Shown: positions 1-64,000 of the stretch, in pieces
How positions within the stretch are numbered: the stretch's first letter is position 1
Layout: every line of letters starts with the position of its first letter
Source of the DNA: Sulfobacillus acidophilus DSM 10332
GTDB lineage: Bacteria; Bacillota; Sulfobacillia; Sulfobacillales; Sulfobacillaceae
Direction of reading: 5' to 3'
Assembly: GCA_000237975.1 (NCBI GenBank)
Contig: CP003179.1
Span: 2,232,001 to 2,296,000 of the forward strand
DNA length: 64,000 bases
Position numbers and translations under genes: made by a program
Notes under the pieces: generated by a model
Told to the model about the DNA's origin: nothing
Databases searched by the model: none
The model's input: the letters and a program-made list of their open reading frames with translations, nothing else

Positions 1-246
1 GGGAATCATGGTACGCGTCAATATTTTCAACAAGGTGCTTTTACCGGAACCGTTGGATCCGATAATGCCGTAACTGATTCCGGGAGGCATTTCAAACGAA
101 ATGTCCTTTAGTGCCCAAAACGGCTCCGACCGGGGCCGACGATAACGCCCAGGAATCATGCGTGCTAACAATTGGCCCACACTGTCGGCACGATCCTTAC
201 GCAAAGCAAATCGCTTGGACACATGATCAACTACGACCGAAGCCAC
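1..246 (-). CDS. Polysaccharide ABC exporter ATP-binding subunit (partial, N-terminal 82 residues)
   Basis: ATPase of an ABC-2 type exporter for polysaccharide or teichoic-acid-like polymers. Only the N-terminal 82 residues lie in the window; the gene runs off the left edge. Translation of the minus strand from a GTG at 246 gives a Walker A motif, GSNGSGKST, close to the window edge. It is preceded by the extended N-terminal region ([12 protein letters not shown]) typical of Wzt/TagH proteins. The GTG sits just behind the TAG stop of the upstream permease and a GGAGGTGATG Shine-Dalgarno, so the two genes are translationally coupled. Wzt-like is the best fit; the polymer exported cannot be told. 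Confidence 0.85.
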
Positions 247-1077
247 CTACATCACCTCCGCAAATAAGGGTTCGATACGGTGAAACACATACCACCCCAC
301 GGTCCATGTTAAAATCGCCAATCCGGCGGCTAAATCCAAGTAATGCGGGTGCAATAGGTGCCCGGTGAATAAGAGGTTTCTCTCGCCCTCAATGACGGCA
401 CCCATAGGATTCAGCAACAAAAGACGCCGAATATGCTCCGGGGCTTTTGACACTTGATACATAACCGGTGAGAGATAAATCCAAATCATGAGGATTAGAC
501 CAATTAACTGACCCATATCACGATATAGTACGTTCAACGCGGCAACTAAGTAGGCGATACCAAGAGTAAAAATTAACTGCACAACGAGAATGACCGGCAA
601 GAACACAACTTGCCAATGGATCGGAACCCGATAAATACCTATAAATACAAATAAAACCAGCAAAGAAAATAAAAAGTCAATCAATCGAGCGGCAACCGAT
701 GCGGTCGGTAAAACTACCCGAGGAAAATAAATTTTCGCCAACAACGCGGCATTACCCGATACCGACGTCGTGGCCGACATGATACCGTTAGCGAATAGGT
801 TCCAAAAGGTTAAGTTCGTCAATAAGAATACGACGTAAGGAATCGGTTTCGATGTCGCATGAAATATTAACCCAAAAACAAACCCGTAGATAGCCGATGA
901 AATCAGCGGATTAATAATGGCCCAATAAATCCCTAAGATCGAGTGCTTATACCGCGTTTCGACATCACGCACGGCCAGATTACGCACTAGTTCAAACCAA
1001 ATTCCCGTTCGACGCCATAGGCCTTCCATGACCGCCGGTATCGAACGAGCGTTCTCCAAATTGTCCAGCCGGGTCAA
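247..1077 (-). CDS. ABC-2 type polysaccharide export permease
   Basis: Membrane subunit of the exporter whose ATPase follows at 246. The 276-residue product has a soluble N-terminus of about 45 residues and then about six hydrophobic segments. It carries the ABC-2 permease hallmark region NLAVRDVETRYKHSILGIYWAIINP (read here in two halves: RDVETRYKHS and LGIYWAIINP), as in Wzm/TagG proteins. The longest frame starts with TTG at 1077, directly abutting GAGGGAGG, which is an unusually short spacing. An ATG at 1029 (product starting MEGLWRRTG) is an alternative with a weaker site. It probably exports a surface polysaccharide or teichoic-acid-like polymer across the cytoplasmic membrane. Confidence 0.85.
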   Translation of the reverse strand: MTRLDNLENARSIPAVMEGLWRRTGIWFELVRNLAVRDVETRYKHSILGIYWAIINPLISSAIYGFVFGLIFHATSKPIPYVVFLLTNLTFWNLFANGIMSATTSVSGNAALLAKIYFPRVVLPTASVAARLIDFLFSLLVLFVFIGIYRVPIHWQVVFLPVILVVQLIFTLGIAYLVAALNVLYRDMGQLIGLILMIWIYLSPVMYQVSKAPEHIRRLLLLNPMGAVIEGERNLLFTGHLLHPHYLDLAAGLAILTWTVGWYVFHRIEPLFAEVM

Positions 1078-1304
1078 CCTCCCTCGTTAACATACGCCCG
1101 AAAGCGACATCATTGTACCTTTTCACCTCAAATCTCGCCAAGGGTTCTCTCGTTATCTAATCTACATCTAGGGCACCCTCTGGTTATGGAAAAAAATAAT
1201 CATTTCTTTTAAGCTTCAGCCAGGTTTCAGACGTTGGTAACAAATCGTTAACAATTGGGTGGTTCAATATAGAGGATGAAACCCTAGGAAAGGAGACCGG
1301 CTCC
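1078..1304. other. Divergent intergenic region, AT-rich, no gene
   Basis: AT-rich spacer between the minus-strand exporter operon and the plus-strand small ORF at 1305. A TATAGA hexamer near 1269-1274 could act as a -10 for the plus strand, but no good -35 is seen 17 bases upstream, so no promoter is claimed. Confidence 0.4.
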
Positions 1305-1409
1305 ATGTCAAACCGTAATCCGAAAGATCCTATGCTGACCGCCGTGAGCGGCATCTTAGCCGCCCTATTATTATTGAGCATGGGCATCACGTTTACCCAC
1401 CTCATTTAA
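1305..1409 (+). CDS. 34-residue single-pass membrane peptide
   Basis: Small ORF with a strong Shine-Dalgarno (AGGAAAGGAG at 1286-1295) about ten bases before the ATG. The product starts with a short basic soluble part (MSNRNPKDP) and then has one hydrophobic helix of about 20 residues rich in leucine, alanine and isoleucine. It ends THLI. No family is recognised. The ribosome binding site, its position 30 bases ahead of the next co-oriented gene and the clean membrane profile support a real gene. Function unknown. Confidence 0.5.
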   Translation: MSNRNPKDPMLTAVSGILAALLLLSMGITFTHLI

Positions 1410-1443
1410 CCGGACATGCAATGCCCGGAAAAAGGGGGATATG

Positions 1444-2052
1444 ATGGCTCGGATCAGTGGCCTGTCCTTGCGCGTCGAGTTATTGGACGTGCCTGATGTT
1501 GTGTATCGCGATCTCTGGATACCGAAACGGTTGACTTGGCACCAGCTGCACACCGTCCTACAGTTGGCATTAGGCTGGGAAAACCTGCACCGCTACGAAT
1601 TTCGTCGGGGAACCGAGCGGATTGGTTTGCCCCGTTCAAGCGATCCTCATCCGGTCACCGATGCCCGCACCGTACGTCTCTCGGCATATCCCTGGCTGGC
1701 GGACAGTCAGCTCACCTACCTCTACGACTTTCATGACGGATGGCGCCATCGGATCACGGTGTTGAATTGTGCAGTGGGTAACCGTCGCCAGCCAATCTTG
1801 CTCGACGGACACGGCGTGTGTCCTCCGGAAGATGTCGGCGGCGTCACCGGCTATCGCGAATTTTTAGATGCCATAACTGATCCCGACCATGAAGATTATG
1901 CCCTGTACCGCCTCTGGGCGGACGGCCATTACGCCTTTACCGGATTTCGTCTCGACGAGGCCGTAAAGCTATTTGATCAGGCCTTGGCTCCGCGTCGCCG
2001 CCGAACTCGACAGCCGACCGGCCAGACAATCACCTACCCGATTGAGGCCTAA
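1444..2052 (+). CDS. PRiA4 ORF3-like protein
   Basis: About 202 residues, matching the plasmid pRiA4b ORF-3-like family. Family hallmarks seen are an N-terminal part with WHQLHTVLQLALGW (helix used by this fold), a central DFHDGWRH, and CPPEDVGG followed by a GYREFLDAI helix. The biochemical role of the family is not established. Members are common on plasmids and in genomes of acidophilic and soil Firmicutes. Two tandem ATG codons exist at 1441 and 1444. The second is better spaced from the AAAGGGGGAT site. The C-terminus is basic (APRRRRTRQP). The gene is separated from the nagB remnant at 2055 by only a few bases. Confidence 0.75.
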   Translation: MARISGLSLRVELLDVPDVVYRDLWIPKRLTWHQLHTVLQLALGWENLHRYEFRRGTERIGLPRSSDPHPVTDARTVRLSAYPWLADSQLTYLYDFHDGWRHRITVLNCAVGNRRQPILLDGHGVCPPEDVGGVTGYREFLDAITDPDHEDYALYRLWADGHYAFTGFRLDEAVKLFDQALAPRRRRTRQPTGQTITYPIEA

Positions 2053-2054
2053 CC

Positions 2055-2685
2055 GTCATCCAACGCCGACCGATTGGCGATCACAGTCACATCGTCATGC
2101 AGTTATAACACGCTGGCAGGACGAGCCTCGGTCACTGGTCTCTATAGCGCTCGCTTGGTTGCTCCCCAGCCGCCAAAAGAATCGACCGGGCCTCATGACA
2201 TTGGTAATCTCCATCGTCAGGACATGGTCCGGTAGAGCGGGGAAAGTGTATCCGGTTTGCTCTCAAATAGCGAAGGTCAGCCGATTTGACCCGAAAACGA
2301 AGAGCCCGACTCGTTGAACCCGATGTCACCGTGTATCCCTATTCCGAGGAGCTGCAGATGAATCGGCCTTTTTTTTGCAAAAGCTCTTCATAGAGCGGAC
2401 ATTCCCGCCAGGCCTCGGGCGCCACGCCGTTTAAAAACTGGCCCGACACAAAGAGATTTAGGGCCATAAATCCACCGGATGGCCGGTAGGCAAAGGCCAA
2501 TATTCAGGGGGGCAAACGCCTCCAAATGATGTTATGGCCATTCGCCGGTATTCGCCAAAAGCACCGCCAAAGCAACCGGAATCATCGTCTGGTCGGTGGC
2601 AGACCAATCCGATGATATCCGGCCCTGATCAACACGGAAGCTACCATTCGTGCGGCATGACAGGCGGTGTCATCCGACAATCAGC
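2055..2685 (-). pseudogene. Decayed second copy of nagB
   Basis: No open frame remains, but the minus strand aligns base by base, with gaps, to intact nagB at 2883-3599. Shared landmarks in plus orientation include CACTGGCAGGAC near 2112 (CTGGCAGGAC near 2950), CCAAAAGAAT near 2174 (3025), GGAGCTGCAGATGAAT near 2348 (ACCTGCAGATGTAA near 3215), AGCTCTTCATAG near 2380 (3245) and GGCCAATATTCA near 2495 (3390). Order and spacing are kept through the whole gene, and many small indels break the frame. It is an old tandem duplicate of glucosamine-6-phosphate deaminase. Confidence 0.85.
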
Positions 2686-2882
2686 ATTCATTCCTGGCCG
2701 GAAACCGGATCCCAAACAATAATGGCGGCATCTTTTTGGACTGCCTTTTGAGCGGTCAATCCCCGAAATTGCCTGAGCAGCATATCCTTAATGGTCACCG
2801 TCAATGAGAGGGACAGGATAGGGAACCATGACCGGTTCGATAATTTCCTATCATCTCAATGGTGGTGTTATAGCCGCCGGCT
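2686..2882 (-). pseudogene. Decayed C-terminal fragment of a second nagA
   Basis: Minus-strand translations in two frames give GNYRTGHGSL and then KDAAIIVWDPVSGQ. These correspond to RTGQGSL and KDADLIWVDPDSGR in the intact NagA encoded at 3596-4759. The stretch between them in the intact protein is deleted, and a frameshift separates the two parts. The fragment lies upstream (minus-strand sense) of the nagB remnant, so it keeps the nagA-nagB order of the intact pair. Confidence 0.7.
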
Positions 2883-3599
2883 TTAGGCTTCTCCCAGCGC
2901 GGCCCGATCCGCAATTACCGTCACATTTTCATGAAGCTGCAACACACTGGCAGGACACTCTTCCGTCACCGGACCCCAAAGAGCGTTGACCAACGCTTCG
3001 CGTTTATGGTCACCGAAAGCCACCAAAAGAATTGAGCGGGCCTCCATGATATTCGCGATCCCCATGGTTAAGGCCTCATACGGTAACTCACCCGGAAACC
3101 CGGGCTGGTTCTGGCGCCGGGTGTTCTCGCTCAGCCGGACTCGCCGAGTACGACTTTGAAACGGGGTGCCCGGCTCGTTAAATCCAATATGCCCATTGAC
3201 CCCGATGCCCAATACCTGCAGATGTAACGGACGTTTGGACAAGAGATCTTCATAGCGTTGACATTCGCGTTCGGGATACGGAGCCTCCCCGTTAAGAAAT
3301 TGGGTTGCCGCCAGGTAAGGGGCCAAGGGCCGAAAAACATAGCGTTCCATAAAGGAACGAAAGCTGCCGGGATGCGCCGGATCCAGCGGCCAATATTCAT
3401 CCAGATTAAAGGTCTCGATATGGGGTTTGGGCACGGCCTTCGCCAATAGCCGCACCAACGCCTCATATACCGGAACCATCGTTTTTCCTGTGGCCAATCC
3501 GACCCGATGAAATCCCGCCCCTTCAAAAATGAGCGCTAATTGCCGGGCCGACGCTTCCGCTACATCGGCCGGACTCGGGCAGGCAATAAGCCGGATCAC
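2883..3599 (-). CDS. nagB: Glucosamine-6-phosphate deaminase
   Basis: Converts glucosamine-6-phosphate to fructose-6-phosphate plus ammonia in the cytoplasm, the last step feeding amino sugars into glycolysis. The 238-residue product matches the family in length. It shows the substrate-loop motif ATGKTMVPVY, the active-site FNLDEYW and the GVNGHIGFNEPGTPF motif with the catalytic His-Glu pair. Asn replaces the E. coli Asp141 position, as is usual in Firmicute enzymes. The GTG start at 3599 overlaps the nagA TGA stop (GTGA) and has GGGAGG ten bases upstream. The in-frame GTG at 3617 would overlap nagA further and lacks a site. It is the last intact gene of the anmK-nagA-nagB run. Confidence 0.93.
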   Translation of the reverse strand: MIRLIACPSPADVAEASARQLALIFEGAGFHRVGLATGKTMVPVYEALVRLLAKAVPKPHIETFNLDEYWPLDPAHPGSFRSFMERYVFRPLAPYLAATQFLNGEAPYPERECQRYEDLLSKRPLHLQVLGIGVNGHIGFNEPGTPFQSRTRRVRLSENTRRQNQPGFPGELPYEALTMGIANIMEARSILLVAFGDHKREALVNALWGPVTEECPASVLQLHENVTVIADRAALGEA

Positions 3600-4759
3600 G
3601 TCGGATCCGCCTCCCACGAAAGCCTACCGTTGACGAGTGTCCGGTCGACGCGCCCGGAATCGGGATCCACCCAAATCAGATCGGCGTCTTTGCCGACGGC
3701 TATACTGCCTTTGGCATGTTCCATCCCTAAAAGCGCCGCCGGGCGTAAACTCGCCGCCCGAAACGCCGTCGGCCAATCACATCCGGTAAACGCCCGGAAA
3801 TTTCGCACCGCCTGCAAAAGCGTCAACGTACTCCCCGCCAAACTACCCTGGCCCGTGCGGGCCACACCGTCCCTGACCGTGATGGTTTGTCCCCCCAAGT
3901 CGTATTGTCCATCGGGCAAGCCCGTCGCCCGCATGGCATCGGTGACCAAAATTAACCGCTCACCCAAGAGACGGCTCACCAGGTGAATCCATTCGGGATG
4001 CACGTGAATGCCGTCACAAATGACTTCACACACCACCTGAGACGACGCTAAAAGAGCCCCTGCCGGCCCGGGATCCCGATGGTGTAACGGAGGCATCCCG
4101 TTAAAAAGATGCGTCGCATGCCGAATCCGACCCTCCAAAATCACCCGTTCGGCCTCATCAAACGGCATAGCCGAATGGCCCAGAGACGCGATCACCCCAT
4201 GTTGTCGAAACATGGGCCAGATCATGTCCCAACCGGGCAGTTCCGGAGCCACGGTCATGAGGCGCACCGGGGCAGCGTCAATATATTGCCGCATTTCATG
4301 GGAATCTGGCAACCGTAAAAACGCCGGATTTTGCGCCCCCGCAAATGAGGGACTTAAAAACGGACCCTCCATATGGACACCGAAAATCTGCGCTTCCATC
4401 GGTCTGGGTGAACGCATCACCTGATGAATGGTGCCCAACGCTTTAAGTAAGTCGGTCGTCGGCGCACTCATGGTCGTCGGCGTAAAACCGGTGGTGCCTT
4501 GAGACGCCAAGTAGGCGGCCATCCGACGAAGCCCGGTTTCCTGACCGTCCATCACGTCGTCTCCGAGACTTCCATGAATATGCGTGTCGATTAGTCCTGG
4601 GGCTATCAAATGATCTGGGGTGCGGTAACGCGTTCGGGCATGAAAAGGCCGGGTATGAACGGCGCTGATTTTGCCGCCCGTAATCACCAACTCGGCGTCA
4701 TCCCAAATATCCTCGGCCATGACCAACGGACCGCGGATGATCAAACGATCATCGTCCAT
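3596..4759 (-). CDS. nagA: N-acetylglucosamine-6-phosphate deacetylase
   Basis: Removes the acetyl group from GlcNAc-6-P to give glucosamine-6-P. The 387-residue amidohydrolase-fold product shows GLIDTHIHG (metal HxH), the metal-binding Glu in HMEGPFLSP, the metal His in ASLGHSAM, the substrate His in HATHLFNGM and the catalytic Asp in LVTDAM. The start chosen is the ATG at 4759, which has AAGGAGG nine bases before it and overlaps the anmK stop by 11 bases. The longer frame to 4807 has no ribosome site. It overlaps nagB by four bases. Together they convert MurNAc- and GlcNAc-derived GlcNAc-6-P. Confidence 0.94.
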   Translation of the reverse strand: MDDDRLIIRGPLVMAEDIWDDAELVITGGKISAVHTRPFHARTRYRTPDHLIAPGLIDTHIHGSLGDDVMDGQETGLRRMAAYLASQGTTGFTPTTMSAPTTDLLKALGTIHQVMRSPRPMEAQIFGVHMEGPFLSPSFAGAQNPAFLRLPDSHEMRQYIDAAPVRLMTVAPELPGWDMIWPMFRQHGVIASLGHSAMPFDEAERVILEGRIRHATHLFNGMPPLHHRDPGPAGALLASSQVVCEVICDGIHVHPEWIHLVSRLLGERLILVTDAMRATGLPDGQYDLGGQTITVRDGVARTGQGSLAGSTLTLLQAVRNFRAFTGCDWPTAFRAASLRPAALLGMEHAKGSIAVGKDADLIWVDPDSGRVDRTLVNGRLSWEADPT

Positions 4760-5936
4760 CTGAGCATTCCTCCTTGGAATCTTTCCTGTCCTGAGGCTCG
4801 ACGGCATAAAGGGGTGTCCAACAGCCTAGCGGCACGGCACGCCGAGCGCCGGTCACCTGCGGCAAATTGGTCGGCTTACCCGCGAGAAATTGCCAGGCTA
4901 AATAGGCGAAGGCCATCGCTTCTTTGGCGTACCCGGGAATGCCATACGCGTCTGAAGTGGTCACAATGGCCTCGGGCAACCGCTCATGCAAAGACGCCAT
5001 TAAGGTGTGATTATGTATACCGCCGCCCGATACAATCACTTCCATCGGGGGCGGCGCCACCCGCCGGATGGCATCCGCAATGGATTCCGCCACCCAAGCG
5101 GTGACCGTGGCCAAGGCATCGGCAAGAGATAGCGCCCGCGTTTTGATATCTTCCACGGCTTGCTCCACCCACGCTTCTCCAAACTGCTCCCGTCCAGCGC
5201 TTTTGGGCGGTGAGAAAGCAAAAAAGGGATGGTCCATCCATTGTGCAAGAAGCCGCGGATTCACCCGCCCTTGGCCGGCCAATTGCCCGGCCGCGTCATA
5301 GCGCCATCGCCCCTGAGATAGCGCCGCGATGATCCCGTCAATCACCATATTGCCCGGACTGGTATCAAACCCTATTACCTGTGTCACCGAAGCCCCGGCC
5401 GGAATCACCGTCAGGTTGGCGATGCCGCCAATATTCAAGAGCACGCGGGTTTTCTCCCTATGGCGAAAAACGGCATAGTCGAAATACGGTACCAGCGGTG
5501 CCCCTTGCCCGCCCAAGGCCAAATCGGCCGCCCGAAATTGCGACACCACCCCAATGCCGGTTAAAACCGCCAGCCGATGGGCGTCCCCGATTTGCCAACT
5601 GACGCCTAAGTCGGGCAGATGTTGAACCGTTTGTCCGTGAAATCCGATAACCCGCACCTCGGCGGCGGACATCCCGTGATCCCTCAACAGATCGCCTATC
5701 AGCATGGCCGCACTTTGGGCCAAATACCGATGAACGTCGCTGATAAGCTCCCATTGTACGGATTTTTCACTACACGCCAGGATTTTCGTCCGCATTCCCC
5801 GGTCGAACGGCTGGTACCGAAAATCGGCGAGCCGACACGTCGGCCAGTCGGGATGGACGTCCTCAATTTCCGTGAGCGCCACATCCATCCCGTCCGCCGA
5901 CGTCCCGGTCATAATTCCAATCGCCCACCCCTTCAC
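4749..5936 (-). CDS. anmK: 1,6-anhydro-N-acetylmuramic acid kinase
   Basis: Phosphorylates and opens 1,6-anhydroMurNAc to MurNAc-6-P, which MurQ then cleaves. Family motifs seen are IGIMTGTSADGMD (nucleotide/sugar loop), GFHGQTVQHLP, LLNIGGIANL and FDTSPGNMVIDG, whose Asp is the catalytic base of the family. The GTG at 5936 gives the usual family N-terminus and has GAGAGAGG ten bases upstream. A GTG at 5960 that overlaps the nagZ stop (GTGA) is an alternative start adding eight residues. The gene lies between nagZ and nagA. AnmK is classically a Gram-negative recycling enzyme, so its partnership with MurQ in a Firmicute-type island is notable. Confidence 0.92.
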   Translation of the reverse strand: MKGWAIGIMTGTSADGMDVALTEIEDVHPDWPTCRLADFRYQPFDRGMRTKILACSEKSVQWELISDVHRYLAQSAAMLIGDLLRDHGMSAAEVRVIGFHGQTVQHLPDLGVSWQIGDAHRLAVLTGIGVVSQFRAADLALGGQGAPLVPYFDYAVFRHREKTRVLLNIGGIANLTVIPAGASVTQVIGFDTSPGNMVIDGIIAALSQGRWRYDAAGQLAGQGRVNPRLLAQWMDHPFFAFSPPKSAGREQFGEAWVEQAVEDIKTRALSLADALATVTAWVAESIADAIRRVAPPPMEVIVSGGGIHNHTLMASLHERLPEAIVTTSDAYGIPGYAKEAMAFAYLAWQFLAGKPTNLPQVTGARRAVPLGCWTPLYAVEPQDRKDSKEECSDGR

Positions 5937-5956
5937 CGTTCTTGCACCTCTCTCCC

Positions 5957-7573
5957 TCACCCTGCCGCATGATCGCGAGAAAACACCGGAATCACCTCTA
6001 CCGGCAGTCGTCCCCGCGCCTCGCCGCCCACAATCGCCCGAACGCCGGCTTCATACATCCACGGGGTGGTTTCATAAAGCGCTAAAATATGCGGAGCATC
6101 GGCCACGGCTCGCGCATCATAGGGACTACGCAATAAAAAAATTACTTGAGGGATGGTCAGCGATTGAATGGACCGCACAAATTCTAGATAAAGCCTATTT
6201 TGGGTTCCGTTAAGACCGCTAATGATAACGTCCGCTCGAGCGATCCGTTGTCGGAGCACGGTGGGTGATTCATGATGGAGGATGGCGGGAAACCCGTAGC
6301 GATGCACCTCTGCCCCGGGTAGCACCGCACGCACGGTCTGGACCAATGCTTGCCCGACGGGATTCTCGGATCCCGCCGGGACCATCGGAGAGCCCGTTTC
6401 GTCGTAAAGGACCGCTATCCGCCGAATGGAACTTGCCGACAGCGGCAACGCGTCCCCCCGCGAAAGCCAGGTCACGGCCAGGCTGGAAGCCCGTTTTTGC
6501 AACGCAGCCTTGGCCGTCAAATCCTGCCAAGGCTCATATTCTAGAAAGGCCCGATAACTGTTCCAATCCCCTAAGCGCCGACTTTTCAATGTCTGGACCC
6601 GGTGAGCCGCTTCTTGTAGTCGGGACGGCGGCAATTCGCCTAACGCGACCGCGGCAACAATGGCGTTCAACGCCGCGAGTTGCTGATGGCGGGAATGGGA
6701 CACCAACACGATATCAGCGCCGGCTTTGAGCGCGTCCACCGCCCCTTGGGCTACCCCGACGGTCTTTTGAATCGCATCCATTTCTAGGCAATCGGTCAGG
6801 ATAACCCCGTTAAATCCGAAGATGTCTCGCAACCAACCGGTTAAAATCGGTTCCGACAACGTGGCCGGTCGGCTGTCAACCGCTCGAAACACAATATGGG
6901 CCGTCATCACGGCATCCAATCCGTCTCGCATCGCATGGATGAAAGGCGGAAGCTCAACCTGTTGCAATCGCTCCCAGTCGTGGGGAATTTCCGGCAACGC
7001 CCGATGTGAATCCACCACCGTGTCCCCATGGCCCGGAAAATGTTTACCACAGGCCAAGACGCCGCCGGCTTCAAGCCCCCGTAACATCGCCGAGCCGAAT
7101 CGGGCCACGCGATCGGGCCGATCGCCATATGACCGTACCCCAATGACCGGGTTGTCCGGATTGTTATTCACGTCCAGCACCGGAGCCAAGTCCATGTTGA
7201 TGCCCACCGCGCGTAACAGCTGACCCGTCACCATGCCGACTTCCTGCACTAATGCAGGATCTCCGGTAGCCGCTAACGCCATATTGCCCGGAAGTCCCGG
7301 GATATCCGGCGGCAACCGCCGGACCATACCGTTTTCTTGGTCGGTAGCAATCAAAAGCGGCCACTGTTGACCGGCCTCCCGAGCCAATTCTTGTAATCCC
7401 GCCGTTAGCGATTGCAATTGACGGGCATCGGCGACATTGCGGGAAAATAAAATGATATTGCCCACGTGATGCGATTGAATCAGATCCCGGATAGCCCGGT
7501 TGGGTTCTGTGCCGTGAAATCCCGCCATAAGGACTTGACCGGCCCAAAAACGCCATTGTTCCGTTTCGTGCAT
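5957..7573 (-). CDS. nagZ: Beta-N-acetylhexosaminidase, glycoside hydrolase family 3
   Basis: Removes non-reducing GlcNAc from muropeptides. About 538 residues: an N-terminal TIM barrel (to about residue 335) and a C-terminal alpha/beta domain as in B. subtilis NagZ (YbbD). The NagZ signature KHFPGHGDTVVDSH (about residues 177-190) holds the Asp-His acid/base dyad. The nucleophile Asp is in VILTDCLEMDAI near residue 261. No signal peptide is visible, so the enzyme is probably cytoplasmic here, unlike the secreted Bacillus enzyme. Tandem ATGs at 7576 and 7573 follow AGGGAGGAT; the second has the better spacing. It is coupled to anmK by a four-base overlap at the longer anmK start. Confidence 0.9.
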   Translation of the reverse strand: MHETEQWRFWAGQVLMAGFHGTEPNRAIRDLIQSHHVGNIILFSRNVADARQLQSLTAGLQELAREAGQQWPLLIATDQENGMVRRLPPDIPGLPGNMALAATGDPALVQEVGMVTGQLLRAVGINMDLAPVLDVNNNPDNPVIGVRSYGDRPDRVARFGSAMLRGLEAGGVLACGKHFPGHGDTVVDSHRALPEIPHDWERLQQVELPPFIHAMRDGLDAVMTAHIVFRAVDSRPATLSEPILTGWLRDIFGFNGVILTDCLEMDAIQKTVGVAQGAVDALKAGADIVLVSHSRHQQLAALNAIVAAVALGELPPSRLQEAAHRVQTLKSRRLGDWNSYRAFLEYEPWQDLTAKAALQKRASSLAVTWLSRGDALPLSASSIRRIAVLYDETGSPMVPAGSENPVGQALVQTVRAVLPGAEVHRYGFPAILHHESPTVLRQRIARADVIISGLNGTQNRLYLEFVRSIQSLTIPQVIFLLRSPYDARAVADAPHILALYETTPWMYEAGVRAIVGGEARGRLPVEVIPVFSRDHAAG

Positions 7574-7587
7574 CATATCCTCCCTGG

Positions 7588-8667
7588 TTAATATAAAAGA
7601 TCGGGTTTTACGGATGCGGCAAAGGCCGCCACCGCCTCAGCCTCCCCACCCCAGTAGTGCTCCACGCCGCCGTTAAGCATCCCCTCGCGAAGCGCAAAGC
7701 CACCGGCCAATCGATCAAAAAACGGGACGCCGTCCGAGGACGAGGGAAACGCCAAAATCTCCGGATAGAGCGCGTACAATATCTCCAGAGCAGCTACTCC
7801 GGCCCGCATACTGTGAAAGACGGTCGGATCCGTCACATGGAGCTGGACACCCTGACAAAGCTCGCCGGAATATGGGGGACGAGCGGGAACAAAGTAGACG
7901 GGCCGCGCTATGAGACCCGAAATACTCCGTTGATTGATGCCGTCCGCCCATTGATGACCGTCAACCCAGGAGGTGCCTAGCCACTCAAAAGGATGAATCG
8001 TCCCCCGGCCGACACTGACATTCGTCCCTTCAAAAAGACACGTGCCGGGATATAAAAGCGCCATGGTAGGACCCGTCGTATTCGGCGAGGACGACACGAA
8101 GGGAATTTCGGTGTCCTGCCAAAACATCTCCCGTCTCCAGCCGGCTAACGGAATCACCTCAAGGGAGGCCTTTGGCCAGTAGAGCCGTGTCATCCAGCGG
8201 GCAATTTCCCCCAACGTCAAGCCATGCCGAGTTGGTAAAGCCGCAATTCCTACAAATGATTGATACCGTAAATCTAAGGGATATCCTTCCCGCTGCACCC
8301 CGTTAATCGGGTTGGGTCGGTCCAGCAGTAAGAACGGGACACCATAGAGCGCGCTGGATTTCAGGCAATAATAGGCCGTGCTGATATTGGTATAATACCG
8401 GCTGCCGATATCCTGCAGGTCAATAATCAAAAGGTCGATGCCGGCAAGCATTTCCGGGGTCGGCATCTGATGCAGGCCGTAAAGGCTGTAAGCCGGACGA
8501 CGGCTATGCGGATCAATCTTATACTGGACCGGCTCACCCTCCCTGGCTCCATTTTGTACCCCGTGCTCCGGTCCGAACAACGCCACCAATTGCTCCGGCA
8601 CTTCCGCTAAAAACCGGTCAATCACCGCCGTCAACGTGCTGTCCGTCATCGCATAATGGGTAACCAA
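7588..8667 (-). CDS. NamZ-type exo-beta-N-acetylmuramidase, copy 1, 5'-truncated
   Basis: DUF1343/GH171 protein related to B. subtilis NamZ (YbbC), which releases MurNAc from the non-reducing end of muropeptides. Shared with copy 2 are LFGPEHGVQN, LLIIDLQDIGSRYYTNIST, LDRPNPI, SVGRGT and HPFEW. The best start is a TTG at 8667 within the conserved GLVTHY segment. The N-terminal 25 or so residues found in copy 2 are missing. In frame upstream there is only a short stretch and then a TGA near 8706, where an IS110 remnant begins. It may be non-functional at the N-terminal strand, although the remaining 359 codons are open. Next gene downstream is nagZ. Confidence 0.75.
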   Translation of the reverse strand: MVTHYAMTDSTLTAVIDRFLAEVPEQLVALFGPEHGVQNGAREGEPVQYKIDPHSRRPAYSLYGLHQMPTPEMLAGIDLLIIDLQDIGSRYYTNISTAYYCLKSSALYGVPFLLLDRPNPINGVQREGYPLDLRYQSFVGIAALPTRHGLTLGEIARWMTRLYWPKASLEVIPLAGWRREMFWQDTEIPFVSSSPNTTGPTMALLYPGTCLFEGTNVSVGRGTIHPFEWLGTSWVDGHQWADGINQRSISGLIARPVYFVPARPPYSGELCQGVQLHVTDPTVFHSMRAGVAALEILYALYPEILAFPSSSDGVPFFDRLAGGFALREGMLNGGVEHYWGGEAEAVAAFAASVKPDLLY

Positions 8668-9287
8668 GCCAATCCGCCGCCCATCAACTGACCGTCCGCG
8701 ATCTGATCATGTAGCTGCGGCAGCACCGATACCCCCGCGCGGCCCACGAGGCCGCGCGGATCTTGGGGATTTTGCAGCAACGCGCCTTGGAGGCGTCGCC
8801 GGGCAAACGCCGCGCCCTGGTCGCGCAACCGCAAGCGTTGCAGAAGCATCTCGACGGGCTTTTTTTGGCGAGCCCGGATGCTCACCTCAGGATGAGCCTG
8901 CCCGGCGTGGCCGTCCGGTTGGGGGCTCGTCTCCATGCCGGGTTCGGTCCCGACCGGGACCGGTTTGAACGGACAGAGGCCGTTCAAGCCTTGGCGGGCA
9001 CGAGTCCGGTCTTGTACCAATGCGGCAAGCTCAAACGCGTGCATAAGCGCCGTGCCTGCGATAAGCATTTGCGGGCGACAGTCCATCAAGTCGTGTTCAC
9101 CTCCCTGTCCCGGTTTGGCTGGGCCCGACAATATTACGACCAATACCGAGCGCGAGGACAAGGTCACATGCCGCTCTGCGTGCCTTGGCGAACGTGTGGC
9201 TGCGCATCCTGTTCCGGATGTGGAAGTCCAAAACGGTCTACGACGAACCCCGATTTTTGGCTGATCGGGCCCGACACGCGGCCTAGC
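8668..9287 (+). mobile_element. IS110-family transposase remnant
   Basis: The plus strand encodes the C-terminal half of an IS110-type (Transposase_20) enzyme. From about 8760 one frame gives LEASPGKRRALV, LPGVAVRLGARLHAGFGPDR, QALAGTSPVLYQ, KRVHKRRACDKHLRAT and WARQYYDQYRARG. Near 9169 the frame breaks. The shifted frame continues ALRALANVWLRILFRMWKSK and ends YDEPRFLADRARHAA with a TAG near 9287. The N-terminal half (DEDD catalytic part) is absent, so the element cannot move. A perfect ten-base-pair inverted repeat (8735-8744 with 8750-8759) lies at its left side. The remnant abuts the truncated namZ copy 1. Confidence 0.8.
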
Positions 9288-9523
9288 GTGAGGCAGGCTG
9301 GCCATCTCGCGATCATCGGAGGGTGACCGCTTAGCTCGGTGTGCCGTCGGGGATGTCCGAAAAACGTATTCACAATATCCACATCCTTGACATAGCCCGT
9401 CTTTCCGTCTCATTTCCCACTGCATCGCTGTTGACTACCGTGATGGGGCTATCGTCCTCGGAACCGAACGTATTTGGTGCTTAGCAGAGCTAAATTAACG
9501 CATATTGTACATGGCCTGGGTTA
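9288..9523. other. Intergenic stretch after the IS110 remnant, nothing recognised
   Basis: No credible open frame or RNA. It may include the old right flank of the insertion. The missing N-terminal codons of namZ copy 1 are not found here in the orientation expected for a simple insertion, so the event also deleted sequence. Confidence 0.5.
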
Positions 9524-10660
9524 TTAATCATAAAGGAGATATGGCGCTATTTGTTCTTCAAACTGACTCAGCACCTCAACTTCATCATCGAGGAAATGGC
9601 CGGATTGTCCCGCGTCGATTAAATAGCGAAGTTGAGGTCCCCCGGCCAATAAATCAAATGACGGGAGACGAAACCGGAAGTGTTCCGGATAAGTATCGCG
9701 AAAAACCTGCAATAACGCGATTCCTGTTAGAAGGCTATGGACCTTGTGAGATTGTGTGACATGAATCTGCACACCTTGACATATCTCACCGGCATACGGG
9801 TCCCTAGTTGGTACGAAATATACCGGGCGGGCCACAACTCCCGGAAGGCCCTGGGAGTTAAACGCGTGGGTAACGCGATGGCCGTCGGCCCAGGGAGCAC
9901 CAATCCATTCGAACGGATGGACAGTGCCTCGTCCCACGCTTACATTGGTGCCCTCAAAAAGACAGGTTCCCGGATACAATAGAGCCATCTCCGGGTGAGT
10001 CGTATTAGGGGACGGCGAGATAAACGACTGCCCCGTATGCATCCAATACATCGATCGTTTCCAGCCCACCATAGGAATTACCGAGAGAGAGGACTGAGGC
10101 CAATGGCGGTCCTGTATATATCGGGCAATTTCACCAAGGGTCATTCCATGTCGAGGAGGTAGATCCGTAATACCGACAAACGATTGATAGTTTGGTTCCG
10201 GCGGATAGCCTTCACGACATACGCCGCCGATGGGATTGGGACGATCCAGCACAATTACGGGTACCTGATTTTCCGCCCCCGCCTTTAAACAATAATAGAG
10301 TGTACTGATATTGGTAAAATACCGACTACCAATATCTTGTAAATCGACGACTAAGATATCTATCCCGTTCAACATATCGGCAGTTGGCTCTTTAATCTCT
10401 CCGTACAGGCTAAACGCTGGCAAACCAGAATGCAGATCAATTTGATACGATACCGGTTCGCCTTCCTTGGCACAATTTTGGACCCCATGTTCCGGACCAT
10501 ATAACGCGACTAGTTGCGCATCAGGCCAGTGAAGAAACCGGTCGATGGTTGGCACAAATGATGTATCCGTCATTCCGTAATGCGTTACGAGCCCAATACG
10601 TTGATGCTGCAAAAACGAAGGGGGTTCGTCAAAAAACCGATCAATTCCAAATAACACCAT
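9524..10660 (-). CDS. namZ: NamZ-type exo-beta-N-acetylmuramidase, copy 2
   Basis: Full-length DUF1343/GH171 protein of 378 residues, expected to release terminal MurNAc. It has the complete N-terminus (GIDRFF, then RIGLVTHYGMTD), LYGPEHGVQN, LVVDLQDIGSRYFTNIS, VLDRPNPIGG, SVGRGTVHPFEW and VYFVPTRDPYAGE. The ATG has AAGGGGACGG upstream. No signal peptide or lipobox is seen, so it may act in the cytoplasm on imported muropeptide fragments. That would differ from the secreted Bacillus enzyme; this is inference. It follows the sugar-binding lipoprotein by about 50 bases and probably belongs to that transporter operon. Confidence 0.9.
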   Translation of the reverse strand: MVLFGIDRFFDEPPSFLQHQRIGLVTHYGMTDTSFVPTIDRFLHWPDAQLVALYGPEHGVQNCAKEGEPVSYQIDLHSGLPAFSLYGEIKEPTADMLNGIDILVVDLQDIGSRYFTNISTLYYCLKAGAENQVPVIVLDRPNPIGGVCREGYPPEPNYQSFVGITDLPPRHGMTLGEIARYIQDRHWPQSSLSVIPMVGWKRSMYWMHTGQSFISPSPNTTHPEMALLYPGTCLFEGTNVSVGRGTVHPFEWIGAPWADGHRVTHAFNSQGLPGVVARPVYFVPTRDPYAGEICQGVQIHVTQSHKVHSLLTGIALLQVFRDTYPEHFRFRLPSFDLLAGGPQLRYLIDAGQSGHFLDDEVEVLSQFEEQIAPYLLYD

Positions 10661-10710
10661 TTCACACCCGTCCCCTTGGTAGAGAGCTAATACACGACCA
10701 GATTATCCGC

Positions 10711-12054
10711 CTATTTGTGGAAATACCAAGACACCGTTTGCTGGATTTTTTGCGCGGCTTGTTGGGGCGTTAATTTATGCTCCAACAACGGCAACATGTA
10801 CGTCATTTCTGCCGTAAAAATCCCCTGATCGTTATTGGGCGACGCCTTCTTGGCGTTGGGAGATTTCACGCTAGCCGGATTGACGGGAGGGGTGTCCATC
10901 GGGCTACGGATATCGAAGATAGGATTAATCGGCACCGTTTGAAACCATTGATAAGCTTGAATCGACAACGGATACTGGGAAGGAATGTGAACGCCTTTAA
11001 TAGCCGATATTTCTCCGGCAATACCGGAAAAATCCTGCCCAAAGGCCGGGGTGGCAACGTATTTCATAATCTCTTCTGTGGCTTTGGCGACAGCTGGATT
11101 GGAAATGTGGCTATTCATGGCCAAGTCCGCGTCCTCATACCAGTCCACCTGAGCATGCTGTGTACTCGTAGCCGGCGGCACCAGAAACGCACCCAATTTC
11201 AGGTGAGGATTGTATTGCAAAATAGTGGGCACATCAAAAATCCCGTCGAATATCATTCCCGCCTTCCCTGTTGCCAAAGCGACCTGTTGTTCATTGTCAG
11301 CAGCACCAACCGCTTGAAAATTAGGTTCCATAAATTGAGCCAACTGCTGATAATGAGCCAAGGCGTTAACGTATGGTGCAGATTGGTACGTCGCTTGACG
11401 ATTAACAAGTTGTTTGGTGAAATGGTCACCTAAGAAAGTCGCGCCTATTTCATCAAAATCTAAAGCAAGCATCCAGCCTTGGAGCCCCATAGAATAAATG
11501 GGGGTAACTCCATGGCTTTGAAGCACGTGACAAACGTGAATGAATTGATTCCACGTTTGCGGAACCGACAACCCATATTGCTGAAACATGGACTTATTAT
11601 AAAACACGGCCATCGTTTCAATATCAAGGGGTACTCCATAGTATTTTCCTTGATAAGTCACATCGGCCAATGTCGCGGGATTGACGGCAGAAAAATTCAC
11701 TACACCGTTTAATGGAGAAATCATTCCCGCCGCGGCATAATTTAGTGTTCCGATTCCAGCCCGACCATAGAAAATATCGGGACCTTGCCCGCCATCCATT
11801 GCCGTTTGCAACACCGAATCATAGTTGGTTGGATTGATAGCACGAAATTGAATTTGAAGATGGTCGCCTTGCTTATTTAAAGCTTGTTGGACTTTTTCCC
11901 ACATTCCGGCATCCTGCGAACGCCATGACCAAATTGTCACCGTGGTGGGTGCACTAGTCGAAGCGGTACCGCCCGAACTCCCGCAACCTGCCGCACTAAT
12001 GGCAATGCCGGTCAACGCCAGTGCACTCAATATTTTTGTGTTGTTTTTGTTCAT
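10711..12054 (-). CDS. Sugar ABC transporter substrate-binding lipoprotein
   Basis: Extracellular solute-binding protein (family 1) of 447 residues, anchored as a lipoprotein: basic N-terminus, hydrophobic stretch and the lipobox SAAGC with Cys near residue 24. A serine/threonine-rich linker follows, then TVTIWSWRSQD typical of the fold. GPDIFYG and YGVPLDIETMAVFYNK are sugar-binder motifs. The ATG has AGGAGG ten bases upstream. It lies downstream of two MalF/MalG-type permeases and upstream of namZ copy 2. The context suggests a ligand from peptidoglycan such as MurNAc, GlcNAc or a disaccharide. The exact sugar cannot be read from the sequence. Confidence 0.92.
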   Translation of the reverse strand: MNKNNTKILSALALTGIAISAAGCGSSGGTASTSAPTTVTIWSWRSQDAGMWEKVQQALNKQGDHLQIQFRAINPTNYDSVLQTAMDGGQGPDIFYGRAGIGTLNYAAAGMISPLNGVVNFSAVNPATLADVTYQGKYYGVPLDIETMAVFYNKSMFQQYGLSVPQTWNQFIHVCHVLQSHGVTPIYSMGLQGWMLALDFDEIGATFLGDHFTKQLVNRQATYQSAPYVNALAHYQQLAQFMEPNFQAVGAADNEQQVALATGKAGMIFDGIFDVPTILQYNPHLKLGAFLVPPATSTQHAQVDWYEDADLAMNSHISNPAVAKATEEIMKYVATPAFGQDFSGIAGEISAIKGVHIPSQYPLSIQAYQWFQTVPINPIFDIRSPMDTPPVNPASVKSPNAKKASPNNDQGIFTAEMTYMLPLLEHKLTPQQAAQKIQQTVSWYFHK

Positions 12055-12097
12055 GGGAATGAAACCTCCTGAGTTTGATGGTTAACGGATTGAACCG

Positions 12098-12913
12098 TTA
12101 AAGTTTGATAGCACCAGCCATCATATTACGGACGAACTGCCGTGACATGAGTCCAAAAACTACCATAGCAGGTAGTGTCACAATCACCAACGCGGCCAAG
12201 AGAAGATTCCATTGGGTTGAATACTGGCCGACAAACGACATGACTCCTACGGCAATCGTCATCTTCGATGGACTGGTGAGAAGAATCAAGGGGAAGAAGA
12301 AATTATTCCATGCGGCAATAAAGTTCAAAACCGTTACAATCGATAGTGAAGGACGAATGAGTGGTAATATGATATGCCAATATACCTGAATTGGTGAAGC
12401 TCCATCTAAAAACGCCGCCTCCTCCAGGTCTTTCGGGATATTCCGAATAAAGTTAACAAGCAGAAACACACTAAAGGAAAGTCCACTAGCGACATAAATA
12501 AGAACAACCGAAGATAGTTGGTTAAGTAAATTCAATTGATGCATTAAGATAAACAGCGGCACAGCAATCATTTGAATAGGCAACGCCAACCCGGCCAAGA
12601 ACAACAAGTAGATCCCTTGGTTTCCTCGAAATTCGAACCGGGCAATGGCATAGGCCGCCATTGAAGAAAATAAGATGATGCCTGCAACCGACAACAGCGT
12701 GACAACCGCGGTATTTATCAGGTAGCGTCCAAGATTTCCTTCTTGCCATGCCTCGATGAAGTTTGAGAAGTACCAATGGGTAGGCCAACCAAGAGGATAG
12801 CTGACGATACCGTCCAGGCTTTTAAAGGATAGTAAAACCATATTTGCGATCGGAAAAATCACGATCATGGCATATATCAATAAAGGGCCGTAGGTTAAAA
12901 ATCGACGCGTCAT
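12098..12913 (-). CDS. Sugar ABC transporter permease, MalG/UgpE type
   Basis: Inner-membrane permease of 271 residues with about six transmembrane segments. It has the EAA loop EEAAFLDGASPIQVYWHIILP that contacts the ATPase (read with its conserved Gly). The ATG follows GGAGG by five bases. It is the second permease of the transporter and forms a heterodimer with the gene at 12922. No ATP-binding gene is in this operon, so a shared MsmX-like ATPase elsewhere is probably used, as in many Firmicutes. Confidence 0.92.
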   Translation of the reverse strand: MTRRFLTYGPLLIYAMIVIFPIANMVLLSFKSLDGIVSYPLGWPTHWYFSNFIEAWQEGNLGRYLINTAVVTLLSVAGIILFSSMAAYAIARFEFRGNQGIYLLFLAGLALPIQMIAVPLFILMHQLNLLNQLSSVVLIYVASGLSFSVFLLVNFIRNIPKDLEEAAFLDGASPIQVYWHIILPLIRPSLSIVTVLNFIAAWNNFFFPLILLTSPSKMTIAVGVMSFVGQYSTQWNLLLAALVIVTLPAMVVFGLMSRQFVRNMMAGAIKL

Positions 12914-12921
12914 TTTTCCTC

Positions 12922-13833
12922 CTAAAACTCGACCACTGAACGCCTTTGCAGGTACACAAACAATCCAGAAGCCAACATCACCAAACCAAAGCCAATTACC
13001 GCCAACGCGGTCGCCAGCCCCATATTTTGGGCTGTTGTTCCAAATCCGCCAAACGCGGTACGATAAAACAGCGTACCTAATACGTCAGTCGAGTAATTTG
13101 GACCGGCCTGGGTGCCTTCCATAATATATATCAGGTCAAAAACTCCGAAACTTCCGACAAAATTCAAAGTCATAATTGTAAATATTGTTGGTTTAATCAT
13201 CGGCAACGTCACCGACCAAAAGGTCTGAAAACTGTTGGCGCCGTCGATTTTCGCCGCATCCAACAACTCTTTCGGAATATCCATTAAAGATGCCAAAAAC
13301 ACCAAGATCGGGAAACCCATGCCCGCCCACGCAGTGATGACAGCAATAACAGGCAACGCTAACGTTTGCGAACCCAAGAAAGGTAGTTGCAAGAATGCGA
13401 TATGCAATCGGGTTCCAATAGTCGCAATGAGGCCGAAATTTGGTTCGAGATAAATGGCCCATAAGTAGGCGACCACGACAGGCGGGATTACCAAGGGAAT
13501 GAAGTAGATGACCTGAAACCATCGGGCAACCTTCTCGGAAATCGCCATTAACGCAATTGCCAGTCCAAGCCCAACAAACAAAGTTAAAACCATCGATATT
13601 ACGAAAAACACCAAGTTGTGTGCAATCGCACGCCAAAAGAAACCGGAAAACTGATGAGAAAAAAGAACATAAGCATAATTTCCTAACCCTACGTAATCAT
13701 TTAACGGCCCAATCCCGTTCCAATTAAATAAGCTGTAATGAAAACTAGAAATGAACGGATACACGATAAATATCAAATACGTGGCCAAGGCCGGACCCAG
13801 GAACAACAAAACCAAGTGTTTTTGTCGATACAT
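12922..13833 (-). CDS. Sugar ABC transporter permease, MalF/UgpA type
   Basis: First gene of the transporter operon, 303 residues and about six transmembrane segments. The EAA loop reads LLDAAKIDGANSFQTFW followed by TLPMIKP. The ATG at 13833 (product MYRQKHLV) has GGAGG six bases before it. The TTG at 13851 would place that site inside the gene. Its partner is the MalG-type permease eight bases downstream. Sugar uptake across the cytoplasmic membrane; the substrate is inferred only from the muropeptide context. Confidence 0.92.
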   Translation of the reverse strand: MYRQKHLVLLFLGPALATYLIFIVYPFISSFHYSLFNWNGIGPLNDYVGLGNYAYVLFSHQFSGFFWRAIAHNLVFFVISMVLTLFVGLGLAIALMAISEKVARWFQVIYFIPLVIPPVVVAYLWAIYLEPNFGLIATIGTRLHIAFLQLPFLGSQTLALPVIAVITAWAGMGFPILVFLASLMDIPKELLDAAKIDGANSFQTFWSVTLPMIKPTIFTIMTLNFVGSFGVFDLIYIMEGTQAGPNYSTDVLGTLFYRTAFGGFGTTAQNMGLATALAVIGFGLVMLASGLFVYLQRRSVVEF

Positions 13834-13983
13834 CGGCATCCTCCGTGTCAAATTGACAACCGGTGACTATTTCCACAGGAACCTCAGAGACATAATTATC
13901 AGTCATCTATGACTATTATTGCCTACGATGATACCACGTTTCATCATTTATCAACATACACTGACACAAAATTTTTAAATCCA
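13834..13983 (-). promoter_or_regulatory. Putative control region of the sugar transporter operon with an operator-like palindrome
   Basis: AT-rich leader upstream of the MalF-type gene. It contains a short palindrome AGTCAT-CT-ATGACT at 13901-13914. On the minus strand TTGATA is followed after 15 bases by TATCAT; that spacing is short for a sigma-A promoter. The palindrome would lie just downstream of this promoter, so it could bind a repressor. None of this is experimentally supported. Confidence 0.35.
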
Positions 13984-15051
13984 CTAGACTTGACCGGCTG
14001 CCACGGATAAAAATTGTGCCGCCACATTATGAAAGCGCCGGCGAAGACGGCTGATGTTGCGATCTCGCCCGAAATGCACCCGATTGGTCAGCAATATCGC
14101 CCATGCTCCGGTCGGCGGATCCCAAACCAGGCTGGTGCCGGTAAACCCGCTGTGACTCACGGTCGTGTAGGGCCAAAAGTCGCCCGCCACATCAAACGGA
14201 TCGCCCCGCAACACCCATCCAAGCCCTCGGCGCCCGTCGAGCTCCGGGGTTTGGCAACGGACACTCGCCTGACGAATCCATGGGCTTAACCAGTGGTTGT
14301 CGGGTGAAACCCATGCTTGAACATACGCCACCACGTCATCGAGCGGGGCGAATAATCCGGCGTGTCCTGCAATGCCGCCCAATGCCCGGGCGTTTTCGTC
14401 ATGCACCACGCCAATCAGCGCCTGTCCCTCGATGACTTCGGTCGCCGCTGCCTCCTCGGCGCCCACCGGCCCAAACCCGGTGCGGTGCATGCCCAAACGG
14501 GTCCAAATCCTGTCGCGGGCATATTGGTCAATGGGGCGTTTGGCCGCCTGATGCACCACTTCGCCCAACAAGATAAACCCCAAATCGCTATAAGCCACCC
14601 GTCGGCCGGGCACCTCTTCCAACGCCGATCGTTGCATGGCGTCAAGATATTCTCCGATCCCGGTCAACGTCTCGAAGTAGGGTTTGGTGGGCGCCAAGCC
14701 CCCGGAATGGGTCAATAATCGCCGGATCGTGACCTGATTCCATAGTCCGCCGGAAAACCCGGGTAAAAAGAGACCGACGGGATCATCCAAGGTCAAAGCC
14801 CCCTCGACGGCCAGCCGCAAGATGGCCGGCAACGTCACCATCACCTTGGTCAACGACGCCAAATCAAACCGGGTCGAATCCGCTAACGGTCGGGGATTGC
14901 CCCCGTTGACGACGGCCATGCCCCCGATGTACCGCCAAAGAACCTGTGCGCCAACGCCGACGGCCGCGGCCGCCGCGGGGATCTCCCGTTGCGCGATAGC
15001 CTGATTTAATATTTCCGTCAAACCAATGTCAGGAGATGTCGGCATCGTCAT
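13984..15051 (-). CDS. AmiE-like serine hydrolase (beta-lactamase class C fold)
   Basis: Protein of 355 residues with the penicillin-binding/class C fold. It has the SxxK nucleophile motif DLASLTK near residue 66, YSDLGFILLGE as the Tyr motif and HSGFTGTS as the KTG-like box. No signal peptide is present. In B. subtilis the amiE (ybbE) product of the murQ-nagZ-namZ cluster is a MurNAc-L-alanine amidase of this fold. The position here, overlapping murQ by four bases (ATGA), suggests the same job: stripping peptide from MurNAc. General esterase or beta-lactamase-like activity cannot be excluded. Confidence 0.8.
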   Translation of the reverse strand: MTMPTSPDIGLTEILNQAIAQREIPAAAAAVGVGAQVLWRYIGGMAVVNGGNPRPLADSTRFDLASLTKVMVTLPAILRLAVEGALTLDDPVGLFLPGFSGGLWNQVTIRRLLTHSGGLAPTKPYFETLTGIGEYLDAMQRSALEEVPGRRVAYSDLGFILLGEVVHQAAKRPIDQYARDRIWTRLGMHRTGFGPVGAEEAAATEVIEGQALIGVVHDENARALGGIAGHAGLFAPLDDVVAYVQAWVSPDNHWLSPWIRQASVRCQTPELDGRRGLGWVLRGDPFDVAGDFWPYTTVSHSGFTGTSLVWDPPTGAWAILLTNRVHFGRDRNISRLRRRFHNVAAQFLSVAAGQV

Positions 15052-15971
15052 CGCCCCATGTTGTCCACCGGCGGTAAGAGCCGTGCCAGCACGCCGTCGA
15101 CGGAAGCCAGCTGTTTTCGTGCCGTAGCGGCGTCGACGGCCAACAAATGCATGGCAATCGCCGTTTTGGATTCCCAGTCGGCGTCTAACAACAGCCGCTC
15201 CGCTTCACCGCGTGATACCCGGGCGGCCAACATGACAATCCGGACGGCCCGATCACGGAGCTTCCGATTCATCGGTTTCATATCCACCATCAGATTTTGA
15301 TACGTTTTGCCGAGTCGGATCATGGCGGCGGTACTCAGCATGTTTAACACCATTTTTTGGGCCGTACCGGCCTTTAATCTGGTTGACCCCATGAGCACCT
15401 CAGGACCGGTATCGACCGCGATGTTGATGTCGGCAACCTCTGCCACCAACGGACGGGGGTTGCAACTGACCGATACCGTGCGGATCCCTTGCGCTTGTGC
15501 CCATCGCAGCGCCCCCAGCACATAGGGGGTGCGCCCGCTGGCCGTGATGCCGACGACGATATCCCCGGGACCCACTCCCGCGTTGGCCGCGTCCCGCGCC
15601 CCTAAATCCTCGCGGTCTTCAACCCCTTCCTGAGCCTGAAAAATCGCATCCGCCCCGCCGGCAATAATCGCTTGAACCATCTCCGGCGGCGTATCGAAAG
15701 TCGGGGGGCATTCCGCGGCATCCAACACCGCGAGCCGTCCGCTAGTGCCGGCACCGACGTAAAACAACCGGCCGCCTTCGCGAAGCGCCAATACCACGTG
15801 GTCCACGGCGCGTGCCACTTCCGGCAGCACCTTCGCCACCGCCGCGGCCACCGTGGCATCTTCCTGGTTCATGAGTTCCAGCACGTGCAACGTATCGACC
15901 GTCGCCAAATCCGGAATACCGGGATTCCACCTTTCCGTTTTGAGCGACGGGAGATCAGCGTCAAAGTCCAA
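15048..15971 (-). CDS. murQ: N-acetylmuramic acid 6-phosphate etherase
   Basis: Cleaves the lactyl ether of MurNAc-6-P to give GlcNAc-6-P and D-lactate. The 307-residue SIS-domain product shows the family features LMNQEDATVAAAV, FYVGAGTSGRLAVLDAAECPP (phosphosugar loop with the catalytic-type Glu), IAGGADA and GITASGRTPYV. The TTG start at 15971 has GGAGG six bases before it; the ORF has no better start. It follows murR by 22 bases and overlaps the AmiE-like gene. Its product is the substrate of NagA further down the island. Confidence 0.95.
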   Translation of the reverse strand: MDFDADLPSLKTERWNPGIPDLATVDTLHVLELMNQEDATVAAAVAKVLPEVARAVDHVVLALREGGRLFYVGAGTSGRLAVLDAAECPPTFDTPPEMVQAIIAGGADAIFQAQEGVEDREDLGARDAANAGVGPGDIVVGITASGRTPYVLGALRWAQAQGIRTVSVSCNPRPLVAEVADINIAVDTGPEVLMGSTRLKAGTAQKMVLNMLSTAAMIRLGKTYQNLMVDMKPMNRKLRDRAVRIVMLAARVSRGEAERLLLDADWESKTAIAMHLLAVDAATARKQLASVDGVLARLLPPVDNMGR

Positions 15972-15993
15972 ATGTGTCCTCCGTTTCTATGGG

Positions 15994-16866
15994 TCAAGAG
16001 CCCGGGCGATGGCTCCTGACGGCATCTTCCGTGCTTTTGAGGTTACGGTAGGCCCGTGTCGCGTCCCGGTTGGCCAAATACAGCGCCAACGCATCCCCTA
16101 CCGCCAACGACGCCAGAATCGAGGTCGTTGCCCCAATCCGGGGGGTCGGCTCCGTTGCCGTGACGAAAAATGCCTCACGCGCCAATTCGATTAGCGGGTT
16201 CCGCTTGCGAAACTGGGTAATGGCCACAAGCGGTACTTTTCGTTGCCGGACCAACTCGGCCAGTTCCAGGACTTCCGACGTTTCGCCGGAAAAGGAGACC
16301 ACCACGGTCAGGTCTCCGGGTTCCAAAAGCGCCACCGCCATCGCCGCCAAATGAAAATCGGTAAAGCGGTTGACCGGATAGCCAAGACGTAACAACTTTT
16401 GAGACAAATCGTCGGCAACCACCGCCGACGCGCCGACTCCATACACGACGATTCGGCGTGCTCCGCGAATCCAGTCCGACACTCTGGCGAGCTGTTCTTC
16501 CGAGAGACCTTCGAGGGTGGCCCTAAGCGACGTTTGCACGCCTTGCGAAAATCCTTTGAGAATGGCCTGAAACGGGGTTTCCGGCTGGATCTCGGCATAT
16601 TCGTAGACCGTATCGGTTTCTTGCCGAACCAAATCGGCCGCCAGCAACACTTTAAGTGTGTGATACCCGCCAATCTGAAGCGAACGGCATAACCGGGTGA
16701 CGGCCGCTTGACTCGATTCCGCCCTCCGGGCCAGCTCACGGACCGATAAGCTTAACACCTCTTGGGGATGGGCCAAAATCCACCGCGCAACCCGAGCTTC
16801 CGATTCCGCCAGTTGATCGACATTGGATTCCAACCGTTCCAACACGCCCGAAATGGTCACACCCAT
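15994..16866 (-). CDS. murR: RpiR-family transcriptional regulator, MurR-like
   Basis: Repressor with an N-terminal RpiR helix-turn-helix (about residues 1-80, with SVRELARRAESSQAAVTRLC) and a C-terminal SIS sugar-phosphate domain (VYGVGASAVVADDLSQKL, SFSGETSEVLELAEL). Related MurR proteins respond to MurNAc-6-P. The ATG at 16866 is only two bases from GGAGG. A GTG two codons later, at 16860, has an eight-base spacing and may be the true start. It heads murR-murQ-AmiE-like and has a strong inverted repeat in its own leader, consistent with autoregulation. Confidence 0.9.
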   Translation of the reverse strand: MGVTISGVLERLESNVDQLAESEARVARWILAHPQEVLSLSVRELARRAESSQAAVTRLCRSLQIGGYHTLKVLLAADLVRQETDTVYEYAEIQPETPFQAILKGFSQGVQTSLRATLEGLSEEQLARVSDWIRGARRIVVYGVGASAVVADDLSQKLLRLGYPVNRFTDFHLAAMAVALLEPGDLTVVVSFSGETSEVLELAELVRQRKVPLVAITQFRKRNPLIELAREAFFVTATEPTPRIGATTSILASLAVGDALALYLANRDATRAYRNLKSTEDAVRSHRPGS

Positions 16867-16876
16867 AACCTCCGTT

Positions 16877-16907
16877 TCAATATATGTACTTTTCGTGCAT
16901 ATATTGA
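16877..16907 (-). promoter_or_regulatory. Perfect 10-bp inverted repeat, candidate MurR operator
   Basis: TCAATATATG and CATATATTGA face each other across an 11-base gap, directly upstream of the murR ribosome site and directly downstream of a TGGTATGAT extended -10 (TATGAT at 16916-16921). The position fits a roadblock or occlusion operator. RpiR-type regulators usually bind such AT-rich inverted repeats. Confidence 0.6.
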
Positions 16908-16915
16908 CATAAATT

Positions 16916-16945
16916 ATCATACCACAAAGTATTTTTTCGATACAT
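16916..16945 (-). promoter_or_regulatory. Candidate murR promoter with extended -10
   Basis: On the minus strand TGG precedes TATGAT (16916-16921), an extended -10. The -35 region about 17 bases upstream (TGTATC or ATGTAT) is poor. This fits an extended -10 promoter controlled by the adjacent inverted repeat. Confidence 0.4.
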
Positions 16946-16959
16946 AATTTCGGTGTCCC

Positions 16960-17847
16960 TCACGAAAAATTCCCAAAGGCCCGCCGTGCCCATTCGGCGG
17001 CACCCCATACCGGCTCGCGAGACGCGAGACTCAAGGGAACACCGGAACACGACCACCGTGCCGAAAGGTACTCCAACCAAAACGGTGCCAGCCCCCCGGC
17101 CAAACCGCCGATCGCCGACCGATCCAACCCCAGGCGCCGACAGACCTGATGCAACTGCCGGTGTACTTCGGCCCCTTGGCGGTCGATGATGGCATGCGCT
17201 ACCGGGTCGGTACCGGCCAGCCGCACGACCCACGGGGCCAAATCGGCTACTGTTCTCCAGTCAAACGCCTCGTCATAAACCCGGGAAATCAGCCGTTCCG
17301 CCGAGTCCACCCCGGCCCATTGTAGCACCGGTCCGACCAGCAACGTCTCCGGACCGATATGCTGAAGGGCGTTCAACGTGGCCTTAATGGCTTCCCGGCC
17401 CAATTCCAGCCCGGACCCGGGATCGCCTAGGCGCCAGCCATATCCTCCGACTTTCAACGCCTGTGTCCCGTTCTCCCCGTAGACTACAGATCCCGTACCG
17501 AATATCCCGATAAACCCTGGACGGAATGCGGTCAACGCCCCCCAGGCAATCCGATAGTCGCCGACCACCAGCACCGGTCCCCCTATACGGGGAACAGCCG
17601 ACGTTTGCCAAAACCGGGTGACTTGCGGCCGATCGGCACCCGCCATCCCCAACACGCCACCGGTAACCGAATCCGTCCAGGTCGCCAACGCCTCTTCTAA
17701 ACTTGCCCGGGCACGCTCTTCGCCCACTACCAGAACGTTGGACGGTCCTCCCTCCCCGCGGTACACGACGCTTCCGGTGTCGTCCAGCACTAATGCGCGG
17801 GTATGACTGCCGCCTCCGTCAATTCCGAGATAATACCGTTCGCTCAA
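16960..17847 (-). CDS. BadF/BadG-type N-acetylhexosamine kinase, MurK/NagK-like
   Basis: ASKHA-fold kinase of 295 residues. The phosphate-1 loop is YYLGIDGGGSHTRALV, the central glycine region is GIFGTGSVVYG and the adenosine motif is AIGGLAGGLAPF. In Clostridium acetobutylicum a related enzyme, MurK, phosphorylates both MurNAc and GlcNAc. Here no PTS is seen and an ABC transporter is present, so an intracellular kinase is needed to make MurNAc-6-P and GlcNAc-6-P. The TTG at 17847 has GGAGGG nine bases upstream and gives the usual N-terminus. An earlier TTG at 17877 is less likely. Located just upstream of the murR control region. Confidence 0.87.
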   Translation of the reverse strand: MSERYYLGIDGGGSHTRALVLDDTGSVVYRGEGGPSNVLVVGEERARASLEEALATWTDSVTGGVLGMAGADRPQVTRFWQTSAVPRIGGPVLVVGDYRIAWGALTAFRPGFIGIFGTGSVVYGENGTQALKVGGYGWRLGDPGSGLELGREAIKATLNALQHIGPETLLVGPVLQWAGVDSAERLISRVYDEAFDWRTVADLAPWVVRLAGTDPVAHAIIDRQGAEVHRQLHQVCRRLGLDRSAIGGLAGGLAPFWLEYLSARWSCSGVPLSLASREPVWGAAEWARRAFGNFS

Positions 17848-17880
17848 TGTCCGTGACCCTCCGTCGGTCCTCAACAAATA

Positions 17881-17909
17881 TTGACCCCAGTATATATGAC
17901 CAGGGTCAA
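17881..17909 (-). promoter_or_regulatory. Inverted repeat upstream of the kinase gene
   Basis: TTGACCC and GGGTCAA form a perfect seven-base inverted repeat separated by 15 bases that include TATACT on the minus strand. It may be an operator overlapping a promoter. The distance from TTGACC to TATACT is too short for a normal promoter, so only the repeat is firmly seen. Confidence 0.35.
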
Positions 17910-17936
17910 GCGAATGTCGTCCCTTCTAGAGGATTT

Positions 17937-18785
17937 TTATAATTCGCGCTCCGCCTCGGGAATGAAATAATCGAAAATAGCCCGGCTGACCCGCGGTAAA
18001 ACCTGAAACGCTTCCGTATCGACATGAAAGCGTCGGTCCTTAGAAGCTTCGCTCATAATCGCGACGGCATAATCACCCCACGGGGATATCACCAGGCCCG
18101 CGTCGTTTCGAATCCCGGTTAACGAACCGCTTTTGCTAGCCACGGTGACGATCGGTATCTCCCGATCATTATCATCCAACAAGTCATACGGCAAGTAACG
18201 GGTCAATAGGGTCTGGTATTGCTGGTGGCGAAGAATCTCGACCGCTATGCCGGCATGGCGGGAATCCAAGACGGTATTGAAATACAGGCTTTTAAGAAGT
18301 TGTACCAAATCAAAGGGCGAACTCAAGCCTAGGGGATCCGGACTGGAAAAATCAATCCGGCGCATGACCCGAGTCTGCATAAGCCCCATATCATGACAGG
18401 TTTGGTTGACCGCCTCAATGCCGATCGTCCGGAGCACCATGTTCGTCGCCACATTGTCACTGACGATTACCATGAGGGTCAGCACGTCTTTAAACGGCAA
18501 GGTAACCCCGGGCGTCAGATATTGTAGGACCCCGGACCCCGGCACTCCATCGTCACGTCGGTATTCAACCGGTTCGGTCAAGGCATGAACGCCCTCTTGG
18601 CATTGTCGCAAAGCTTCCGTCAAAATCGGCAATTTCATCACCGAGGCGGTTTCCCAAGCGGTCTGAACGTCGCCGAACGAAACCGTCTCCCCGGTTCCCA
18701 AGTGCTCGGCATAGACCGCGTAACGACCGCTGAATTCGCGTTGAACCGCCATGAGTTCATTATCCAGGGTTTGCATAGCGTTCAT
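17937..18785 (-). CDS. Class A beta-lactamase-like serine hydrolase without signal peptide
   Basis: Protein of 282 residues with the three class A boxes in order: SVMK at residues 48-51 (nucleophile Ser and Lys), SDN at 109-111 and KSG at 218-220. No signal peptide or lipobox is visible, so it is probably cytoplasmic or exported by another route. The ATG follows GGAGAGAG. It is the first gene (minus strand) of the salvage island. It could be a peptidoglycan-peptide hydrolase rather than a resistance enzyme. Its substrate is unknown. Confidence 0.85.
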   Translation of the reverse strand: MNAMQTLDNELMAVQREFSGRYAVYAEHLGTGETVSFGDVQTAWETASVMKLPILTEALRQCQEGVHALTEPVEYRRDDGVPGSGVLQYLTPGVTLPFKDVLTLMVIVSDNVATNMVLRTIGIEAVNQTCHDMGLMQTRVMRRIDFSSPDPLGLSSPFDLVQLLKSLYFNTVLDSRHAGIAVEILRHQQYQTLLTRYLPYDLLDDNDREIPIVTVASKSGSLTGIRNDAGLVISPWGDYAVAIMSEASKDRRFHVDTEAFQVLPRVSRAIFDYFIPEAEREL

Positions 18786-20056
18786 GCCGCTCTCTCCAAC
18801 CTGCTTTCGTCCCGTATACCAACAGAGTCACCGAAGTCCGGACGGTTTGCAAGCCGTTATTTTTATTTCTCCGACAAAACCTTCTGTCATCTATTGGAGA
18901 AAATGTCCAAGTCACACGGCCGAAGGCCGCCCCGCAGGTCCAATTCGCGACCCCCCTAACCGAGACGAACCGAATCCGGTACTCCCGTTGGAGAGTCGGT
19001 AGCCACCGGACAGATGACAGTGCCTGTCAACAAAGTTTTTTCGATCCTTTAATGAATTGTCATGTAACGGTCATGTTGGAGCCGTTAAATAGGGATACAC
19101 CCTTTCTCTCATGTTACACGGTAACCCGCACCGGTGCCAGAACGGTGCGGCGCGCCGTTTTGCGCCCAGCGGCTCCCTAAATGTGATCATTGACTTGCCG
19201 TTGGTCGAACGGGATTCTGAGGCGATAGATGCCGAGAACGTACCCCCATGTACCCGTAGAGGTCTTTGTACGATAGTGCAGCTGTCGCCGGGGACTTATG
19301 ATGCCTAGTGCTGGCAGGAACCGGTACCTGTCCGAAGACCGACGGAATGTTGCTGGCGGCGCACCCCTGTAGTCCGTAGCATAACACAAACCGATCACCC
19401 CGTTTCTCAGGCCCGAACGCCCCCCGGCATCGCACTAATTGGCCCGGGGCATCGCCCGGCCGAGCCAGCTGTGGCAAACCGAAATCAGCTTAGGATATTC
19501 AACGCCTCGGTTAAGGCCAGGGAAGCCGTTTTAGACCACAAATGTCTGAGTCGGGAATTTGCCGACCTATGCAGAAACCTACGTGGTGGTAACCCGATAT
19601 CTATAACCAGCACCGCCTTCATGGATACTTAAGATATCGGTCTCCGCCCAAATACGGTAATCCGTAACGAAAGGCCAAGCGCACAATAATCCCTGTTGTG
19701 TGCGTAATCGCCTCAAAGCGCTCGCCATTGCCCCAGTAGAGAACCCTGATGTCAAAAAACGGGGGCCGGTCCGCCCGGCGACTACGGCCCATCCGACCGA
19801 ACAGGCCGCCGCACAACTCCGCGCTGCGGCGCGTGAGGGACAATACCGGGCCCCGGAACACCACGTGACCCGCCCTCCAGAATGGCAGGCGCAAACCGGA
19901 TGACGCGGGGTCAGCGGTCAATCCTTGATCCGCTGAACAAGGGGCCCATGAAAAATTTCGGACTACTTGACCATCCTTCTGCATACAATGACCGTAGGCG
20001 TTTGTTGACAAGCTCGGAAGGATGGCTCATGATGAGAAAAAATCGGAAGCTAAATA
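18786..20056. other. Gene-poor decayed stretch, no gene supported
   Basis: About 1.27 kb between the serine hydrolase and the toxin-antitoxin remnant. Several open frames of 60-130 codons exist but none shows a credible ribosome site, codon pattern or family motif. Fragments on the minus strand around 19190-19480 and 19620-19900 look like broken coding sequence, perhaps an old transposase, but I could not identify a family. A hairpin-like repeat CAGCGG/CCGCTG lies near 19910-19940 without a T-run. Confidence 0.5.
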
Positions 20057-20070
20057 GGGGGGCACGGAGA

Positions 20071-20220
20071 ATGGCGAAACACGTGAAGACCCAAGAACGG
20101 GTTGATATTTCTCAAGTCACCATTCCCCCCGCTTCGGAGGTCAACGCGGAATTCATGAAAGTTGGCGATAACATCCAGAAGCGCCACATCGAAGCATTCA
20201 AGCGATTAGCTGATCGTTAA
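20071..20220 (+). CDS. Small antitoxin-like protein paired with the Doc/Fic gene
   Basis: A 49-residue charged protein ending HIEAFKRLADR. The ATG at 20071 follows a GGGGGG stretch by eight bases. Its TAA stop overlaps the ATG of the next gene by one base (TAATG), the tight coupling typical of type II toxin-antitoxin pairs. The sequence does not obviously match Phd; the antitoxin role is inferred from the coupling and size. The frame is also open upstream (ATG near 20030). Confidence 0.6.
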   Translation: MAKHVKTQERVDISQVTIPPASEVNAEFMKVGDNIQKRHIEAFKRLADR

Positions 20221-20623
20221 TGCGTTGGGTGTCGTTCAAAGAAGCCATTCTGTTCCAAGAACGGGTGGTCTGCGAAACCGGCGGAATCATCGGAGTCCTC
20301 GATCAAGGAAAATTAGAGGCCGCCCTTGCGCGGCCTCTCACTATGGTATTCGCTACGATCCCTTTCCGACGCCAGCCTTGAAAGTCGCTGCCCTCATTGA
20401 GAGTATTATCACCACCCACCCCTTTCTCGATGGCAATAAGCGGACAGCAATGCGATTAGGTTTAGCGCTTTTAGAGTTCAATTTTCCGCCAAAAATCACA
20501 GCGTCAGATAACGACATTGAGTCCATCGCCGTCGGGGTAGCCGAAGGAACGGTGACCCTCGCAGAAGTCGCGCGATGGCTTGAAAGGCTTTATGCGTGCT
20601 CGAATCAGGCCCCCATCGAATAA
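20220..20623 (+). pseudogene. Doc/Fic-family toxin with a frameshift
   Basis: The N-terminal part from the ATG at 20220 reads ILFQERVVCETGGIIGVLDQ and LEAALARPL. At about 20338 the frame shifts by one base. The second frame continues HYGIRYDPFPTPALKVAALI and contains the Fic/Doc motif HPFLDGNKRTA before a stop at 20623. Joined, the two parts make a complete death-on-curing protein of about 134 residues, so one base appears to have been lost. A GAGGCCGC/GCGGCCTC hairpin (20316-20337) lies just before the break. The toxin would target translation by Fic-type modification if intact; here it is probably inactive. Confidence 0.8.
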
Positions 20624-20805
20624 GAGCGAGGTAGCGTACCGACGCGCGCCCATCACAATTCGTTGAAATCCCGGAGGGGGTCGAGTAGGAATTCTTCCGT
20701 CGATTGCCTGGGATTTTCTGCTTTTAAAACAAATGGCAACAATCCCGAAGGGAAAAGAAGGCTCCTTATAGGCGCTGTCTATAAGTCACCTGAACGGGTG
20801 ACGGT
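20624..20805. other. Short spacer before the IS256 remnant
   Basis: No gene or RNA recognised. Confidence 0.4.
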
Positions 20806-21690
20806 TCGGCGTCTACAATGTCTCGTCAAGTGGTGGAAATTCAGTCTCCGAGGATTTGGTAGTTTCAAGTGGTATGCGTCAAATACGGATTCAGCCTCCG
20901 CAACTCCGGTGGGTCAGGGCGCCGAAGTTTATCCATCGACGCGTGACTAAAATAGCGCCGAAGAAAGGCCGCCCAATTCAAGACCGTTCCATCCTGGGAA
21001 TCGGGAAAATCCCGACCACATCCGCGCGGCGGCCCAAGTCCTTGTTCAGGCGTTCTAACGGATTTGTCGAATGAACGTATTGCCAATGCTCTTTCGGAAA
21101 CGTTATGTCCGTCGGCGCCCCCGGCTTCCCGAACTTCGGCGGCTTCGGGAAACTACTACCCATGCCAATTCTTCTTGGGATTTGGCCTGGTCCGGCTGCA
21201 TAACCATCGGTTTCCCCGGCGCCGCGATTAAGGCTTACAAGGACCGCGAGACCTGAGCCAATCCATGGCCCATAAAATGAACCCGACAGCGTTGCCACGT
21301 GGCACCCGGGGAGCACTAGCCAAATACCGGCTATGAGCGTCAGGGATCACGAGCTTGACCCGTGCGCCATTATCTCCCGTAAAAAGGCCGTGCCAACGGT
21401 CGCGTCCTCACTATCGGATAGCGGGCACGCCGATCGCGACTACAAAGCCCTGCTGTATACGCGGTCCCCTTTCCGGACTTTCCGGGACTTGGCGTCGATC
21501 CGGACGTAGGGGGATAAGCCCTCAAGCGTTCGCCCCCGAAAATTTTGGACCCGTTCGTTCTAGCCTTGACACAGGGCGGATACGTGCCTACACCCGCGAC
21601 ATTGGCTTCTGCATCACCGACCAAGGCTTACTCATCCGTCGCCATGGTTCTAAAAAGTCCGGGACATACGAGCCTTTCCGGAGTTTCGGG
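20806..21690 (-). mobile_element. IS256-family transposase remnant
   Basis: The minus strand carries a multiply frameshifted Mutator/IS256 transposase. Recognisable pieces in order are YVRIDAKSRKVRKGDRVYS near 21490, LVIPDAHSRY near 21340, WQRCRVHFMG near 21285 and HSTNPLERLNKDLGRRADVV near 21050, followed by GIFP. The last piece is the family's C-terminal signature. At the low-coordinate end, TCTCGTCAAGTGGTGGAAA near 20821 resembles IS256 terminal repeats. Stops and indels between the pieces mean the element is dead. The matching opposite terminal repeat was not found. Confidence 0.8.
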
Positions 21691-21722
21691 ATCTCGATGA
21701 GCGTTAAGTGTCTTGGGCCGTC

Positions 21723-22223
21723 TCAAGATTCCGGCGGTTCAAGAGTCGTTCGGAGCAGGGTGACAAACCGCTGGCCCCCGTCGGCCAAATCGGCTTCCAA
21801 CGCTCGCCGAAGGGCGGCCGCCAGCGCCGGGTCGGTACCGCCGGTGGATACGGCCAGATGAAACGGAGGCCGGTCCACGCTGGCGGGTACCATAAACCGG
21901 CACCCGTCCGGATCGTCGGCCTGGTTGACCCATACGCCGGCTTCTTCCGCTTCCTGCCGGACCAGGCGATTGACCGCGGGTCGGTTGGTGGCGGCAAACA
22001 CCAACACCGGACGTATGCGGACAACGTCCCCGGGTTCATAAGCACGGTTTATCCAAATCACGTCGTTCTGGACCAACTCCGGATGAAGGTCGGGGCTGAT
22101 GACGGTCACGTCGGCACCCGCCTCCCGCAATCGGCGGATTTTTCGAAGGGCCACCCGACCCCCTCCGACCACCAGGCACGGCTGTTTCTCCAACCGCAAG
22201 AACACCGGATAAAGATTAGTCAT
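21723..22223 (-). CDS. Precorrin-2 dehydrogenase (SirC/Met8 N-terminal type)
   Basis: NAD-dependent oxidation of precorrin-2 to sirohydrochlorin, the substrate of CbiX. The 166-residue product has the Rossmann motif VVGGGRVALRKI, VISPDL, FAATNRPAVN and WVNQADDPDGCRFMVPA. It lacks the ferrochelatase and methyltransferase modules of CysG, so it is a stand-alone dehydrogenase. The ATG at 22223 follows GGGGGAT and overlaps the preceding gene by eight bases; the frame open to 22322 would overlap more. It is the last gene of the cobalamin operon. It could also serve siroheme synthesis. Confidence 0.9.
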   Translation of the reverse strand: MTNLYPVFLRLEKQPCLVVGGGRVALRKIRRLREAGADVTVISPDLHPELVQNDVIWINRAYEPGDVVRIRPVLVFAATNRPAVNRLVRQEAEEAGVWVNQADDPDGCRFMVPASVDRPPFHLAVSTGGTDPALAAALRRALEADLADGGQRFVTLLRTTLEPPES

Positions 22224-23955
22224 AAAAATCCCCCGGACGTCCCCAGCATTCCCGGTAAATAACCTCCGCCAGCGGCAGCCGCCGGGCCCAGCCGGCCCGT
22301 TGTAATCCCGGTTCGTCAGCAAAATGCGGCGTATAGCCGAGACTCAAGAGCGCCACCGGATCCACCGGTTCCGGAATGCCCAAGATGTCCCGAATGTCTT
22401 CTTTTCGGTACATACTGACCCACCCCGCGGCTACCCCTTCGGCCCGTGCCGCCAGCCAGATGTTTTCGATGGCGCAGGCCACCGACATCAGATCGGTTTC
22501 TAAAATGGTGTTCCGTCCCAGCACATGAGGACCTCCGCGTTGGCGGTCCAGCGTCACGCAGAGCGTTGCCGGCGCTTGCTTCAGCCCTTCGACCTTTAAC
22601 CGTAAATAATGCGCTTGCCGGATGCCGGAATAATTCTCGGCCGCCCGAACCCGCTCCCGGTCCACCACGGTATAAATCCGGTCCAACGTGGTCCGGTCGG
22701 TCACCACGATGAAGTTCCACGGTTGCATAAACCCCACCGAGGGCGCCAAATGCCCCGCCCGCAAGATCCGTTGCAAGACGTCGTGCGGGAGCGGATCGGG
22801 CAAAAACACCCGCACGTCGCGCCGGGCCTCGATCACCCGGTAGACGGCAGCCCGCTCGCTGTCGGAAAAATCGCGGGCAACCGGGGGGCTTTCGGCCGTC
22901 AACCGTTTCGGCGTCTCGGCCGGCGGGTGGCCGACCGGTGTGACCCGGGCATCTTCAAACGTGGCGGTTTCCGCCATGACCCGCCCGGCCAGCCGGATTA
23001 AGGGATAGGCGAAGAGCGCGCCCGAGCCTTCCCCGAGCCGAAGCTCCAAATCCAGTAACGGGGTTAAGCCGAGTTCATCCAGCACGCGTCGGTGGCCGGG
23101 CTCGGCCGACCGGTGCGACGCCAACAAGACGTCTCGGGCGGCCGGATCCACCCGGGTTGCCCATAAGGCGGCCACTCCGGTAATAAAGCCGTCCAGCACC
23201 ACCGGCATCCGATGCCGGGCGGCTTCCAGGACGGCCCCGGCCAAGGCCGCAATCTCAAATCCGCCGAGACGCGCCATGGCATCCCAGGGGTCCTGCATCG
23301 CCTCGGGATGACGGGCCAGCGCCTGTCGGATCACCCTCTCTTTATGTGCCAACGCCCGATCGTCGAGGCCGGTTCCCCGTCCCAGCACCTCGGCCGGATC
23401 CACGCCCAGTAAGACGGCGGCCAAGGCGCTGGCGGCGGTGGTGTTGCCGATACCGAGCTCTCCCAACAAAAGTATGTCATGACCGGCCCCCACCGCCCGG
23501 CGCACTCGCTCTTGCCCGATGTCGACCGCCTGTCGGGCCTGTTCCGGGGTCATGGCCGACTGTTCGACAAAGTTTTGGGTGCCCCATGCCACTTTGGCGT
23601 TTAGTACCGCCGGATGGCGCACGGCCCGGGCTATGCCGACGTCCACCACTTCGATGGGAATTCCCTGGTTTCGCGCCAACACACTGCTGACCGCGGTCCC
23701 CATCGCCAGATTGACCGCCATTTCTTCGGTGACCTCGGGGGCATAGCGTGACACCCCCTCCTCGGCCACACCATGATCGGCGGCAAACACCAATAACATC
23801 GGCTGTTCCGTTCGGGGAATGACACGTCCGGTGATCTTCGCCAGCCGGACGATAACAGGTTCCAGCCGCCCCAAACTGCCGAGCGGTTTGGTTAGTTGGT
23901 CCAATCGGGCCTGAGCCCGCTCTTCAATAGTCTCTCGTTCACGTGGTTCGTCCAT
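22216..23955 (-). CDS. CobT-BluB fusion protein
   Basis: One 579-residue polypeptide. Residues about 1-345 are nicotinate-nucleotide:dimethylbenzimidazole phosphoribosyltransferase (CobT): TKPLGSLGRLE, FAADHGVAEEGVS, GELGIGNTT and the GEGSGA catalytic region near residue 308. Residues about 363-579 are BluB, the flavin enzyme that fragments FMN to dimethylbenzimidazole: ARRDVRVF, GHLAPSVGFMQPWNF, GWVSMY and LSLGY. The fusion would hand dimethylbenzimidazole straight to the enzyme that activates it as alpha-ribazole phosphate. BluB needs oxygen. The ATG follows AGGAGG by five bases, nine bases after the permease stop. No internal start with a good site was noticed at the junction. Confidence 0.93.
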   Translation of the reverse strand: MDEPRERETIEERAQARLDQLTKPLGSLGRLEPVIVRLAKITGRVIPRTEQPMLLVFAADHGVAEEGVSRYAPEVTEEMAVNLAMGTAVSSVLARNQGIPIEVVDVGIARAVRHPAVLNAKVAWGTQNFVEQSAMTPEQARQAVDIGQERVRRAVGAGHDILLLGELGIGNTTAASALAAVLLGVDPAEVLGRGTGLDDRALAHKERVIRQALARHPEAMQDPWDAMARLGGFEIAALAGAVLEAARHRMPVVLDGFITGVAALWATRVDPAARDVLLASHRSAEPGHRRVLDELGLTPLLDLELRLGEGSGALFAYPLIRLAGRVMAETATFEDARVTPVGHPPAETPKRLTAESPPVARDFSDSERAAVYRVIEARRDVRVFLPDPLPHDVLQRILRAGHLAPSVGFMQPWNFIVVTDRTTLDRIYTVVDRERVRAAENYSGIRQAHYLRLKVEGLKQAPATLCVTLDRQRGGPHVLGRNTILETDLMSVACAIENIWLAARAEGVAAGWVSMYRKEDIRDILGIPEPVDPVALLSLGYTPHFADEPGLQRAGWARRLPLAEVIYRECWGRPGDFYD

Positions 23956-23964
23956 AAAGACCTC

Positions 23965-25386
23965 CTAGCCCGGGGGTGACGTCGTCCGGGTAACACCCGG
24001 GTCCGTATCCGGCTCATAAATATAGTATCCGGCCTCCGAGCGGTGACGCCGTCCCGCCCACGCCATGAATCCCACGCCGCCCGCCAACATGGCCCCGATG
24101 ACCCATAAAAGCCCGTGGCCGAGCACCTGTCCGCCGTACCGGAGGAAAATAACCACCATCGCAACCAGCCACACCGCCGTTAGAAAGGATACGGCACGTA
24201 GTCCGCGGTGCCGGTGGCGATCCCAGCTGTGCGGCAGACTGTATCGATGGGGACGGCCTAAAAACACGCTGGCGGTGATGCTGTCAAAGAGAAATTCCAA
24301 GACCAGAAAAAACCCGGCCGAACTCAACACCAGCTGAAACAGCCCATTGACCGAGGGCCAAATCAGATTGACCCAAACGACCAACAGAGCCCCCGCCGCC
24401 GGTGCGAAAATCGCCCAGGCCGGAGCATGAAAGCGATTAAGGCGCGAAAACGCGGCCGGTAACAGCCGATCCCGTCCCATGGCATAAAGCGCTCGGGACA
24501 AAATAAACGTGGTCAGCCAGAGCGATCCGGCGGTCGATGCCAAAATCGGCACTAACGCCCAATGGCTGTGACGGGGCAGCACCGCATGGGCCCAGACCAA
24601 TAAAACGTCGGGACTCGCGGCAAGGGAGGCGACAGGCACGTTATGCAGCAACACGGTCCACGCCAGCCCGTAATAGAAGAGGACGGCCAAGGCCCCGATG
24701 AGCCCGGCGGTGCCCGGTCCGTGCCGCGGTTTTCGCGACTCTTCGGCCGCGTAGCTGTCAATTTCCCAGCCGTCGACGATGGTGGCGGCCACCACCATCG
24801 CGACCCCTAAGTGCGTAACCGACCAGGAAGACCGGCCGACCGAAACCGTCGGATGCCAGTGCTGCAGGCCCAACACGCCCATCGCCACAACGGCCGCTAC
24901 CTCCAACAGCAAAAAGCCTTGGGTGACCCATGCGGTCACTCGGCTGCCAAGCCATAATACCAGACCAGAAAATACCATCCAGGCCGTTCCGGCCGCCACC
25001 ACCGCCACCGGGGCGGGCGCCGCGTCGCCTAATAGCGCCAGCGTTTGTTCGGCGGCCGGGATGACAATCGGCGGAATCGACCAGAAATAGGCCATCAACA
25101 AAATCCACGATTGAAAATGGGACGCACGCACCCCGAGCACCCGGCGCGACCAGTGGTAGGAGGCGCCGGCGTGGGGAAAATGCTGGTTCATCACCCGAAA
25201 AATCGTCGCGCTCAAGATAAAGGGTACGGCCACCGCCATGATGGCCTCAATCACATGGGGGCCGACCAATTCCACCAAAAGTTGCCCGGCGGCCGCGATG
25301 CTAAACAGCGGGGCAACGCTGGAAATCGACAGCACGGACAGGTCCGGTAACGATAATTGGGGCAGAAAACGACGCTCTTTAATCAT
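23965..25386 (-). CDS. APC-family permease inside the cobalamin operon
   Basis: Integral membrane protein of 473 residues and about twelve hydrophobic segments. The APC superfamily pattern is visible: SLPDLSVLSISSVAPLFS at the N-terminus, FPHAGASYHWSRRVLG and DGWEIDSYAAEESRKP in the helix 6-7 region. Its ATG at 25386 overlaps the cbiA stop (ATGA), so it is translationally coupled. The substrate is unknown. Its position between cbiA and cobT-bluB suggests a precursor or product of cobalamin synthesis, or an amino acid needed for the nucleotide-loop linker, but this is inference. Confidence 0.85.
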   Translation of the reverse strand: MIKERRFLPQLSLPDLSVLSISSVAPLFSIAAAGQLLVELVGPHVIEAIMAVAVPFILSATIFRVMNQHFPHAGASYHWSRRVLGVRASHFQSWILLMAYFWSIPPIVIPAAEQTLALLGDAAPAPVAVVAAGTAWMVFSGLVLWLGSRVTAWVTQGFLLLEVAAVVAMGVLGLQHWHPTVSVGRSSWSVTHLGVAMVVAATIVDGWEIDSYAAEESRKPRHGPGTAGLIGALAVLFYYGLAWTVLLHNVPVASLAASPDVLLVWAHAVLPRHSHWALVPILASTAGSLWLTTFILSRALYAMGRDRLLPAAFSRLNRFHAPAWAIFAPAAGALLVVWVNLIWPSVNGLFQLVLSSAGFFLVLEFLFDSITASVFLGRPHRYSLPHSWDRHRHRGLRAVSFLTAVWLVAMVVIFLRYGGQVLGHGLLWVIGAMLAGGVGFMAWAGRRHRSEAGYYIYEPDTDPGVTRTTSPPG

Positions 25387-26777
25387 CGCCGGGCCTCTCT
25401 TCGTCCTTTTGCCGCCTCGATAAACCGCGTGACCATAGCCGGATGGGAAGCGAAGTGCAAATGCATATAGGACGCCAAAAGCCGGCCTTCGGCATACCCG
25501 TCGCGACGCGTTTGACGCCGCCCGGATACCTCGAAGGCATAGGGCCAAGCCCAGGATTCCGCGCCATAGCGAATCGACGAGTAGTGAAACTCGTGCCCCC
25601 GGGCCCGTTCGTTAGCTAAAAGCAGCGCATTGTCGGAGAGCGCGGTGACCTCCCGGTAGCCGAGCGCCACCAAACGCGCCTCCATGACCGCGACGGCCGG
25701 AATGACCCCGGCCATCGGATACCGTTCACCGTTCTTGTCTACGATGGCATCCATCAGGTACATATATCCGCCGCATTCTGCCACAACCGGCATACCCGCC
25801 TCCACCGCTCGCCGGACGCTCTGATGCACGGCGTTTTGGGCGCTTAGTTGCGGCAAGAACTCCTCGGGAAATCCGCCGCCCAGATAGAGCGCATCGGCAC
25901 CAGCCGGCACCGGTTCCCCCTCAAGCGGGCGGAACGGCACGATTTCCGCCCCATGCCACCGCAAAAGGTCGAGATTTTCCGGGTAATAGAAATTGAACGC
26001 CCGGTCCCTGGCCACCGCCACGGAGACCGCGGCCGGCTTGGGTTCACCGGCAAAAAGGATCGGATCAGGCGGATCCCAGTCGGCATACCGCTCCGCCATC
26101 CTCCAAATGGCATCGAGGTCCACGGTGCGGGCAACCAAGTCGGCCAACCGATTAAACAGCGGGGACAGTTCGCCGCGCTCGATCGCCGGGATCAATCCCA
26201 AATGCCGGGAAGGCATAGTCACCTCCGACGATTTTAATAGGTACCCGAGCACGGGAACGCCGGTCACCCGCTCGATCGCCTGCTTGATAATGTGATAATG
26301 ACCTTCGGAGCCCACCCGGTTGGCGATGACCCCGGCGACGGATACCCGCGGATCGAGCCATTGAAACCCGAGCACCACCGCCGCCGCGCTGGCGGCCATG
26401 CCGCCGACGTCGACCACCAAAATCACCGGGGCTTTCAACAAGCGGCTGACCTCCGCGGTGCTGGCCTGGTCGCCGGTGGCTTCCTTGCCGTCAAACAGGC
26501 CCATCACCCCTTCAATGACGGAGAGATCGGCATCCCGCGAGCCCCGGTCGAACACCTCGCCTAGCACCGCATGAGACATCATCCAACTGTCGAGATTTCG
26601 GGAGGGCCGCCCGGTAATGGCGGTATGATAGCTCGGATCGATATAGTCGGGGCCGACCTTGAATCCCTGCACCGTCAACCCTCGGCGCCGAAACGCGGCC
26701 ATCAGGCCGACGGTGACGGTGGTCTTGCCCGAGCCGCTCGACGGTGCGGCGATGACCAGCCGTGGACGCTTCGTCAT
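25383..26777 (-). CDS. cbiA: Cobyrinate a,c-diamide synthase
   Basis: ATP- and glutamine-dependent amidation of the a and c carboxylates of cobyrinate. The 464-residue product has a P-loop GSGSGKTT-type motif (SSGSGKTTVTVGL), FKVGPDYIDPSYH, and VIEGVMGLFDG. The C-terminal glutaminase domain has LYLGGGFPEEF and MPVVAECGGYMYL, with the nucleophile Cys near residue 333. The ATG at 26777 overlaps the cbiG stop (ATGA) and follows GGGAGG by eight bases. CbiP (the later amidase) is not in the window. Confidence 0.94.
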   Translation of the reverse strand: MTKRPRLVIAAPSSGSGKTTVTVGLMAAFRRRGLTVQGFKVGPDYIDPSYHTAITGRPSRNLDSWMMSHAVLGEVFDRGSRDADLSVIEGVMGLFDGKEATGDQASTAEVSRLLKAPVILVVDVGGMAASAAAVVLGFQWLDPRVSVAGVIANRVGSEGHYHIIKQAIERVTGVPVLGYLLKSSEVTMPSRHLGLIPAIERGELSPLFNRLADLVARTVDLDAIWRMAERYADWDPPDPILFAGEPKPAAVSVAVARDRAFNFYYPENLDLLRWHGAEIVPFRPLEGEPVPAGADALYLGGGFPEEFLPQLSAQNAVHQSVRRAVEAGMPVVAECGGYMYLMDAIVDKNGERYPMAGVIPAVAVMEARLVALGYREVTALSDNALLLANERARGHEFHYSSIRYGAESWAWPYAFEVSGRRQTRRDGYAEGRLLASYMHLHFASHPAMVTRFIEAAKGRREARR

Positions 26778-27898
26778 GGATGAACCCTCCCGGATTTTTC
26801 GGATGCCGGTCGACGGTCCGGCGGCACCAGACAGACCGACACGGTAACGTTTCCGTGTTTGACTTTTTCGACCACCCACTCCGACGCCCCGGACGACAAC
26901 CGGGCGGCTGGCTCGCTGACCCCGTACGCCCCCACATAACGAAAGACCGTCTCGGATGGATGTAAGATCGGTCCCCGGTTCAATTCCTCGGCGGAATAGG
27001 TGACGACCGGCCATCCGTATCGGGCCGCCACTTGGCGAATACCCGGCTCGTCCGCTTTGAGGTCGATGGTGGCCAGATTGCGCACGCTCAAGGGCGACAA
27101 GTGGGCTTCGGCCAATACGTGGTGAATCGCCCGGTCAATTTCCTCGGCCGACGTGCCCCGATTGCACCCGATGCCCACCACAATCACTTTCGGGCGGTAA
27201 AGAACCCCTCGGTCGAGAAACCGTGCCGTCTCCTCCGCGGTTAAGATCCGGGGGGTAATCACCAATGCCGCGTCAAACGGCATATCGGTCGCGGCGTCAC
27301 ACGAGTCGACCACCTGAATGGTGGCCGGCAACGGTTTGTCCTCCGGCCACCAGTCTCGCTCGCCCGCTTCTTGGATCACCAGGATGCGCTCTTCGTTCAC
27401 GACCGCCGCACTGACGGCCGTAATCAGGTTTTCGTTTTCGATGACCCAACCGAACTCCCGTCCCAAGAGGTCGACCGCGACCGTCTCGCCCACGTCGGAG
27501 GCGGTGGTAATTACCGGGGTGGCATGGAGCACCCGGGCAATATCCCGGGCCAATTGATTCGCCCCGCCCAAATGGCCGGAAAGCACGCTAATCACATGCC
27601 GGGCGCGGTCGTCAATCACCACCACCGCCGGATCGGTGCGTTTATCTTTGATCCAAGGCGCAATTAAGCGCACCATGGCTCCGAGCGACACGATGCCGAT
27701 GAGGCCTTGGTAGGCCGGAAACAAGCGGGGAATTTGTTGGACCACCGACCCCTGGTAGACCTGGATGCCGAGCGCCTCTTCGTCACCGCGTGCCAGTTTG
27801 GCCGGATAGTAGACGTCCACCAATGGATAGCCGATCTGAATTTGCCGGGCGATATCCACCCCGTGTTTAGTAATCGCCACTACCGCGTAAGGTTTCAC
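26774..27898 (-). CDS. cbiG: Cobalt-precorrin-5A hydrolase
   Basis: Opens the delta-lactone of cobalt-precorrin-5A and releases acetaldehyde, a step specific to the early-cobalt pathway. The 374-residue product has the N-terminal domain (IVSLGAMVRLIAPWI, VIDDRARHVISVLSGHLGGAN) and the C-terminal CbiG domain (VVGIGCNRGTSAEEI, LATIDLKADEPG). It overlaps cbiF by four bases (GTGA) and cbiA by four. Its presence rules in the anaerobic-type ring contraction route. Confidence 0.95.
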   Translation of the reverse strand: MKPYAVVAITKHGVDIARQIQIGYPLVDVYYPAKLARGDEEALGIQVYQGSVVQQIPRLFPAYQGLIGIVSLGAMVRLIAPWIKDKRTDPAVVVIDDRARHVISVLSGHLGGANQLARDIARVLHATPVITTASDVGETVAVDLLGREFGWVIENENLITAVSAAVVNEERILVIQEAGERDWWPEDKPLPATIQVVDSCDAATDMPFDAALVITPRILTAEETARFLDRGVLYRPKVIVVGIGCNRGTSAEEIDRAIHHVLAEAHLSPLSVRNLATIDLKADEPGIRQVAARYGWPVVTYSAEELNRGPILHPSETVFRYVGAYGVSEPAARLSSGASEWVVEKVKHGNVTVSVCLVPPDRRPASEKSGRVHP

Positions 27899-28692
27899 CG
27901 GTCTCCCCCCTTATCGGCACGGCGAAACCGGTGGCTGAAGCTTTTATCGTACAGCTTGGACCGGTAACCGGGGGTTTTGGCCAAATCCGGATCCAACGCC
28001 CAGCCGGCCAGAATCATCGCCTGACTGGTCATCCGGTTTTCCTTCACCACGGTGGCCAAATCTGCCAACCGCGTACGCACCACTTTTTCGTCCGGCCAAC
28101 TGGCTCGTTGAACAACCGCCACCGGCGTGTCGGAACTCCATCCGGCCCGGGTCAGTTCCGACACCAAGGTGGCGGCCAGCCCGCCGCTCAAGAAAAACGC
28201 CATGGTCGCCTGATGGCGGGCTAAATCGTGAAGTTTTTCCCGTTCCGGCATCGGGGTGCGTCCCTCGACCCGGGTCAAGATGACAGTTTGAGTCAGCTCC
28301 GGAATGGTCAGCTCGGCTTTCAGCGCCGCCGCGGCGGCAAACACGGAGCTCACGCCGGGGACAATCTCGACCGCGACCCCGGCTTGGCTGAGCCGGGCGA
28401 CTTGTTCCATGATGGCACCAAACACCGCCGGGTCGCCGGTATGAACCCGGGCGACAGTCCGTCCCGCCCGCACTTGAGTCACCATCAACTCAATTTGGGC
28501 CTCCAAATCCATGCCGGCGCTTTTATACACTTCCGCTTCCGGATTGCCTTGGGCAATCAGCGCGTCCGGCACCAGGCTGTCGGTGTAGACGATAACGTCG
28601 GCTCGTTGTAAAAGACGGAGACCCTTTACGGTAATCAGCTCCGGATCCCCCGGACCCGCGCCGATGATATACACCTTGGCTTCGTCTGTCAC
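27895..28692 (-). CDS. cbiF: Cobalt-precorrin-4 C11-methyltransferase
   Basis: SAM-dependent tetrapyrrole methyltransferase of 265 residues. It has the family N-terminus VYIIGAGPGDPELITVKG, VYTDSLVP, VHTGDPAVFGAIMEQ and VPGVSSVFAAAAAL. These are the CbiF/CobM-specific features. The GTG start overlaps the cbiL stop (GTGA). It acts after CbiH in the corrin ring pathway. Confidence 0.94.
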   Translation of the reverse strand: MTDEAKVYIIGAGPGDPELITVKGLRLLQRADVIVYTDSLVPDALIAQGNPEAEVYKSAGMDLEAQIELMVTQVRAGRTVARVHTGDPAVFGAIMEQVARLSQAGVAVEIVPGVSSVFAAAAALKAELTIPELTQTVILTRVEGRTPMPEREKLHDLARHQATMAFFLSGGLAATLVSELTRAGWSSDTPVAVVQRASWPDEKVVRTRLADLATVVKENRMTSQAMILAGWALDPDLAKTPGYRSKLYDKSFSHRFRRADKGGDR

Positions 28693-29393
28693 TTTTTCAC
28701 CACCATTAAGGTTAAGTACGGCAATTCCGCGCCGCTCAGCTCCTCGACCCGGGTCCAGATCCGTTCCGCCTGATGCGTCGCCTGGGTCACGACGCGCGCC
28801 CGGTCGGTTAACCCCAAGTCCTCCAACACCTCGAGCACCACGTCCAACACTTTCGCCACCTTGACCAACACCACGGCATCATGGAGAGACAACAGGGTCT
28901 TCAGCCGTTCCCGGTCGGCCGTGGCGGGAACCACCGCCACCGTCTCGTCCCCGTCGGCCAAAGGCCACCCCAAGACCGACGCGGACGCGGTCACCGACGA
29001 GATGCCGGGGATGGCGGTCACCGTCACATCGGGGATTTTATCGGTTACGGTGCGCGCCAAGTGAATAAAGGTGCTATAGAGCATCGGGTCCCCTTCGGTG
29101 ACAAACGCCACGTCCTCCCCCCGGACAAGATATTCCGCCACCGTTTGGGCAGTACGATCCCATTCCCGGGCCAGTACCGTCGCGTCTTTGGTCATCGGAA
29201 AGACCAGTCCGACCAAGGTTTTCGCATGCGCGTCGACATACGATTCGACAATATCCAACGCATAACTGCGGCTACCGCGGCGTTTTTTGGGATAGGCGAT
29301 GACCGGCGTTTCCTTCAGCACTCGATACGCTTTCACGGTAATCAGCTCAGGGTCTCCGGGCCCGACCCCGACGCCGTAAAATCGGCCGGTCAT
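28689..29393 (-). CDS. cbiL: Cobalt-precorrin-2 C20-methyltransferase
   Basis: Methylates C20 of cobalt-sirohydrochlorin (cobalt-factor II). The 234-residue product shows YGVGVGPGDPELITVKAYRV, FPMTKD, VTEGDPMLYSTFIHL and AIPGISSVTASASVLGWPL, typical of CbiL/CobI. It overlaps both neighbours by four bases (ATGA with cobL-type gene, GTGA with cbiF). Confidence 0.94.
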   Translation of the reverse strand: MTGRFYGVGVGPGDPELITVKAYRVLKETPVIAYPKKRRGSRSYALDIVESYVDAHAKTLVGLVFPMTKDATVLAREWDRTAQTVAEYLVRGEDVAFVTEGDPMLYSTFIHLARTVTDKIPDVTVTAIPGISSVTASASVLGWPLADGDETVAVVPATADRERLKTLLSLHDAVVLVKVAKVLDVVLEVLEDLGLTDRARVVTQATHQAERIWTRVEELSGAELPYLTLMVVKK

Positions 29394-30607
29394 GACGGTC
29401 GCTCCGCGGCCAACAAAAAGACCGGGTTCATGCCTTCAAGCCGCGTCAGATCCAAAATCGGCCGGCTCCGGGCGGTTTGAATCAAGGTCACCGCCACCGA
29501 AAAGCCCAGGCTACCCAAGATCTGATGGGCACGGGCGAGCGTTTCCAGCGTGGCCGCCGGAATCACGATACGTCCGCCCGGCTTCAGCCGCCGGCCGATA
29601 AGTTCCAACAGGGCGGGAAGCTCTCCGCCGCTACCGCCGACAAAAACGGCGTCGGGGTCGGCAAACGACTCCAGACCGTCCGGTGCCCGTCCTTGCACGG
29701 CGACAAAATCCGTGCGAAACCGCCGTTGATTGGTTCGTAAATGGTTAAGATCCTCAGCGTTTTTTTCGATGGCGTACACCGAGAGAGTCGGTTCCAGCAA
29801 AATCGCTTCGATGGAAACCGACCCGGTACAGGCGCCGATATCCCAGAGCACCTCACCGGGTTTTGGCCGAAGCGCCGAGAGCGCCATCACCCGTACTTCC
29901 CGCTTGGTGATGAGACCGCGATCGGGCTTTCGTTGGGAAAACGCCTCATCGTCAATCCCGAGCGCCCACACCGGCCTGATCCCCGGATCCCGCACGAAAA
30001 TGACCAGATTCAGCGGATCAAAAGTCCCGCCGGTCATTTCCTCTAGGGAGTACCAGCCGCTCTGCTCGGCCGGGCCGCCCAGCCGCTCCCCGACAAACGC
30101 CCGATATTCGGTCATGCCGAAATCCAAGAGGTAGTGGGCCAGCACCGCCGGGGTGTGCACGTCGTCCGTCAGCACCGCCACCTTGTCATAGCGGTTGATC
30201 CGTTGGGCCAATCCGTCCAGCGAACGCCCGTGCACGCTGAGAAATCCGGCGTCTTGCCAAGCAAGCCCCATCCGGGCAAACGCCCATTGCATGGAGCTGA
30301 CCGCCGGAATCACGGATACCGCGTCCGGCCCCAATTTCTTCGCCAGCACCCCGCCAATCCCGAAAAAGAGGGGGTCGCCGGAGGCCAGAACCACGATATG
30401 GTCTCCCGCATGGGACAAGATCCGTTCCGCCAAGGCCGACACGCCGGAATCCATGCGCCAGGTTTCTCCCGAAAAATTGGAAAAAAACCCGAGTTGCCGG
30501 CTCCCGCCGACCAAAATATCCGCCGACTCGACGGCGGCTAAAGCCGCCGGTCCGAGCCCTTCCGCCCCGTCGTCGCCAATACCGACTATGGTGACTTTAG
30601 TCTTCAA
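29390..30607 (-). CDS. CbiE-CbiT fusion (precorrin-6Y C5,15-methyltransferase, decarboxylating)
   Basis: Bifunctional protein of 405 residues equivalent to CobL. The N-terminal part (to about residue 200) is CbiE (ILVGGSRQLGFF, LASGDPLFFGIGGVL, VIPAVSSMQWAFARMGL), the C5 methyltransferase. The C-terminal part (about 225-405) is CbiT (GLITKREVRVMAL, LWDIGACTGSVSIEAIL, VFVGGSGGELPALLE), the C15 methyltransferase that decarboxylates the C12 acetate. The start is a TTG at 30607 overlapping cbiD by 11 bases; no ATG fits the family N-terminus. Confidence 0.94.
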   Translation of the reverse strand: MKTKVTIVGIGDDGAEGLGPAALAAVESADILVGGSRQLGFFSNFSGETWRMDSGVSALAERILSHAGDHIVVLASGDPLFFGIGGVLAKKLGPDAVSVIPAVSSMQWAFARMGLAWQDAGFLSVHGRSLDGLAQRINRYDKVAVLTDDVHTPAVLAHYLLDFGMTEYRAFVGERLGGPAEQSGWYSLEEMTGGTFDPLNLVIFVRDPGIRPVWALGIDDEAFSQRKPDRGLITKREVRVMALSALRPKPGEVLWDIGACTGSVSIEAILLEPTLSVYAIEKNAEDLNHLRTNQRRFRTDFVAVQGRAPDGLESFADPDAVFVGGSGGELPALLELIGRRLKPGGRIVIPAATLETLARAHQILGSLGFSVAVTLIQTARSRPILDLTRLEGMNPVFLLAAERPS

Positions 30608-31703
30608 TCGCCGCGCCCCCCAATTCTTTACCGTCCAAGGTCATCAGCCGGGTCTCGATACGAAGACCGCCGCCGATATGCCGCGATACCGCCCGACAGC
30701 AGGCTTCCGCCAGCCGATTAAAAAACCCGTGATACCCCGCCTCCCACAGCCAATCGCCGACTTGAGCCGCCGTATTGGCGCCCCGGATTTCCTCTTGCAA
30801 CGCCGGCGGCGCGCCTGCCTCCGCCGCAATCCGGGCCAAAAATCCGAAATCGACCGGGGCACTTTTGGCATGAACCATCATCACGCCTTGGGCCACTTTG
30901 GAAAACTTCCCCATCATCCCCACAAATCGAATTTCTCGCATGCCCACCCGTTTCGCATGTTTGGCGGAAAAACCGACGAAGTCGCCCATCTCGATAAAAA
31001 GTTCCGGCGGCAACTCCGGGTAAAGGCGCATGGCATAGGTTTCGCTGCGTCCCCCGGTGGTCAGCACCGCCAGGTCTCGACCGGTCGCCCGCGCCACCTG
31101 AAGCGCCAATGCAATACTGGCCTTATAGGAAGCGGTGGAAAACGGCACCACGATACCGCGCGTACCTAAAATGGAAATCCCGCCGACGATGCCCAGCCGG
31201 CCGTTCATGGTTTTTTGGGCGATGGTCTCCCCGTTGGGCACGGAAATCACCACCCGCACCCCTCGGTGACTAAGCCCGTGGACTTCCAGTACCGTTTCGA
31301 CGGCTTGCCGGATCATTTTTCGCGGCACCGGGTTAATGGCCGCTTCCCCGACCGGTATCGGCAGACCCGGTTTGGTCACGCGGCCTACCCCCTCGCCCCC
31401 GTCAATCTCGATCCCGGACTCCGGGCGCCAGGACACGGTCGCGGTAATCGTCGCGCCGTGGGTGGCGTCCGGGTCGTCGCCGCCGTCTTTGATCGTGGAA
31501 CACGACACCCTATCCGGGCCCATTTGCACGTCGTGTAACGCAAACGTGACCTGTTGACCCGCCGGGATCCAAATCGTCGTCTCGGTCACGGGTTCTTGAC
31601 GAATGAGGCTCAAGAGCGCCCCCTGGGCGGTGGCGGTGGCGCAAGCGCCGGTCGTATACCCGTGACGCAGCGGTCCCGGCGGAACCTCCAACATCTCACC
31701 CAT
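30597..31703 (-). CDS. cbiD: Cobalt-precorrin-5B C1-methyltransferase
   Basis: 368-residue member of the CbiD family, the C1 methyltransferase unique to the early-cobalt route and unrelated to the other methylases. Motifs seen are LRHGYTTGACATATAQGAL, GGDDPDATHGA, INPVPRKMI, GISILGTRGIVVPFS and MGDFVGFSAKHA. The ATG lies two bases after the cbiC stop with CCGGAG upstream. Confidence 0.95.
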   Translation of the reverse strand: MGEMLEVPPGPLRHGYTTGACATATAQGALLSLIRQEPVTETTIWIPAGQQVTFALHDVQMGPDRVSCSTIKDGGDDPDATHGATITATVSWRPESGIEIDGGEGVGRVTKPGLPIPVGEAAINPVPRKMIRQAVETVLEVHGLSHRGVRVVISVPNGETIAQKTMNGRLGIVGGISILGTRGIVVPFSTASYKASIALALQVARATGRDLAVLTTGGRSETYAMRLYPELPPELFIEMGDFVGFSAKHAKRVGMREIRFVGMMGKFSKVAQGVMMVHAKSAPVDFGFLARIAAEAGAPPALQEEIRGANTAAQVGDWLWEAGYHGFFNRLAEACCRAVSRHIGGGLRIETRLMTLDGKELGGAAIED

Positions 31704-31705
31704 CG

Positions 31706-32344
31706 CTATGACTCCGGCTGGCCGGCTAAAATCGCCAGCGCATTGACGATGGCCACCGCGATAGTGCTGCCTCCCTTGCGCCCACGGTTAGCGATGAAAG
31801 GCACGTCCAACGCCATCAATTGCTCTTTGGATTCTGCGGCCGACACGAACCCTACCGGGACCCCGATGATGAGCGACGGCCGGGCCACTCCGGCTTGGGT
31901 CAGCCGGATCAGTTCCAATAACGCGGTTGGAGCGTTGCCGATGACGTAAATCCCGCGCGGCGCGTCTTGGGCCGCCTTTCGCATGGCCATAATGGCTCGG
32001 GTCACCGACTGCGCTTGGGCTTTGGCCGCCACGTCCGCATCACCGATGTACACCCGGACCGCATTGCCGAACCGGGCTAGCCGGGCCGCGCTGATGCCGA
32101 CCGCCACCATTTGCACGTCGGCAATGATGGGCGTACCGGCGCGAATCGCCTCAATTCCGGCGGTGATCGCCTGCGGATGAAACACCAGGCTTCGGCCCAA
32201 GTCAAAATCGGCCGAAGCGTGAATCACCCGCTGGACCACCGGAAACTCGCGGTCGGTAAAGGAATGAGGACCCAGTTCTTCCGTAATGATGGCAAAACTT
32301 TTGTCTTCAATCGCCTGCGGATTTTGGATCTCCTTAAACGGCAT
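31706..32344 (-). CDS. cbiC: Cobalt-precorrin-8 methylmutase
   Basis: Moves the methyl group from C11 to C12, yielding cobyrinate. The 212-residue product has the catalytic His in VQRVIHASADFD, then IIADVQMVAVGI, VIGNAPTALLELI and GVPVGFVSAAESKE. It overlaps cbiJ by 11 bases and is followed by cbiD after two bases. Confidence 0.95.
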   Translation of the reverse strand: MPFKEIQNPQAIEDKSFAIITEELGPHSFTDREFPVVQRVIHASADFDLGRSLVFHPQAITAGIEAIRAGTPIIADVQMVAVGISAARLARFGNAVRVYIGDADVAAKAQAQSVTRAIMAMRKAAQDAPRGIYVIGNAPTALLELIRLTQAGVARPSLIIGVPVGFVSAAESKEQLMALDVPFIANRGRKGGSTIAVAIVNALAILAGQPES

Positions 32345-33098
32345 ACTGACGGCTCACCTCCCAAATTAGGGCATCGGCGTCGGAAAACATCCGGCCATAG
32401 GCGATGGGCGGTCTTTCAATCATGACCACTTCAATCCCCAAATCCCACGCCGCCTCGATTTTTTCATCCACGCCACCCGCTTCTCCGCTATCTTTCGTGA
32501 CCATCAGGGTGGTCTCGAAATGCCGAAACAAGGCATGGTTCAACTCCCGGGAGAACGGTCCTTGCATGGCGACAATGTCCCGCTGGGGAATCCCGAGCGC
32601 GGCGCATTGTTCCATATTGTCGACTCGCGGCAAAAGCCGCACCACCAACCGGATGTCCGGCTGACCCAGCAACCGACGCGCAAAAATCGCCAGCGTTTTT
32701 CCCCCGGTGGCCAAAAAGATGCTGCCTTTCTTCTCGAAAGCCACATCCGCCGCCTCTTCGTACCCGGCGACCCAGGTAATCGGCCCGTCATAGCGGGTGA
32801 CCGCCCGCTCAAAACGCAGGTAGGGCACGTTAAAGGTTTCGGCCGCCCGCATCGCGTGCCGGTGCGCCTCCTCGGCAAACGGATGACTGGCGTCGACCAC
32901 CATCCGCACACCTTTGTCTTTCCACAGATCCACCATTTCCGTCGCGGTCAGTTTCCCGACCCGCGTGGGGATCCCGGCATCCAACAACGACCGAGCGGCA
33001 TTGTCGGTGGCGACGCTAGCCAACAACGGAAATCCGGCCCGGTTCAGCGCAATGGCCAATTCCCGGGCGTCGCCGGTTCCGGCCAGAACGAAAATCAT
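32334..33098 (-). CDS. cbiJ: Cobalt-precorrin-6A reductase
   Basis: NAD(P)H-dependent reductase of 254 residues: FVLAGTGDARELA, VDASHPFAEEAHRHAMRA, FLATGGKTL and MVTKDSGEAGG. Belongs to the CobK/CbiJ family. The ATG at 33098 follows GGAGGAGGG by five bases; the longer frame to 33155 has no site. It lies 16 bases after the cbiH60 gene. Confidence 0.93.
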   Translation of the reverse strand: MIFVLAGTGDARELAIALNRAGFPLLASVATDNAARSLLDAGIPTRVGKLTATEMVDLWKDKGVRMVVDASHPFAEEAHRHAMRAAETFNVPYLRFERAVTRYDGPITWVAGYEEAADVAFEKKGSIFLATGGKTLAIFARRLLGQPDIRLVVRLLPRVDNMEQCAALGIPQRDIVAMQGPFSRELNHALFRHFETTLMVTKDSGEAGGVDEKIEAAWDLGIEVVMIERPPIAYGRMFSDADALIWEVSRQYAV

Positions 33099-33114
33099 CG
33101 TGTCCCTCCTCCGT

Positions 33115-34701
33115 CTATGGCGTGCCGCAGACCGGATCGACTGCCCTGGGCGCACCGGCCGGTCGAAACCCGTCCACTTCCCCTACCCGTTCAAAAAACC
33201 GGTAAAACCGTTCGCCCGGAAACGCCTCGGCTTGATACCGGCGGACAATCCGTTCGACCCGTTCGACCGCCTCCCGGGGCTCGAGCCCTTCCGCCACCAA
33301 ATGCGCCGGATGGGCGGTACGCCCGCCGGTCTTTCCGCCCAAAAACAAATCGATGCGGCCTTTGCGAAACACCAGCGCAATATCTTCGTGCACCGCGCCG
33401 TAGCAAGACATGGCGCACCCGTTAAACCCGATGCGAAGCTCTTTAGCTACGCCCAACCCGCCAAGACGCCGAGTGAGATCTTCGGCATAGGGAATGCCTT
33501 CTTGTTTGTCTCCGTCACAAAAATCACAAGCTTTCACTTTGACCACGTCGCCCACCGGAAACACCCAGAGACCGGCCTCGGTCAACCGCGATATGATCCG
33601 GTCGGGGTCAGAGGCCTCCGTGCGGAAGATTAACTGATGAGACGGAGTGTATTCGATCGATCCGGACTCACCCGCCAATTCGGCCACCAGCGCCAGTTGC
33701 CGAGGCTCAAAGGTCTTGTTGGCGACGCCCGGAGCGACCGCCAATTCCACCCGGACGGAAGACGGAGACGATTGCGTCACCGGTGCCGGCGTGGCCGTTT
33801 GCGTCAGGCATGCCAGCGCCTCGTCCGCCCAGTCACGCACGGTCCCCGGCGGGCGTGTCGGTTTATCTTCCCGCCCCTGATGAAGCGCCCAGGGCTCGTT
33901 CACCGGTTTGAGCCGCTCTCCCGGCTTTAACGGCTGGGTGGCCGCCGATAAGGTGTATTTCCGCTGATAACCACGGGGGGTCACTATCAAAGGGCCGTGA
34001 TAAACGGTTGTCGAATTGCCGATGATCACCGTGGTCAGCATACCGATTTCATGGTCCAGCATGTGCCCGAGGGTGGTACGCACCACCTGCTGGCGTTCGC
34101 GGTAGGCACTTTTGACCAGGCCTACCGGGGTATCGGGCGACCGATGGCGGAGAATAATCCGCTGCGCCTCTTCAATTTGACGGGTTCGCCGACCGCTTTT
34201 CGGGTTATAGAGCGCAATCACGAAGTCGGCGGCGGCCGCCGCCTCCAACCGACGCGCAATGACGTCCCAGGGGGTTAAATGATCGCTCAAACTGATGGTA
34301 CAGGCATCGTGCATCACCGGTGCCCCCAAAAGCGAGGCCGCGGCGTGAATGGCGGAAATGCCCGGGATCACCTCGACCGCCGGGTCGTCCCCCTCTTGCC
34401 AGCCTTGTTCTATTAGCACCTCGTAAATGATGCCCGCCATCCCGTACAGCCCGGCGTCTCCGCTGGATATTACTGCCACCGTTTTCCCTGCCCGCGCCAA
34501 TTCGACCGCCTTTTGGGCACGCTGCACCTCTTCGGTCATGCCGGTGCGAATAATCATCTGATCCTGAATCAAATCGCGCACCAAGTCGACATAGGTTTTA
34601 TAGCCCACAATGACGTCGCTGGTCGAAATGGCGTCCAGTGCCCGGCCGGTCATATGGTCCCGGTGCCCGGGTCCGAATCCGACCACATAAAGCCGTCCCA
34701 T
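33115..34701 (-). CDS. CbiH60-type cobalt-factor III methyltransferase with iron-sulfur domain
   Basis: Ring-contraction enzyme of 528 residues. Residues about 1-250 are the CbiH/CobJ C17 methyltransferase (YVVGFGPGHRDHMT, SSGDAGLYGMAGI, VIPGISAIHAAASLLGAP, ALYNPKSGRR). Residues about 315-520 resemble the half-module of sulfite/nitrite reductases, with a Cys pair in KACDFCDGDK (about residue 391) and another in GFNGCAMSC (about 430) that would hold an iron-sulfur cluster. The B. megaterium CbiH60 protein has this architecture. The ATG at 34701 overlaps the cobA stop by one base (TAATG). Some annotators would call it CbiH plus a CobG-like domain. Confidence 0.92.
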   Translation of the reverse strand: MGRLYVVGFGPGHRDHMTGRALDAISTSDVIVGYKTYVDLVRDLIQDQMIIRTGMTEEVQRAQKAVELARAGKTVAVISSGDAGLYGMAGIIYEVLIEQGWQEGDDPAVEVIPGISAIHAAASLLGAPVMHDACTISLSDHLTPWDVIARRLEAAAAADFVIALYNPKSGRRTRQIEEAQRIILRHRSPDTPVGLVKSAYRERQQVVRTTLGHMLDHEIGMLTTVIIGNSTTVYHGPLIVTPRGYQRKYTLSAATQPLKPGERLKPVNEPWALHQGREDKPTRPPGTVRDWADEALACLTQTATPAPVTQSSPSSVRVELAVAPGVANKTFEPRQLALVAELAGESGSIEYTPSHQLIFRTEASDPDRIISRLTEAGLWVFPVGDVVKVKACDFCDGDKQEGIPYAEDLTRRLGGLGVAKELRIGFNGCAMSCYGAVHEDIALVFRKGRIDLFLGGKTGGRTAHPAHLVAEGLEPREAVERVERIVRRYQAEAFPGERFYRFFERVGEVDGFRPAGAPRAVDPVCGTP

Positions 34702-35456
34702 TAGCGGTTCCCCCCTGTTCTGACGACGAAGCCCCGCTCGTTCGCCCATCCGACCACGTCACCCACCACGATGACCGCCGGGGCGGTGACCTTTGCCAGT
34801 TCGGCCGCTGGGACAATGGTCTGTAACGTTCCCACCGCCACGGTCTGTTCCGGGCGAGTGCCGTGGGAGACGACCGCTACCGGAGTGTCCGGGGGCCGCC
34901 CGGCGGCTTGAAGGCGTGTGCTAATTGCCTCTAAGTGCTGCATTCCCATCAATATCACCAACGTTTCCCGGGATTGTCCCAAAAAGTTCCAATCGACCCC
35001 GTCGGACGTAGCCGCCTCATGACCGGTAACCACGTGAAATCCGCCCGCTTGTCCTCGTACCGTCACCGGGATACCGGCCGCCGCCGGCACCGCAATGGCG
35101 GAACTGATCCCCGGTACCACCTCAAAGGGAATATCGTGCGCCGCCAGCGCCTCGATTTCTTCCGCCCCCCGGCCGAATACAAACGGGTCGCCGCCTTTCA
35201 GGCGAACCACGGTTTTCCCGGTCAAGGCGTACTCGATGAGCAGTTGGTTGATCTGATCTTGACGGTACCGGTGATTGGCCGGGGTTTTCCCCACGTCGAT
35301 GGCGGTCGCCCATGCCGGTATCCATTGCAGTACGGCCGGAGATATCAGCCGATCATAAAGCACCACATCGGCACTTTCCAAACATCGTTTGCCCTTCAAG
35401 GTCAATAGCTCCGGATCGCCCGGTCCGGCGCCGACCAAATAGACCTTTCCGGCCAT
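34701..35456 (-). CDS. cobA: Uroporphyrinogen-III C-methyltransferase
   Basis: Makes precorrin-2 from uroporphyrinogen III using two SAM, the branch point toward cobalamin and siroheme. The 251-residue product has VYLVGAGPGDPELLTLKG, VLYDRLIS, VRLKGGDPFVFGRGAEE and VVPGISSAIAVPAAAGIP. It carries no CysG dehydrogenase part, so the separate gene at 21723 fills that role. It follows cbiX by one base. Confidence 0.95.
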   Translation of the reverse strand: MAGKVYLVGAGPGDPELLTLKGKRCLESADVVLYDRLISPAVLQWIPAWATAIDVGKTPANHRYRQDQINQLLIEYALTGKTVVRLKGGDPFVFGRGAEEIEALAAHDIPFEVVPGISSAIAVPAAAGIPVTVRGQAGGFHVVTGHEAATSDGVDWNFLGQSRETLVILMGMQHLEAISTRLQAAGRPPDTPVAVVSHGTRPEQTVAVGTLQTIVPAAELAKVTAPAVIVVGDVVGWANERGFVVRTGGNR

Positions 35457-35457
35457 G

Positions 35458-36261
35458 CTACCCTCCTTGTTCGACCAAGGCCAATCGGTAGCGACACAGG
35501 TCGCACGTCATGGCCGCCTGTCCCCGGATCGCCTCTTCGATGCGATCACCGACCACCTGGGCCAACACCTCATGAAAGCCGAAATACTCGGCCATGCTGA
35601 GGACAATGCCCGGATATTGCCCGGCCAGTTCCTGCAACAGGTCCGTCATCCGCTTGATCAGCACGCCGGTAAAAAGAAAGTACGGCACCACCACGATCCG
35701 CCGGGCCCCGAGGCGGGCCGCGCGCCTCACCCCTTCAGGCAACCGGGGATCGGTAATGCCGGTAAAACAGGTTTCCACCGTCATCACGCGGGTGCGCTCC
35801 CATAAAATCCGGGCTAGTTTGTAGAGGTCGCCGTTGGCGTCGGGATCGCTCGATCCACGACCCATCAGAACAATCGCGGTATCCGACAGGTCTTCGACGC
35901 CTTCTATAATCTGGTAAAAGCGCGAGACCAATAAGTCGACAATCCGAGGATGCAGTCCGACCGGTCGGCCGTACCGAATGAATATCCCCGGATAGCGGGT
36001 CCGGGCCTGGTCGATCAGTTCCGGGATCTCCCATTTGACGTGCGAGGCCGCCAACAAAATCACCGGCACCACCACAATATCGGTGGCTCCGGCACGGACA
36101 CATTCGGCCAGGCCTTGTTCCACGTCGGGTTCGGCAAATTCTAAAAAGCACGAGGATATCGGATAGGATGTCTGACGGACCAACCGCCGAACGAATTCTC
36201 GAAATTCTTCATTCCCTTCGTCGTCACGGCTGCCGTGGCCGACCAATAAAATCCATTTCAA
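35458..36261 (-). CDS. cbiX: Sirohydrochlorin cobaltochelatase, two-domain CbiX with MxCxxC tail
   Basis: Inserts cobalt into sirohydrochlorin. The product has two repeated chelatase domains: LLVGHGSRDDEGNEEF with VPVILLAASHVKWEIPEL in the first, and LMGRGSSDPDANGDLY with VPYFLFTGVLIKRM in the second. The C-terminus ends with an MTCDLC motif (MxCxxC), which in the long B. megaterium CbiX binds an iron-sulfur cluster. The histidine-rich stretch of that protein is missing here. The TTG at 36261 has GGCAGG at a good distance. An upstream TTG at 36288 would add nine residues. First gene of the operon below the riboswitch. Confidence 0.93.
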   Translation of the reverse strand: MKWILLVGHGSRDDEGNEEFREFVRRLVRQTSYPISSCFLEFAEPDVEQGLAECVRAGATDIVVVPVILLAASHVKWEIPELIDQARTRYPGIFIRYGRPVGLHPRIVDLLVSRFYQIIEGVEDLSDTAIVLMGRGSSDPDANGDLYKLARILWERTRVMTVETCFTGITDPRLPEGVRRAARLGARRIVVVPYFLFTGVLIKRMTDLLQELAGQYPGIVLSMAEYFGFHEVLAQVVGDRIEEAIRGQAAMTCDLCRYRLALVEQGG

Positions 36262-36305
36262 TGGGCTTACCCTGCCTTTCCGGATCAATCGACCGAATAA
36301 AGAAA

Positions 36306-36335
36306 CACCCTTTCGAACCGCAATTCGAAAGGGTG
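36306..36335 (-). terminator. Intrinsic terminator of the cobalamin leader
   Basis: A perfect 12-base-pair stem (CACCCTTTCGAA with TTCGAAAGGGTG) closes a six-base loop and is followed on the minus strand by TTTCTTTATT. It lies between the riboswitch and cbiX, so it is the expression platform: ligand binding should favour termination before the operon. Confidence 0.9.
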
Positions 36336-36389
36336 CCTAACAGGTACACATGCCCATCACGCCACACCTCCCTATCGACCGTAGGTTCA

Positions 36390-36557
36390 TTGGTGGTTCA
36401 CGATCAAGGCAGGTCTCCTGGCTTAGGTTCACGGCCGACGGCACCCTTCCCAAGTCAACGACTCAGTGGTTTTTGTGCCGCGGCTCCCCATCACAGTGGC
36501 GGGACCGCACCGGATTCTCACCGGTTTCCCTTTTAAGTTCACCCGTAGGTGAACACC
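36390..36557 (-). promoter_or_regulatory. Cobalamin (AdoCbl) riboswitch
   Basis: Minus-strand RNA has the class hallmarks in order: GGGAAACCGGTGAGAATCCG, GCGGTCCCGCCACTGTGA and the B12 box AAGCCAGGAGACCTGCC (36409-36425). A hairpin made of GTTCACC and GGGTGAAC lies at its 5' side. It precedes the terminator at 36306 and the complete cbi operon. Confidence 0.95.
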
Positions 36558-36563
36558 TTGTCT

Positions 36564-36591
36564 AATAGATATGAAATTGTCCGGGTTCCAA
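36564..36591 (-). promoter_or_regulatory. Candidate promoter of the cobalamin operon
   Basis: On the minus strand TTGGAA (36586-36591) and TCTATT (36564-36569) are 16 bases apart. They sit just upstream of the riboswitch start, which is the expected place. The -10 matches the consensus at only four of six bases. Confidence 0.4.
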
Positions 36592-36718
36592 TGCCTATTC
36601 CTATCCTATCGGGTTTCCCGATCCGGTACAAGCGGTTGCCGGGATTTTTCCGAACCGGAGACGTGCCGAGAACATCCTCACACCAAGCCAGATACCGTTC
36701 GGGATTTCCGAAATGACG

Positions 36719-37078
36719 TCAGGGGCACATCCGAACGGCATAAGATGCCATTCCCCGCGCATTTAAAGATTGGACATAATCAAGGCGCCCAAGTCGCCGC
36801 CCGACCTGGCAAACCTCGCCAAACAGAGAACGCCATCTTCCCCCATCCCAAGATTTCTTACCGTTTGTAGGGCCAGTCGACGGAACCAGAAAAAATGTCC
36901 CAAGTGGGTTCGCAAACCAGTCAAGAATCGCCACGATAAAAAGGCAAAGCGTACCGAAGGAAGCGCAGACAAATAGTCTCATTGCGGTAAGCAACTCCGC
37001 ATCTCGATTTAAAATCCAGATCCTGCACCGACGTTTCTTTTTCGTCAGGCCGCATCCGTCAGGGTCAGATTCGGTCAA
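36719..37078 (-). CDS. Possible small membrane protein downstream of the lipoprotein gene
   Basis: A 119-codon frame whose TTG start overlaps the TGA stop of the lipoprotein gene (TTGA). It encodes a basic stretch (TKKKRRCR), one hydrophobic helix of about 20 residues (FGTLCLFIVAIL inside) and a basic C-terminal half. No family is recognised and the only support is the coupling and the membrane segment. It may be spurious. Confidence 0.25.
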   Translation of the reverse strand: MTESDPDGCGLTKKKRRCRIWILNRDAELLTAMRLFVCASFGTLCLFIVAILDWFANPLGTFFLVPSTGPTNGKKSWDGGRWRSLFGEVCQVGRRLGRLDYVQSLNARGMASYAVRMCP

Positions 37079-38508
37079 TCGGTTCGTGACGAATCAGTCG
37101 GAGGAACTGCTCTCATGGAACGGACAACCGTGACGGCCCGAAACCCGTTGGCGTAGACAAAATACCGAATGCCGTTCAGGTCATAGGTTGCTTCGGACGG
37201 GGCGTCGGAACCGACGGCAAACGTAGCCTGCCCGTGAATACCGGGCAACGACACGCCTTCCAACGTTCGAGCAATCCCGGCGGCTGTCCCCCGAACCATT
37301 TCCGAACCTACCCCTTGCCCCATTACATGAAAGGTCCAGCCGTCTTCGCGCCAACTCACCAATGTGGGGAGGGCGCCCGATCCCGGATATACGGTTCCGG
37401 TCAAACCAGGGGCAATCGTCCAAGGCGTCCCGACCGGGGTGGCTGGTGTCGGATTTAAGGGCATGGCCTCGGTTCGGGCGTGAAACGGTATCCCCCAAGG
37501 CATCGCGACAATAGAGGCGAGCAGTTGGGCATTGCCGATGTTCACGGCCGAAGAGTTGGCCGGCAACGCCGGTCCGGTTCCCAACGTGATCCGGTAACCT
37601 CCGATTTGGTTCGGATTAACTTGGTAGGTCACGTCGATATCGCCCCGAACATCGCTCCAACTGGTGGGAGCGGGAAGATAGACCGGTACGGCCGATGTCA
37701 GCACCAATCGCTGCCCCACCGAATCCCAGACGGTTCGATAGCTGGAGAACGCTTCCGGCAACGGCGGCAACGGAAAAGCCTTGGCCCGCGGGTGAAGCCC
37801 GGGAACCGCCGAAATGTAACGTACCCAAATGAGATCCGGGTTCATGGCCGGCAATAGGGTGGACGGATAAACCGCCACCACCCGAAACCGGTGAGAGGGC
37901 CAATGGTGGACTACGGTAGGCACGTGAAAGTTTCGCGGTTCCAAAAACAACACCCGATAGGGGTCACCGACACCGGGCCACGACATCGCAAAAAGTTGGC
38001 CCGGTGGAGCCTGGAGGACCGTGGACGATGCCGTAGGTGCATGAAGGGCGTACGGCAATACCACCGTCGAGGCCGGCTTAAGCCAATCGATGGTCGCGAG
38101 CATTTGATTCCACAACGTTCCGGTACCGGTACCCAGTTCCAGCCCGGGATTATTCAGCACCGCAATAACCCGAAATCTCCGAGAAGGCCAGTGGTGAAGC
38201 GTGGTGGGAATATGAAAGCGTGGCAGAAGAAAAATCGTACCGCCGGGGTTCACGTCGTAGGCATTGGCGGGCGACAGGATATATAAGCGATGCCCTTTGG
38301 CCCAAGCCTCCAGTTGCGTCGGCGGCACATTCCGGACCACGACGGTCGTCGATGGCGGATTTCGTTTGTCGCCGCCGACCGGCGCCGGAGACAAAGACCG
38401 AGTCGGCCGAGGAGGCGAAGGGGCCGCAGAAACCGGCGCATGATAACCACATCCTGTGAGTCCCAACAACAAGAGCCCGATCCCGATGAATCCCCTCTTT
38501 GGATTCAC
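37075..38508 (-). CDS. Secreted lipoprotein with an internal repeated module, unknown function
   Basis: A 477-residue lipoprotein: signal sequence MNPKRGFIGIGLLLLGLTGC with the lipobox Cys at residue 20. A proline/serine-rich linker follows. Two copies of a module with FLLPRFHIPTTLHHWPSRRF (residues 93-112) and LFLEPRNFHVPTVVHHWP (187-204) are separated by about 95 residues. The C-terminal half has no recognised domain. The GTG start follows GGAGGGG by six bases. No conserved partner nearby reveals its role. Extracytoplasmic location is likely. Confidence 0.75.
   Translation of the reverse strand: MNPKRGFIGIGLLLLGLTGCGYHAPVSAAPSPPRPTRSLSPAPVGGDKRNPPSTTVVVRNVPPTQLEAWAKGHRLYILSPANAYDVNPGGTIFLLPRFHIPTTLHHWPSRRFRVIAVLNNPGLELGTGTGTLWNQMLATIDWLKPASTVVLPYALHAPTASSTVLQAPPGQLFAMSWPGVGDPYRVLFLEPRNFHVPTVVHHWPSHRFRVVAVYPSTLLPAMNPDLIWVRYISAVPGLHPRAKAFPLPPLPEAFSSYRTVWDSVGQRLVLTSAVPVYLPAPTSWSDVRGDIDVTYQVNPNQIGGYRITLGTGPALPANSSAVNIGNAQLLASIVAMPWGIPFHARTEAMPLNPTPATPVGTPWTIAPGLTGTVYPGSGALPTLVSWREDGWTFHVMGQGVGSEMVRGTAAGIARTLEGVSLPGIHGQATFAVGSDAPSEATYDLNGIRYFVYANGFRAVTVVRSMRAVPPTDSSRTD
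37870..37947 (-). repeat. Second copy of the HHWPS module
   Basis: Encodes residues 188-213 of the lipoprotein, including HVPTVVHHWPSHRFRVVAV. It parallels the copy at 38158-38232. Confidence 0.75.
38158..38232 (-). repeat. First copy of the HHWPS module
   Basis: Encodes residues 93-117 of the lipoprotein, including HIPTTLHHWPSRRFRVIAV. It parallels the copy at 37870-37947. Confidence 0.75.
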
Positions 38509-38583
38509 GTTAACCCCTCCAACGCACTTCGGTTTTTCCTGGGTTAAACGCCCCGATCACTTCAAACGTTACCCAAGGCAGGA

Positions 38584-39347
38584 TCAGTGGTTACCGCCCA
38601 TTGTTGGCATAGGGTATCCGGAGTCCGCCGCTCGTGCGACCAGTTCTTGCATGGCGTGATAAGCCCGATTCAAAGCCGGTTTGCGATACTCGGCCCAGCT
38701 ATCCTGAACACCCGGCCGATTTAACACCATGGTGGGATTGGCTTCAAAAATCACCGGCCCGTCTTCCGTCAGCGCCAGGTCGACTCCGAAAAAATCTAAC
38801 TCGACTGCGCCTGTCCACATATTGGATGGCGAAGAGGTGTTGCCCAGGGATTCGGACCACTGCCCAGGCTACGTCAGACTGATGATCGACACGGACCAGA
38901 TAACGGCCGCCATGAAACCCAGTCGCGCGAAAGAGGATGGGAAACGCACGCCTGGACGCTGTCCGGTTCCAAAGCCAAGGCCTGATGGTATAACAGACGC
39001 GCCCGTTGCCAATCGTCCTGCTCCCCTAGGACGTGTGCCCAATTCACATAGCCGGCCGAAAGTCGAGGATGACGGTTGACCGCCTCTTCAAAACAGCGTT
39101 CACCCGCTTGGTGATACCCGGTCCGAACCAATAACACGCCCAAGTTAATTAATGCCGCCGGATGGGCCGGATGTTCGATCAACACCTGCCAATAGAGGGC
39201 CTGAGCCTCGTCCACCCGGTCCAACAGGGCCAGCAAGTCCGCCCGTTCGACCCGAAGATCACCCGACGGATCACCTTCCTGCCGCAGTCGCGATTCAACC
39301 GTATTCAAACGCGACATCATCTCGCGATGCCACTCGGGACCTGTCAT
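38584..39347 (-). pseudogene. Broken TPR plus ATP-grasp protein gene
   Basis: From 39347 the frame encodes tetratricopeptide repeats (LYWQVLIEHPAHPAALINLG, CFEEAVNRHPRLSAGYVNW, LYHQALALEPDS). After about 38940 a second frame gives an ATP-grasp piece (FHGGRYLVRVDHQSDVAW, HLFAIQYVD). After about 38815 another frame gives the ATP-grasp C-terminus (ELDFFGVDLALTEDG, VIFEANPTMV). Long parts of the normal protein are missing at both joints. So this looks like one ancestral TPR/ATP-grasp gene collapsed by deletions and frameshifts. The C-terminal 78 codons from 38820 remain open. Confidence 0.75.
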
Positions 39348-39694
39348 ATCGATCCGTCCCCCTCGTCGACATCATAACTGAGGGACGGCATCTTATACTC
39401 CATCACAAGCGGCATTTCGAGGTGTATTCCATAGGCGTCTTGGATTCAGGTCAATAAACACGTGGACGACAAAACAATAATCCGGTTTCACCCACCGCGG
39501 TTGGTATGCCCGTCGTACGATCGTTTTCGGAACCGGTTGTTCTTTTTAAAAGAAGACATAAAATGGTAGTGAGGATCCCGTGGGTTATTGACCCGCATCG
39601 CGAACGCCCATTGTCGGCGATAGGGGATTCCCGCGCTAGCAATCGGAAGACAGGGATTTTTTTAGGTACACGAAAGAAAGGCGGGTAGGTCGAC
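39348..39694. other. Divergent spacer between the TPR remnant and the acetyltransferase
   Basis: About 350 bases without a supported gene. It should hold the promoter of the acetyltransferase. A TTGACC near 39588 has no good -10 partner, so none is claimed. Confidence 0.4.
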
Positions 39695-40225
39695 ATGACC
39701 TGGGAATATCATATCCGGGCCGCCACCCCGGACGACTACGCAGGAATTGCCAAAGTGCATGTCGACAGTTGGCGAGCCACCTATCGCGGCATCGTACCCG
39801 ATTCTTTTCTCGACCAACTCACTTACGAGGGCAGCGAATCCGGATGGCGACAATCCGCCACCTCACTGCCGCCTCATTACGCCATGTTCGTGGCCGAGAC
39901 ACCCACAAACGGGATCGTCGGATTTGCTAATGGCGGCCACGTTCGGTCTTCCGATGCGGAATCCGAGGGCGAGCTCTACGCCATTTACTTATTGCCGTCG
40001 TATCAGCGTCAGGGAATCGGCCAACAGCTCTTTTACCGGGTCGTCCAACATCTGACGGAACATGGATATCGGTCCCTCTTGATTTGGGTACTGAAGGACA
40101 ACCCGGCTCGGTTCTTTTATGAACGGTTAGGCGGTACCGTGATTCGGGAGACTACGATTAATATTGGTGGCCAACCGCTAACGGAGCTTGGTTACAACTG
40201 GACTCTTCCCCTAACGCACAGCTAA
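39695..40225 (+). CDS. GNAT-family N-acetyltransferase
   Basis: 176-residue acetyl-CoA-dependent acetyltransferase. N-terminal IRAATPDDYAGIAKVHVDSW and YRGIVPDSFLDQL are typical for the subgroup. Motif A, LYAIYLLPSYQRQGIGQQL, binds acetyl-CoA, and NPARFFYERLGG is the C-terminal motif B. The ATG has AAAGGCGGG and AGGT upstream. The acetylated substrate is unknown; amines, amino acids or small toxins are possible. Confidence 0.88.
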   Translation: MTWEYHIRAATPDDYAGIAKVHVDSWRATYRGIVPDSFLDQLTYEGSESGWRQSATSLPPHYAMFVAETPTNGIVGFANGGHVRSSDAESEGELYAIYLLPSYQRQGIGQQLFYRVVQHLTEHGYRSLLIWVLKDNPARFFYERLGGTVIRETTINIGGQPLTELGYNWTLPLTHS

Positions 40226-40336
40226 GCCCCAGTCATATATCCGGCTCTATCACCGATTTTGAGCGTCATGTCCGATGAAACCGAGTCGGCCATCTCGTTA
40301 TAGACTGCCACCCCGTCGCACACAATGACTGGTTAT

Positions 40337-41458
40337 TCAGCTCTCTAACGGCAACGACCGGTTTATGCCTTTCATCAAATGCTCTTCAAATAACGTCGCG
40401 GAATGGCTCCATGTGAAGCGCTTAATGTCCTGAAGCCCTTGCTCCGCCAATTGCCATCGTAACTTCGGATCGTCCTGCACCCGCCTTAAATGCTCCCATA
40501 ACGCGTCAATTGCCCGGGGCGGCGACAGCAACGCATTGACCCCATGTATCGCATAGTCTCGGCATCCCAAACTGTCCGTGCCTATAAATACGGCACCACA
40601 GGCCATCGCCTCGGCGGGAGGCAGAGCCCATCCTTCCCGCCAGCTGGCATGGAGAAAAACCGCATGTTGATTATATAACGCTCTCAACTGCTCTTGAGCC
40701 GGATTTTCTACATACCGCACCCAAGCGGGCAACGAAGCCGGTCGAGGATACGCACCGAACACCGTTACAGGCACCTGTGGATGGGACTCATGCAGCTTCA
40801 AAATCACTCCCAACGCGTCGTCGAATCCTTTCCAAGCCCAAGGATGATACATGGTCAACACGCTAAACGGTCGTTTTCGGGGATCGTCGGAAAGATAAAA
40901 CCGGTCATGATCAAGACCGTTCGGAATGTGCACGGCGTCGCCACGTCCCGCTTTTTTGGCTTCGTCAAGTAGCCACCCGGCGATAACAATAAGATGTAAC
41001 GGCATCTGCCAGGTTGCTAATATCCGGTCAAGTTGACCGCTCCAGGTTTCCAAATGCTGTATGAGGTAAAACTTTTGCCCAACCGAAGCAGGATATTCGG
41101 CCACGTATTCGGCAGTCTCCCAAGATGTGGCGACCACGACATCTCCGGACGGCACCTTGGAAGAAATCGGTTCTTGGTCCAAGTATATCATCTTAACCCG
41201 CCGATCTACGTGCTGCCATTTGACGGGACGCGGAAAGCGGGAGTCCCGCAAGAGACGAAAACGAGCCACCCAGCGTTTGGGCCACGGCCGTATGCCCCGA
41301 ATTCCCGGATGTTGCCGCAAATCGCCCGCATGCACCACCGACACGTGATGTCCCCGGTTGACTAATTCGTTCGCATATTGATAGACGACACGAAATCCCC
41401 CAATCGGCACCGACGGATAACCCGGCAAGATAAACGTAATGCGTAACGGTTCGCTCAT
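40337..41458 (-). CDS. Glycosyltransferase, GT4-type
   Basis: Retaining GT-B glycosyltransferase of 373 residues. The N-terminal Rossmann domain has ITFILPGYPSVPIGGFRVVY. The C-terminal domain has LHASWREGWALPPAEAMACG with the ExxxxxxxE-type nucleotide-sugar motif, followed by GCRDYAIHGVNALL. It may build a cell-surface polysaccharide or glycolipid. It stands alone, converging with the acetyltransferase. Acceptor and donor are unknown. Confidence 0.88.
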   Translation of the reverse strand: MSEPLRITFILPGYPSVPIGGFRVVYQYANELVNRGHHVSVVHAGDLRQHPGIRGIRPWPKRWVARFRLLRDSRFPRPVKWQHVDRRVKMIYLDQEPISSKVPSGDVVVATSWETAEYVAEYPASVGQKFYLIQHLETWSGQLDRILATWQMPLHLIVIAGWLLDEAKKAGRGDAVHIPNGLDHDRFYLSDDPRKRPFSVLTMYHPWAWKGFDDALGVILKLHESHPQVPVTVFGAYPRPASLPAWVRYVENPAQEQLRALYNQHAVFLHASWREGWALPPAEAMACGAVFIGTDSLGCRDYAIHGVNALLSPPRAIDALWEHLRRVQDDPKLRWQLAEQGLQDIKRFTWSHSATLFEEHLMKGINRSLPLES

Positions 41459-41704
41459 GAGCCACGCCTTCCGGTTAATATTCCCGCAACAATGGACCGT
41501 CAGATAATCCGCCTGTCCACGGGTTAATCGCCGCTATCGACCTCTCAATCAGCAAAGCCCCCGAGAAAGTCCCTTACTGTTCCCAGGTTATCCGGGAGCG
41601 CTGTGTTCGGTCAAGCAAACGACCGCCTTCGGTCAGGAAAATGCCCTACAGGATCGGAAAATTTTTATACGAAGCCCCCCAAAGCAGGAGCCGCGGGGGA
41701 GCGT
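41459..41704. other. Spacer upstream of the glycosyltransferase, no gene seen
   Basis: No credible frame or structure apart from the small ORF that begins at 41705. Confidence 0.4.
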
Positions 41705-41881
41705 ATGAGCCATAACGTTTTCTGGACGACAGCCACAGCCATGGCCGCCATCGTTTACACGATTTTTCTTGAACAACCCCTTATTATGTTTTCTCGGGCG
41801 TTCCGTGATTTGTCCCGTTCGTCAGGGTTCGTTGAGCTACACCGTCAAGGGCAGGATAGAGGCCTTTATCACGTCAACTAA
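41705..41881 (+). CDS. Possible 58-residue membrane peptide
   Basis: Small ORF with GGGGGAG three bases before its ATG. It has one hydrophobic stretch (TATAMAAIVYTIFL) and a polar C-terminus. It overlaps the convergent 3' end of the adenine deaminase gene by 45 bases. No family is recognised, and the ribosome site is the main support. Confidence 0.3.
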   Translation: MSHNVFWTTATAMAAIVYTIFLEQPLIMFSRAFRDLSRSSGFVELHRQGQDRGLYHVN

Positions 41882-43615
41882 CCCGTACGTGGTAATGCGC
41901 ACTTCGGGAATGACAGGAAGCGCAATCAACGAAAATGTCATATAGGGCGCATTCAACGAAGAACCCAATCGGCGCCAAGCCTGCTTGAGCGCATCGAGTT
42001 CGTGCGCGACGGACGATGCCGATTCGGTGGATAAAAGGCCGGCAATCGGTAAGCGGACTATCGCGAGCACCTCCTGGTTCAATACCGCCACCAATCCGCC
42101 GCCCGCCTCAATCAAGACATTGGCCGCATAGGCCATGTCATGAAAATCAGCCCCCATGACAATGAGCTGATGACTGTCGTGGGCTACGCTGGACGCCACG
42201 GCGCCCTGTGTCAAGCCAAACCCGCGTACCAGGCCCTGTCCGATGGCACCGGACGCATGATGCCGGTCAATTACTGCCGCATAAGCCCAGTCGGCCCCAT
42301 CCGGCCGTTGAATGAGCCCCCGCTCGACGACGGCAGGGACATTCTCTAACCGGGTCATGACACTATTATTACTCACCGATACCGCACGAACCCACACCGG
42401 CCCCTTGACCCCCGGATCGGCATGAATCAATAAATCGTCCGGAGTAATCGGGTGGTTCACGCGTATGGAAGCGGTGAAGGCTGGCGGATAGGCGGTTGGA
42501 GGCAAATCAATGGTAAGCATGCCGTTTTCCGCCACGATGCGTCCTTGGACCAGTACCAAGGACGGTCGCATAGTCCGAAGGTCTGGGATGAGGCACAAAT
42601 CGGCAACCTTACCCGGAGCGACGCTGCCGAGCAAGTCTTCAAGATGAAAATAGCGGGCGGTATTGATGGTGGCCATTTGAATCGCGGCAACGGGATCTAC
42701 CCCTTCTTGGATAGCGCGACGCACGACATGATTTAAATGGCCTTCGTGAATTAAGGTCGACGGCTCCACATCATCGGTCACGAGCATGCATTGGTGAGGA
42801 TCCACTCCGTCTTCGGTGATGATTTTGATACATTCGGCAACATCTTTCCAGGCGGTTCCCTCCCGAATCATCACCATGATGCCCCTCCGGGCTTTTTCGA
42901 GTGCCTCGGCGCGGGTGGTCGACTCATGATCCGAATAAATGCCGGTTGCCGCATAGGCTTGAATAACCCGGGGATCGGCCGTCGGCAGATGGCCGGTGGC
43001 CACCAGACGTCGATCCCAGGTGGCTCGGATCTTTTCCAATACCGACGGGTCGCCGCGCAACACCCCAGGAAAATCCATCACCTCACTGAGGCCCACCACC
43101 CGCGGCAACCCGAGGCCCATTTCAACATCTTGCGGCCCGAGCACGATTCCGGGCCCTTCCATTCCCGGGGCCGCCGGCACGCATGACGGCATGGTGGTGA
43201 ATACCCGTAACGGTACATTTTCCGCTTCCTGTAACATCGCTTGGATGCCCGGCAAACCAAACACATTGGCCATTTCGTGCGGGTCCATGAACACGGTGGT
43301 GGTACCGTGCGGGAGTACCGCTCGGGCAAATTCCGTAACCGACAACATACTGCTTTCGATATGCATATGCCCGTCCATCAGTCCCGGAATCAGGTACTGT
43401 CCCCTCGCGTCCACCATCTGCGTATTGGCGCCGACGGCAGGTTCTCGCCCCACATAGGCGATGTGGCCGGAGTGAATCGCCACCGAAATATCGAACTCTA
43501 ATTCGCCCGTATGGACATTGACCAGCGTGGCATGGGAAATCACCAGATCAGCAGGCATATGACCCAATGCCACTTGCGATAGCCGGGCGCGCACGTCCGG
43601 TGTGTATTCCAACAT
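41837..43615 (-). CDS. ade: Adenine deaminase
   Basis: Deaminates adenine to hypoxanthine. The 592-residue amidohydrolase fits the Ade family in length and motifs: ISHATLVNVHTGELE, LIPGLMDGHMHIESSML with metal His residues, AVLPHGTTTVFMDPHEMANV, GHLPTADP, YSDHESTTRAEALEKARRG and VTDDVEPS. The ATG follows AAGGGGGAA. It diverges from the NCS1 permease gene at 43831 across a 215-base control region, which points to shared nucleobase regulation. Confidence 0.93.
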   Translation of the reverse strand: MLEYTPDVRARLSQVALGHMPADLVISHATLVNVHTGELEFDISVAIHSGHIAYVGREPAVGANTQMVDARGQYLIPGLMDGHMHIESSMLSVTEFARAVLPHGTTTVFMDPHEMANVFGLPGIQAMLQEAENVPLRVFTTMPSCVPAAPGMEGPGIVLGPQDVEMGLGLPRVVGLSEVMDFPGVLRGDPSVLEKIRATWDRRLVATGHLPTADPRVIQAYAATGIYSDHESTTRAEALEKARRGIMVMIREGTAWKDVAECIKIITEDGVDPHQCMLVTDDVEPSTLIHEGHLNHVVRRAIQEGVDPVAAIQMATINTARYFHLEDLLGSVAPGKVADLCLIPDLRTMRPSLVLVQGRIVAENGMLTIDLPPTAYPPAFTASIRVNHPITPDDLLIHADPGVKGPVWVRAVSVSNNSVMTRLENVPAVVERGLIQRPDGADWAYAAVIDRHHASGAIGQGLVRGFGLTQGAVASSVAHDSHQLIVMGADFHDMAYAANVLIEAGGGLVAVLNQEVLAIVRLPIAGLLSTESASSVAHELDALKQAWRRLGSSLNAPYMTFSLIALPVIPEVRITTYGLVDVIKASILPLTV

Positions 43616-43732
43616 ATTAGTTCCCCCTTAGATGGACGATGATTTCTTACCGAACCCTACCATCGATTCCCAGATATCACGACAACTCTTACACCTTCAT
43701 TCGTGATTTCTCACAAAATCTAACCAACGCAA

Positions 43733-43762
43733 TTGCCTATACCATCGGTTTCATGGTATTGT
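43733..43762 (+). promoter_or_regulatory. Candidate promoter of the nucleobase operon
   Basis: TTGCCT (43733-43738) and TATTGT (43757-43762) are 18 bases apart on the plus strand. They sit about 70 bases before the permease ATG and just upstream of a strong inverted repeat. Confidence 0.45.
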
Positions 43763-43768
43763 ATCGCA

Positions 43769-43794
43769 AATCTATCTCACTGTCATGATAGATT
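43769..43794. promoter_or_regulatory. Operator-like inverted repeat in the ade/permease divergent region
   Basis: AATCTATC and GATAGATT form a perfect eight-base inverted repeat around a ten-base gap. It lies just downstream of the candidate -10 and upstream of the ribosome site (GGAGGTG), a normal repressor position. The right arm continues as GATAGATTCT, a motif that reappears near 60635. Confidence 0.55.
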
Positions 43795-43830
43795 CTGGCG
43801 TGTATCTTACATTATTGGAGGTGTTTTGCG

Positions 43831-45294
43831 ATGAAAGCTGCCGAAGCCACGGGCGATGTCGCTTTTCGCGTGGAAGCGCACGGGATTGACGTGATTCGAT
43901 CACAAGAGCGCCATGGTAAACCCAAAGAATTATTTTGGATTTGGCTCGCCGGCCAATTAACCTTTAGCGGATTCATTATCGGCCAGTTATTTACCCAAAT
44001 GGGGCTCAGCCTCACCGAGTCGTTGGTGGTCTCGGCGCTCCTAGCCCTCAGTTTTGTCGTGCTCGGCTGGGCCGGCCTGCCCGGACCGAAAGCCGGTACC
44101 GGCACGTTGACCATTACCCGTTCCGTCTTTGGGGTCAAAGGGAACGCCTTGCCCTCCGTTTTAAGTTGGCTCAACATGGTGGGCTGGGAAGCCGTAACCA
44201 TGGTGTTGACGAGTTATGCGTTTGTCAGCCTTTTTGGCGTACTGGGGTTACCCCATGAAGGTACCGGCCCCCTCATTATCGCGATTCTTTTAAGCATCGT
44301 ATTGACATTCAGCGTACCGATTCTCGGCCACGCCACGATTGTCGTCGCCCAGCGTTTTCTGGCCTATGGTCTGGGCTTACTCTCGATCATCATGTTTGGT
44401 GTCATCTTCCCTCGGGTTAACTGGCATTACGCCCCACCGCCATCGCATCTGTGGGCGTCCGGCGTCACCACCACCATGATTTTCGCCTTATCGATTGGCC
44501 TCATGTCGACAACCTTGTCCTGGACCAATTACGCCGCCGATTATACCCGGTACTTGCCGAAAGACAGTAACGGCCAGGCCATTGTCGGATATACCTGGCT
44601 CGGCGCTGGAATTGCCGCCTTTATCGTGCTGGCTTTAGGCGTGTTGTTGGGCACGTTTGTCAATCCGGAAGCGTACTCCCGAAATCCGGTCGCCGCCATT
44701 ATGGCCGTGTTACCCACCTGGTATGTCGTGCCGTTTTTATTCGTGGCCATCGTCGGACAAATTACCGCCAATTATTTGAACGCGTATAGTTCGGCCATGA
44801 GCTTTTTAGCCATCGGGTTTCCCATTCGGCGCTATGTGTCCGCCTTATTGGATGCCACGATTGCCCTGGCCATTTCTCTTTACGCCATCTTTTTGGCACC
44901 GCAGTTCGTCAATTTCTTTACCAACTTTCTGAGTCTCTCGGTATTAGTGATCGGGCCTTGGACGGCCATGTATCTGGTCAACCATTTTGTGCGACGAGGC
45001 GAATATGATCCCGAAAGCCTGGTCACGGTATCCCCGAAAAGCCGCTATTGGTTTCAAAACGGGGTCAATTGGGGACCCTTGATGATTTTTCTGCTATCGG
45101 CTTTTCTCGCGTTTTGGACGGTCAATTCCACGATGTGGGTAAGCCCGCTCTCCAAATCCCTGTTGGGGGGAATGGATATCAGTTCCTTTTCCGGCCCCTT
45201 GTTTGCCGGCGGGCTCTACTATCTCTACTGGCGCATGACCGAAAAAAGCCGGGCCCAAGTATTCCCGGCGAATGACGTACAACTCGCCGAATAA
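43831..45294 (+). CDS. NCS1-family nucleobase permease
   Basis: 487-residue, about twelve-helix transporter of the nucleobase:cation symporter-1 family, near CodB. FWIWLAGQLTFSGFIIGQLF at the N-terminus, GLPGPKAGTGTLTITRSVFG, LSWTNYAADYTRYLP and the region ITANYLNAYSS are characteristic. It precedes a molybdenum hydroxylase operon by 33 bases, so its substrate is probably uracil, cytosine or a purine. The ATG follows GGAGGTG by eight bases. Confidence 0.9.
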   Translation: MKAAEATGDVAFRVEAHGIDVIRSQERHGKPKELFWIWLAGQLTFSGFIIGQLFTQMGLSLTESLVVSALLALSFVVLGWAGLPGPKAGTGTLTITRSVFGVKGNALPSVLSWLNMVGWEAVTMVLTSYAFVSLFGVLGLPHEGTGPLIIAILLSIVLTFSVPILGHATIVVAQRFLAYGLGLLSIIMFGVIFPRVNWHYAPPPSHLWASGVTTTMIFALSIGLMSTTLSWTNYAADYTRYLPKDSNGQAIVGYTWLGAGIAAFIVLALGVLLGTFVNPEAYSRNPVAAIMAVLPTWYVVPFLFVAIVGQITANYLNAYSSAMSFLAIGFPIRRYVSALLDATIALAISLYAIFLAPQFVNFFTNFLSLSVLVIGPWTAMYLVNHFVRRGEYDPESLVTVSPKSRYWFQNGVNWGPLMIFLLSAFLAFWTVNSTMWVSPLSKSLLGGMDISSFSGPLFAGGLYYLYWRMTEKSRAQVFPANDVQLAE

Positions 45295-45327
45295 GGTCCG
45301 ACTATGCTTAAAGGAGGCCCCTGATCC

Positions 45328-45819
45328 ATGACCACCGAATTACCCTTGGACACCCGAAAAGTCCGCCTCACGGTCAATGACATCCCCTACGACCTCCTGG
45401 TGCCGAATGACGAGCGTTTACTGGAAACGCTCCGGGAACGTTTGCACCTTTTTAGCGCCCGCTACGGGTGTGGTTCCGGCCATTGCGGGTCCTGCGTGGT
45501 ATGGGTGGATCATAAGCCCGTTCCGAGTTGTCTGGTGTTGACCGGCAGGGTAAAAGGCAAGGTCACCACACTCGAAGGACTCGCCCAGGATCCCGCCATG
45601 CAGCGGTTGCTCGACGCATTTTCCGAGGAGCATGCGGCCCAATGCGGCTATTGTACTCCCGGGATGCTGATGTCGGCGCGCCATCGGCTAGAACAGTCCA
45701 ATGGCGAGCTCGACGAGGAAGCGTGGAAAGACGTGTTAGAAGGCCATGTGTGTCGTTGTACCGGATATTACGCGCCGCTACGGGCGTTGAAGCGGGTGAC
45801 GCCTCATGCAGTGGATTGA
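45328..45819 (+). CDS. Molybdenum hydroxylase, 2Fe-2S subunit (complex A)
   Basis: Small iron-sulfur subunit of a xanthine-dehydrogenase-type enzyme, 163 residues. The plant-type [2Fe-2S] site has Cys48, Cys53, Cys56 and Cys68 (YGCGSGHCGSC). The C-terminal helical [2Fe-2S] site has Cys106, Cys109, Cys142 and Cys144 (CGYCTPG and CRCTGY). It passes electrons between the Mo and FAD subunits encoded next. AAGGAGG lies about ten bases ahead of the ATG. Confidence 0.94.
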   Translation: MTTELPLDTRKVRLTVNDIPYDLLVPNDERLLETLRERLHLFSARYGCGSGHCGSCVVWVDHKPVPSCLVLTGRVKGKVTTLEGLAQDPAMQRLLDAFSEEHAAQCGYCTPGMLMSARHRLEQSNGELDEEAWKDVLEGHVCRCTGYYAPLRALKRVTPHAVD

Positions 45820-46591
45820 CATAAGTACCTTCAAGGCGTTGCGGCAAATGCTCGCCGAGGACGTCAAGATTCTGGGTGGCGGTACCAAATTGCTACAAGA
45901 GGGTCCCCTCCCAAATCGCGTGATGGACTTGTCCTCGCTGCCCATCGAACAAGGGTTATATCAGGCCCCGGACGGCTCGGTGCACATCGGTCCCCAAACC
46001 ACGCTCGAGGATCTGCTCAACTGGCCCGACACGCCAAACGATATTAAACGCGTGCTAAAAAAGATGGGGGCGGTGCCGTTTCGGAATCTGGCCACCGTCA
46101 TCGGTCGGCTGGCCAATCGGGAGGACATATCCGACTTATACCCGGTCATGCGCCTTTACCAAACGCAGGTGACGTTTGTCACGCCCATTACCGGCGTTCC
46201 TCAAGAGCGCCCATTGACGTGGGAATCCCCGGAACTCCCGGAGGCCTGGCTGGAAGTGGTGATCCCCCCGAAAACGTCCGCCTATCCCCTCGTCGAATTC
46301 CTCAAATTCGGCAAAAGCTCCCAATCGCGTACCCTTTTGAACGTCACGGCGGGGTTGCAACCGGTCCCTGCCACCCCCTTTTGGACGCTCACCCTCATCG
46401 TCTCGGGGATAACCCCGGCTCCTCAAGAGTGGCACTGGACAGAGAGCGGAGAGGCGATTTTTTCGGTCGTAACCGGTCAGTTGGGAGAGCGCTGTTTTTC
46501 GGTCACGGCCGATCCCTTTGAATGTCACCTGATCCGCAGTTATTGGGATATTTTGGCGCAACGTTTAGAAGAACGGTTAGGAGGTATCTGA
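45806..46591 (+). CDS. Molybdenum hydroxylase, FAD subunit (complex A)
   Basis: 261-residue divergent FAD-binding subunit. The N-terminal phosphate-binding loop reads KILGGGTKLLQEG, and VPFRNLATVIGRLANRED aligns to the second family motif (usually ending TvGGNiana). The rest is weakly conserved, so identity rests partly on its place between the [2Fe-2S] and Mo subunits. It overlaps both neighbours (14 bases and one base, TGATG). Confidence 0.85.
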   Translation: MQWIDISTFKALRQMLAEDVKILGGGTKLLQEGPLPNRVMDLSSLPIEQGLYQAPDGSVHIGPQTTLEDLLNWPDTPNDIKRVLKKMGAVPFRNLATVIGRLANREDISDLYPVMRLYQTQVTFVTPITGVPQERPLTWESPELPEAWLEVVIPPKTSAYPLVEFLKFGKSSQSRTLLNVTAGLQPVPATPFWTLTLIVSGITPAPQEWHWTESGEAIFSVVTGQLGERCFSVTADPFECHLIRSYWDILAQRLEERLGGI

Positions 46592-48774
46592 TGAGAACAT
46601 GGGCTTTGGCCACGCATGCCCGGTTTGCGCCGGATTTATTGGATCTCCAGCAAAACGCCTTGCGGCTGGGTATTGTGGAAGCCGCCGAATGTCCCGCCGA
46701 GGCCAGTTTATCCAATCGGGACGAGTTATTGGGTATTCCGGGGATTGTGGACGTCGTCACCGCCGAGGACCGACTCCCTGACCCCTATACCACTGCCGGC
46801 CAACCGGAACCGGAGCCTTCCGTCTACGACACCTTTTTAATTAACCCGGTAGTCCGCTATATCGGCGAGCCGGTGGCCTTCGTCGCGGCGGAAACCAAAG
46901 CGGCACTGGCCGAAGCCTTAGCACTCTCTCAGGTAAACTATCGACCGGTGACCGGCGCACTGCATTCCCGATGTCCGGATAACCTGGTCGATCGCTGGCA
47001 ACACAGCCACGGGGAGGCGCGCCCCGGCACCGATGTCTACATTACCCGTGCCAAAGTGCCCCGTGTCAGCCATGTCCAGCTGGAACCCCATGCCGCCATG
47101 GCCTATCCCGATTCCGAAGGGCGGATTGTAGTCGTCACGACCACCCAAGTTCCCTTTCATGTGCGGCGCATCGTCGCCCGGGCTTTGGGCCTGCCGGTCT
47201 CGCACGTGATTGTCCGTGCCACCGACGTTGGAGGGGGATTCGGAGGAAAACAAGAGGTAAGCATCGAGCCTTGGGTCGCGTGGTTAGCTCGGCGCACCGG
47301 CCGACCGGTCAAGCTGATTCTCTCCCGTCGGCAAGAATTTGTGCTCGGGCGCACCCGGCACGCCGCCGAGCTGCGGGTGAAAAGCGTTTGGAACGGCTTG
47401 AGCCTAGAGCAGCTCGATCTGGACGCCACCGTCACGACCGGTCCCTATGCCTCCCACGGCACCACCGTCGCCCATAATATGGGGTTGAAAACGTTACCTC
47501 TTTACCAAGCACGCTCCTATCGATTCGGCGCACAAATTCTCTATGCCCCGGGCCCCGTAGCCGGAGCCTTTCGCGGCTATGGCGGGCCGCAAGGGGCGAT
47601 GGCGGTGGAAACCCACATCAACGCGGTCGCGGCCGAAAAAGGGGTCGGGGCCTACGAGCTGCGCCAGCACATTTTGGCCCGTACCGGTCATCCCCTTGAC
47701 TTATTTCCTTCCCCGGACACGACCTGGCCGATTCGCTTTCATCATAACGAACCCCGCCGTCTGATGCGTAAAGTGGTTAAGCATAGCCAAGAGATCCTCG
47801 GTCCCTTGCGGCCGGACGAGGGCTTAGGGTTGGCACTGAGTCTTCAGGCCAGTGGCGTGCCCCACAGCGAACTGGCCGAAGTGTTACTCGGCGTTGACGA
47901 AGACGGCAGTCTCTGGGCCAAAACCGGTGCCATCGATATGGGCCAGGGATCGCGGGAGACCCTGTCGGCCATCGTGCGCCAGACGCTCGGGGTGTCGGAG
48001 GCGGTGCCCATTCGCTGGTCGATGGGAACAACCGGCGAAGGCGGATTTGACTACGGCAGCTATGCCTCCTCGACCACGTATGTGACCGGCTTGGCGGCCC
48101 AACAAGCGGCCCGGGACATCAAGCGGCAAATGACCGCCTTATATCGGAAACTCGCTCGCACGGAGACGTTGCCGCCCCTCAATTTCGGCTATCTTCCCTT
48201 GTGGCGTCAGCTCGCCTGGCAAAGTTTTTACGGCCGGTTTCGAAGCCCGCTGGGAGCCCGCGGCATCGCCGCCCCCCACGACTCGCCCGCACCGATTGCC
48301 GTGTGTGCCGTCCGGCTGACGGTAGATCCGCAACTCCTACAGGTGAATATTCGTCATATCACCTTAGGGGTGGACGTCGGCCGGGTGATTAATCCACCGG
48401 GACTTCGAGGCCAAATTGAAGGGGCGGTCGTCCAAGGATTGGGCTACGCACTCTGCGAATCGTTGGAAGTGGATCAAAATCATCACGTAACCACCCCATC
48501 GTTGTTTGACTATGGGATGATATCGCCGGTCGCATTACCCCCCTTAGACATCTTGATCGAAGACAGCCGAGAACACAGCGGGCCCGCTGGCGCAAAATCC
48601 GCCGGAGAAGTGGCTTTGGGCGCTATTGCGCCGGCGGTGGTACATGCCGTTCATCAGGCAACCGGTGCCTGGATCACCGAGCTGCCCGTCACCCCCCGCC
48701 GATTATGGCATGCCCTGAACCCGGAAAAGACGTCGTCCGCAGTGCCTGCTCTCGTCACCGATTCGCGCGCCTAA
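46591..48774 (+). CDS. Molybdenum hydroxylase, molybdopterin subunit (complex A)
   Basis: Catalytic Mo subunit, 727 residues, of the xanthine dehydrogenase family. It shows YIGEPVAFVAAETKAALAEA, DVGGGFGGKQEVSIEP (Mo-cofactor loop), GAFRGYGGPQ, GQGSRETL and AGEVALGAIAP with the catalytic Glu. The ATG at 46591 overlaps the FAD subunit stop (TGATG) and follows AGGAGG by six bases. The operon context, with a ring-opening amidohydrolase and cytosine deaminase nearby, suggests a uracil/thymine-type dehydrogenase giving barbiturate. Xanthine as substrate cannot be ruled out. Confidence 0.92.
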   Translation: MRTWALATHARFAPDLLDLQQNALRLGIVEAAECPAEASLSNRDELLGIPGIVDVVTAEDRLPDPYTTAGQPEPEPSVYDTFLINPVVRYIGEPVAFVAAETKAALAEALALSQVNYRPVTGALHSRCPDNLVDRWQHSHGEARPGTDVYITRAKVPRVSHVQLEPHAAMAYPDSEGRIVVVTTTQVPFHVRRIVARALGLPVSHVIVRATDVGGGFGGKQEVSIEPWVAWLARRTGRPVKLILSRRQEFVLGRTRHAAELRVKSVWNGLSLEQLDLDATVTTGPYASHGTTVAHNMGLKTLPLYQARSYRFGAQILYAPGPVAGAFRGYGGPQGAMAVETHINAVAAEKGVGAYELRQHILARTGHPLDLFPSPDTTWPIRFHHNEPRRLMRKVVKHSQEILGPLRPDEGLGLALSLQASGVPHSELAEVLLGVDEDGSLWAKTGAIDMGQGSRETLSAIVRQTLGVSEAVPIRWSMGTTGEGGFDYGSYASSTTYVTGLAAQQAARDIKRQMTALYRKLARTETLPPLNFGYLPLWRQLAWQSFYGRFRSPLGARGIAAPHDSPAPIAVCAVRLTVDPQLLQVNIRHITLGVDVGRVINPPGLRGQIEGAVVQGLGYALCESLEVDQNHHVTTPSLFDYGMISPVALPPLDILIEDSREHSGPAGAKSAGEVALGAIAPAVVHAVHQATGAWITELPVTPRRLWHALNPEKTSSAVPALVTDSRA

Positions 48775-48817
48775 AGCACCCCGCCCGTTATTACCCGTTA
48801 TTCAAGGAGGTTTTTCG

Positions 48818-49375
48818 ATGATCACCGATACTGAACTCATCATTCCCGTGATACCGGCCACCGAAGAAACGATTGCCCCCTTCGGCATCCTCTTAAGTCC
48901 GAACGTGTTAAAGCCCGGGCTTCCCATCCCGTTCTATCAAGGCAGCGTCGAAGAAGGCGCTAATTTGGACTTTGTGTGTAACGGGCGTCCGGTCATTCGC
49001 ACGGCCCGCATCTCGTATCGGGAACCGGAGGTCATCTGGCTTGAACACCACAAAATTTTGACACAAGTATTTATCGGATTGGGGAATGTCCCCTTTGTGA
49101 TGGTTCTGGGCGAACCGACATCAGAGTCCGTACCGGATTTAAATCGCGTCAAAGCCTTTTATTTCCCCGGTGGCCACGGGGTTATGCTGTGGCAAAAGGT
49201 GTGGCACGATTTTCCGTTAGCCGTTTCGGAACCGGTGACCATTTTTACGATCAATTCCGAAGAGGTCGTGGATGCCCTCGCAAGTCAACCGGTACCGCAA
49301 GACATGGCGACCGGCGATGTTTATAAACTGCATGTGAAAACCCATACGGGTAAAACCCTCCGGGTGAGCTTTTAA
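48818..49375 (+). CDS. Ureidoglycolate lyase (AllA)-family protein
   Basis: 185-residue cupin-like protein of the ureidoglycolate lyase family. WLEHHKILTQVFIGLGNVPF and PGGHGVMLWQKVWHDFPL match the family's conserved core. AllA turns ureidoglycolate into glyoxylate and urea. Here the neighbours suggest it may act on a related ureido acid such as ureidomalonate; this is inference. AAGGAGG stands eight bases before the ATG. Stop and next start overlap (TAATG). Confidence 0.85.
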   Translation: MITDTELIIPVIPATEETIAPFGILLSPNVLKPGLPIPFYQGSVEEGANLDFVCNGRPVIRTARISYREPEVIWLEHHKILTQVFIGLGNVPFVMVLGEPTSESVPDLNRVKAFYFPGGHGVMLWQKVWHDFPLAVSEPVTIFTINSEEVVDALASQPVPQDMATGDVYKLHVKTHTGKTLRVSF

Positions 49376-50430
49376 TGGAGCTGTCCGTACTGCGGGGTCT
49401 CATGCAGGACCCAGCCGATTTCTCCGAACTCACCGGCTGGATTCGGGAAGGACGCCTCAATCCACGGGATATTCTCGCGATTTTGGGTAAAACCGAAGGC
49501 AACGGAGGTCAAAACGACTTTACGCGAGAGTTGGCCACTGTCGCATGCCGGCAAGCATTGGCGGAGAACTCCTCGGAAGCGGACGTCATGTTGTCGTTTT
49601 CCGGAGGCACCGAAGGCGTGATAACTCCTCACTATTGGGTTTTTTCCCACCACGGTTCTTGGCCCTTAAATCCCAACCCCGAGAAACGGTTAGCGGCCGC
49701 CCGCGGGCAAACTCGGCGCTTCGCCCCCCACGAAGTGGGAACCTTGGCCATGGTTGAAGAGACCGCGCGGGTCGTGCGGCAGTTATTGGATGATGCCCGC
49801 ATCCATCCCCAAGACGTGCATTTTGTGCATATTAAAGGGGCCTTGCCGTCTCGGGTTTCGGGGGAATATCCGCGCAACACGATGGCCTACGCCCGTGGAG
49901 CTTCCGCGTTGGGGGTGGCGGTGGCTCTCGGCGAAATCGCGCCCGAAAAAATTCATGAGGACGCCATCCTTCGGGACTGGACCTTATATTCGAGTCGGGC
50001 CAGCACCTCCGCCAAGCCCGGCGTCGAGCGGTCGGATATTCTGGTATTGGGAAATTCGCCCTGGTGGAGCGGATCGCTTGTCAGCGACCATACCGTCATG
50101 CGTGACATGCTGGACCTCGAATCGGTGAAAAAAACGCTCTCTCGCTGGGGCGTGACCGGCTGTCCGTTGACTCCCGCGGAACAGGAACGCGTCGTGGCGG
50201 TATTTGCCAAAGCGGAGGCCGATCCTCAAAATTCTTTGCGAGGTTTTCGGCACACGATGCGAACCGACGACGATATTTCGGAGACGCGCTATGCGCGTTG
50301 CGTAATCGGCAGCGTGTTGGCGGGCTTTATGCAATCACCGTTCATATATGTGTCCACCCGCGCCGAACATCACGGACCGCCGGGCGGAGGCCCCGTCGCA
50401 TTGATATTGGCCGTCCCCAAGGCCGGATAG
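49375..50430 (+). CDS. Ring-opening amidohydrolase, barbiturase/cyanuric acid hydrolase family
   Basis: 351-residue member of the AtzD/TrzD/barbiturase family, which hydrolyses barbiturate to ureidomalonate or cyanurate to carboxybiuret. The family has three homologous repeats, each with a Ser-Lys pair. Seen here are LGKTEGNGGQNDF (Lys39), LSFSGGTEGVI (Ser76), HIKGALPSR (Lys154), YSSRASTSAKPG and, near the C-terminus, GPPGGGPVALI. Which of the two substrates applies cannot be decided from the sequence. The co-encoded molybdenum hydroxylase and cytosine deaminase favour barbiturate. Confidence 0.9.
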   Translation: MELSVLRGLMQDPADFSELTGWIREGRLNPRDILAILGKTEGNGGQNDFTRELATVACRQALAENSSEADVMLSFSGGTEGVITPHYWVFSHHGSWPLNPNPEKRLAAARGQTRRFAPHEVGTLAMVEETARVVRQLLDDARIHPQDVHFVHIKGALPSRVSGEYPRNTMAYARGASALGVAVALGEIAPEKIHEDAILRDWTLYSSRASTSAKPGVERSDILVLGNSPWWSGSLVSDHTVMRDMLDLESVKKTLSRWGVTGCPLTPAEQERVVAVFAKAEADPQNSLRGFRHTMRTDDDISETRYARCVIGSVLAGFMQSPFIYVSTRAEHHGPPGGGPVALILAVPKAG

Positions 50431-50453
50431 GTCATACTTTTTTGGGAGGTATT

Positions 50454-51320
50454 ATGAGACTTTGTCAATTCTATGCCGGCGAGACCGTACACGTCGGCTA
50501 CGATCTCAATGAAACGGTCCTGGGTGATTTGACCGAAGCCCTAAACACTTCCCACACGTTATTGGATTTTTTGACCGATCCGGACTTATTGAAGCGGGCC
50601 GTCGGCCACGATTGGAAAACCACGCCCGAGGCCCTCATTCCCATAACCGAGGTGCGTTGGGCACTGCCCGTGTCCAGTCCGTCGAAAATTATCGGCCTCG
50701 GGTTAAATTACCGACGGCACGTCGAGGAAACCCCGTATGCCCGACCCGATTACCCGGTGTATTTTCTCCGACTGCCCCATACCCTGGTAGCGCACCAGGA
50801 ACCTTTAAAAATTCCCCCAAAGTGGCCGACACTCGACTACGAAGGGGAACTGGCGGTCATTATCGGACGAGACGTGAATGGGCGGGACGACATCCCCTGG
50901 CAATCTGCAATCGCGGGTTACACCCTCTTTAATGACGCCTCAGTCCGCAGCTTACAATTTCGTGGACCACAATGGACGCTCGGCAAAAATTGCCCGGCCA
51001 CCGGCGCGTTTGGACCATGGGTGGTGACCCCTGATGCCCTACCCGAAGGACCAGACCATCTTCTGTTGGAAACCCGTATTAACCAAGAACTGGTGCAGCA
51101 GGGTAATACGGCCGATATGATATTTTCCGTGGGAGACATCATCCGTGATTTAGCTCAGGTTATACCGCTTAGTCGCGGAGACGTCATCTTGACGGGCACA
51201 CCCGATGGGGTGGGCTTTGCCCAAAAACCGCCACGCTATTTGGCTCCCGATGATTGGGTGCGAGTTCGGTGTCCTGCCATCGGCGAATTGGTCAACCCGG
51301 TCGTGTTAGCCGACGATTAA
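50454..51320 (+). CDS. Fumarylacetoacetate hydrolase (FAH)-family protein
   Basis: 288-residue FAH-fold enzyme. The conserved core is present: KIIGLGLNYRRHVEE, PTLDYEGELAVIIG with metal-binding Glu residues, GYTLFNDASVRSLQ, GKNCPATGAFGPW and DVILTGTPDGVGF. The family includes hydrolases and decarboxylases of small acids. Its step here is unknown; a role on the C3 product of pyrimidine opening is possible. The ATG at 50454 follows GGGAGG by four bases. Confidence 0.9.
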   Translation: MRLCQFYAGETVHVGYDLNETVLGDLTEALNTSHTLLDFLTDPDLLKRAVGHDWKTTPEALIPITEVRWALPVSSPSKIIGLGLNYRRHVEETPYARPDYPVYFLRLPHTLVAHQEPLKIPPKWPTLDYEGELAVIIGRDVNGRDDIPWQSAIAGYTLFNDASVRSLQFRGPQWTLGKNCPATGAFGPWVVTPDALPEGPDHLLLETRINQELVQQGNTADMIFSVGDIIRDLAQVIPLSRGDVILTGTPDGVGFAQKPPRYLAPDDWVRVRCPAIGELVNPVVLADD

Positions 51321-51347
51321 GCAACTCACTCAAAGGGGATGTGTCCA

Positions 51348-52547
51348 ATGAAAGATACCTGGCATGCCTTTATCGATCCCTCTTGTACGTTACCGCCGAT
51401 CCAAGACGGCCCCTTGTCGGGCACCCGATTTGCGGCCAAAGACGTCTTTGCGGTCAAGGGTTATCCCACCTCCGGCGGGAATCCCGATTGGTTTCGCACG
51501 CACCCGCCGGAAACGACCACTGCCCCCGCCATCCTCGCGTTGTTGAAAGCCGGCGCCGCCTTAGACGGCAAAACGCATACGGATGAATTGATGTACGGGT
51601 TAAACGGGGAAAACGTCCACTATGGTACTCCCGTGAACCCTAAAGCCCCCGACCGGATTCCGGGGGGATCGTCTTCGGGTTCAGCGGTTGCCGTCTCGGC
51701 GGGTATGGTTGACTTCGCTATTGGCACCGACACCGGCGGCTCCGTACGTATCCCGGCCAGCTACACGGGTATTTTTGGTATGAGGCCAACCGTCGGCCGA
51801 ACGACCCTGACCGGCGTAATCCCGCTGTCCCAGACCTTTGATACGGTCGGATGGTTTAGCCGCGATCCCGGCTTGCTCGCGTTAGTGGGTTCGGTTTTGC
51901 TCTCGGGTCACTCCCGACCTGCCCAATTTCGCCGCGTGATCATCGCGTCAGACGCCTGGGCGCTGATGGAGCCACCCTATCGCCCGATGTTGCAGTCTTG
52001 GGTCGACCGCATCGTGCAAAGATTTGAGCAGGTGGAAGAGGAACCGATCGCACCCGAAGGATTGGACCAATGGGCGCAGGGCTTCCGCGTCATTCAAGGC
52101 TATGACATTTGGCAGAACTTTGGCGAATGGATTACCCATACGAAACCCCGATTCGGTCCGGGATTTCGTGAACGGTTTGCCTGGACCGCCACCATCACGG
52201 TAGAAGAACGCGATATGTGGAACGCGAAGCGCCAAATCTGGCAATCGAACCTGGCCGAACGGTTAGGCACGGACACGATCATCCTGTTGCCGACGGCGCC
52301 GGGACCGGCGCCTCAAAGAAACACCCCCTTACCGATCTTGAACGCATTTCGCGACCGGGTGTTGCAACTGACAGCAATCGCCGGACTAGGCGGATTGCCG
52401 CAGATCTCCCTACCCGGCGTGGTTAGTCCCGAGGGCTATCCGCTGGGACTGTCCGTCATCGGCGGATCCGGCACCGACGAAGCCCTCATGGAGTGGGTCC
52501 AACAGCAAATGGCCGAATGGGGGATAGACCATGCGCACGCGGATTAA
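51348..52547 (+). CDS. Amidase-signature enzyme, candidate ureidomalonase or carboxybiuret/ureido hydrolase
   Basis: 399-residue amidase signature protein with the Ser-cisSer-Lys triad: Lys31 in GTRFAAKDVF, the cis-Ser in PGGSSSGSAVAVS near residue 108 and the nucleophile Ser in DTGGSVRIPAS near 132. It is much shorter than allophanate hydrolase. In the barbiturate pathway a ureido-acid amidase releases urea and malonate; in the cyanurate route AtzE has this fold. The ATG at 51348 has AAGGGG nine bases before it; an upstream ATG at 51339 is too close. It overlaps the next gene by 17 bases. Confidence 0.9.
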   Translation: MKDTWHAFIDPSCTLPPIQDGPLSGTRFAAKDVFAVKGYPTSGGNPDWFRTHPPETTTAPAILALLKAGAALDGKTHTDELMYGLNGENVHYGTPVNPKAPDRIPGGSSSGSAVAVSAGMVDFAIGTDTGGSVRIPASYTGIFGMRPTVGRTTLTGVIPLSQTFDTVGWFSRDPGLLALVGSVLLSGHSRPAQFRRVIIASDAWALMEPPYRPMLQSWVDRIVQRFEQVEEEPIAPEGLDQWAQGFRVIQGYDIWQNFGEWITHTKPRFGPGFRERFAWTATITVEERDMWNAKRQIWQSNLAERLGTDTIILLPTAPGPAPQRNTPLPILNAFRDRVLQLTAIAGLGGLPQISLPGVVSPEGYPLGLSVIGGSGTDEALMEWVQQQMAEWGIDHAHAD

Positions 52548-53859
52548 GAATGCCTGGGTAGTCACAATGAATGCCCAAAGAGACGTGTTACCCGCCACCG
52601 ATATCTGGGTGGAAGACGATCGGATAGTGGGAATCGGTCGATATTCCCTACCGGCCGATCACGTCATTGACGCCACCGGCTATGTCGCCATGCCCGGCCT
52701 CATTCAACCCCATATTCATTTATGCCAAACCCTCTTTCGAGGCGCAGCCGACGATTTGCGATTATTAGATTGGCTACAACAAAAAATTTGGCCCTTGGAG
52801 TCGGCGTTGGATGCATCCGCTATGCGGGCAGCCGCCGATCTGGGCCTTGCTGAGTTAATTCAAAGCGGGACGACCACCATCTTAGATATGGGATCGGTGG
52901 CTCACACCGACCAAATTTTTGAAGCCGTCCAAGCGAGCGGATTACGCGCATGGGCCGGTAAATGTCTCATGGACCGCCCAAACCCATGGCTACAAGAATC
53001 CCGCCACGATGCCATCCACGAAAGTCGAACACTGATTGAACGTTGGCACGGGGCCGATAACGGGCGAATACAGTACGCGTTGGCCCCTCGCTTCACTTTG
53101 TCGGTTACCGATGCGCTGTGGGAGGAGACGCTCGAGCTAGCTCTCGCCACCGGGGTGGTCATTCATACCCACGCCAGTGAAACCCTGGACGAAGTGGACG
53201 AGGCTAAGCGTCTTCACGTCTTAGCCCCCTTAGCCCACCTGAATGCGTTGGACGTCACCCGAGCCCATGTCGTGGCGGCGCATGGGGTCTGGCTCACGGA
53301 TGAAGAGCTGGCCATCGCCGAGGAAAAACGCGTGGGATTAGCCCATTGCCCCTCCTCCAATTTAAAATTGGGCTCAGGTATCGCCCCGGTTCCCCGTTGG
53401 CTTCAAGCGGGTCTAACCTTTGGCATCGCAGCCGACGGAGCCCCCTGCAATAATTGGCTGGATGGATTTACGGAAATGCGTATGGCCTCCCTGCTCGCCA
53501 AGCCGGCCTTTGGGGCCCAAGCCTTTCCTGCGGAAGAAGTCCTGGCCAAAGCCACGATAGGCGGGGCCGAAGTGTTGGGAGCCCAGCATACCATCGGCAG
53601 TCTGGAAGTCGGCAAACAAGCCGACCTGATATTAGTCGACATCCAAGGGCTTCATCATACACCGGATGCCGTGGCCAGCATTTACTCGCAGTTGGTCTAT
53701 CAAACCCGTGCCACCGATGTCCACCTCACCATGGTAGCCGGTCGCATCCTCTACCACGACGGTCAGTTTTTCACCATGAATCCCGAATCCGTACGGGCCA
53801 ATGCCCGTAGCGCACTTAAGCGGACCGTCGAAAAGGCCTATGACAAAGGTTTTGTATAA
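52531..53859 (+). CDS. TRZ/ATZ-family amidohydrolase (aminohydrolase)
   Basis: 442-residue amidohydrolase related to 8-oxoguanine, guanine and triazine deaminases. It has LIQPHIHLCQTLFRG (metal HxH), HTHASETLDEVDE (metal His), AAHGVWLTDEEL, HCPSSNLKLGSG and the metal Asp in ADGAPCNN. It likely removes an amino group from a nucleobase-like heterocycle. Its position at the end of the operon fits deamination of a substrate that enters it. GGGGGAT precedes the ATG. Confidence 0.9.
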   Translation: MRTRIKNAWVVTMNAQRDVLPATDIWVEDDRIVGIGRYSLPADHVIDATGYVAMPGLIQPHIHLCQTLFRGAADDLRLLDWLQQKIWPLESALDASAMRAAADLGLAELIQSGTTTILDMGSVAHTDQIFEAVQASGLRAWAGKCLMDRPNPWLQESRHDAIHESRTLIERWHGADNGRIQYALAPRFTLSVTDALWEETLELALATGVVIHTHASETLDEVDEAKRLHVLAPLAHLNALDVTRAHVVAAHGVWLTDEELAIAEEKRVGLAHCPSSNLKLGSGIAPVPRWLQAGLTFGIAADGAPCNNWLDGFTEMRMASLLAKPAFGAQAFPAEEVLAKATIGGAEVLGAQHTIGSLEVGKQADLILVDIQGLHHTPDAVASIYSQLVYQTRATDVHLTMVAGRILYHDGQFFTMNPESVRANARSALKRTVEKAYDKGFV

Positions 53860-54077
53860 TCCCCGAACCCCCGGACTGTCCCGGATCGCTATCCCTCGCG
53901 TCGCTTGACGAGGAGCTTACACGCATGTCCGCGGCATCTCGGTGGGTTGTGCTGGTTTGTGAAAAAGCAGGACTGGCCTAGTCGGCTTATCGATCGATGT
54001 TATGTTATTCTATCGACAACCGCAAAAATCCTTCACAATACAAGCCAAAAGATTATACGTGGAGTAGAGTATTAAGG
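53860..54077. other. Spacer after the nucleobase operon, nothing recognised
   Basis: No clear terminator (GC-rich inverted repeat followed by T-run) was found after the operon. Confidence 0.4.
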
Positions 54078-55299
54078 ATGCCTAAAGGACAGGGCGGTGT
54101 CGTGGCCGGTTGGACTCTTCTGCGATCCAACCCGGTGTTTCGAGGATTGTGGCTCGCCTCAATCGGAAGCCAATTGGGTAACTGGCTCAGCCAAGTCGGG
54201 CTAGCCACTATAACGCTACAAACCACGCATTCCGCGGAATCCATGGGGCTTGTCTTGCTGGCCAGAGGCGTACCCGCGGTTGCACTCCGATCCCTGGTCG
54301 GTCCCCTCGTCGATAGGATGCGTAAACGCCCCGTCATGATTACCACCGAACTCATCCGCTCCTTATTGGCCTTTAGCTTTTCTTTGGCGCTTTGGTGGCA
54401 CGCGACGTGGATCCTCTACGTCGACAGCTTTCTCTTCGGGTTATCCGGCATCTTTTTTGGCCCGGCCCGTCATGCGACGATGCCGGACATCGTGAGAGCA
54501 TCAGACCTTCTATCGGCTAACGCCTTATCCTCACAATCCCAAGGGGCCGTCCAAATTGTGGGGGCCGCCTTGGGTGGATGGATCGCTCAGGTCAGTCCCG
54601 TTCTCTGTTTTAGTATTAATGCGGCGACCTATCTCTGGTCGGCCTGGCATATCGCTCGCGTCCACTGGATGGAGACTTCGGGAAAAACCCCATTCCCCCC
54701 TTATTTCGGTGCCCTCAAAGACGGGCTCGGAGAAATTCGTCACAACCGTATCGTCCGTTCCATTATCCTCAATCGGCATCAGTTGGGGATTGGCGGGCAG
54801 CGGCTATTACATCTTCGTTCCGGTTTTATGACAGCAAGCCTATCACATGGGTGCGCCAGGCATCGGGGTTTTGTATGCCGTGGATGGATTGGGAGTTATG
54901 CTGGGCGGTTACGGACACGTATCGTACCTACCTGGGGTATGGTGTAGCATATTTGACGCAAGCGGTGTTTTTGGGGCTCCTTGCCCAAAGCACAGAATGA
55001 ATTTGGGGGGCCCTTTTATTATTAGGCATGCGGATTAGCTCCGGCATTATCATTCCGCTGGATAATGGCCTCCTTCAAACGTATGTCGACGCTCGTTTAC
55101 AAGGGCGGGTTTTTTCCCTCCATCAAAGTACTTATGGCGGCGTCATGCAACTCTCGTACGCCCTGGACGGATCGCCTTTCAGCAATTTGGCTATCACGTT
55201 GTCGGACTTAGCATCGGCATTGTGTCCATGTTATGCGGCATATTTTGGCTCTTGCAACGCCGCCATTGGGAAAAAGACGAACCCTCCCGCCATCTAAGC
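54078..55299 (+). pseudogene. Frameshifted MFS transporter gene
   Basis: From the ATG at 54078 an intact N-terminal half encodes MFS features (FRGLWLASIGSQLGNWLSQVG, GPLVDRMRKRPVMI). After about 54770 the frame shifts and reads ISWGLAGSGYYIFVPVL to a stop. The next piece, MGAPGIGVLYAVDGLGVMLG, follows after one base lost at the stop region. Further frames carry PLDNGLLQTYVDARLQGRVF. Joined, these would make a roughly 400-residue transporter of the MFS antibiotic-efflux-like class. At least two or three indels make it inactive. Confidence 0.75.
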
Positions 55300-55400
55300 A
55301 TGCCGGATTGAGACGAGAGCGTTTCTTAAACCGTGTCCCCTGGAATTCCCTCTGCGACGTACGTACAACCCACAATCGTACCCTGTGAAAAATCCTTAGG
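55300..55400. other. Short convergent spacer
   Basis: Between the MFS remnant and the 3' end of the NCS1 permease gene; no terminator identified. Confidence 0.3.
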
Positions 55401-56846
55401 TTATCGGGAACCGGCGAGTCGGACATCCGGGCTTTCGGCGGTCTGCATCAGCCCGAGGTAGACAATAAAGGCCACGATAAAGCCGACGAACCAGGAATAG
55501 TTAAATAACCACGCCAACGCCGGCACCACCTTGCCTATAAGCGCGATCACCACCCCGCCCGCCAGTGCGGCAATCGCGCGCCAGTTATAGCCATTGGCGT
55601 AATAGTAGCGTCCTCCTTTGGCATAGAGCTCCACTACCGCCAACGTGGTCTTCCGAAATACCCAATAATCGGCAATCAAAATTCCGGCAATCGGCCCGAG
55701 AAAGCCTCCGTAGACGTTCAGCCAACTGAAAATGTAAATGTGAGGATTCGAAATGAGCAGCCACGGCACCATCACAATGCCCAAAATCCCGGTCAGAAGA
55801 CCCGCGCGGGAAAAATTCAGGTGCTTCGGAAACAACTGGATAAAGTCATAGGCCGGCGATACGACGTTGGCCGCCACATTCACCGACAAGGTGGCCACCA
55901 CCACCGCCCCTAACGAGATGAGCAACAACAAGACATTATGAAAGTGGCCCAAAAGCGTCACCGGATCGGCAATGGCTTGATGAAAAACGACGATGGTTGC
56001 CGACGTGACGAGCACGCCAATAGCGGAAAATACCGTCATGGTGGTGGGGAGTCCTAGCGTCTGCCCCCATATCTGGGCTTTTTGACTTTTGGCGAACCGC
56101 GTAAAATCCGGGATGTTCAACGACAAGGTTGCCCAATTGCCTACCACACTGGTTAAAGCCGGGATTTCCACAGCCCATAAAGCCGCCCCGTGCACCTTAG
56201 CCGGTTGATGCAACATCGGCCCGAAACCGTGCGCCGCATTATAGGCCCAGAGGAGAAGCCCAATCCCGAGCAGCAGCACCAACGGTCCCGCCCACGCTTC
56301 AAACCGGCGGACCGCATCAATCCCGTGATAGATGATCCAAATATTTAAAAACCAAAACAGCAGAAAACTCACCCACCCCCCAAAATCTAAACCGACAAAC
56401 GTAAAGGCGGTCGACAGGTGGGCCCAACCGGGAATCAGCATCGATAAAAACATCTGAACCGCCTGACCGCCAATCGCAGCGTTGATCCCGAACCAGCCCG
56501 CCGCCACCAACGCCCGCAATAAGGCCGGCACGCCGGCGCCGACGCCCCCGAAGGACGCCCGGGCATAGACCGGAAACGGAATCCCGTATTGGGTGCCGGC
56601 ATGGGAATTCAGTAAAATCGGCACGAGCACAATGAGAGTCCCCACCAACACCGTTAAAATGGCTTCCCACCAGCTAAGCCCTAACGCAATGAACCCTCCT
56701 GCCATCATGTAGGTGGAGACGTTATGGGCCATCCCAATCCAAAGGGTGAGGTAATTATATAAAGTCCATTGCCTTTGAGACGACGTCGTCGGCAATAAAT
56801 CCCGATTGGCTATATCCACTTCCGGTTCAGATAACGGGTGAGTCAT
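55401..56846 (-). CDS. NCS1-family permease, allantoin/hydantoin/cytosine type
   Basis: 481-residue, about twelve-helix nucleobase:cation symporter. QWTLYNYLTLWIGMAHNVST at the N-terminus, ASFGGVGAGVPALLRALVAAG, NWATLSLNIPDFTRFAKSQK and VYGGFLGPIAGILIADYWV match the PucI/HyuP branch. The ATG at 56846 has GAAGGAG nine bases upstream; the frame further upstream (to 56966) is not needed. It is co-directional with the second molybdenum hydroxylase, which it follows by about 130 bases. Confidence 0.88.
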   Translation of the reverse strand: MTHPLSEPEVDIANRDLLPTTSSQRQWTLYNYLTLWIGMAHNVSTYMMAGGFIALGLSWWEAILTVLVGTLIVLVPILLNSHAGTQYGIPFPVYARASFGGVGAGVPALLRALVAAGWFGINAAIGGQAVQMFLSMLIPGWAHLSTAFTFVGLDFGGWVSFLLFWFLNIWIIYHGIDAVRRFEAWAGPLVLLLGIGLLLWAYNAAHGFGPMLHQPAKVHGAALWAVEIPALTSVVGNWATLSLNIPDFTRFAKSQKAQIWGQTLGLPTTMTVFSAIGVLVTSATIVVFHQAIADPVTLLGHFHNVLLLLISLGAVVVATLSVNVAANVVSPAYDFIQLFPKHLNFSRAGLLTGILGIVMVPWLLISNPHIYIFSWLNVYGGFLGPIAGILIADYWVFRKTTLAVVELYAKGGRYYYANGYNWRAIAALAGGVVIALIGKVVPALAWLFNYSWFVGFIVAFIVYLGLMQTAESPDVRLAGSR

Positions 56847-56975
56847 TTCACACGCTCCTTCTTCAAAATCGGCGATAACCCTATGGGGACAGGCGAGCAC
56901 ACCACGTACGGAGCACGGGACTATTGTTCCTTGGTCACCACGGAAGACCGAAGTTTTTAGAGACAATGGTTCCTG

Positions 56976-59279
56976 TTACTTTTGACGCATTTGGCGCCAA
57001 ATTTTATCGGCGGTGAGGGGCAAAGAACGCACGTGATCCCCGGATGCCAACGCGTCGGCCACCGCATTAGCTACCGCCGGTGCCACCGGAGAAATGGCCG
57101 GCTCCCCGATGCCCCGGGCGTGAAAAGGTCCCCGCCCTTCACCGGATTCCAAAATAATCACCTTAATGTCCGGCACATCGGGAGCCACCGGCGCCATATA
57201 TTGGCTAAATAGCGAAGTCAGGCATTGCCCCGATTGATAGACCACTTCTTCTGAGAGCGCATATCCGAGCCCTTGGGCAACGCCGCCCAAAATCTGCCCT
57301 TTCACGCTGACGGGATTAATGGCGACCCCTACATCATGGCTGGCGGCATATTGTAAGAGCACGACCTGCCCGGTTTCCTCATCAATTTCCAGGTCGACAC
57401 CATGACATCCAAACGTAAAATCAGGAAAGGTTTTCATGGCCCGTCCCTCTACATTGTCATACTTGGGCCCAACAGGCGCGTAAAAAGTCGTATGAACTTC
57501 CAATGGGCGCTGAAGAGCGGTGGCGGCCCGATAGATTTCGGCAAACCCAACCGTTTGACCGGTTGAGGAAACTGCCCGGTGATCGTCGAGGTGCCAGTTG
57601 GCGGTTCCCCACGTGTCCCGGACCACACCTAAAATCACGTCCTTTAATTCGGATGCGGCTTGGTAGACAGCATTGCCCGACATATAGAGCTGCCGAGTCG
57701 CAAAGGTCCCTCCCGCCAGCGGGGTCAATGCGGAATCGCCATAATAGGGACGCACCATATCCAGCGGTACCCCTAAAATTTCCGCAGTAATCTGGCACAA
57801 ACTAAACGCTTGACCGCCCCCAATATCCGGCACCCCAATTCGCAACACCACACTGCCGTCCGATTCGACATTCATCCAGCAGGAAGCCTGGTCTTGAAAC
57901 CAGACCGTCCTCCCATACGGTTGCATGGTACAGGCAATCCCTCGCCCAACCCGTCTCCCCGGTTGCGAAGGATACGGTTTGGGCCCCAAAGCGGACAGTA
58001 CCTCGGATAACGCTTCGGGCAACATCACCCGCGTTTCTTGTACCTCGCCGGTGGCCAAGACATCGCCCTGGGCGATAAAATGCTGACGCCGAAAGCTGAT
58101 CGGGTCACGGTTCAACGCCTGAGCCAGTTCATCGATGAACTGTTCGTATCCCACTGCCATTTGCATTGCGCCAAACCCCCGAAACGCGCTGGTCGGCACG
58201 TTATGGGTATAGACCGCCCGTGCCTTAACCGCGACATGTTCAATTCGGTAAGGACCCGTCGCCACAACGGCCGCGGCAAAAACCACCCGAGGCGACAAGA
58301 GAGCGTAGGCACCCGCGTCGGCCAGGATATCCACTTGCATCCCGGCGATTTCACCGGCAGGTGTCACCCAGACATCGTAGGTCATCCTAAACGGATGCCG
58401 TTTAGGCCGTGCTATCAGAGACTCTTGCCTTGACCACACCATCTTCACCGGCCGCCGAGTAATCCAAACTCCAATGGCAACATACGGTTCCACCGTCATG
58501 TCTTCTTTGCCGCCGAAACCGCCCCCAACGTAGGGGGCGATAACCCGCACCCGATTATCCGGAAGGTTTAGCATGCGGGCAATTGCCCGATAATGTTCCA
58601 ACACTTGCGTCGTGCACCGAAGCGTCAGAATCCCGTCATTATCCAGCCATCCCACCCCGGCCTCCGGCTCTAAATAAAGATGATCGACATATTGGGTGGT
58701 GTACGAGCGCGAAAAATGCCGTAGTTCCGGATTGTCCTTAATACCAGCTAAGTTTCCTTTGCGGACATTCCACTCCACCACGAGATTGCCGGTGGCATGC
58801 ACCAAAACCGCTTCCGGTTCTAGCGCGTCCAACGGGTCATGAACGGCCGGTAATTCCTCGTACTCGATATCCACGGCTTGGGCGGCATAATCAGCGGCAT
58901 CTGACGATTCGGCCAACACGAGGCAAATGGGTTCCCCTACGTAACGAACCTCGTCATCTTGAAACACCCGGTGTTGAGCGATAAGTTGCCCCAGGCCGGC
59001 CGGATCATCGTAAAACTGATTGACAGGCACGTCGGCGGCACTGACAATCCGCACCACGCCCGGCACCTGATACGCCCGAGAAAAATCCAGGCGACGAATT
59101 TTGGCATGCGGATAGATTGATCGCACCAATTTACCGTATAACATGCCTGGCATAACCCAATCGGCGCTGTAGAGCACTTCCCCGGCCACTTTGCGGCGTA
59201 CGTCATCTCTCACCACCGGGCGTCCAATGACCCGAAACGCGATCCCTTCCCGCTCATCTAGGCGGACGTTGCCGGCCAT
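56976..59279 (-). CDS. Molybdenum hydroxylase, molybdopterin subunit (complex B)
   Basis: 767-residue catalytic Mo subunit of the xanthine dehydrogenase family: VRYVGEPICLVLAESSDAA, YVGGGFGGKEDMTVEP, SAFRGFGAMQMAVGYEQFI, DIGGGQAFSLCQI and RGIGEPAISPVAPA with the catalytic Glu. The ATG at 59279 follows AGAGGTGAT and overlaps the [2Fe-2S] gene by 22 bases. Subunit order (FAD, 2Fe-2S, Mo) differs from complex A. Substrate unknown; a purine such as hypoxanthine/xanthine is plausible since adenine deaminase is encoded nearby. Confidence 0.93.
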   Translation of the reverse strand: MAGNVRLDEREGIAFRVIGRPVVRDDVRRKVAGEVLYSADWVMPGMLYGKLVRSIYPHAKIRRLDFSRAYQVPGVVRIVSAADVPVNQFYDDPAGLGQLIAQHRVFQDDEVRYVGEPICLVLAESSDAADYAAQAVDIEYEELPAVHDPLDALEPEAVLVHATGNLVVEWNVRKGNLAGIKDNPELRHFSRSYTTQYVDHLYLEPEAGVGWLDNDGILTLRCTTQVLEHYRAIARMLNLPDNRVRVIAPYVGGGFGGKEDMTVEPYVAIGVWITRRPVKMVWSRQESLIARPKRHPFRMTYDVWVTPAGEIAGMQVDILADAGAYALLSPRVVFAAAVVATGPYRIEHVAVKARAVYTHNVPTSAFRGFGAMQMAVGYEQFIDELAQALNRDPISFRRQHFIAQGDVLATGEVQETRVMLPEALSEVLSALGPKPYPSQPGRRVGRGIACTMQPYGRTVWFQDQASCWMNVESDGSVVLRIGVPDIGGGQAFSLCQITAEILGVPLDMVRPYYGDSALTPLAGGTFATRQLYMSGNAVYQAASELKDVILGVVRDTWGTANWHLDDHRAVSSTGQTVGFAEIYRAATALQRPLEVHTTFYAPVGPKYDNVEGRAMKTFPDFTFGCHGVDLEIDEETGQVVLLQYAASHDVGVAINPVSVKGQILGGVAQGLGYALSEEVVYQSGQCLTSLFSQYMAPVAPDVPDIKVIILESGEGRGPFHARGIGEPAISPVAPAVANAVADALASGDHVRSLPLTADKIWRQMRQK

Positions 59280-59731
59280 AATGCCATCACCTCTTCTATC
59301 GCATCGACAATCGGTTGGTATCCGGTACAACGACAGATATGACCGGCTATCGCCTCTCGTATCTCCTTTCGGGTCAGAGAGTGACCTTGATGGACTAACG
59401 CAAAAGCGGTAGCGAGTAGTCCCGGGGTGCAAAACCCACACTGGGCCGCTTGATTCACACTGAAACGGTCCTTCAGAAGCTCCCAAAGCGCGGCAAATTC
59501 CGTGCTTTTAACCGTGGTAACGGCTTGTTGGTCCACTTGTGCGGCCAAGGTGATACACGAGGCGCGGGGCTCCCCGTCTACAAGTACGACACAAGCACCA
59601 CACGCCCCCTCTCCGCAACCATACTTGACCTCGGTCAAGGCCAATTGGTCGCGCAAAACCGCCAACAAGGTTTCGTGGCCGGCGATTTCGCAGCTTGTCG
59701 GCACTTGGTTGATGGTCAACGTGATCTTCAT
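59258..59731 (-). CDS. Molybdenum hydroxylase, 2Fe-2S subunit (complex B)
   Basis: 157-residue iron-sulfur subunit with Cys39, Cys44, Cys47, Cys59 (YGCGEGACGAC) and the second cluster Cys98, Cys101, Cys133, Cys135 (CGFCTPG, CRCTGY). It overlaps the FAD gene by four bases (ATGA) and the Mo gene by 22. Confidence 0.94.
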   Translation of the reverse strand: MKITLTINQVPTSCEIAGHETLLAVLRDQLALTEVKYGCGEGACGACVVLVDGEPRASCITLAAQVDQQAVTTVKSTEFAALWELLKDRFSVNQAAQCGFCTPGLLATAFALVHQGHSLTRKEIREAIAGHICRCTGYQPIVDAIEEVMALWPATSA

Positions 59732-60615
59732 GTCGTTCTGGTCAAAACCTCCCTCTGTTGCGTGGCTTGTTCACATACCCGGCGGGCCAGAACCCCTGCC
59801 AAATGCCGACGATAGTCTTTCGACGCCAATACGTCGGCATAGGGATCGACAGCCTTTTGTACGGCATCTTCCACAAATCGCCATAACTCGCTGCCGGGTG
59901 CCTGCCCTTGTACAGCTTTGGAAATCAAGGGAAATGTCCTGGGAAGGTCGTTGGCTCCGGAAATAGCTAGCGTACAACCGGTAATTTGATGATAAGAAGC
60001 GTCCCAGATCAGTTGAACACCAGCCGCCATGATAGCGTAATCACCGGCTCGTCGGGAAACCTCTAAAAATCCATAGCTGGCTCGCTCCGGTAACGACACT
60101 TGAACGCCGGTGACAATCTCCCCGGGCAATAAGTTCGGCATAAGGGGCCCTAAGAGCCATTCCTGTATCGGCGTCACCCGCCGTGGATAGGCTCGTGAGC
60201 GGGTAACGACGGAGGCATTGAGCGTGAGAAACGCTAAAAACCACTCGGCGAGCGGATCGCCGTGCGCCAATGCCCCGCCGACGGTTCCCCGGCGCCTTAT
60301 TCGTGGATGGCCAATATGCACGGCTGCCCGCGGGATGAGGGGACAGCGTGTAGCCAGCGGTTCTAAAGTGGCCAATTCGTGATGGGTTAGCCAAGCTCCG
60401 AATTCGATTTCTCCGGCTTTCCATTGCACATGGTTAAACTCGTGCCCCACCGACTTCAAGTCGATCACCCCGGCCACTTCCGCCCAATGTAAATTCAACA
60501 GCGGCAAGAGGCTTTGCCCTCCGGCCAGAAACCGCATACCGTCCGTCTCGGCCCACCGTAATGCCTCGTCCAAGGTTTGGGGCCTAACATACCGAAAGGG
60601 ATAAGGATACATCAT
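59728..60615 (-). CDS. Molybdenum hydroxylase, FAD subunit (complex B)
   Basis: About 295-residue FAD-binding subunit with FRYVRPQTLDEALRWAE, RFLAGGQSLLPLLNLHW (FAD loop), HPRIRRRGTVGGALAHGDPL (second FAD loop, with the TVGG element) and ISGANDLPRTFPLI. Several starts compete: 60654, 60624, and tandem ATGs at 60615 and 60612 following AGGTGG. The family N-terminus favours the later ones. First gene of the second hydroxylase operon, divergent from the amidohydrolase at 60850. Confidence 0.9.
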   Translation of the reverse strand: MMYPYPFRYVRPQTLDEALRWAETDGMRFLAGGQSLLPLLNLHWAEVAGVIDLKSVGHEFNHVQWKAGEIEFGAWLTHHELATLEPLATRCPLIPRAAVHIGHPRIRRRGTVGGALAHGDPLAEWFLAFLTLNASVVTRSRAYPRRVTPIQEWLLGPLMPNLLPGEIVTGVQVSLPERASYGFLEVSRRAGDYAIMAAGVQLIWDASYHQITGCTLAISGANDLPRTFPLISKAVQGQAPGSELWRFVEDAVQKAVDPYADVLASKDYRRHLAGVLARRVCEQATQQREVLTRTT

Positions 60616-60849
60616 CCACCTCATGACCGACATAGATTCTATCATGGCGAACACAACGAATTCCTATTTGTATGTCAGCTATTATGATGACCTTAACACG
60701 TATGGTCGCGTGATTCTATTGTGTTAATTGCTGAACCCATTTCACCGATTGTGGTTTTATGCCAATAGACGGGGATACCGGGGTTTTTTACACTCTTCCC
60801 TAAAGAATAGGCGTTGATGTCAGGTTATTGGGTAAAGGAGGCATTTTTC
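60616..60849. promoter_or_regulatory. Divergent control region with repeated GATTCTAT elements
   Basis: GATTCTAT occurs at 60635-60642 and again at 60712-60719. At the first site the context is CATAGATTCTATCATG, containing the palindrome ATAGA-T-TCTAT. The ATAGATTCT core is identical to 43788-43796 in the control region of the other nucleobase operon. No clear sigma-A promoter is recognised. A shared regulator of the nucleobase genes is suggested but not shown. Confidence 0.4.
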
Positions 60850-62052
60850 ATGTACGATCTGATTATCCAGGGCGGACGGGTTATGTCACCGTCGGACGGT
60901 TTAGATACCTGCACCGATATTGGTATAAAAGACGGGCGGATTGCCGCCATCGGCTCGTTGGCGGATAAAGCGTATGACGCGCCACCGAATGTTGTCGATG
61001 CACGCGGCAAAATCGTGACCGCCGGGTTCATTGATTTTCATGTGCACGGGTTTGCCTATTTCACCGATTACGGCACATATCCCGATGATGTCGGCGTCAA
61101 GTCCGGTGTGACGACAGTCGTCGACCAAGGTAGCGCCGGATATCTGACATTTCCGGCGTTTAAAAAATTCATGGTGGATGAGAGCCGAACGCGGGTCTTT
61201 TCGTTTTTAAACATTGGAGCGGTAGGCACGATTAAAGGCAGTATGCTGCCCGCGTTACATAGCCCGGCCACCGTTGATGTGGCACAGGTGGTCCATACGA
61301 TTGAGCAATATCCCGAGATTATTCGCGGCATTAAAACCCATGCGGAAATGGGCGGAGTGGCACTTTGGGGATTCGAAGTTCTTGCCTTGGCTAAACAGGC
61401 CTCGCGTGAAGCCAAGGTGCCGTGTTATGTTCATACCGGAAAACTGATTCCGGCGCCATCCACCGCATGGCCGGACCCGGACACGGTGATGCCCCGAGCT
61501 GTCACTTTTCTCGATCCGGGCGACATTCTGACGCACTGCTTTACCGGACATCCGGGAGGCATTCTTCATAGTCAGGGATTTGTGCATCCTGCCGTTCGCG
61601 AAGCGCTCGCGGCGGGGGTGTTGCTTGATGTGGGTTATGGTGAACACTTCTCTTTCCGGGTTGCCGAAACCGTCCTAGATCAAGGCGTAAGACCCCATAT
61701 CGTCAGTAGCGACGTGCATGCCCTATTCAATCGACCCCACAGTCTCCAAGCCACTTATGGTCTAGCGCAAGCGATGTCCCACCTGATGGCGTTGGGTTTC
61801 CCTTTAACCGAACTCGTCGAAATGGTGACGGAGCGGCCTGCAGCCATTCTCCGTATCGACGATCGGGTCGGCCACATTCGCATCGGATATGATGCCGATT
61901 TAACGATTTTTTCGATTACCGAAGGCGAGTATACCTTTCGTGACCGATGGGGTGACGTCCGCCCAGGCACTCAGCTTATTCGACCCGAGTCGGTCGTTCG
62001 CCATGGGCACGCCTCATCCATCGAATCGTTGGCCATGGAATCCCTGGTATAA
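60850..62052 (+). CDS. Amidohydrolase/deacetylase family metallohydrolase (COG3964-like)
   Basis: 400-residue amidohydrolase. It has MYDLIIQGGRVMSPSDG, IVTAGFIDFHVHGF (metal HxH), the possible carboxylated Lys in GIKTHAEM, YVHTGK, LTHCFTGHPGG and SSDVHALF with the metal Asp. Family members act on N-acyl amino acids or heterocycles, and the exact substrate is unknown. AAAGGAGG is nine bases before the ATG. It is followed closely by the DUF1116 gene. Confidence 0.85.
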   Translation: MYDLIIQGGRVMSPSDGLDTCTDIGIKDGRIAAIGSLADKAYDAPPNVVDARGKIVTAGFIDFHVHGFAYFTDYGTYPDDVGVKSGVTTVVDQGSAGYLTFPAFKKFMVDESRTRVFSFLNIGAVGTIKGSMLPALHSPATVDVAQVVHTIEQYPEIIRGIKTHAEMGGVALWGFEVLALAKQASREAKVPCYVHTGKLIPAPSTAWPDPDTVMPRAVTFLDPGDILTHCFTGHPGGILHSQGFVHPAVREALAAGVLLDVGYGEHFSFRVAETVLDQGVRPHIVSSDVHALFNRPHSLQATYGLAQAMSHLMALGFPLTELVEMVTERPAAILRIDDRVGHIRIGYDADLTIFSITEGEYTFRDRWGDVRPGTQLIRPESVVRHGHASSIESLAMESLV

Positions 62053-62057
62053 GGCGC

Positions 62058-63182
62058 ATGGCAGCGGCCGTCAACACATTATCTCCCCGGTTGCAAGGGG
62101 TTACGACCTTAAAGACGCTGTATCCCCACTTGAGCGCCACCATTTTACACCCCGGTCCGCCTTGGGCTAATCAGCCGTTAAATTCCGCCCAATCCCGGGC
62201 ACTCGCGGCTCTCTGGCATTATGAGCAACGCATCGGTAACCCGGTGAATTTATCGGACCGGGAGATTGAAGCCCTTGCTCAACAAATGACCTGGGCGCCC
62301 ACCGGTATCTACCATGTCACGTCACCGCTGATCGGGTTTGTGTCGGAATCGATGGCCCTTTGGGTAGTTGACGATCCCACGACCGGACTTCGCGGATATG
62401 CACCAATCCATGAAGGATCGGGACCGACCTTGCGGTTTGGTACGCCCGGCCCCATCACCCTCGCGTTGCAATACTGGTTAACCGAACGGTTTCAACCGCT
62501 TATGAATACGCTGTTGCCGGACGGTATTCCGCTGTGGCCGATAGTGCGAACCGCTCTCTTGATGGGGGACGACCTTCATATGCGCGCGCAAGCGGCGTCC
62601 TGGCTATTGGCCGAGGAAATCTACCGCCGGTTGGCCGTCTCGTCTCTTTGGCACGAACTCACCGAGCGCGATCACCAGTTTCTTACCCGGACCATCTGGA
62701 CGAATCCCGGTGCATTCCTATCGATAGGCATGGCCATGACCGAAATCTATTTTCAATGGTGGGAGACCCACGCGCCAGCCGATTTTATTATAGATTTTGG
62801 AGCCAATGGCCGCGAGTGGGGGTATCGCACGGCCGGATCCCCTACTCAGTGGGTCACCCGCCTAGCTCCCAGACCATCTTGTCCGAACCGGCATCCCCTC
62901 CCGATTAGCGGAGATAGTTTCGGCTTGGAAATCATGGGATTCGGCGGACGGATTCTTCCGAATGCCCCGGCTCTTTGGGAACAACTCGGCCCGGAACGCC
63001 CCCAAGCCTTTATCCCCGACGATTATGAGCCTGCCATGCGTGAATCGCCCATTCGACTCCCTCACATGCCGTTTGAGCTCGGAACCCGTTTAACCGAACT
63101 GTCTCGTCTGAACATGGTCACGGGCTGTTTAGACGCGCACGACGGCTTTCTGGGGCCAGGAATGGTGACGTGGGAAGATTAA
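62058..63182 (+). CDS. DUF1116 protein, AllG-like
   Basis: 374-residue DUF1116 protein. The conserved core is MGDDLHMRAQAASWLLAEEI, TIWTNPGAFLSIGMAMTEI and NGREWGYRTAG. In E. coli the DUF1116 protein YlbE (AllG) works with FdrA (AllF) and YlbF (AllH) as an oxamate transcarbamylase in allantoin degradation. The partner genes are not in this window. It starts five bases after the amidohydrolase stop with AAGGCG upstream. Confidence 0.8.
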   Translation: MAAAVNTLSPRLQGVTTLKTLYPHLSATILHPGPPWANQPLNSAQSRALAALWHYEQRIGNPVNLSDREIEALAQQMTWAPTGIYHVTSPLIGFVSESMALWVVDDPTTGLRGYAPIHEGSGPTLRFGTPGPITLALQYWLTERFQPLMNTLLPDGIPLWPIVRTALLMGDDLHMRAQAASWLLAEEIYRRLAVSSLWHELTERDHQFLTRTIWTNPGAFLSIGMAMTEIYFQWWETHAPADFIIDFGANGREWGYRTAGSPTQWVTRLAPRPSCPNRHPLPISGDSFGLEIMGFGGRILPNAPALWEQLGPERPQAFIPDDYEPAMRESPIRLPHMPFELGTRLTELSRLNMVTGCLDAHDGFLGPGMVTWED

Positions 63183-63228
63183 TGATGGTAGGCTCAGATC
63201 ATACTCGAACATGGGAGGAATTTCCTCA

Positions 63229-64000
63229 TGGGCCAAAAATCCACGCTGATTCAAAATGCTCGACTGCCTAACCATTCGGAACCGGTCGATATTCTCCTAT
63301 CCGACGCCCGAATCCAAGCCATCGGACGCGGATTAACTGCCGATACTTCCATTGACGCGGCCGGCGGGTTGGTACTCCCCGCCTTGGTCGACCCCCATAT
63401 TCACCTGGATGCGGTATTGACCGAAGGAGAACCCGAGCCGAATCGCAGCGGCACCCTCATCGAAGGGATTGAACGCTGGAGCCAGCGCAAAGAACGGTTA
63501 TCGGTCGAGGATGTTTTAAGCCGGGCCGAAGAAGCCGTATGGTGGCACGTCGGGCATGGGGTCCTAAAAATCCGCTCGCACGTAGATGTCTCGGATCCTT
63601 CGTTGACGGCGCTAAAAGCTTTGATTCAGCTACGAGAGAAGCTGAAGCCGTGGGTGACCCTGGAACTGGTGGCGTTTCCGCAAGACAGTATTTTTGGGTT
63701 TCCGCACGGTCCCGAGTTAATGGAAGAAGCCTTGGTCATGGGGGCCGATGTGGTCGGCGGCATTCCTCACTATGAATGGACACGGGAAGACGGTATCCGA
63801 GACGTCGAACTCGCTTTTCACTTGGCGCAAAAATACCATAAAGCGATTGACATTCACTGCGACGAAACCGACGACGATCAATCGCGGTTTCTCGAAACGA
63901 TGGCCAAACTGACATGGGAACATCATCTAGGGAGCCGGGTAACGGCCAGTCATACCACCGCTCTCGGATCCTACAATGATGCCTATGCTTTTAAGCTCAT
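63229..64000 (+). CDS. codA: Cytosine deaminase (partial, N-terminal 257 codons)
   Basis: Deaminates cytosine to uracil. The visible part has LPALVDPHIHLDAVLTEGEP (metal HxH), KIRSHVDVSDPSLTALKALI, LVAFPQDSIFGFP, GGIPHYEWTREDGI, IDIHCDETDDDQSRFLETM and VTASHTTALGSYNDAYAFKL, all close to E. coli CodA. GGGAGGA is eight bases before the ATG. The gene runs off the right edge. Cytosine-derived uracil would feed the pyrimidine-type operon at 43831-53859. Confidence 0.94.

Follow-up and report, generated by a model that had tools for sequence, protein, structure and literature searches.

The window analysed here is a stretch of 64,000 nucleotides from the genome of the acidophile Sulfobacillus acidophilus DSM 10332 (contig CP003179.1, positions 2,232,001 to 2,296,000), in which the region 43831-53859 of the forward strand carries nine co-directional genes with inter-gene gaps that are mostly short or negative (Table 1). 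The original prediction had described an operon of eight genes; every gene type that it named is present where it was placed, but the number of genes had to be raised and two of the listed starts were too early. The molybdopterin-binding subunit, listed as an open reading frame from 46522, likely starts at the ATG at 46591, which gives a 1-base overlap with the stop codon of the FAD subunit (TGATG), and the fumarylacetoacetate hydrolase (FAH)-family gene, listed from 50298, likely starts at the ATG at 50454, preceded by GGGAGG. The cytosine deaminase expected near 63229 was also recovered, cut off from the operon by a gene group on the opposite strand.

Table 1 Features of the operon and its surroundings (positions in the window; bit scores with model cut-offs where available)
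Feature	Position	Strand	Basis
Adenine deaminase, divergent neighbour	41837..43615	-	TIGR01178 521 bits, cut-off 472
NCS1-family nucleobase:cation symporter, 487 aa	43831..45294	+	PF02133 131 bits, E 5e-38; TIGR00800 far under cut-off
2Fe-2S subunit, molybdenum hydroxylase	45328..45819	+	PF01799 and PF00111; best NCBIfam model XDH iron-sulphur subunit, sub-cut-off
FAD subunit, molybdenum hydroxylase	45806..46591	+	PF00941 45 bits; divergent
Molybdopterin-binding subunit	46591..48774	+	PF02738, PF20256, PF01315; best NCBIfam model XdhA 375 bits, cut-off 780
AllA-like protein, distinct conserved subfamily	48818..49375	+	PF04115 49.6 bits, cut-off 23
Group IV Toblerone-fold ring-opening amidohydrolase, 351 aa	49375..50430	+	PF09663 391 bits; NF052395 366.3 bits, cut-off 360
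FAH-family protein	50454..51320	+	PF01557 193 bits
Amidase-signature amidase, PRK08310 type	51339..52547	+	NF006169 470 bits, cut-off 391
TRZ/ATZ-type aminohydrolase, 5'-deoxyadenosine deaminase family	52531..53859	+	NF005557 530.6 bits, cut-off 522
Second NCS1/Mo-hydroxylase gene group	55401-60654	-	Between operon and cytosine deaminase
Cytosine deaminase	from 63228, past window edge	+	PRK09230 521 bits, cut-off 483

Since a broadly similar gene order recurs in five other genomes of the Sulfobacillus family (loci L032, L034, L039, L112 and L113), the arrangement is not due to chance. The notion of a coherent heterocycle-degrading operon is supported. The symporter has an orthologue at the same position in L034 (769 bits) and the amidase is kept in all five fuller loci of the family; the adenine deaminase beside the operon has no counterpart at the relatives' loci. 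The FAH gene is found in L032, L034 and L039 and is missing from L112 and L113. As two of the six Sulfobacillus-family operons, otherwise similar, thus do without it, the suggestion that the FAH protein extends the pathway by an essential new step was rejected, and within the best explanation this protein is accessory. The closest solved relative of the aminohydrolase is of the MTA/SAH deaminase type, and the solved relatives of the amidase, all remote, include AtzE, malonamidase E2 and allophanate hydrolase.

The ring-opening enzyme belongs, as predicted, to the AtzD/TrzD/barbiturase (Toblerone) family, of which it is the only member found in the S. acidophilus genome. The PF09663 match covers its whole length, and the residue sets K39/R51/S76, K154/R174/S212 and K279/S327 are kept together with the third-domain arginines. 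Its identification as a barbiturase is not supported. In the tree, group IV of Peat 2013 (28 proteins) is monophyletic with support of 100/100 and stands apart both from the barbiturases, which form a clade of their own (100/100), and from the characterised cyanurate hydrolases. Strains DSM 10332 and TPY were already listed under group IV in that study, which described the signature of the group as R195, M/T321, R325, T345 and R346 and that of barbiturases as N195, H321, K325, V345 and S/A346. The window enzyme matches the former at positions 195, 325, 345 and 346, position 321 being in a variable loop, and its Thr345-Arg346 is neither the Gly-Gly of cyanurate hydrolases nor the Val-Ser/Ala of barbiturases. 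It shares the family with barbiturase (group VI, structure 5hwe) but falls in a separate clade that lacks the barbiturase residues N195, K325 and V345.

With cyanuric acid hydrolases (AtzD/TrzD, groups I-III), the enzyme has in common the fold family, the Ser-Lys dyads and the domain arginines, at identities of about 40-48%. In group IV proteins, however, the third catalytic serine is followed by T-R where cyanurate hydrolases have G-G, S-x-K-P takes the place of S-x-G-x-E at the second, and K-[GA]-A that of K-C-P. The published cyanurate motif S-G-G-x-E-x-Q-G-P-x-G-G-G-P (PMC9118981) reads S-T-R-A-E-H-H-G-P-P-G-G-G-P in the window enzyme and is broken in all members of group IV. Peat 2013 noted that the active site of the Sulfobacillus/Acidithiobacillus group differs from those of both known activities and guessed at a role connected with acidophile physiology, leaving the group without an assigned function or gene context; no later reports on it were found in the literature searched. 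With the related loci reported here, which were found by an alignment-based search of genome contigs (a single-protein query found nothing), group IV now extends to several more phyla and is tied to an AllA-like partner and to purine operons.

A gene for the AllA-like protein adjoins the ring-opening hydrolase in 26 of the 27 group IV loci, 25 times as a separate open reading frame and once, in L048, as a sequence in frame behind an ApbA-like reading frame, and it was found in none of 67 flanking regions of other Toblerone family members, within the flanks examined. The window protein is 60% identical to the partner in A. caldus and does not pass any of the NCBIfam AllA models (19-33 bits against cut-offs of 160-315). 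Its predicted fold is nevertheless that of AllA (Z 16.6-18.8; Foldseek E 3e-9 to 2e-8), and the core E-x-H...Q and W-H elements of ureidoglycolate lyase are kept, whereas overall identity is only about 22% and the subfamily has conserved blocks of its own (GLxIPFYxGSVEEG, RTARIxxR, WHDFP, NSxEVV), with E46, R61, R64, R68, E76, H78, Q83, H130 and D131 invariant. Since AllA structures are the best fold matches and cupin dioxygenases reach only Z ~8, a role as cupin dioxygenase is less favoured and a lyase activity is the preferred reading of the model. As was correctly foreseen, none of the known routes offers a step for this protein, and in the literature searched no paper was found that joins a ring-opening amidohydrolase with ureidoglycolate lyase.

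The context of the pair in other lineages gives an indication of its role. In Acidithiobacillus, it lies in operons that encode uptake functions (TonB receptor, ExbB/TonB, NCS1), a guanine deaminase-like protein (310 bits against a cut-off of 375), an adenosine deaminase over its cut-off, a NUP nucleoside phosphorylase-type protein, an XDH-type molybdenum enzyme, XdhC, HpxXYZ/AtzGEH and HpxW; the latter, for which the nearest protein is that of Klebsiella pneumoniae (5hft, two chains combined), closes the operon. These surroundings favour the purine reading, which the original prediction had mentioned only in passing, over the oxidative pyrimidine route that it preferred. In cyanobacterial, Chloroflexi, Acidobacteria and other metagenome-assembled genomes (MAGs), the pair occurs with a PanE-like reductase or MtnA, accompanied by an alpha/beta-hydrolase-TPP fusion but not by XDH in the vicinity, and no common substrate emerged from the TPP-enzyme contexts on plasmids. 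The conserved unit is a two-gene core, an AllA-like protein and a group IV hydrolase, to which different lineages add different permeases, deaminases, molybdenum hydroxylases and amidases. Because only this core is common to Sulfobacillus and Acidithiobacillus, the molybdenum enzyme, permease, deaminase and amidase not being clear orthologues, the substrate in Sulfobacillus could differ from that in Acidithiobacillus.

Genome-wide searches of the 18 genomes with the pair yielded no uricase, PuuD or OHCU decarboxylase over cut-off and no HpxO over cut-off, so that the standard post-urate enzymes are not detectable in them. Some contain sub-threshold HpxO-like flavoproteins, such as one of 183 bits outside the operon in S. 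acidophilus. Searches for allantoinase respond to generic cyclic amidohydrolases, and a match over cut-off occurs in one genome (G392).

From these data we infer that the route serves the catabolism of purines and not that of pyrimidines or triazines. Our tentative preference, for which the chances seem somewhat less than even, is a nitrogen-scavenging route on the purine side, in which the pair would act on a cyclic ureide in oxidised form, resembling alloxan or parabanate, and convert it in the direction of a ureide of the oxalurate type. The NCS1 protein would bring in a nucleobase-like compound, which would be deaminated by the aminohydrolase and hydroxylated by the molybdenum enzyme. An oxidation would follow, although the operons revealed no enzyme that would take urate oxidation further than XDH. 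Acting like ureidoglycolate lyase, the AllA-like protein could then remove urea from a ureido-carbinol to give a cyclic ureide with adjacent carbonyls, of which the group IV enzyme would hydrolyse one ring amide by the Ser-Lys mechanism of its family, producing an oxalurate-type acyl-urea. Terminal nitrogen would be released by the amidase, or in other lineages by an AtzE/HpxXYZ or BiuH-type enzyme, and in Acidithiobacillus HpxW might catalyse the final step, from oxamate to oxalate. It is known from chemistry that urate can be oxidised to parabanate, which hydrolyses slowly to oxalurate (PMC5703782). The Acidithiobacillus operon ends with genes for HpxXYZ-like and HpxW-like enzymes and in this recalls the Klebsiella hpx route and the allFGH branch of Escherichia coli (oxalurate to oxamate), from which the related genomes differ by the absence of uricase, HpxO over cut-off and OHCU decarboxylase, with Toblerone and AllA-like enzymes in that place. 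HpxXYZ was dropped as evidence for oxalurate, since these proteins are by sequence the same as AtzGEH (AtzH of pADPe is itself named HpxZ; 68% identity) and cannot tell oxalurate from carboxybiuret.

A broader version seems somewhat unlikely as a whole: acidophiles and other bacteria would possess a hitherto undescribed, uricase-independent catabolism of purines (urate), with an AllA-like lyase and a group IV alloxanase/parabanase replacing uricase, allantoinase and allantoicase, and with AtzE/HpxY, BiuH-type or PRK08310 amidases processing oxalurate-type ureides. If true, it would provide a third substrate class for this three-fold-symmetric enzyme family and an additional bacterial route of purine breakdown. 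The AllA-like partner and the purine context reduce the candidate substrates of group IV to a short list, so that the role of this overlooked group can be put to the test.

Among the alternatives, the best surviving one, which we regard as rather unlikely, is that the substrate of the pair is some other, unrelated cyclic ureide or imide, such as an oxidised hydantoin, a pterin or a thiamine-pyrimidine derivative, with the Acidithiobacillus purine genes being only co-regulated salvage functions. It would suit the phyla where the pair has no purine context and lies by a PanE-like reductase and a TPP enzyme, the AllA-like copy that is in frame with a reductase reading frame, and the place of the 5'-deoxyadenosine deaminase family in a superfamily of varied substrates; yet XDH-type, XdhC, guanine deaminase-like and HpxW-like genes are grouped with the pair in two lineages, Acidithiobacillus and Acidiferrobacter-like MAGs.

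The oxidative pyrimidine route, in which the molybdenum enzyme converts uracil to barbiturate, the ring-opening enzyme is barbiturase and the amidase is ureidomalonase, has a fitting enzyme class for every step, and the vicinity holds two genes of the cytosine deaminase type (63228, and 9373 in L123). Ureidomalonate also resembles carboxybiuret in shape, so AtzE-like amidases could fit, and the amidase is remotely similar over its full length to malonamidase E2, an argument set aside as 2dc0, GatA and AtzE score higher. This route is nonetheless improbable in view of the separate clade of the ring-opening enzyme, in which N195, H321, K325 and V345 were not found, the AllA-like partner, for which it has no step, and the Acidithiobacillus orthologues among purine genes; moreover, at the locus of a barbiturase orthologue in Nonomuraea, none of the other proteins encoded by the window operon or the related operons has a match within 6 kb.

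Very unlikely is a cyanurate or azauracil route, with a cyanuric acid hydrolase fed by triazine deamination or Mo-hydroxylation and an amidase acting on carboxybiuret or biuret: the ring-opening enzyme narrowly passes the NCBIfam cyanuric acid amidohydrolase model NF052395, its nearest solved structures are cyanurate hydrolases, AtzGEH-like genes follow it in Acidithiobacillus and a BiuH-like gene over cut-off is present in L062, but against this stand the broken motif, allophanate hydrolase over cut-off in neither the window genome nor the five Sulfobacillus-family genomes and in only six of the 18, an Acidithiobacillus operon closed by HpxW instead of AtzF, and XDH, nucleoside phosphorylase and adenosine deaminase, which make no sense for triazines.

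As to the molybdenum hydroxylase of the window, its motifs GGGFGGKQ, AFRGYGGPQ and AGEV resemble the pattern GGGFGNKQ, AMRGYGAPQ and LGEP of E. coli XdhA. The equivalents of Glu802, Arg880 and Glu1261 of bovine XDH are Gln, Arg and Glu in the window protein, as in E. coli XdhA, and Glu, Arg and Glu in A. caldus, all equivalog scores being sub-cut-off.

The operon that the original prediction read as an oxidative pyrimidine pathway is real: window gene calls and profile searches give nine co-directional genes, of which the predicted types are confirmed by profile matches (see table). Consensus scans of the window for promoters and terminators gave matches no more frequent than in shuffled sequence. 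The barbiturase placed at the centre of the operon, however, is disfavoured by both the phylogeny and the active-site signature of the ring-opening hydrolase.

Features of the operon and its surroundings
Feature	Position	Remarks
Adenine deaminase	41837-43615	divergent, upstream of operon; above cut-off
Operon	43831-53859	nine genes, single direction
NCS1 permease		gene 1
Molybdenum hydroxylase (2Fe-2S, FAD and Mo subunits)		genes 2-4; corrected start of Mo subunit 46591
AllA-like protein	48818-49375	gene 5
AtzD/TrzD/barbiturase-family ring-opener	49375-50430	gene 6
FAH protein		gene 7; corrected start 50454
PRK08310-type amidase		gene 8
Aminohydrolase		gene 9; above cut-off of 5'-deoxyadenosine deaminase family
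Second NCS1 permease and Mo-hydroxylase gene group	55401-60654	- strand
DUF1116-like protein	62058-63182	flanked by amidohydrolase and cytosine deaminase genes
Creatininase-like, GlcD-like, ABC transporter ATPase, CocE/NonD hydrolase, second cytosine deaminase-like	L123:2858-10695	directly beyond window end; all co-directional

Peat et al. (2013) sorted the ring-opener family into six groups according to the residues at five positions of the active site: R195, T321, R325, G345 and G346 in the cyanurate groups I-III, N195, H321, K325, V345 and S/A346 in the barbiturase group VI, and R195, M/T321, R325, T345 and R346 in group IV, which holds Sulfobacillus acidophilus and Acidithiobacillus and is of unknown function (PMC3758960). 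The window protein (...YVSTRAEHHGPPGGGP) carries T345-R346 and retains both arginines. Relatives were gathered from GTDB genomes and plasmids, and in an IQ-TREE phylogeny of 73 sequences it groups with the proteins that have Ser-Thr-Arg where cyanurate hydrolases have S-G-G (STR-type), apart from barbiturase 5hwe and the characterised cyanurate hydrolases; all 28 STR-type proteins lie on one side of a single branch (support 100/100). They also have S-x-K-P in place of S-x-G-x-E, and K-[GA]-A replaces K-C-P. The window protein narrowly passes the NCBI cyanurate model (366, cut-off 360). Cyanurate as the substrate is nonetheless disfavoured, since the published motif (PMC9118981) is broken at three positions and allophanate hydrolase was above cut-off in none of the five Sulfobacillus-family genomes tested. 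Barbiturate is disfavoured by the separate clade and the differing signature. Judged by its sequence, the ring-opener is probably neither a barbiturase nor a typical cyanurate hydrolase. It is the sole family member detected in the host genome (3.56 Mb in two contigs, the larger of 3,472,898 bp). Another divergent group with this fold (SGGTEHQ, altered G-G-G-P tail) occurs in two Sulfobacillus-family MAGs (L115, L026), in one of them beside an FAH-family gene.

Within a characterised fold, group IV forms an uncharacterised branch that has a purine-linked context and, as newly recognised here, an AllA-like partner. Among 27 group IV loci outside the window, 26 (all but L033) have an AllA-like gene directly adjoining the ring-opener; no such gene lies close to any of 67 other members of the family (Fisher test, p about 1e-20 in a scripted count with L048 scored negative, which is no strict probability since the rows are related to one another). 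Twenty-five of the adjoining genes are separate ORFs; in L048 (166-1824) the AllA-like protein follows an ApbA/PanE-like one in a single open frame with no stop between, and in L040 and L041 these two genes overlap by ~30 bases. The pair occurs in Bacillota, Acidithiobacillia, Myxococcales and Acidiferrobacter-like, cyanobacterial, Melainabacteria, Chloroflexi and Acidobacteria MAGs. The window and A. caldus copies of the AllA-like protein are 60% identical, and the subfamily has invariant blocks of its own while retaining E-x-H...Q and WH of AllA. Its predicted model (pLDDT 89) best matches AllA structures (Z 16.6-18.8), then DUF4867. Because it scores far under the AllA model cut-offs, it may act like the ureidoglycolate lyase AllA at most by analogy.

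Gene context in other genomes points to purines. The Acidithiobacillus operon, found on chromosomes (L037, L038, L045-L047) and in part on A. caldus megaplasmids (L030, L134), has just the core pair in common with Sulfobacillus. It encodes uptake functions (TonB-dependent receptor, ExbB/TonB, NCS1), guanine deaminase-like, adenosine deaminase (above cut-off) and NUP nucleoside phosphorylase-type proteins, an XDH-type Mo hydroxylase with XdhC and a MobA-like protein, DUF4089/AtzG, AtzE/HpxY, AtzH/HpxZ, and the only GGT detected in those genomes. With both chains summed, the nearest solved relative of this GGT is K. pneumoniae 5hft, which we take to be the oxamate amidohydrolase HpxW. Gene content varies among copies, the L054 cluster being without the Mo enzyme. 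Acidiferrobacter-like MAGs (L052, L062, L089) combine the pair with HpxW-like, guanine deaminase-like and BiuH-like proteins (the last with 404 bits in L062, cut-off 370) and a Mo enzyme; XdhC and NCS1 are also present in L052 and L062. Profile searches of 18 pair-bearing genomes, several of them MAGs, gave no match for uricase, PuuD or OHCU decarboxylase and no HpxO above cut-off; the window's genome has an HpxO-like flavoprotein (183 bits). The Mo subunit of the window operon shows the E. coli XdhA pattern, with Gln in place of Glu802, which is compatible with, but no proof of, purine hydroxylation. In a second branch of loci, an alpha/beta-hydrolase-TPP fusion and either MtnA or a PanE-like reductase accompany the pair, and purine genes are absent.

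The Acidithiobacillus gene order reads like a sequence of pathway steps, with uptake, deamination, phosphorolysis and Mo-hydroxylation ahead of the AllA-like protein and the ring-opener, and a ureide amidase and HpxW after them. The mechanism that follows is inferred. AllA frees urea from a carbinol-linked ureide. Were the AllA-like protein to do so with an oxidised derivative of urate, namely 5-hydroxypseudourate or 5-hydroxyallantoin, the remainder would be alloxan or parabanate, both of them cyclic ureides that carry the carbonyl row bound by the ring-opener fold. In barbiturase, Val at 345 intrudes on the active-site space (PMC3758960); T345 and the adjacent R346 of group IV would accommodate a C5 oxygen. 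Hydrolysis would yield an acyl-urea, a product that would suit AtzE/HpxY, BiuH or the PRK08310 amidase. Parabanate arises from urate and singlet oxygen, and since its hydrolysis is slow at neutral pH and it is stable under pH 5 (PMC5703782), an enzyme for it is plausible. The introduction of PMC12507026 reviews purine routes, none of which includes this enzyme set.

The nucleobase island seems to extend past the window end. In the second Mo-hydroxylase group of the window, the Mo subunit has Glu, Arg and Glu as equivalents of bovine XDH Glu802, Arg880 and Glu1261, and the DUF1116-like protein is 25-27% identical to E. coli YlbE/AllG and a plasmid copy. Elsewhere, cyanurate-hydrolase-type ring-openers occur with FdrA and DUF1116 (L031, L055, L057, L060, L061, L072, L078, L081, L116, L117, L118) on enterobacterial plasmids, one with KPC-2, and in Moorella, Clostridia, Eggerthellaceae and archaeal MAGs. 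NCS2 permease, DUF2877 and carbamate kinase are often added in these loci. These partners are relatives of the E. coli oxamic transcarbamylase AllFGH and suggest an energy-conserving carbamoyl-phosphate route for a ureide that the ring-openers produce.
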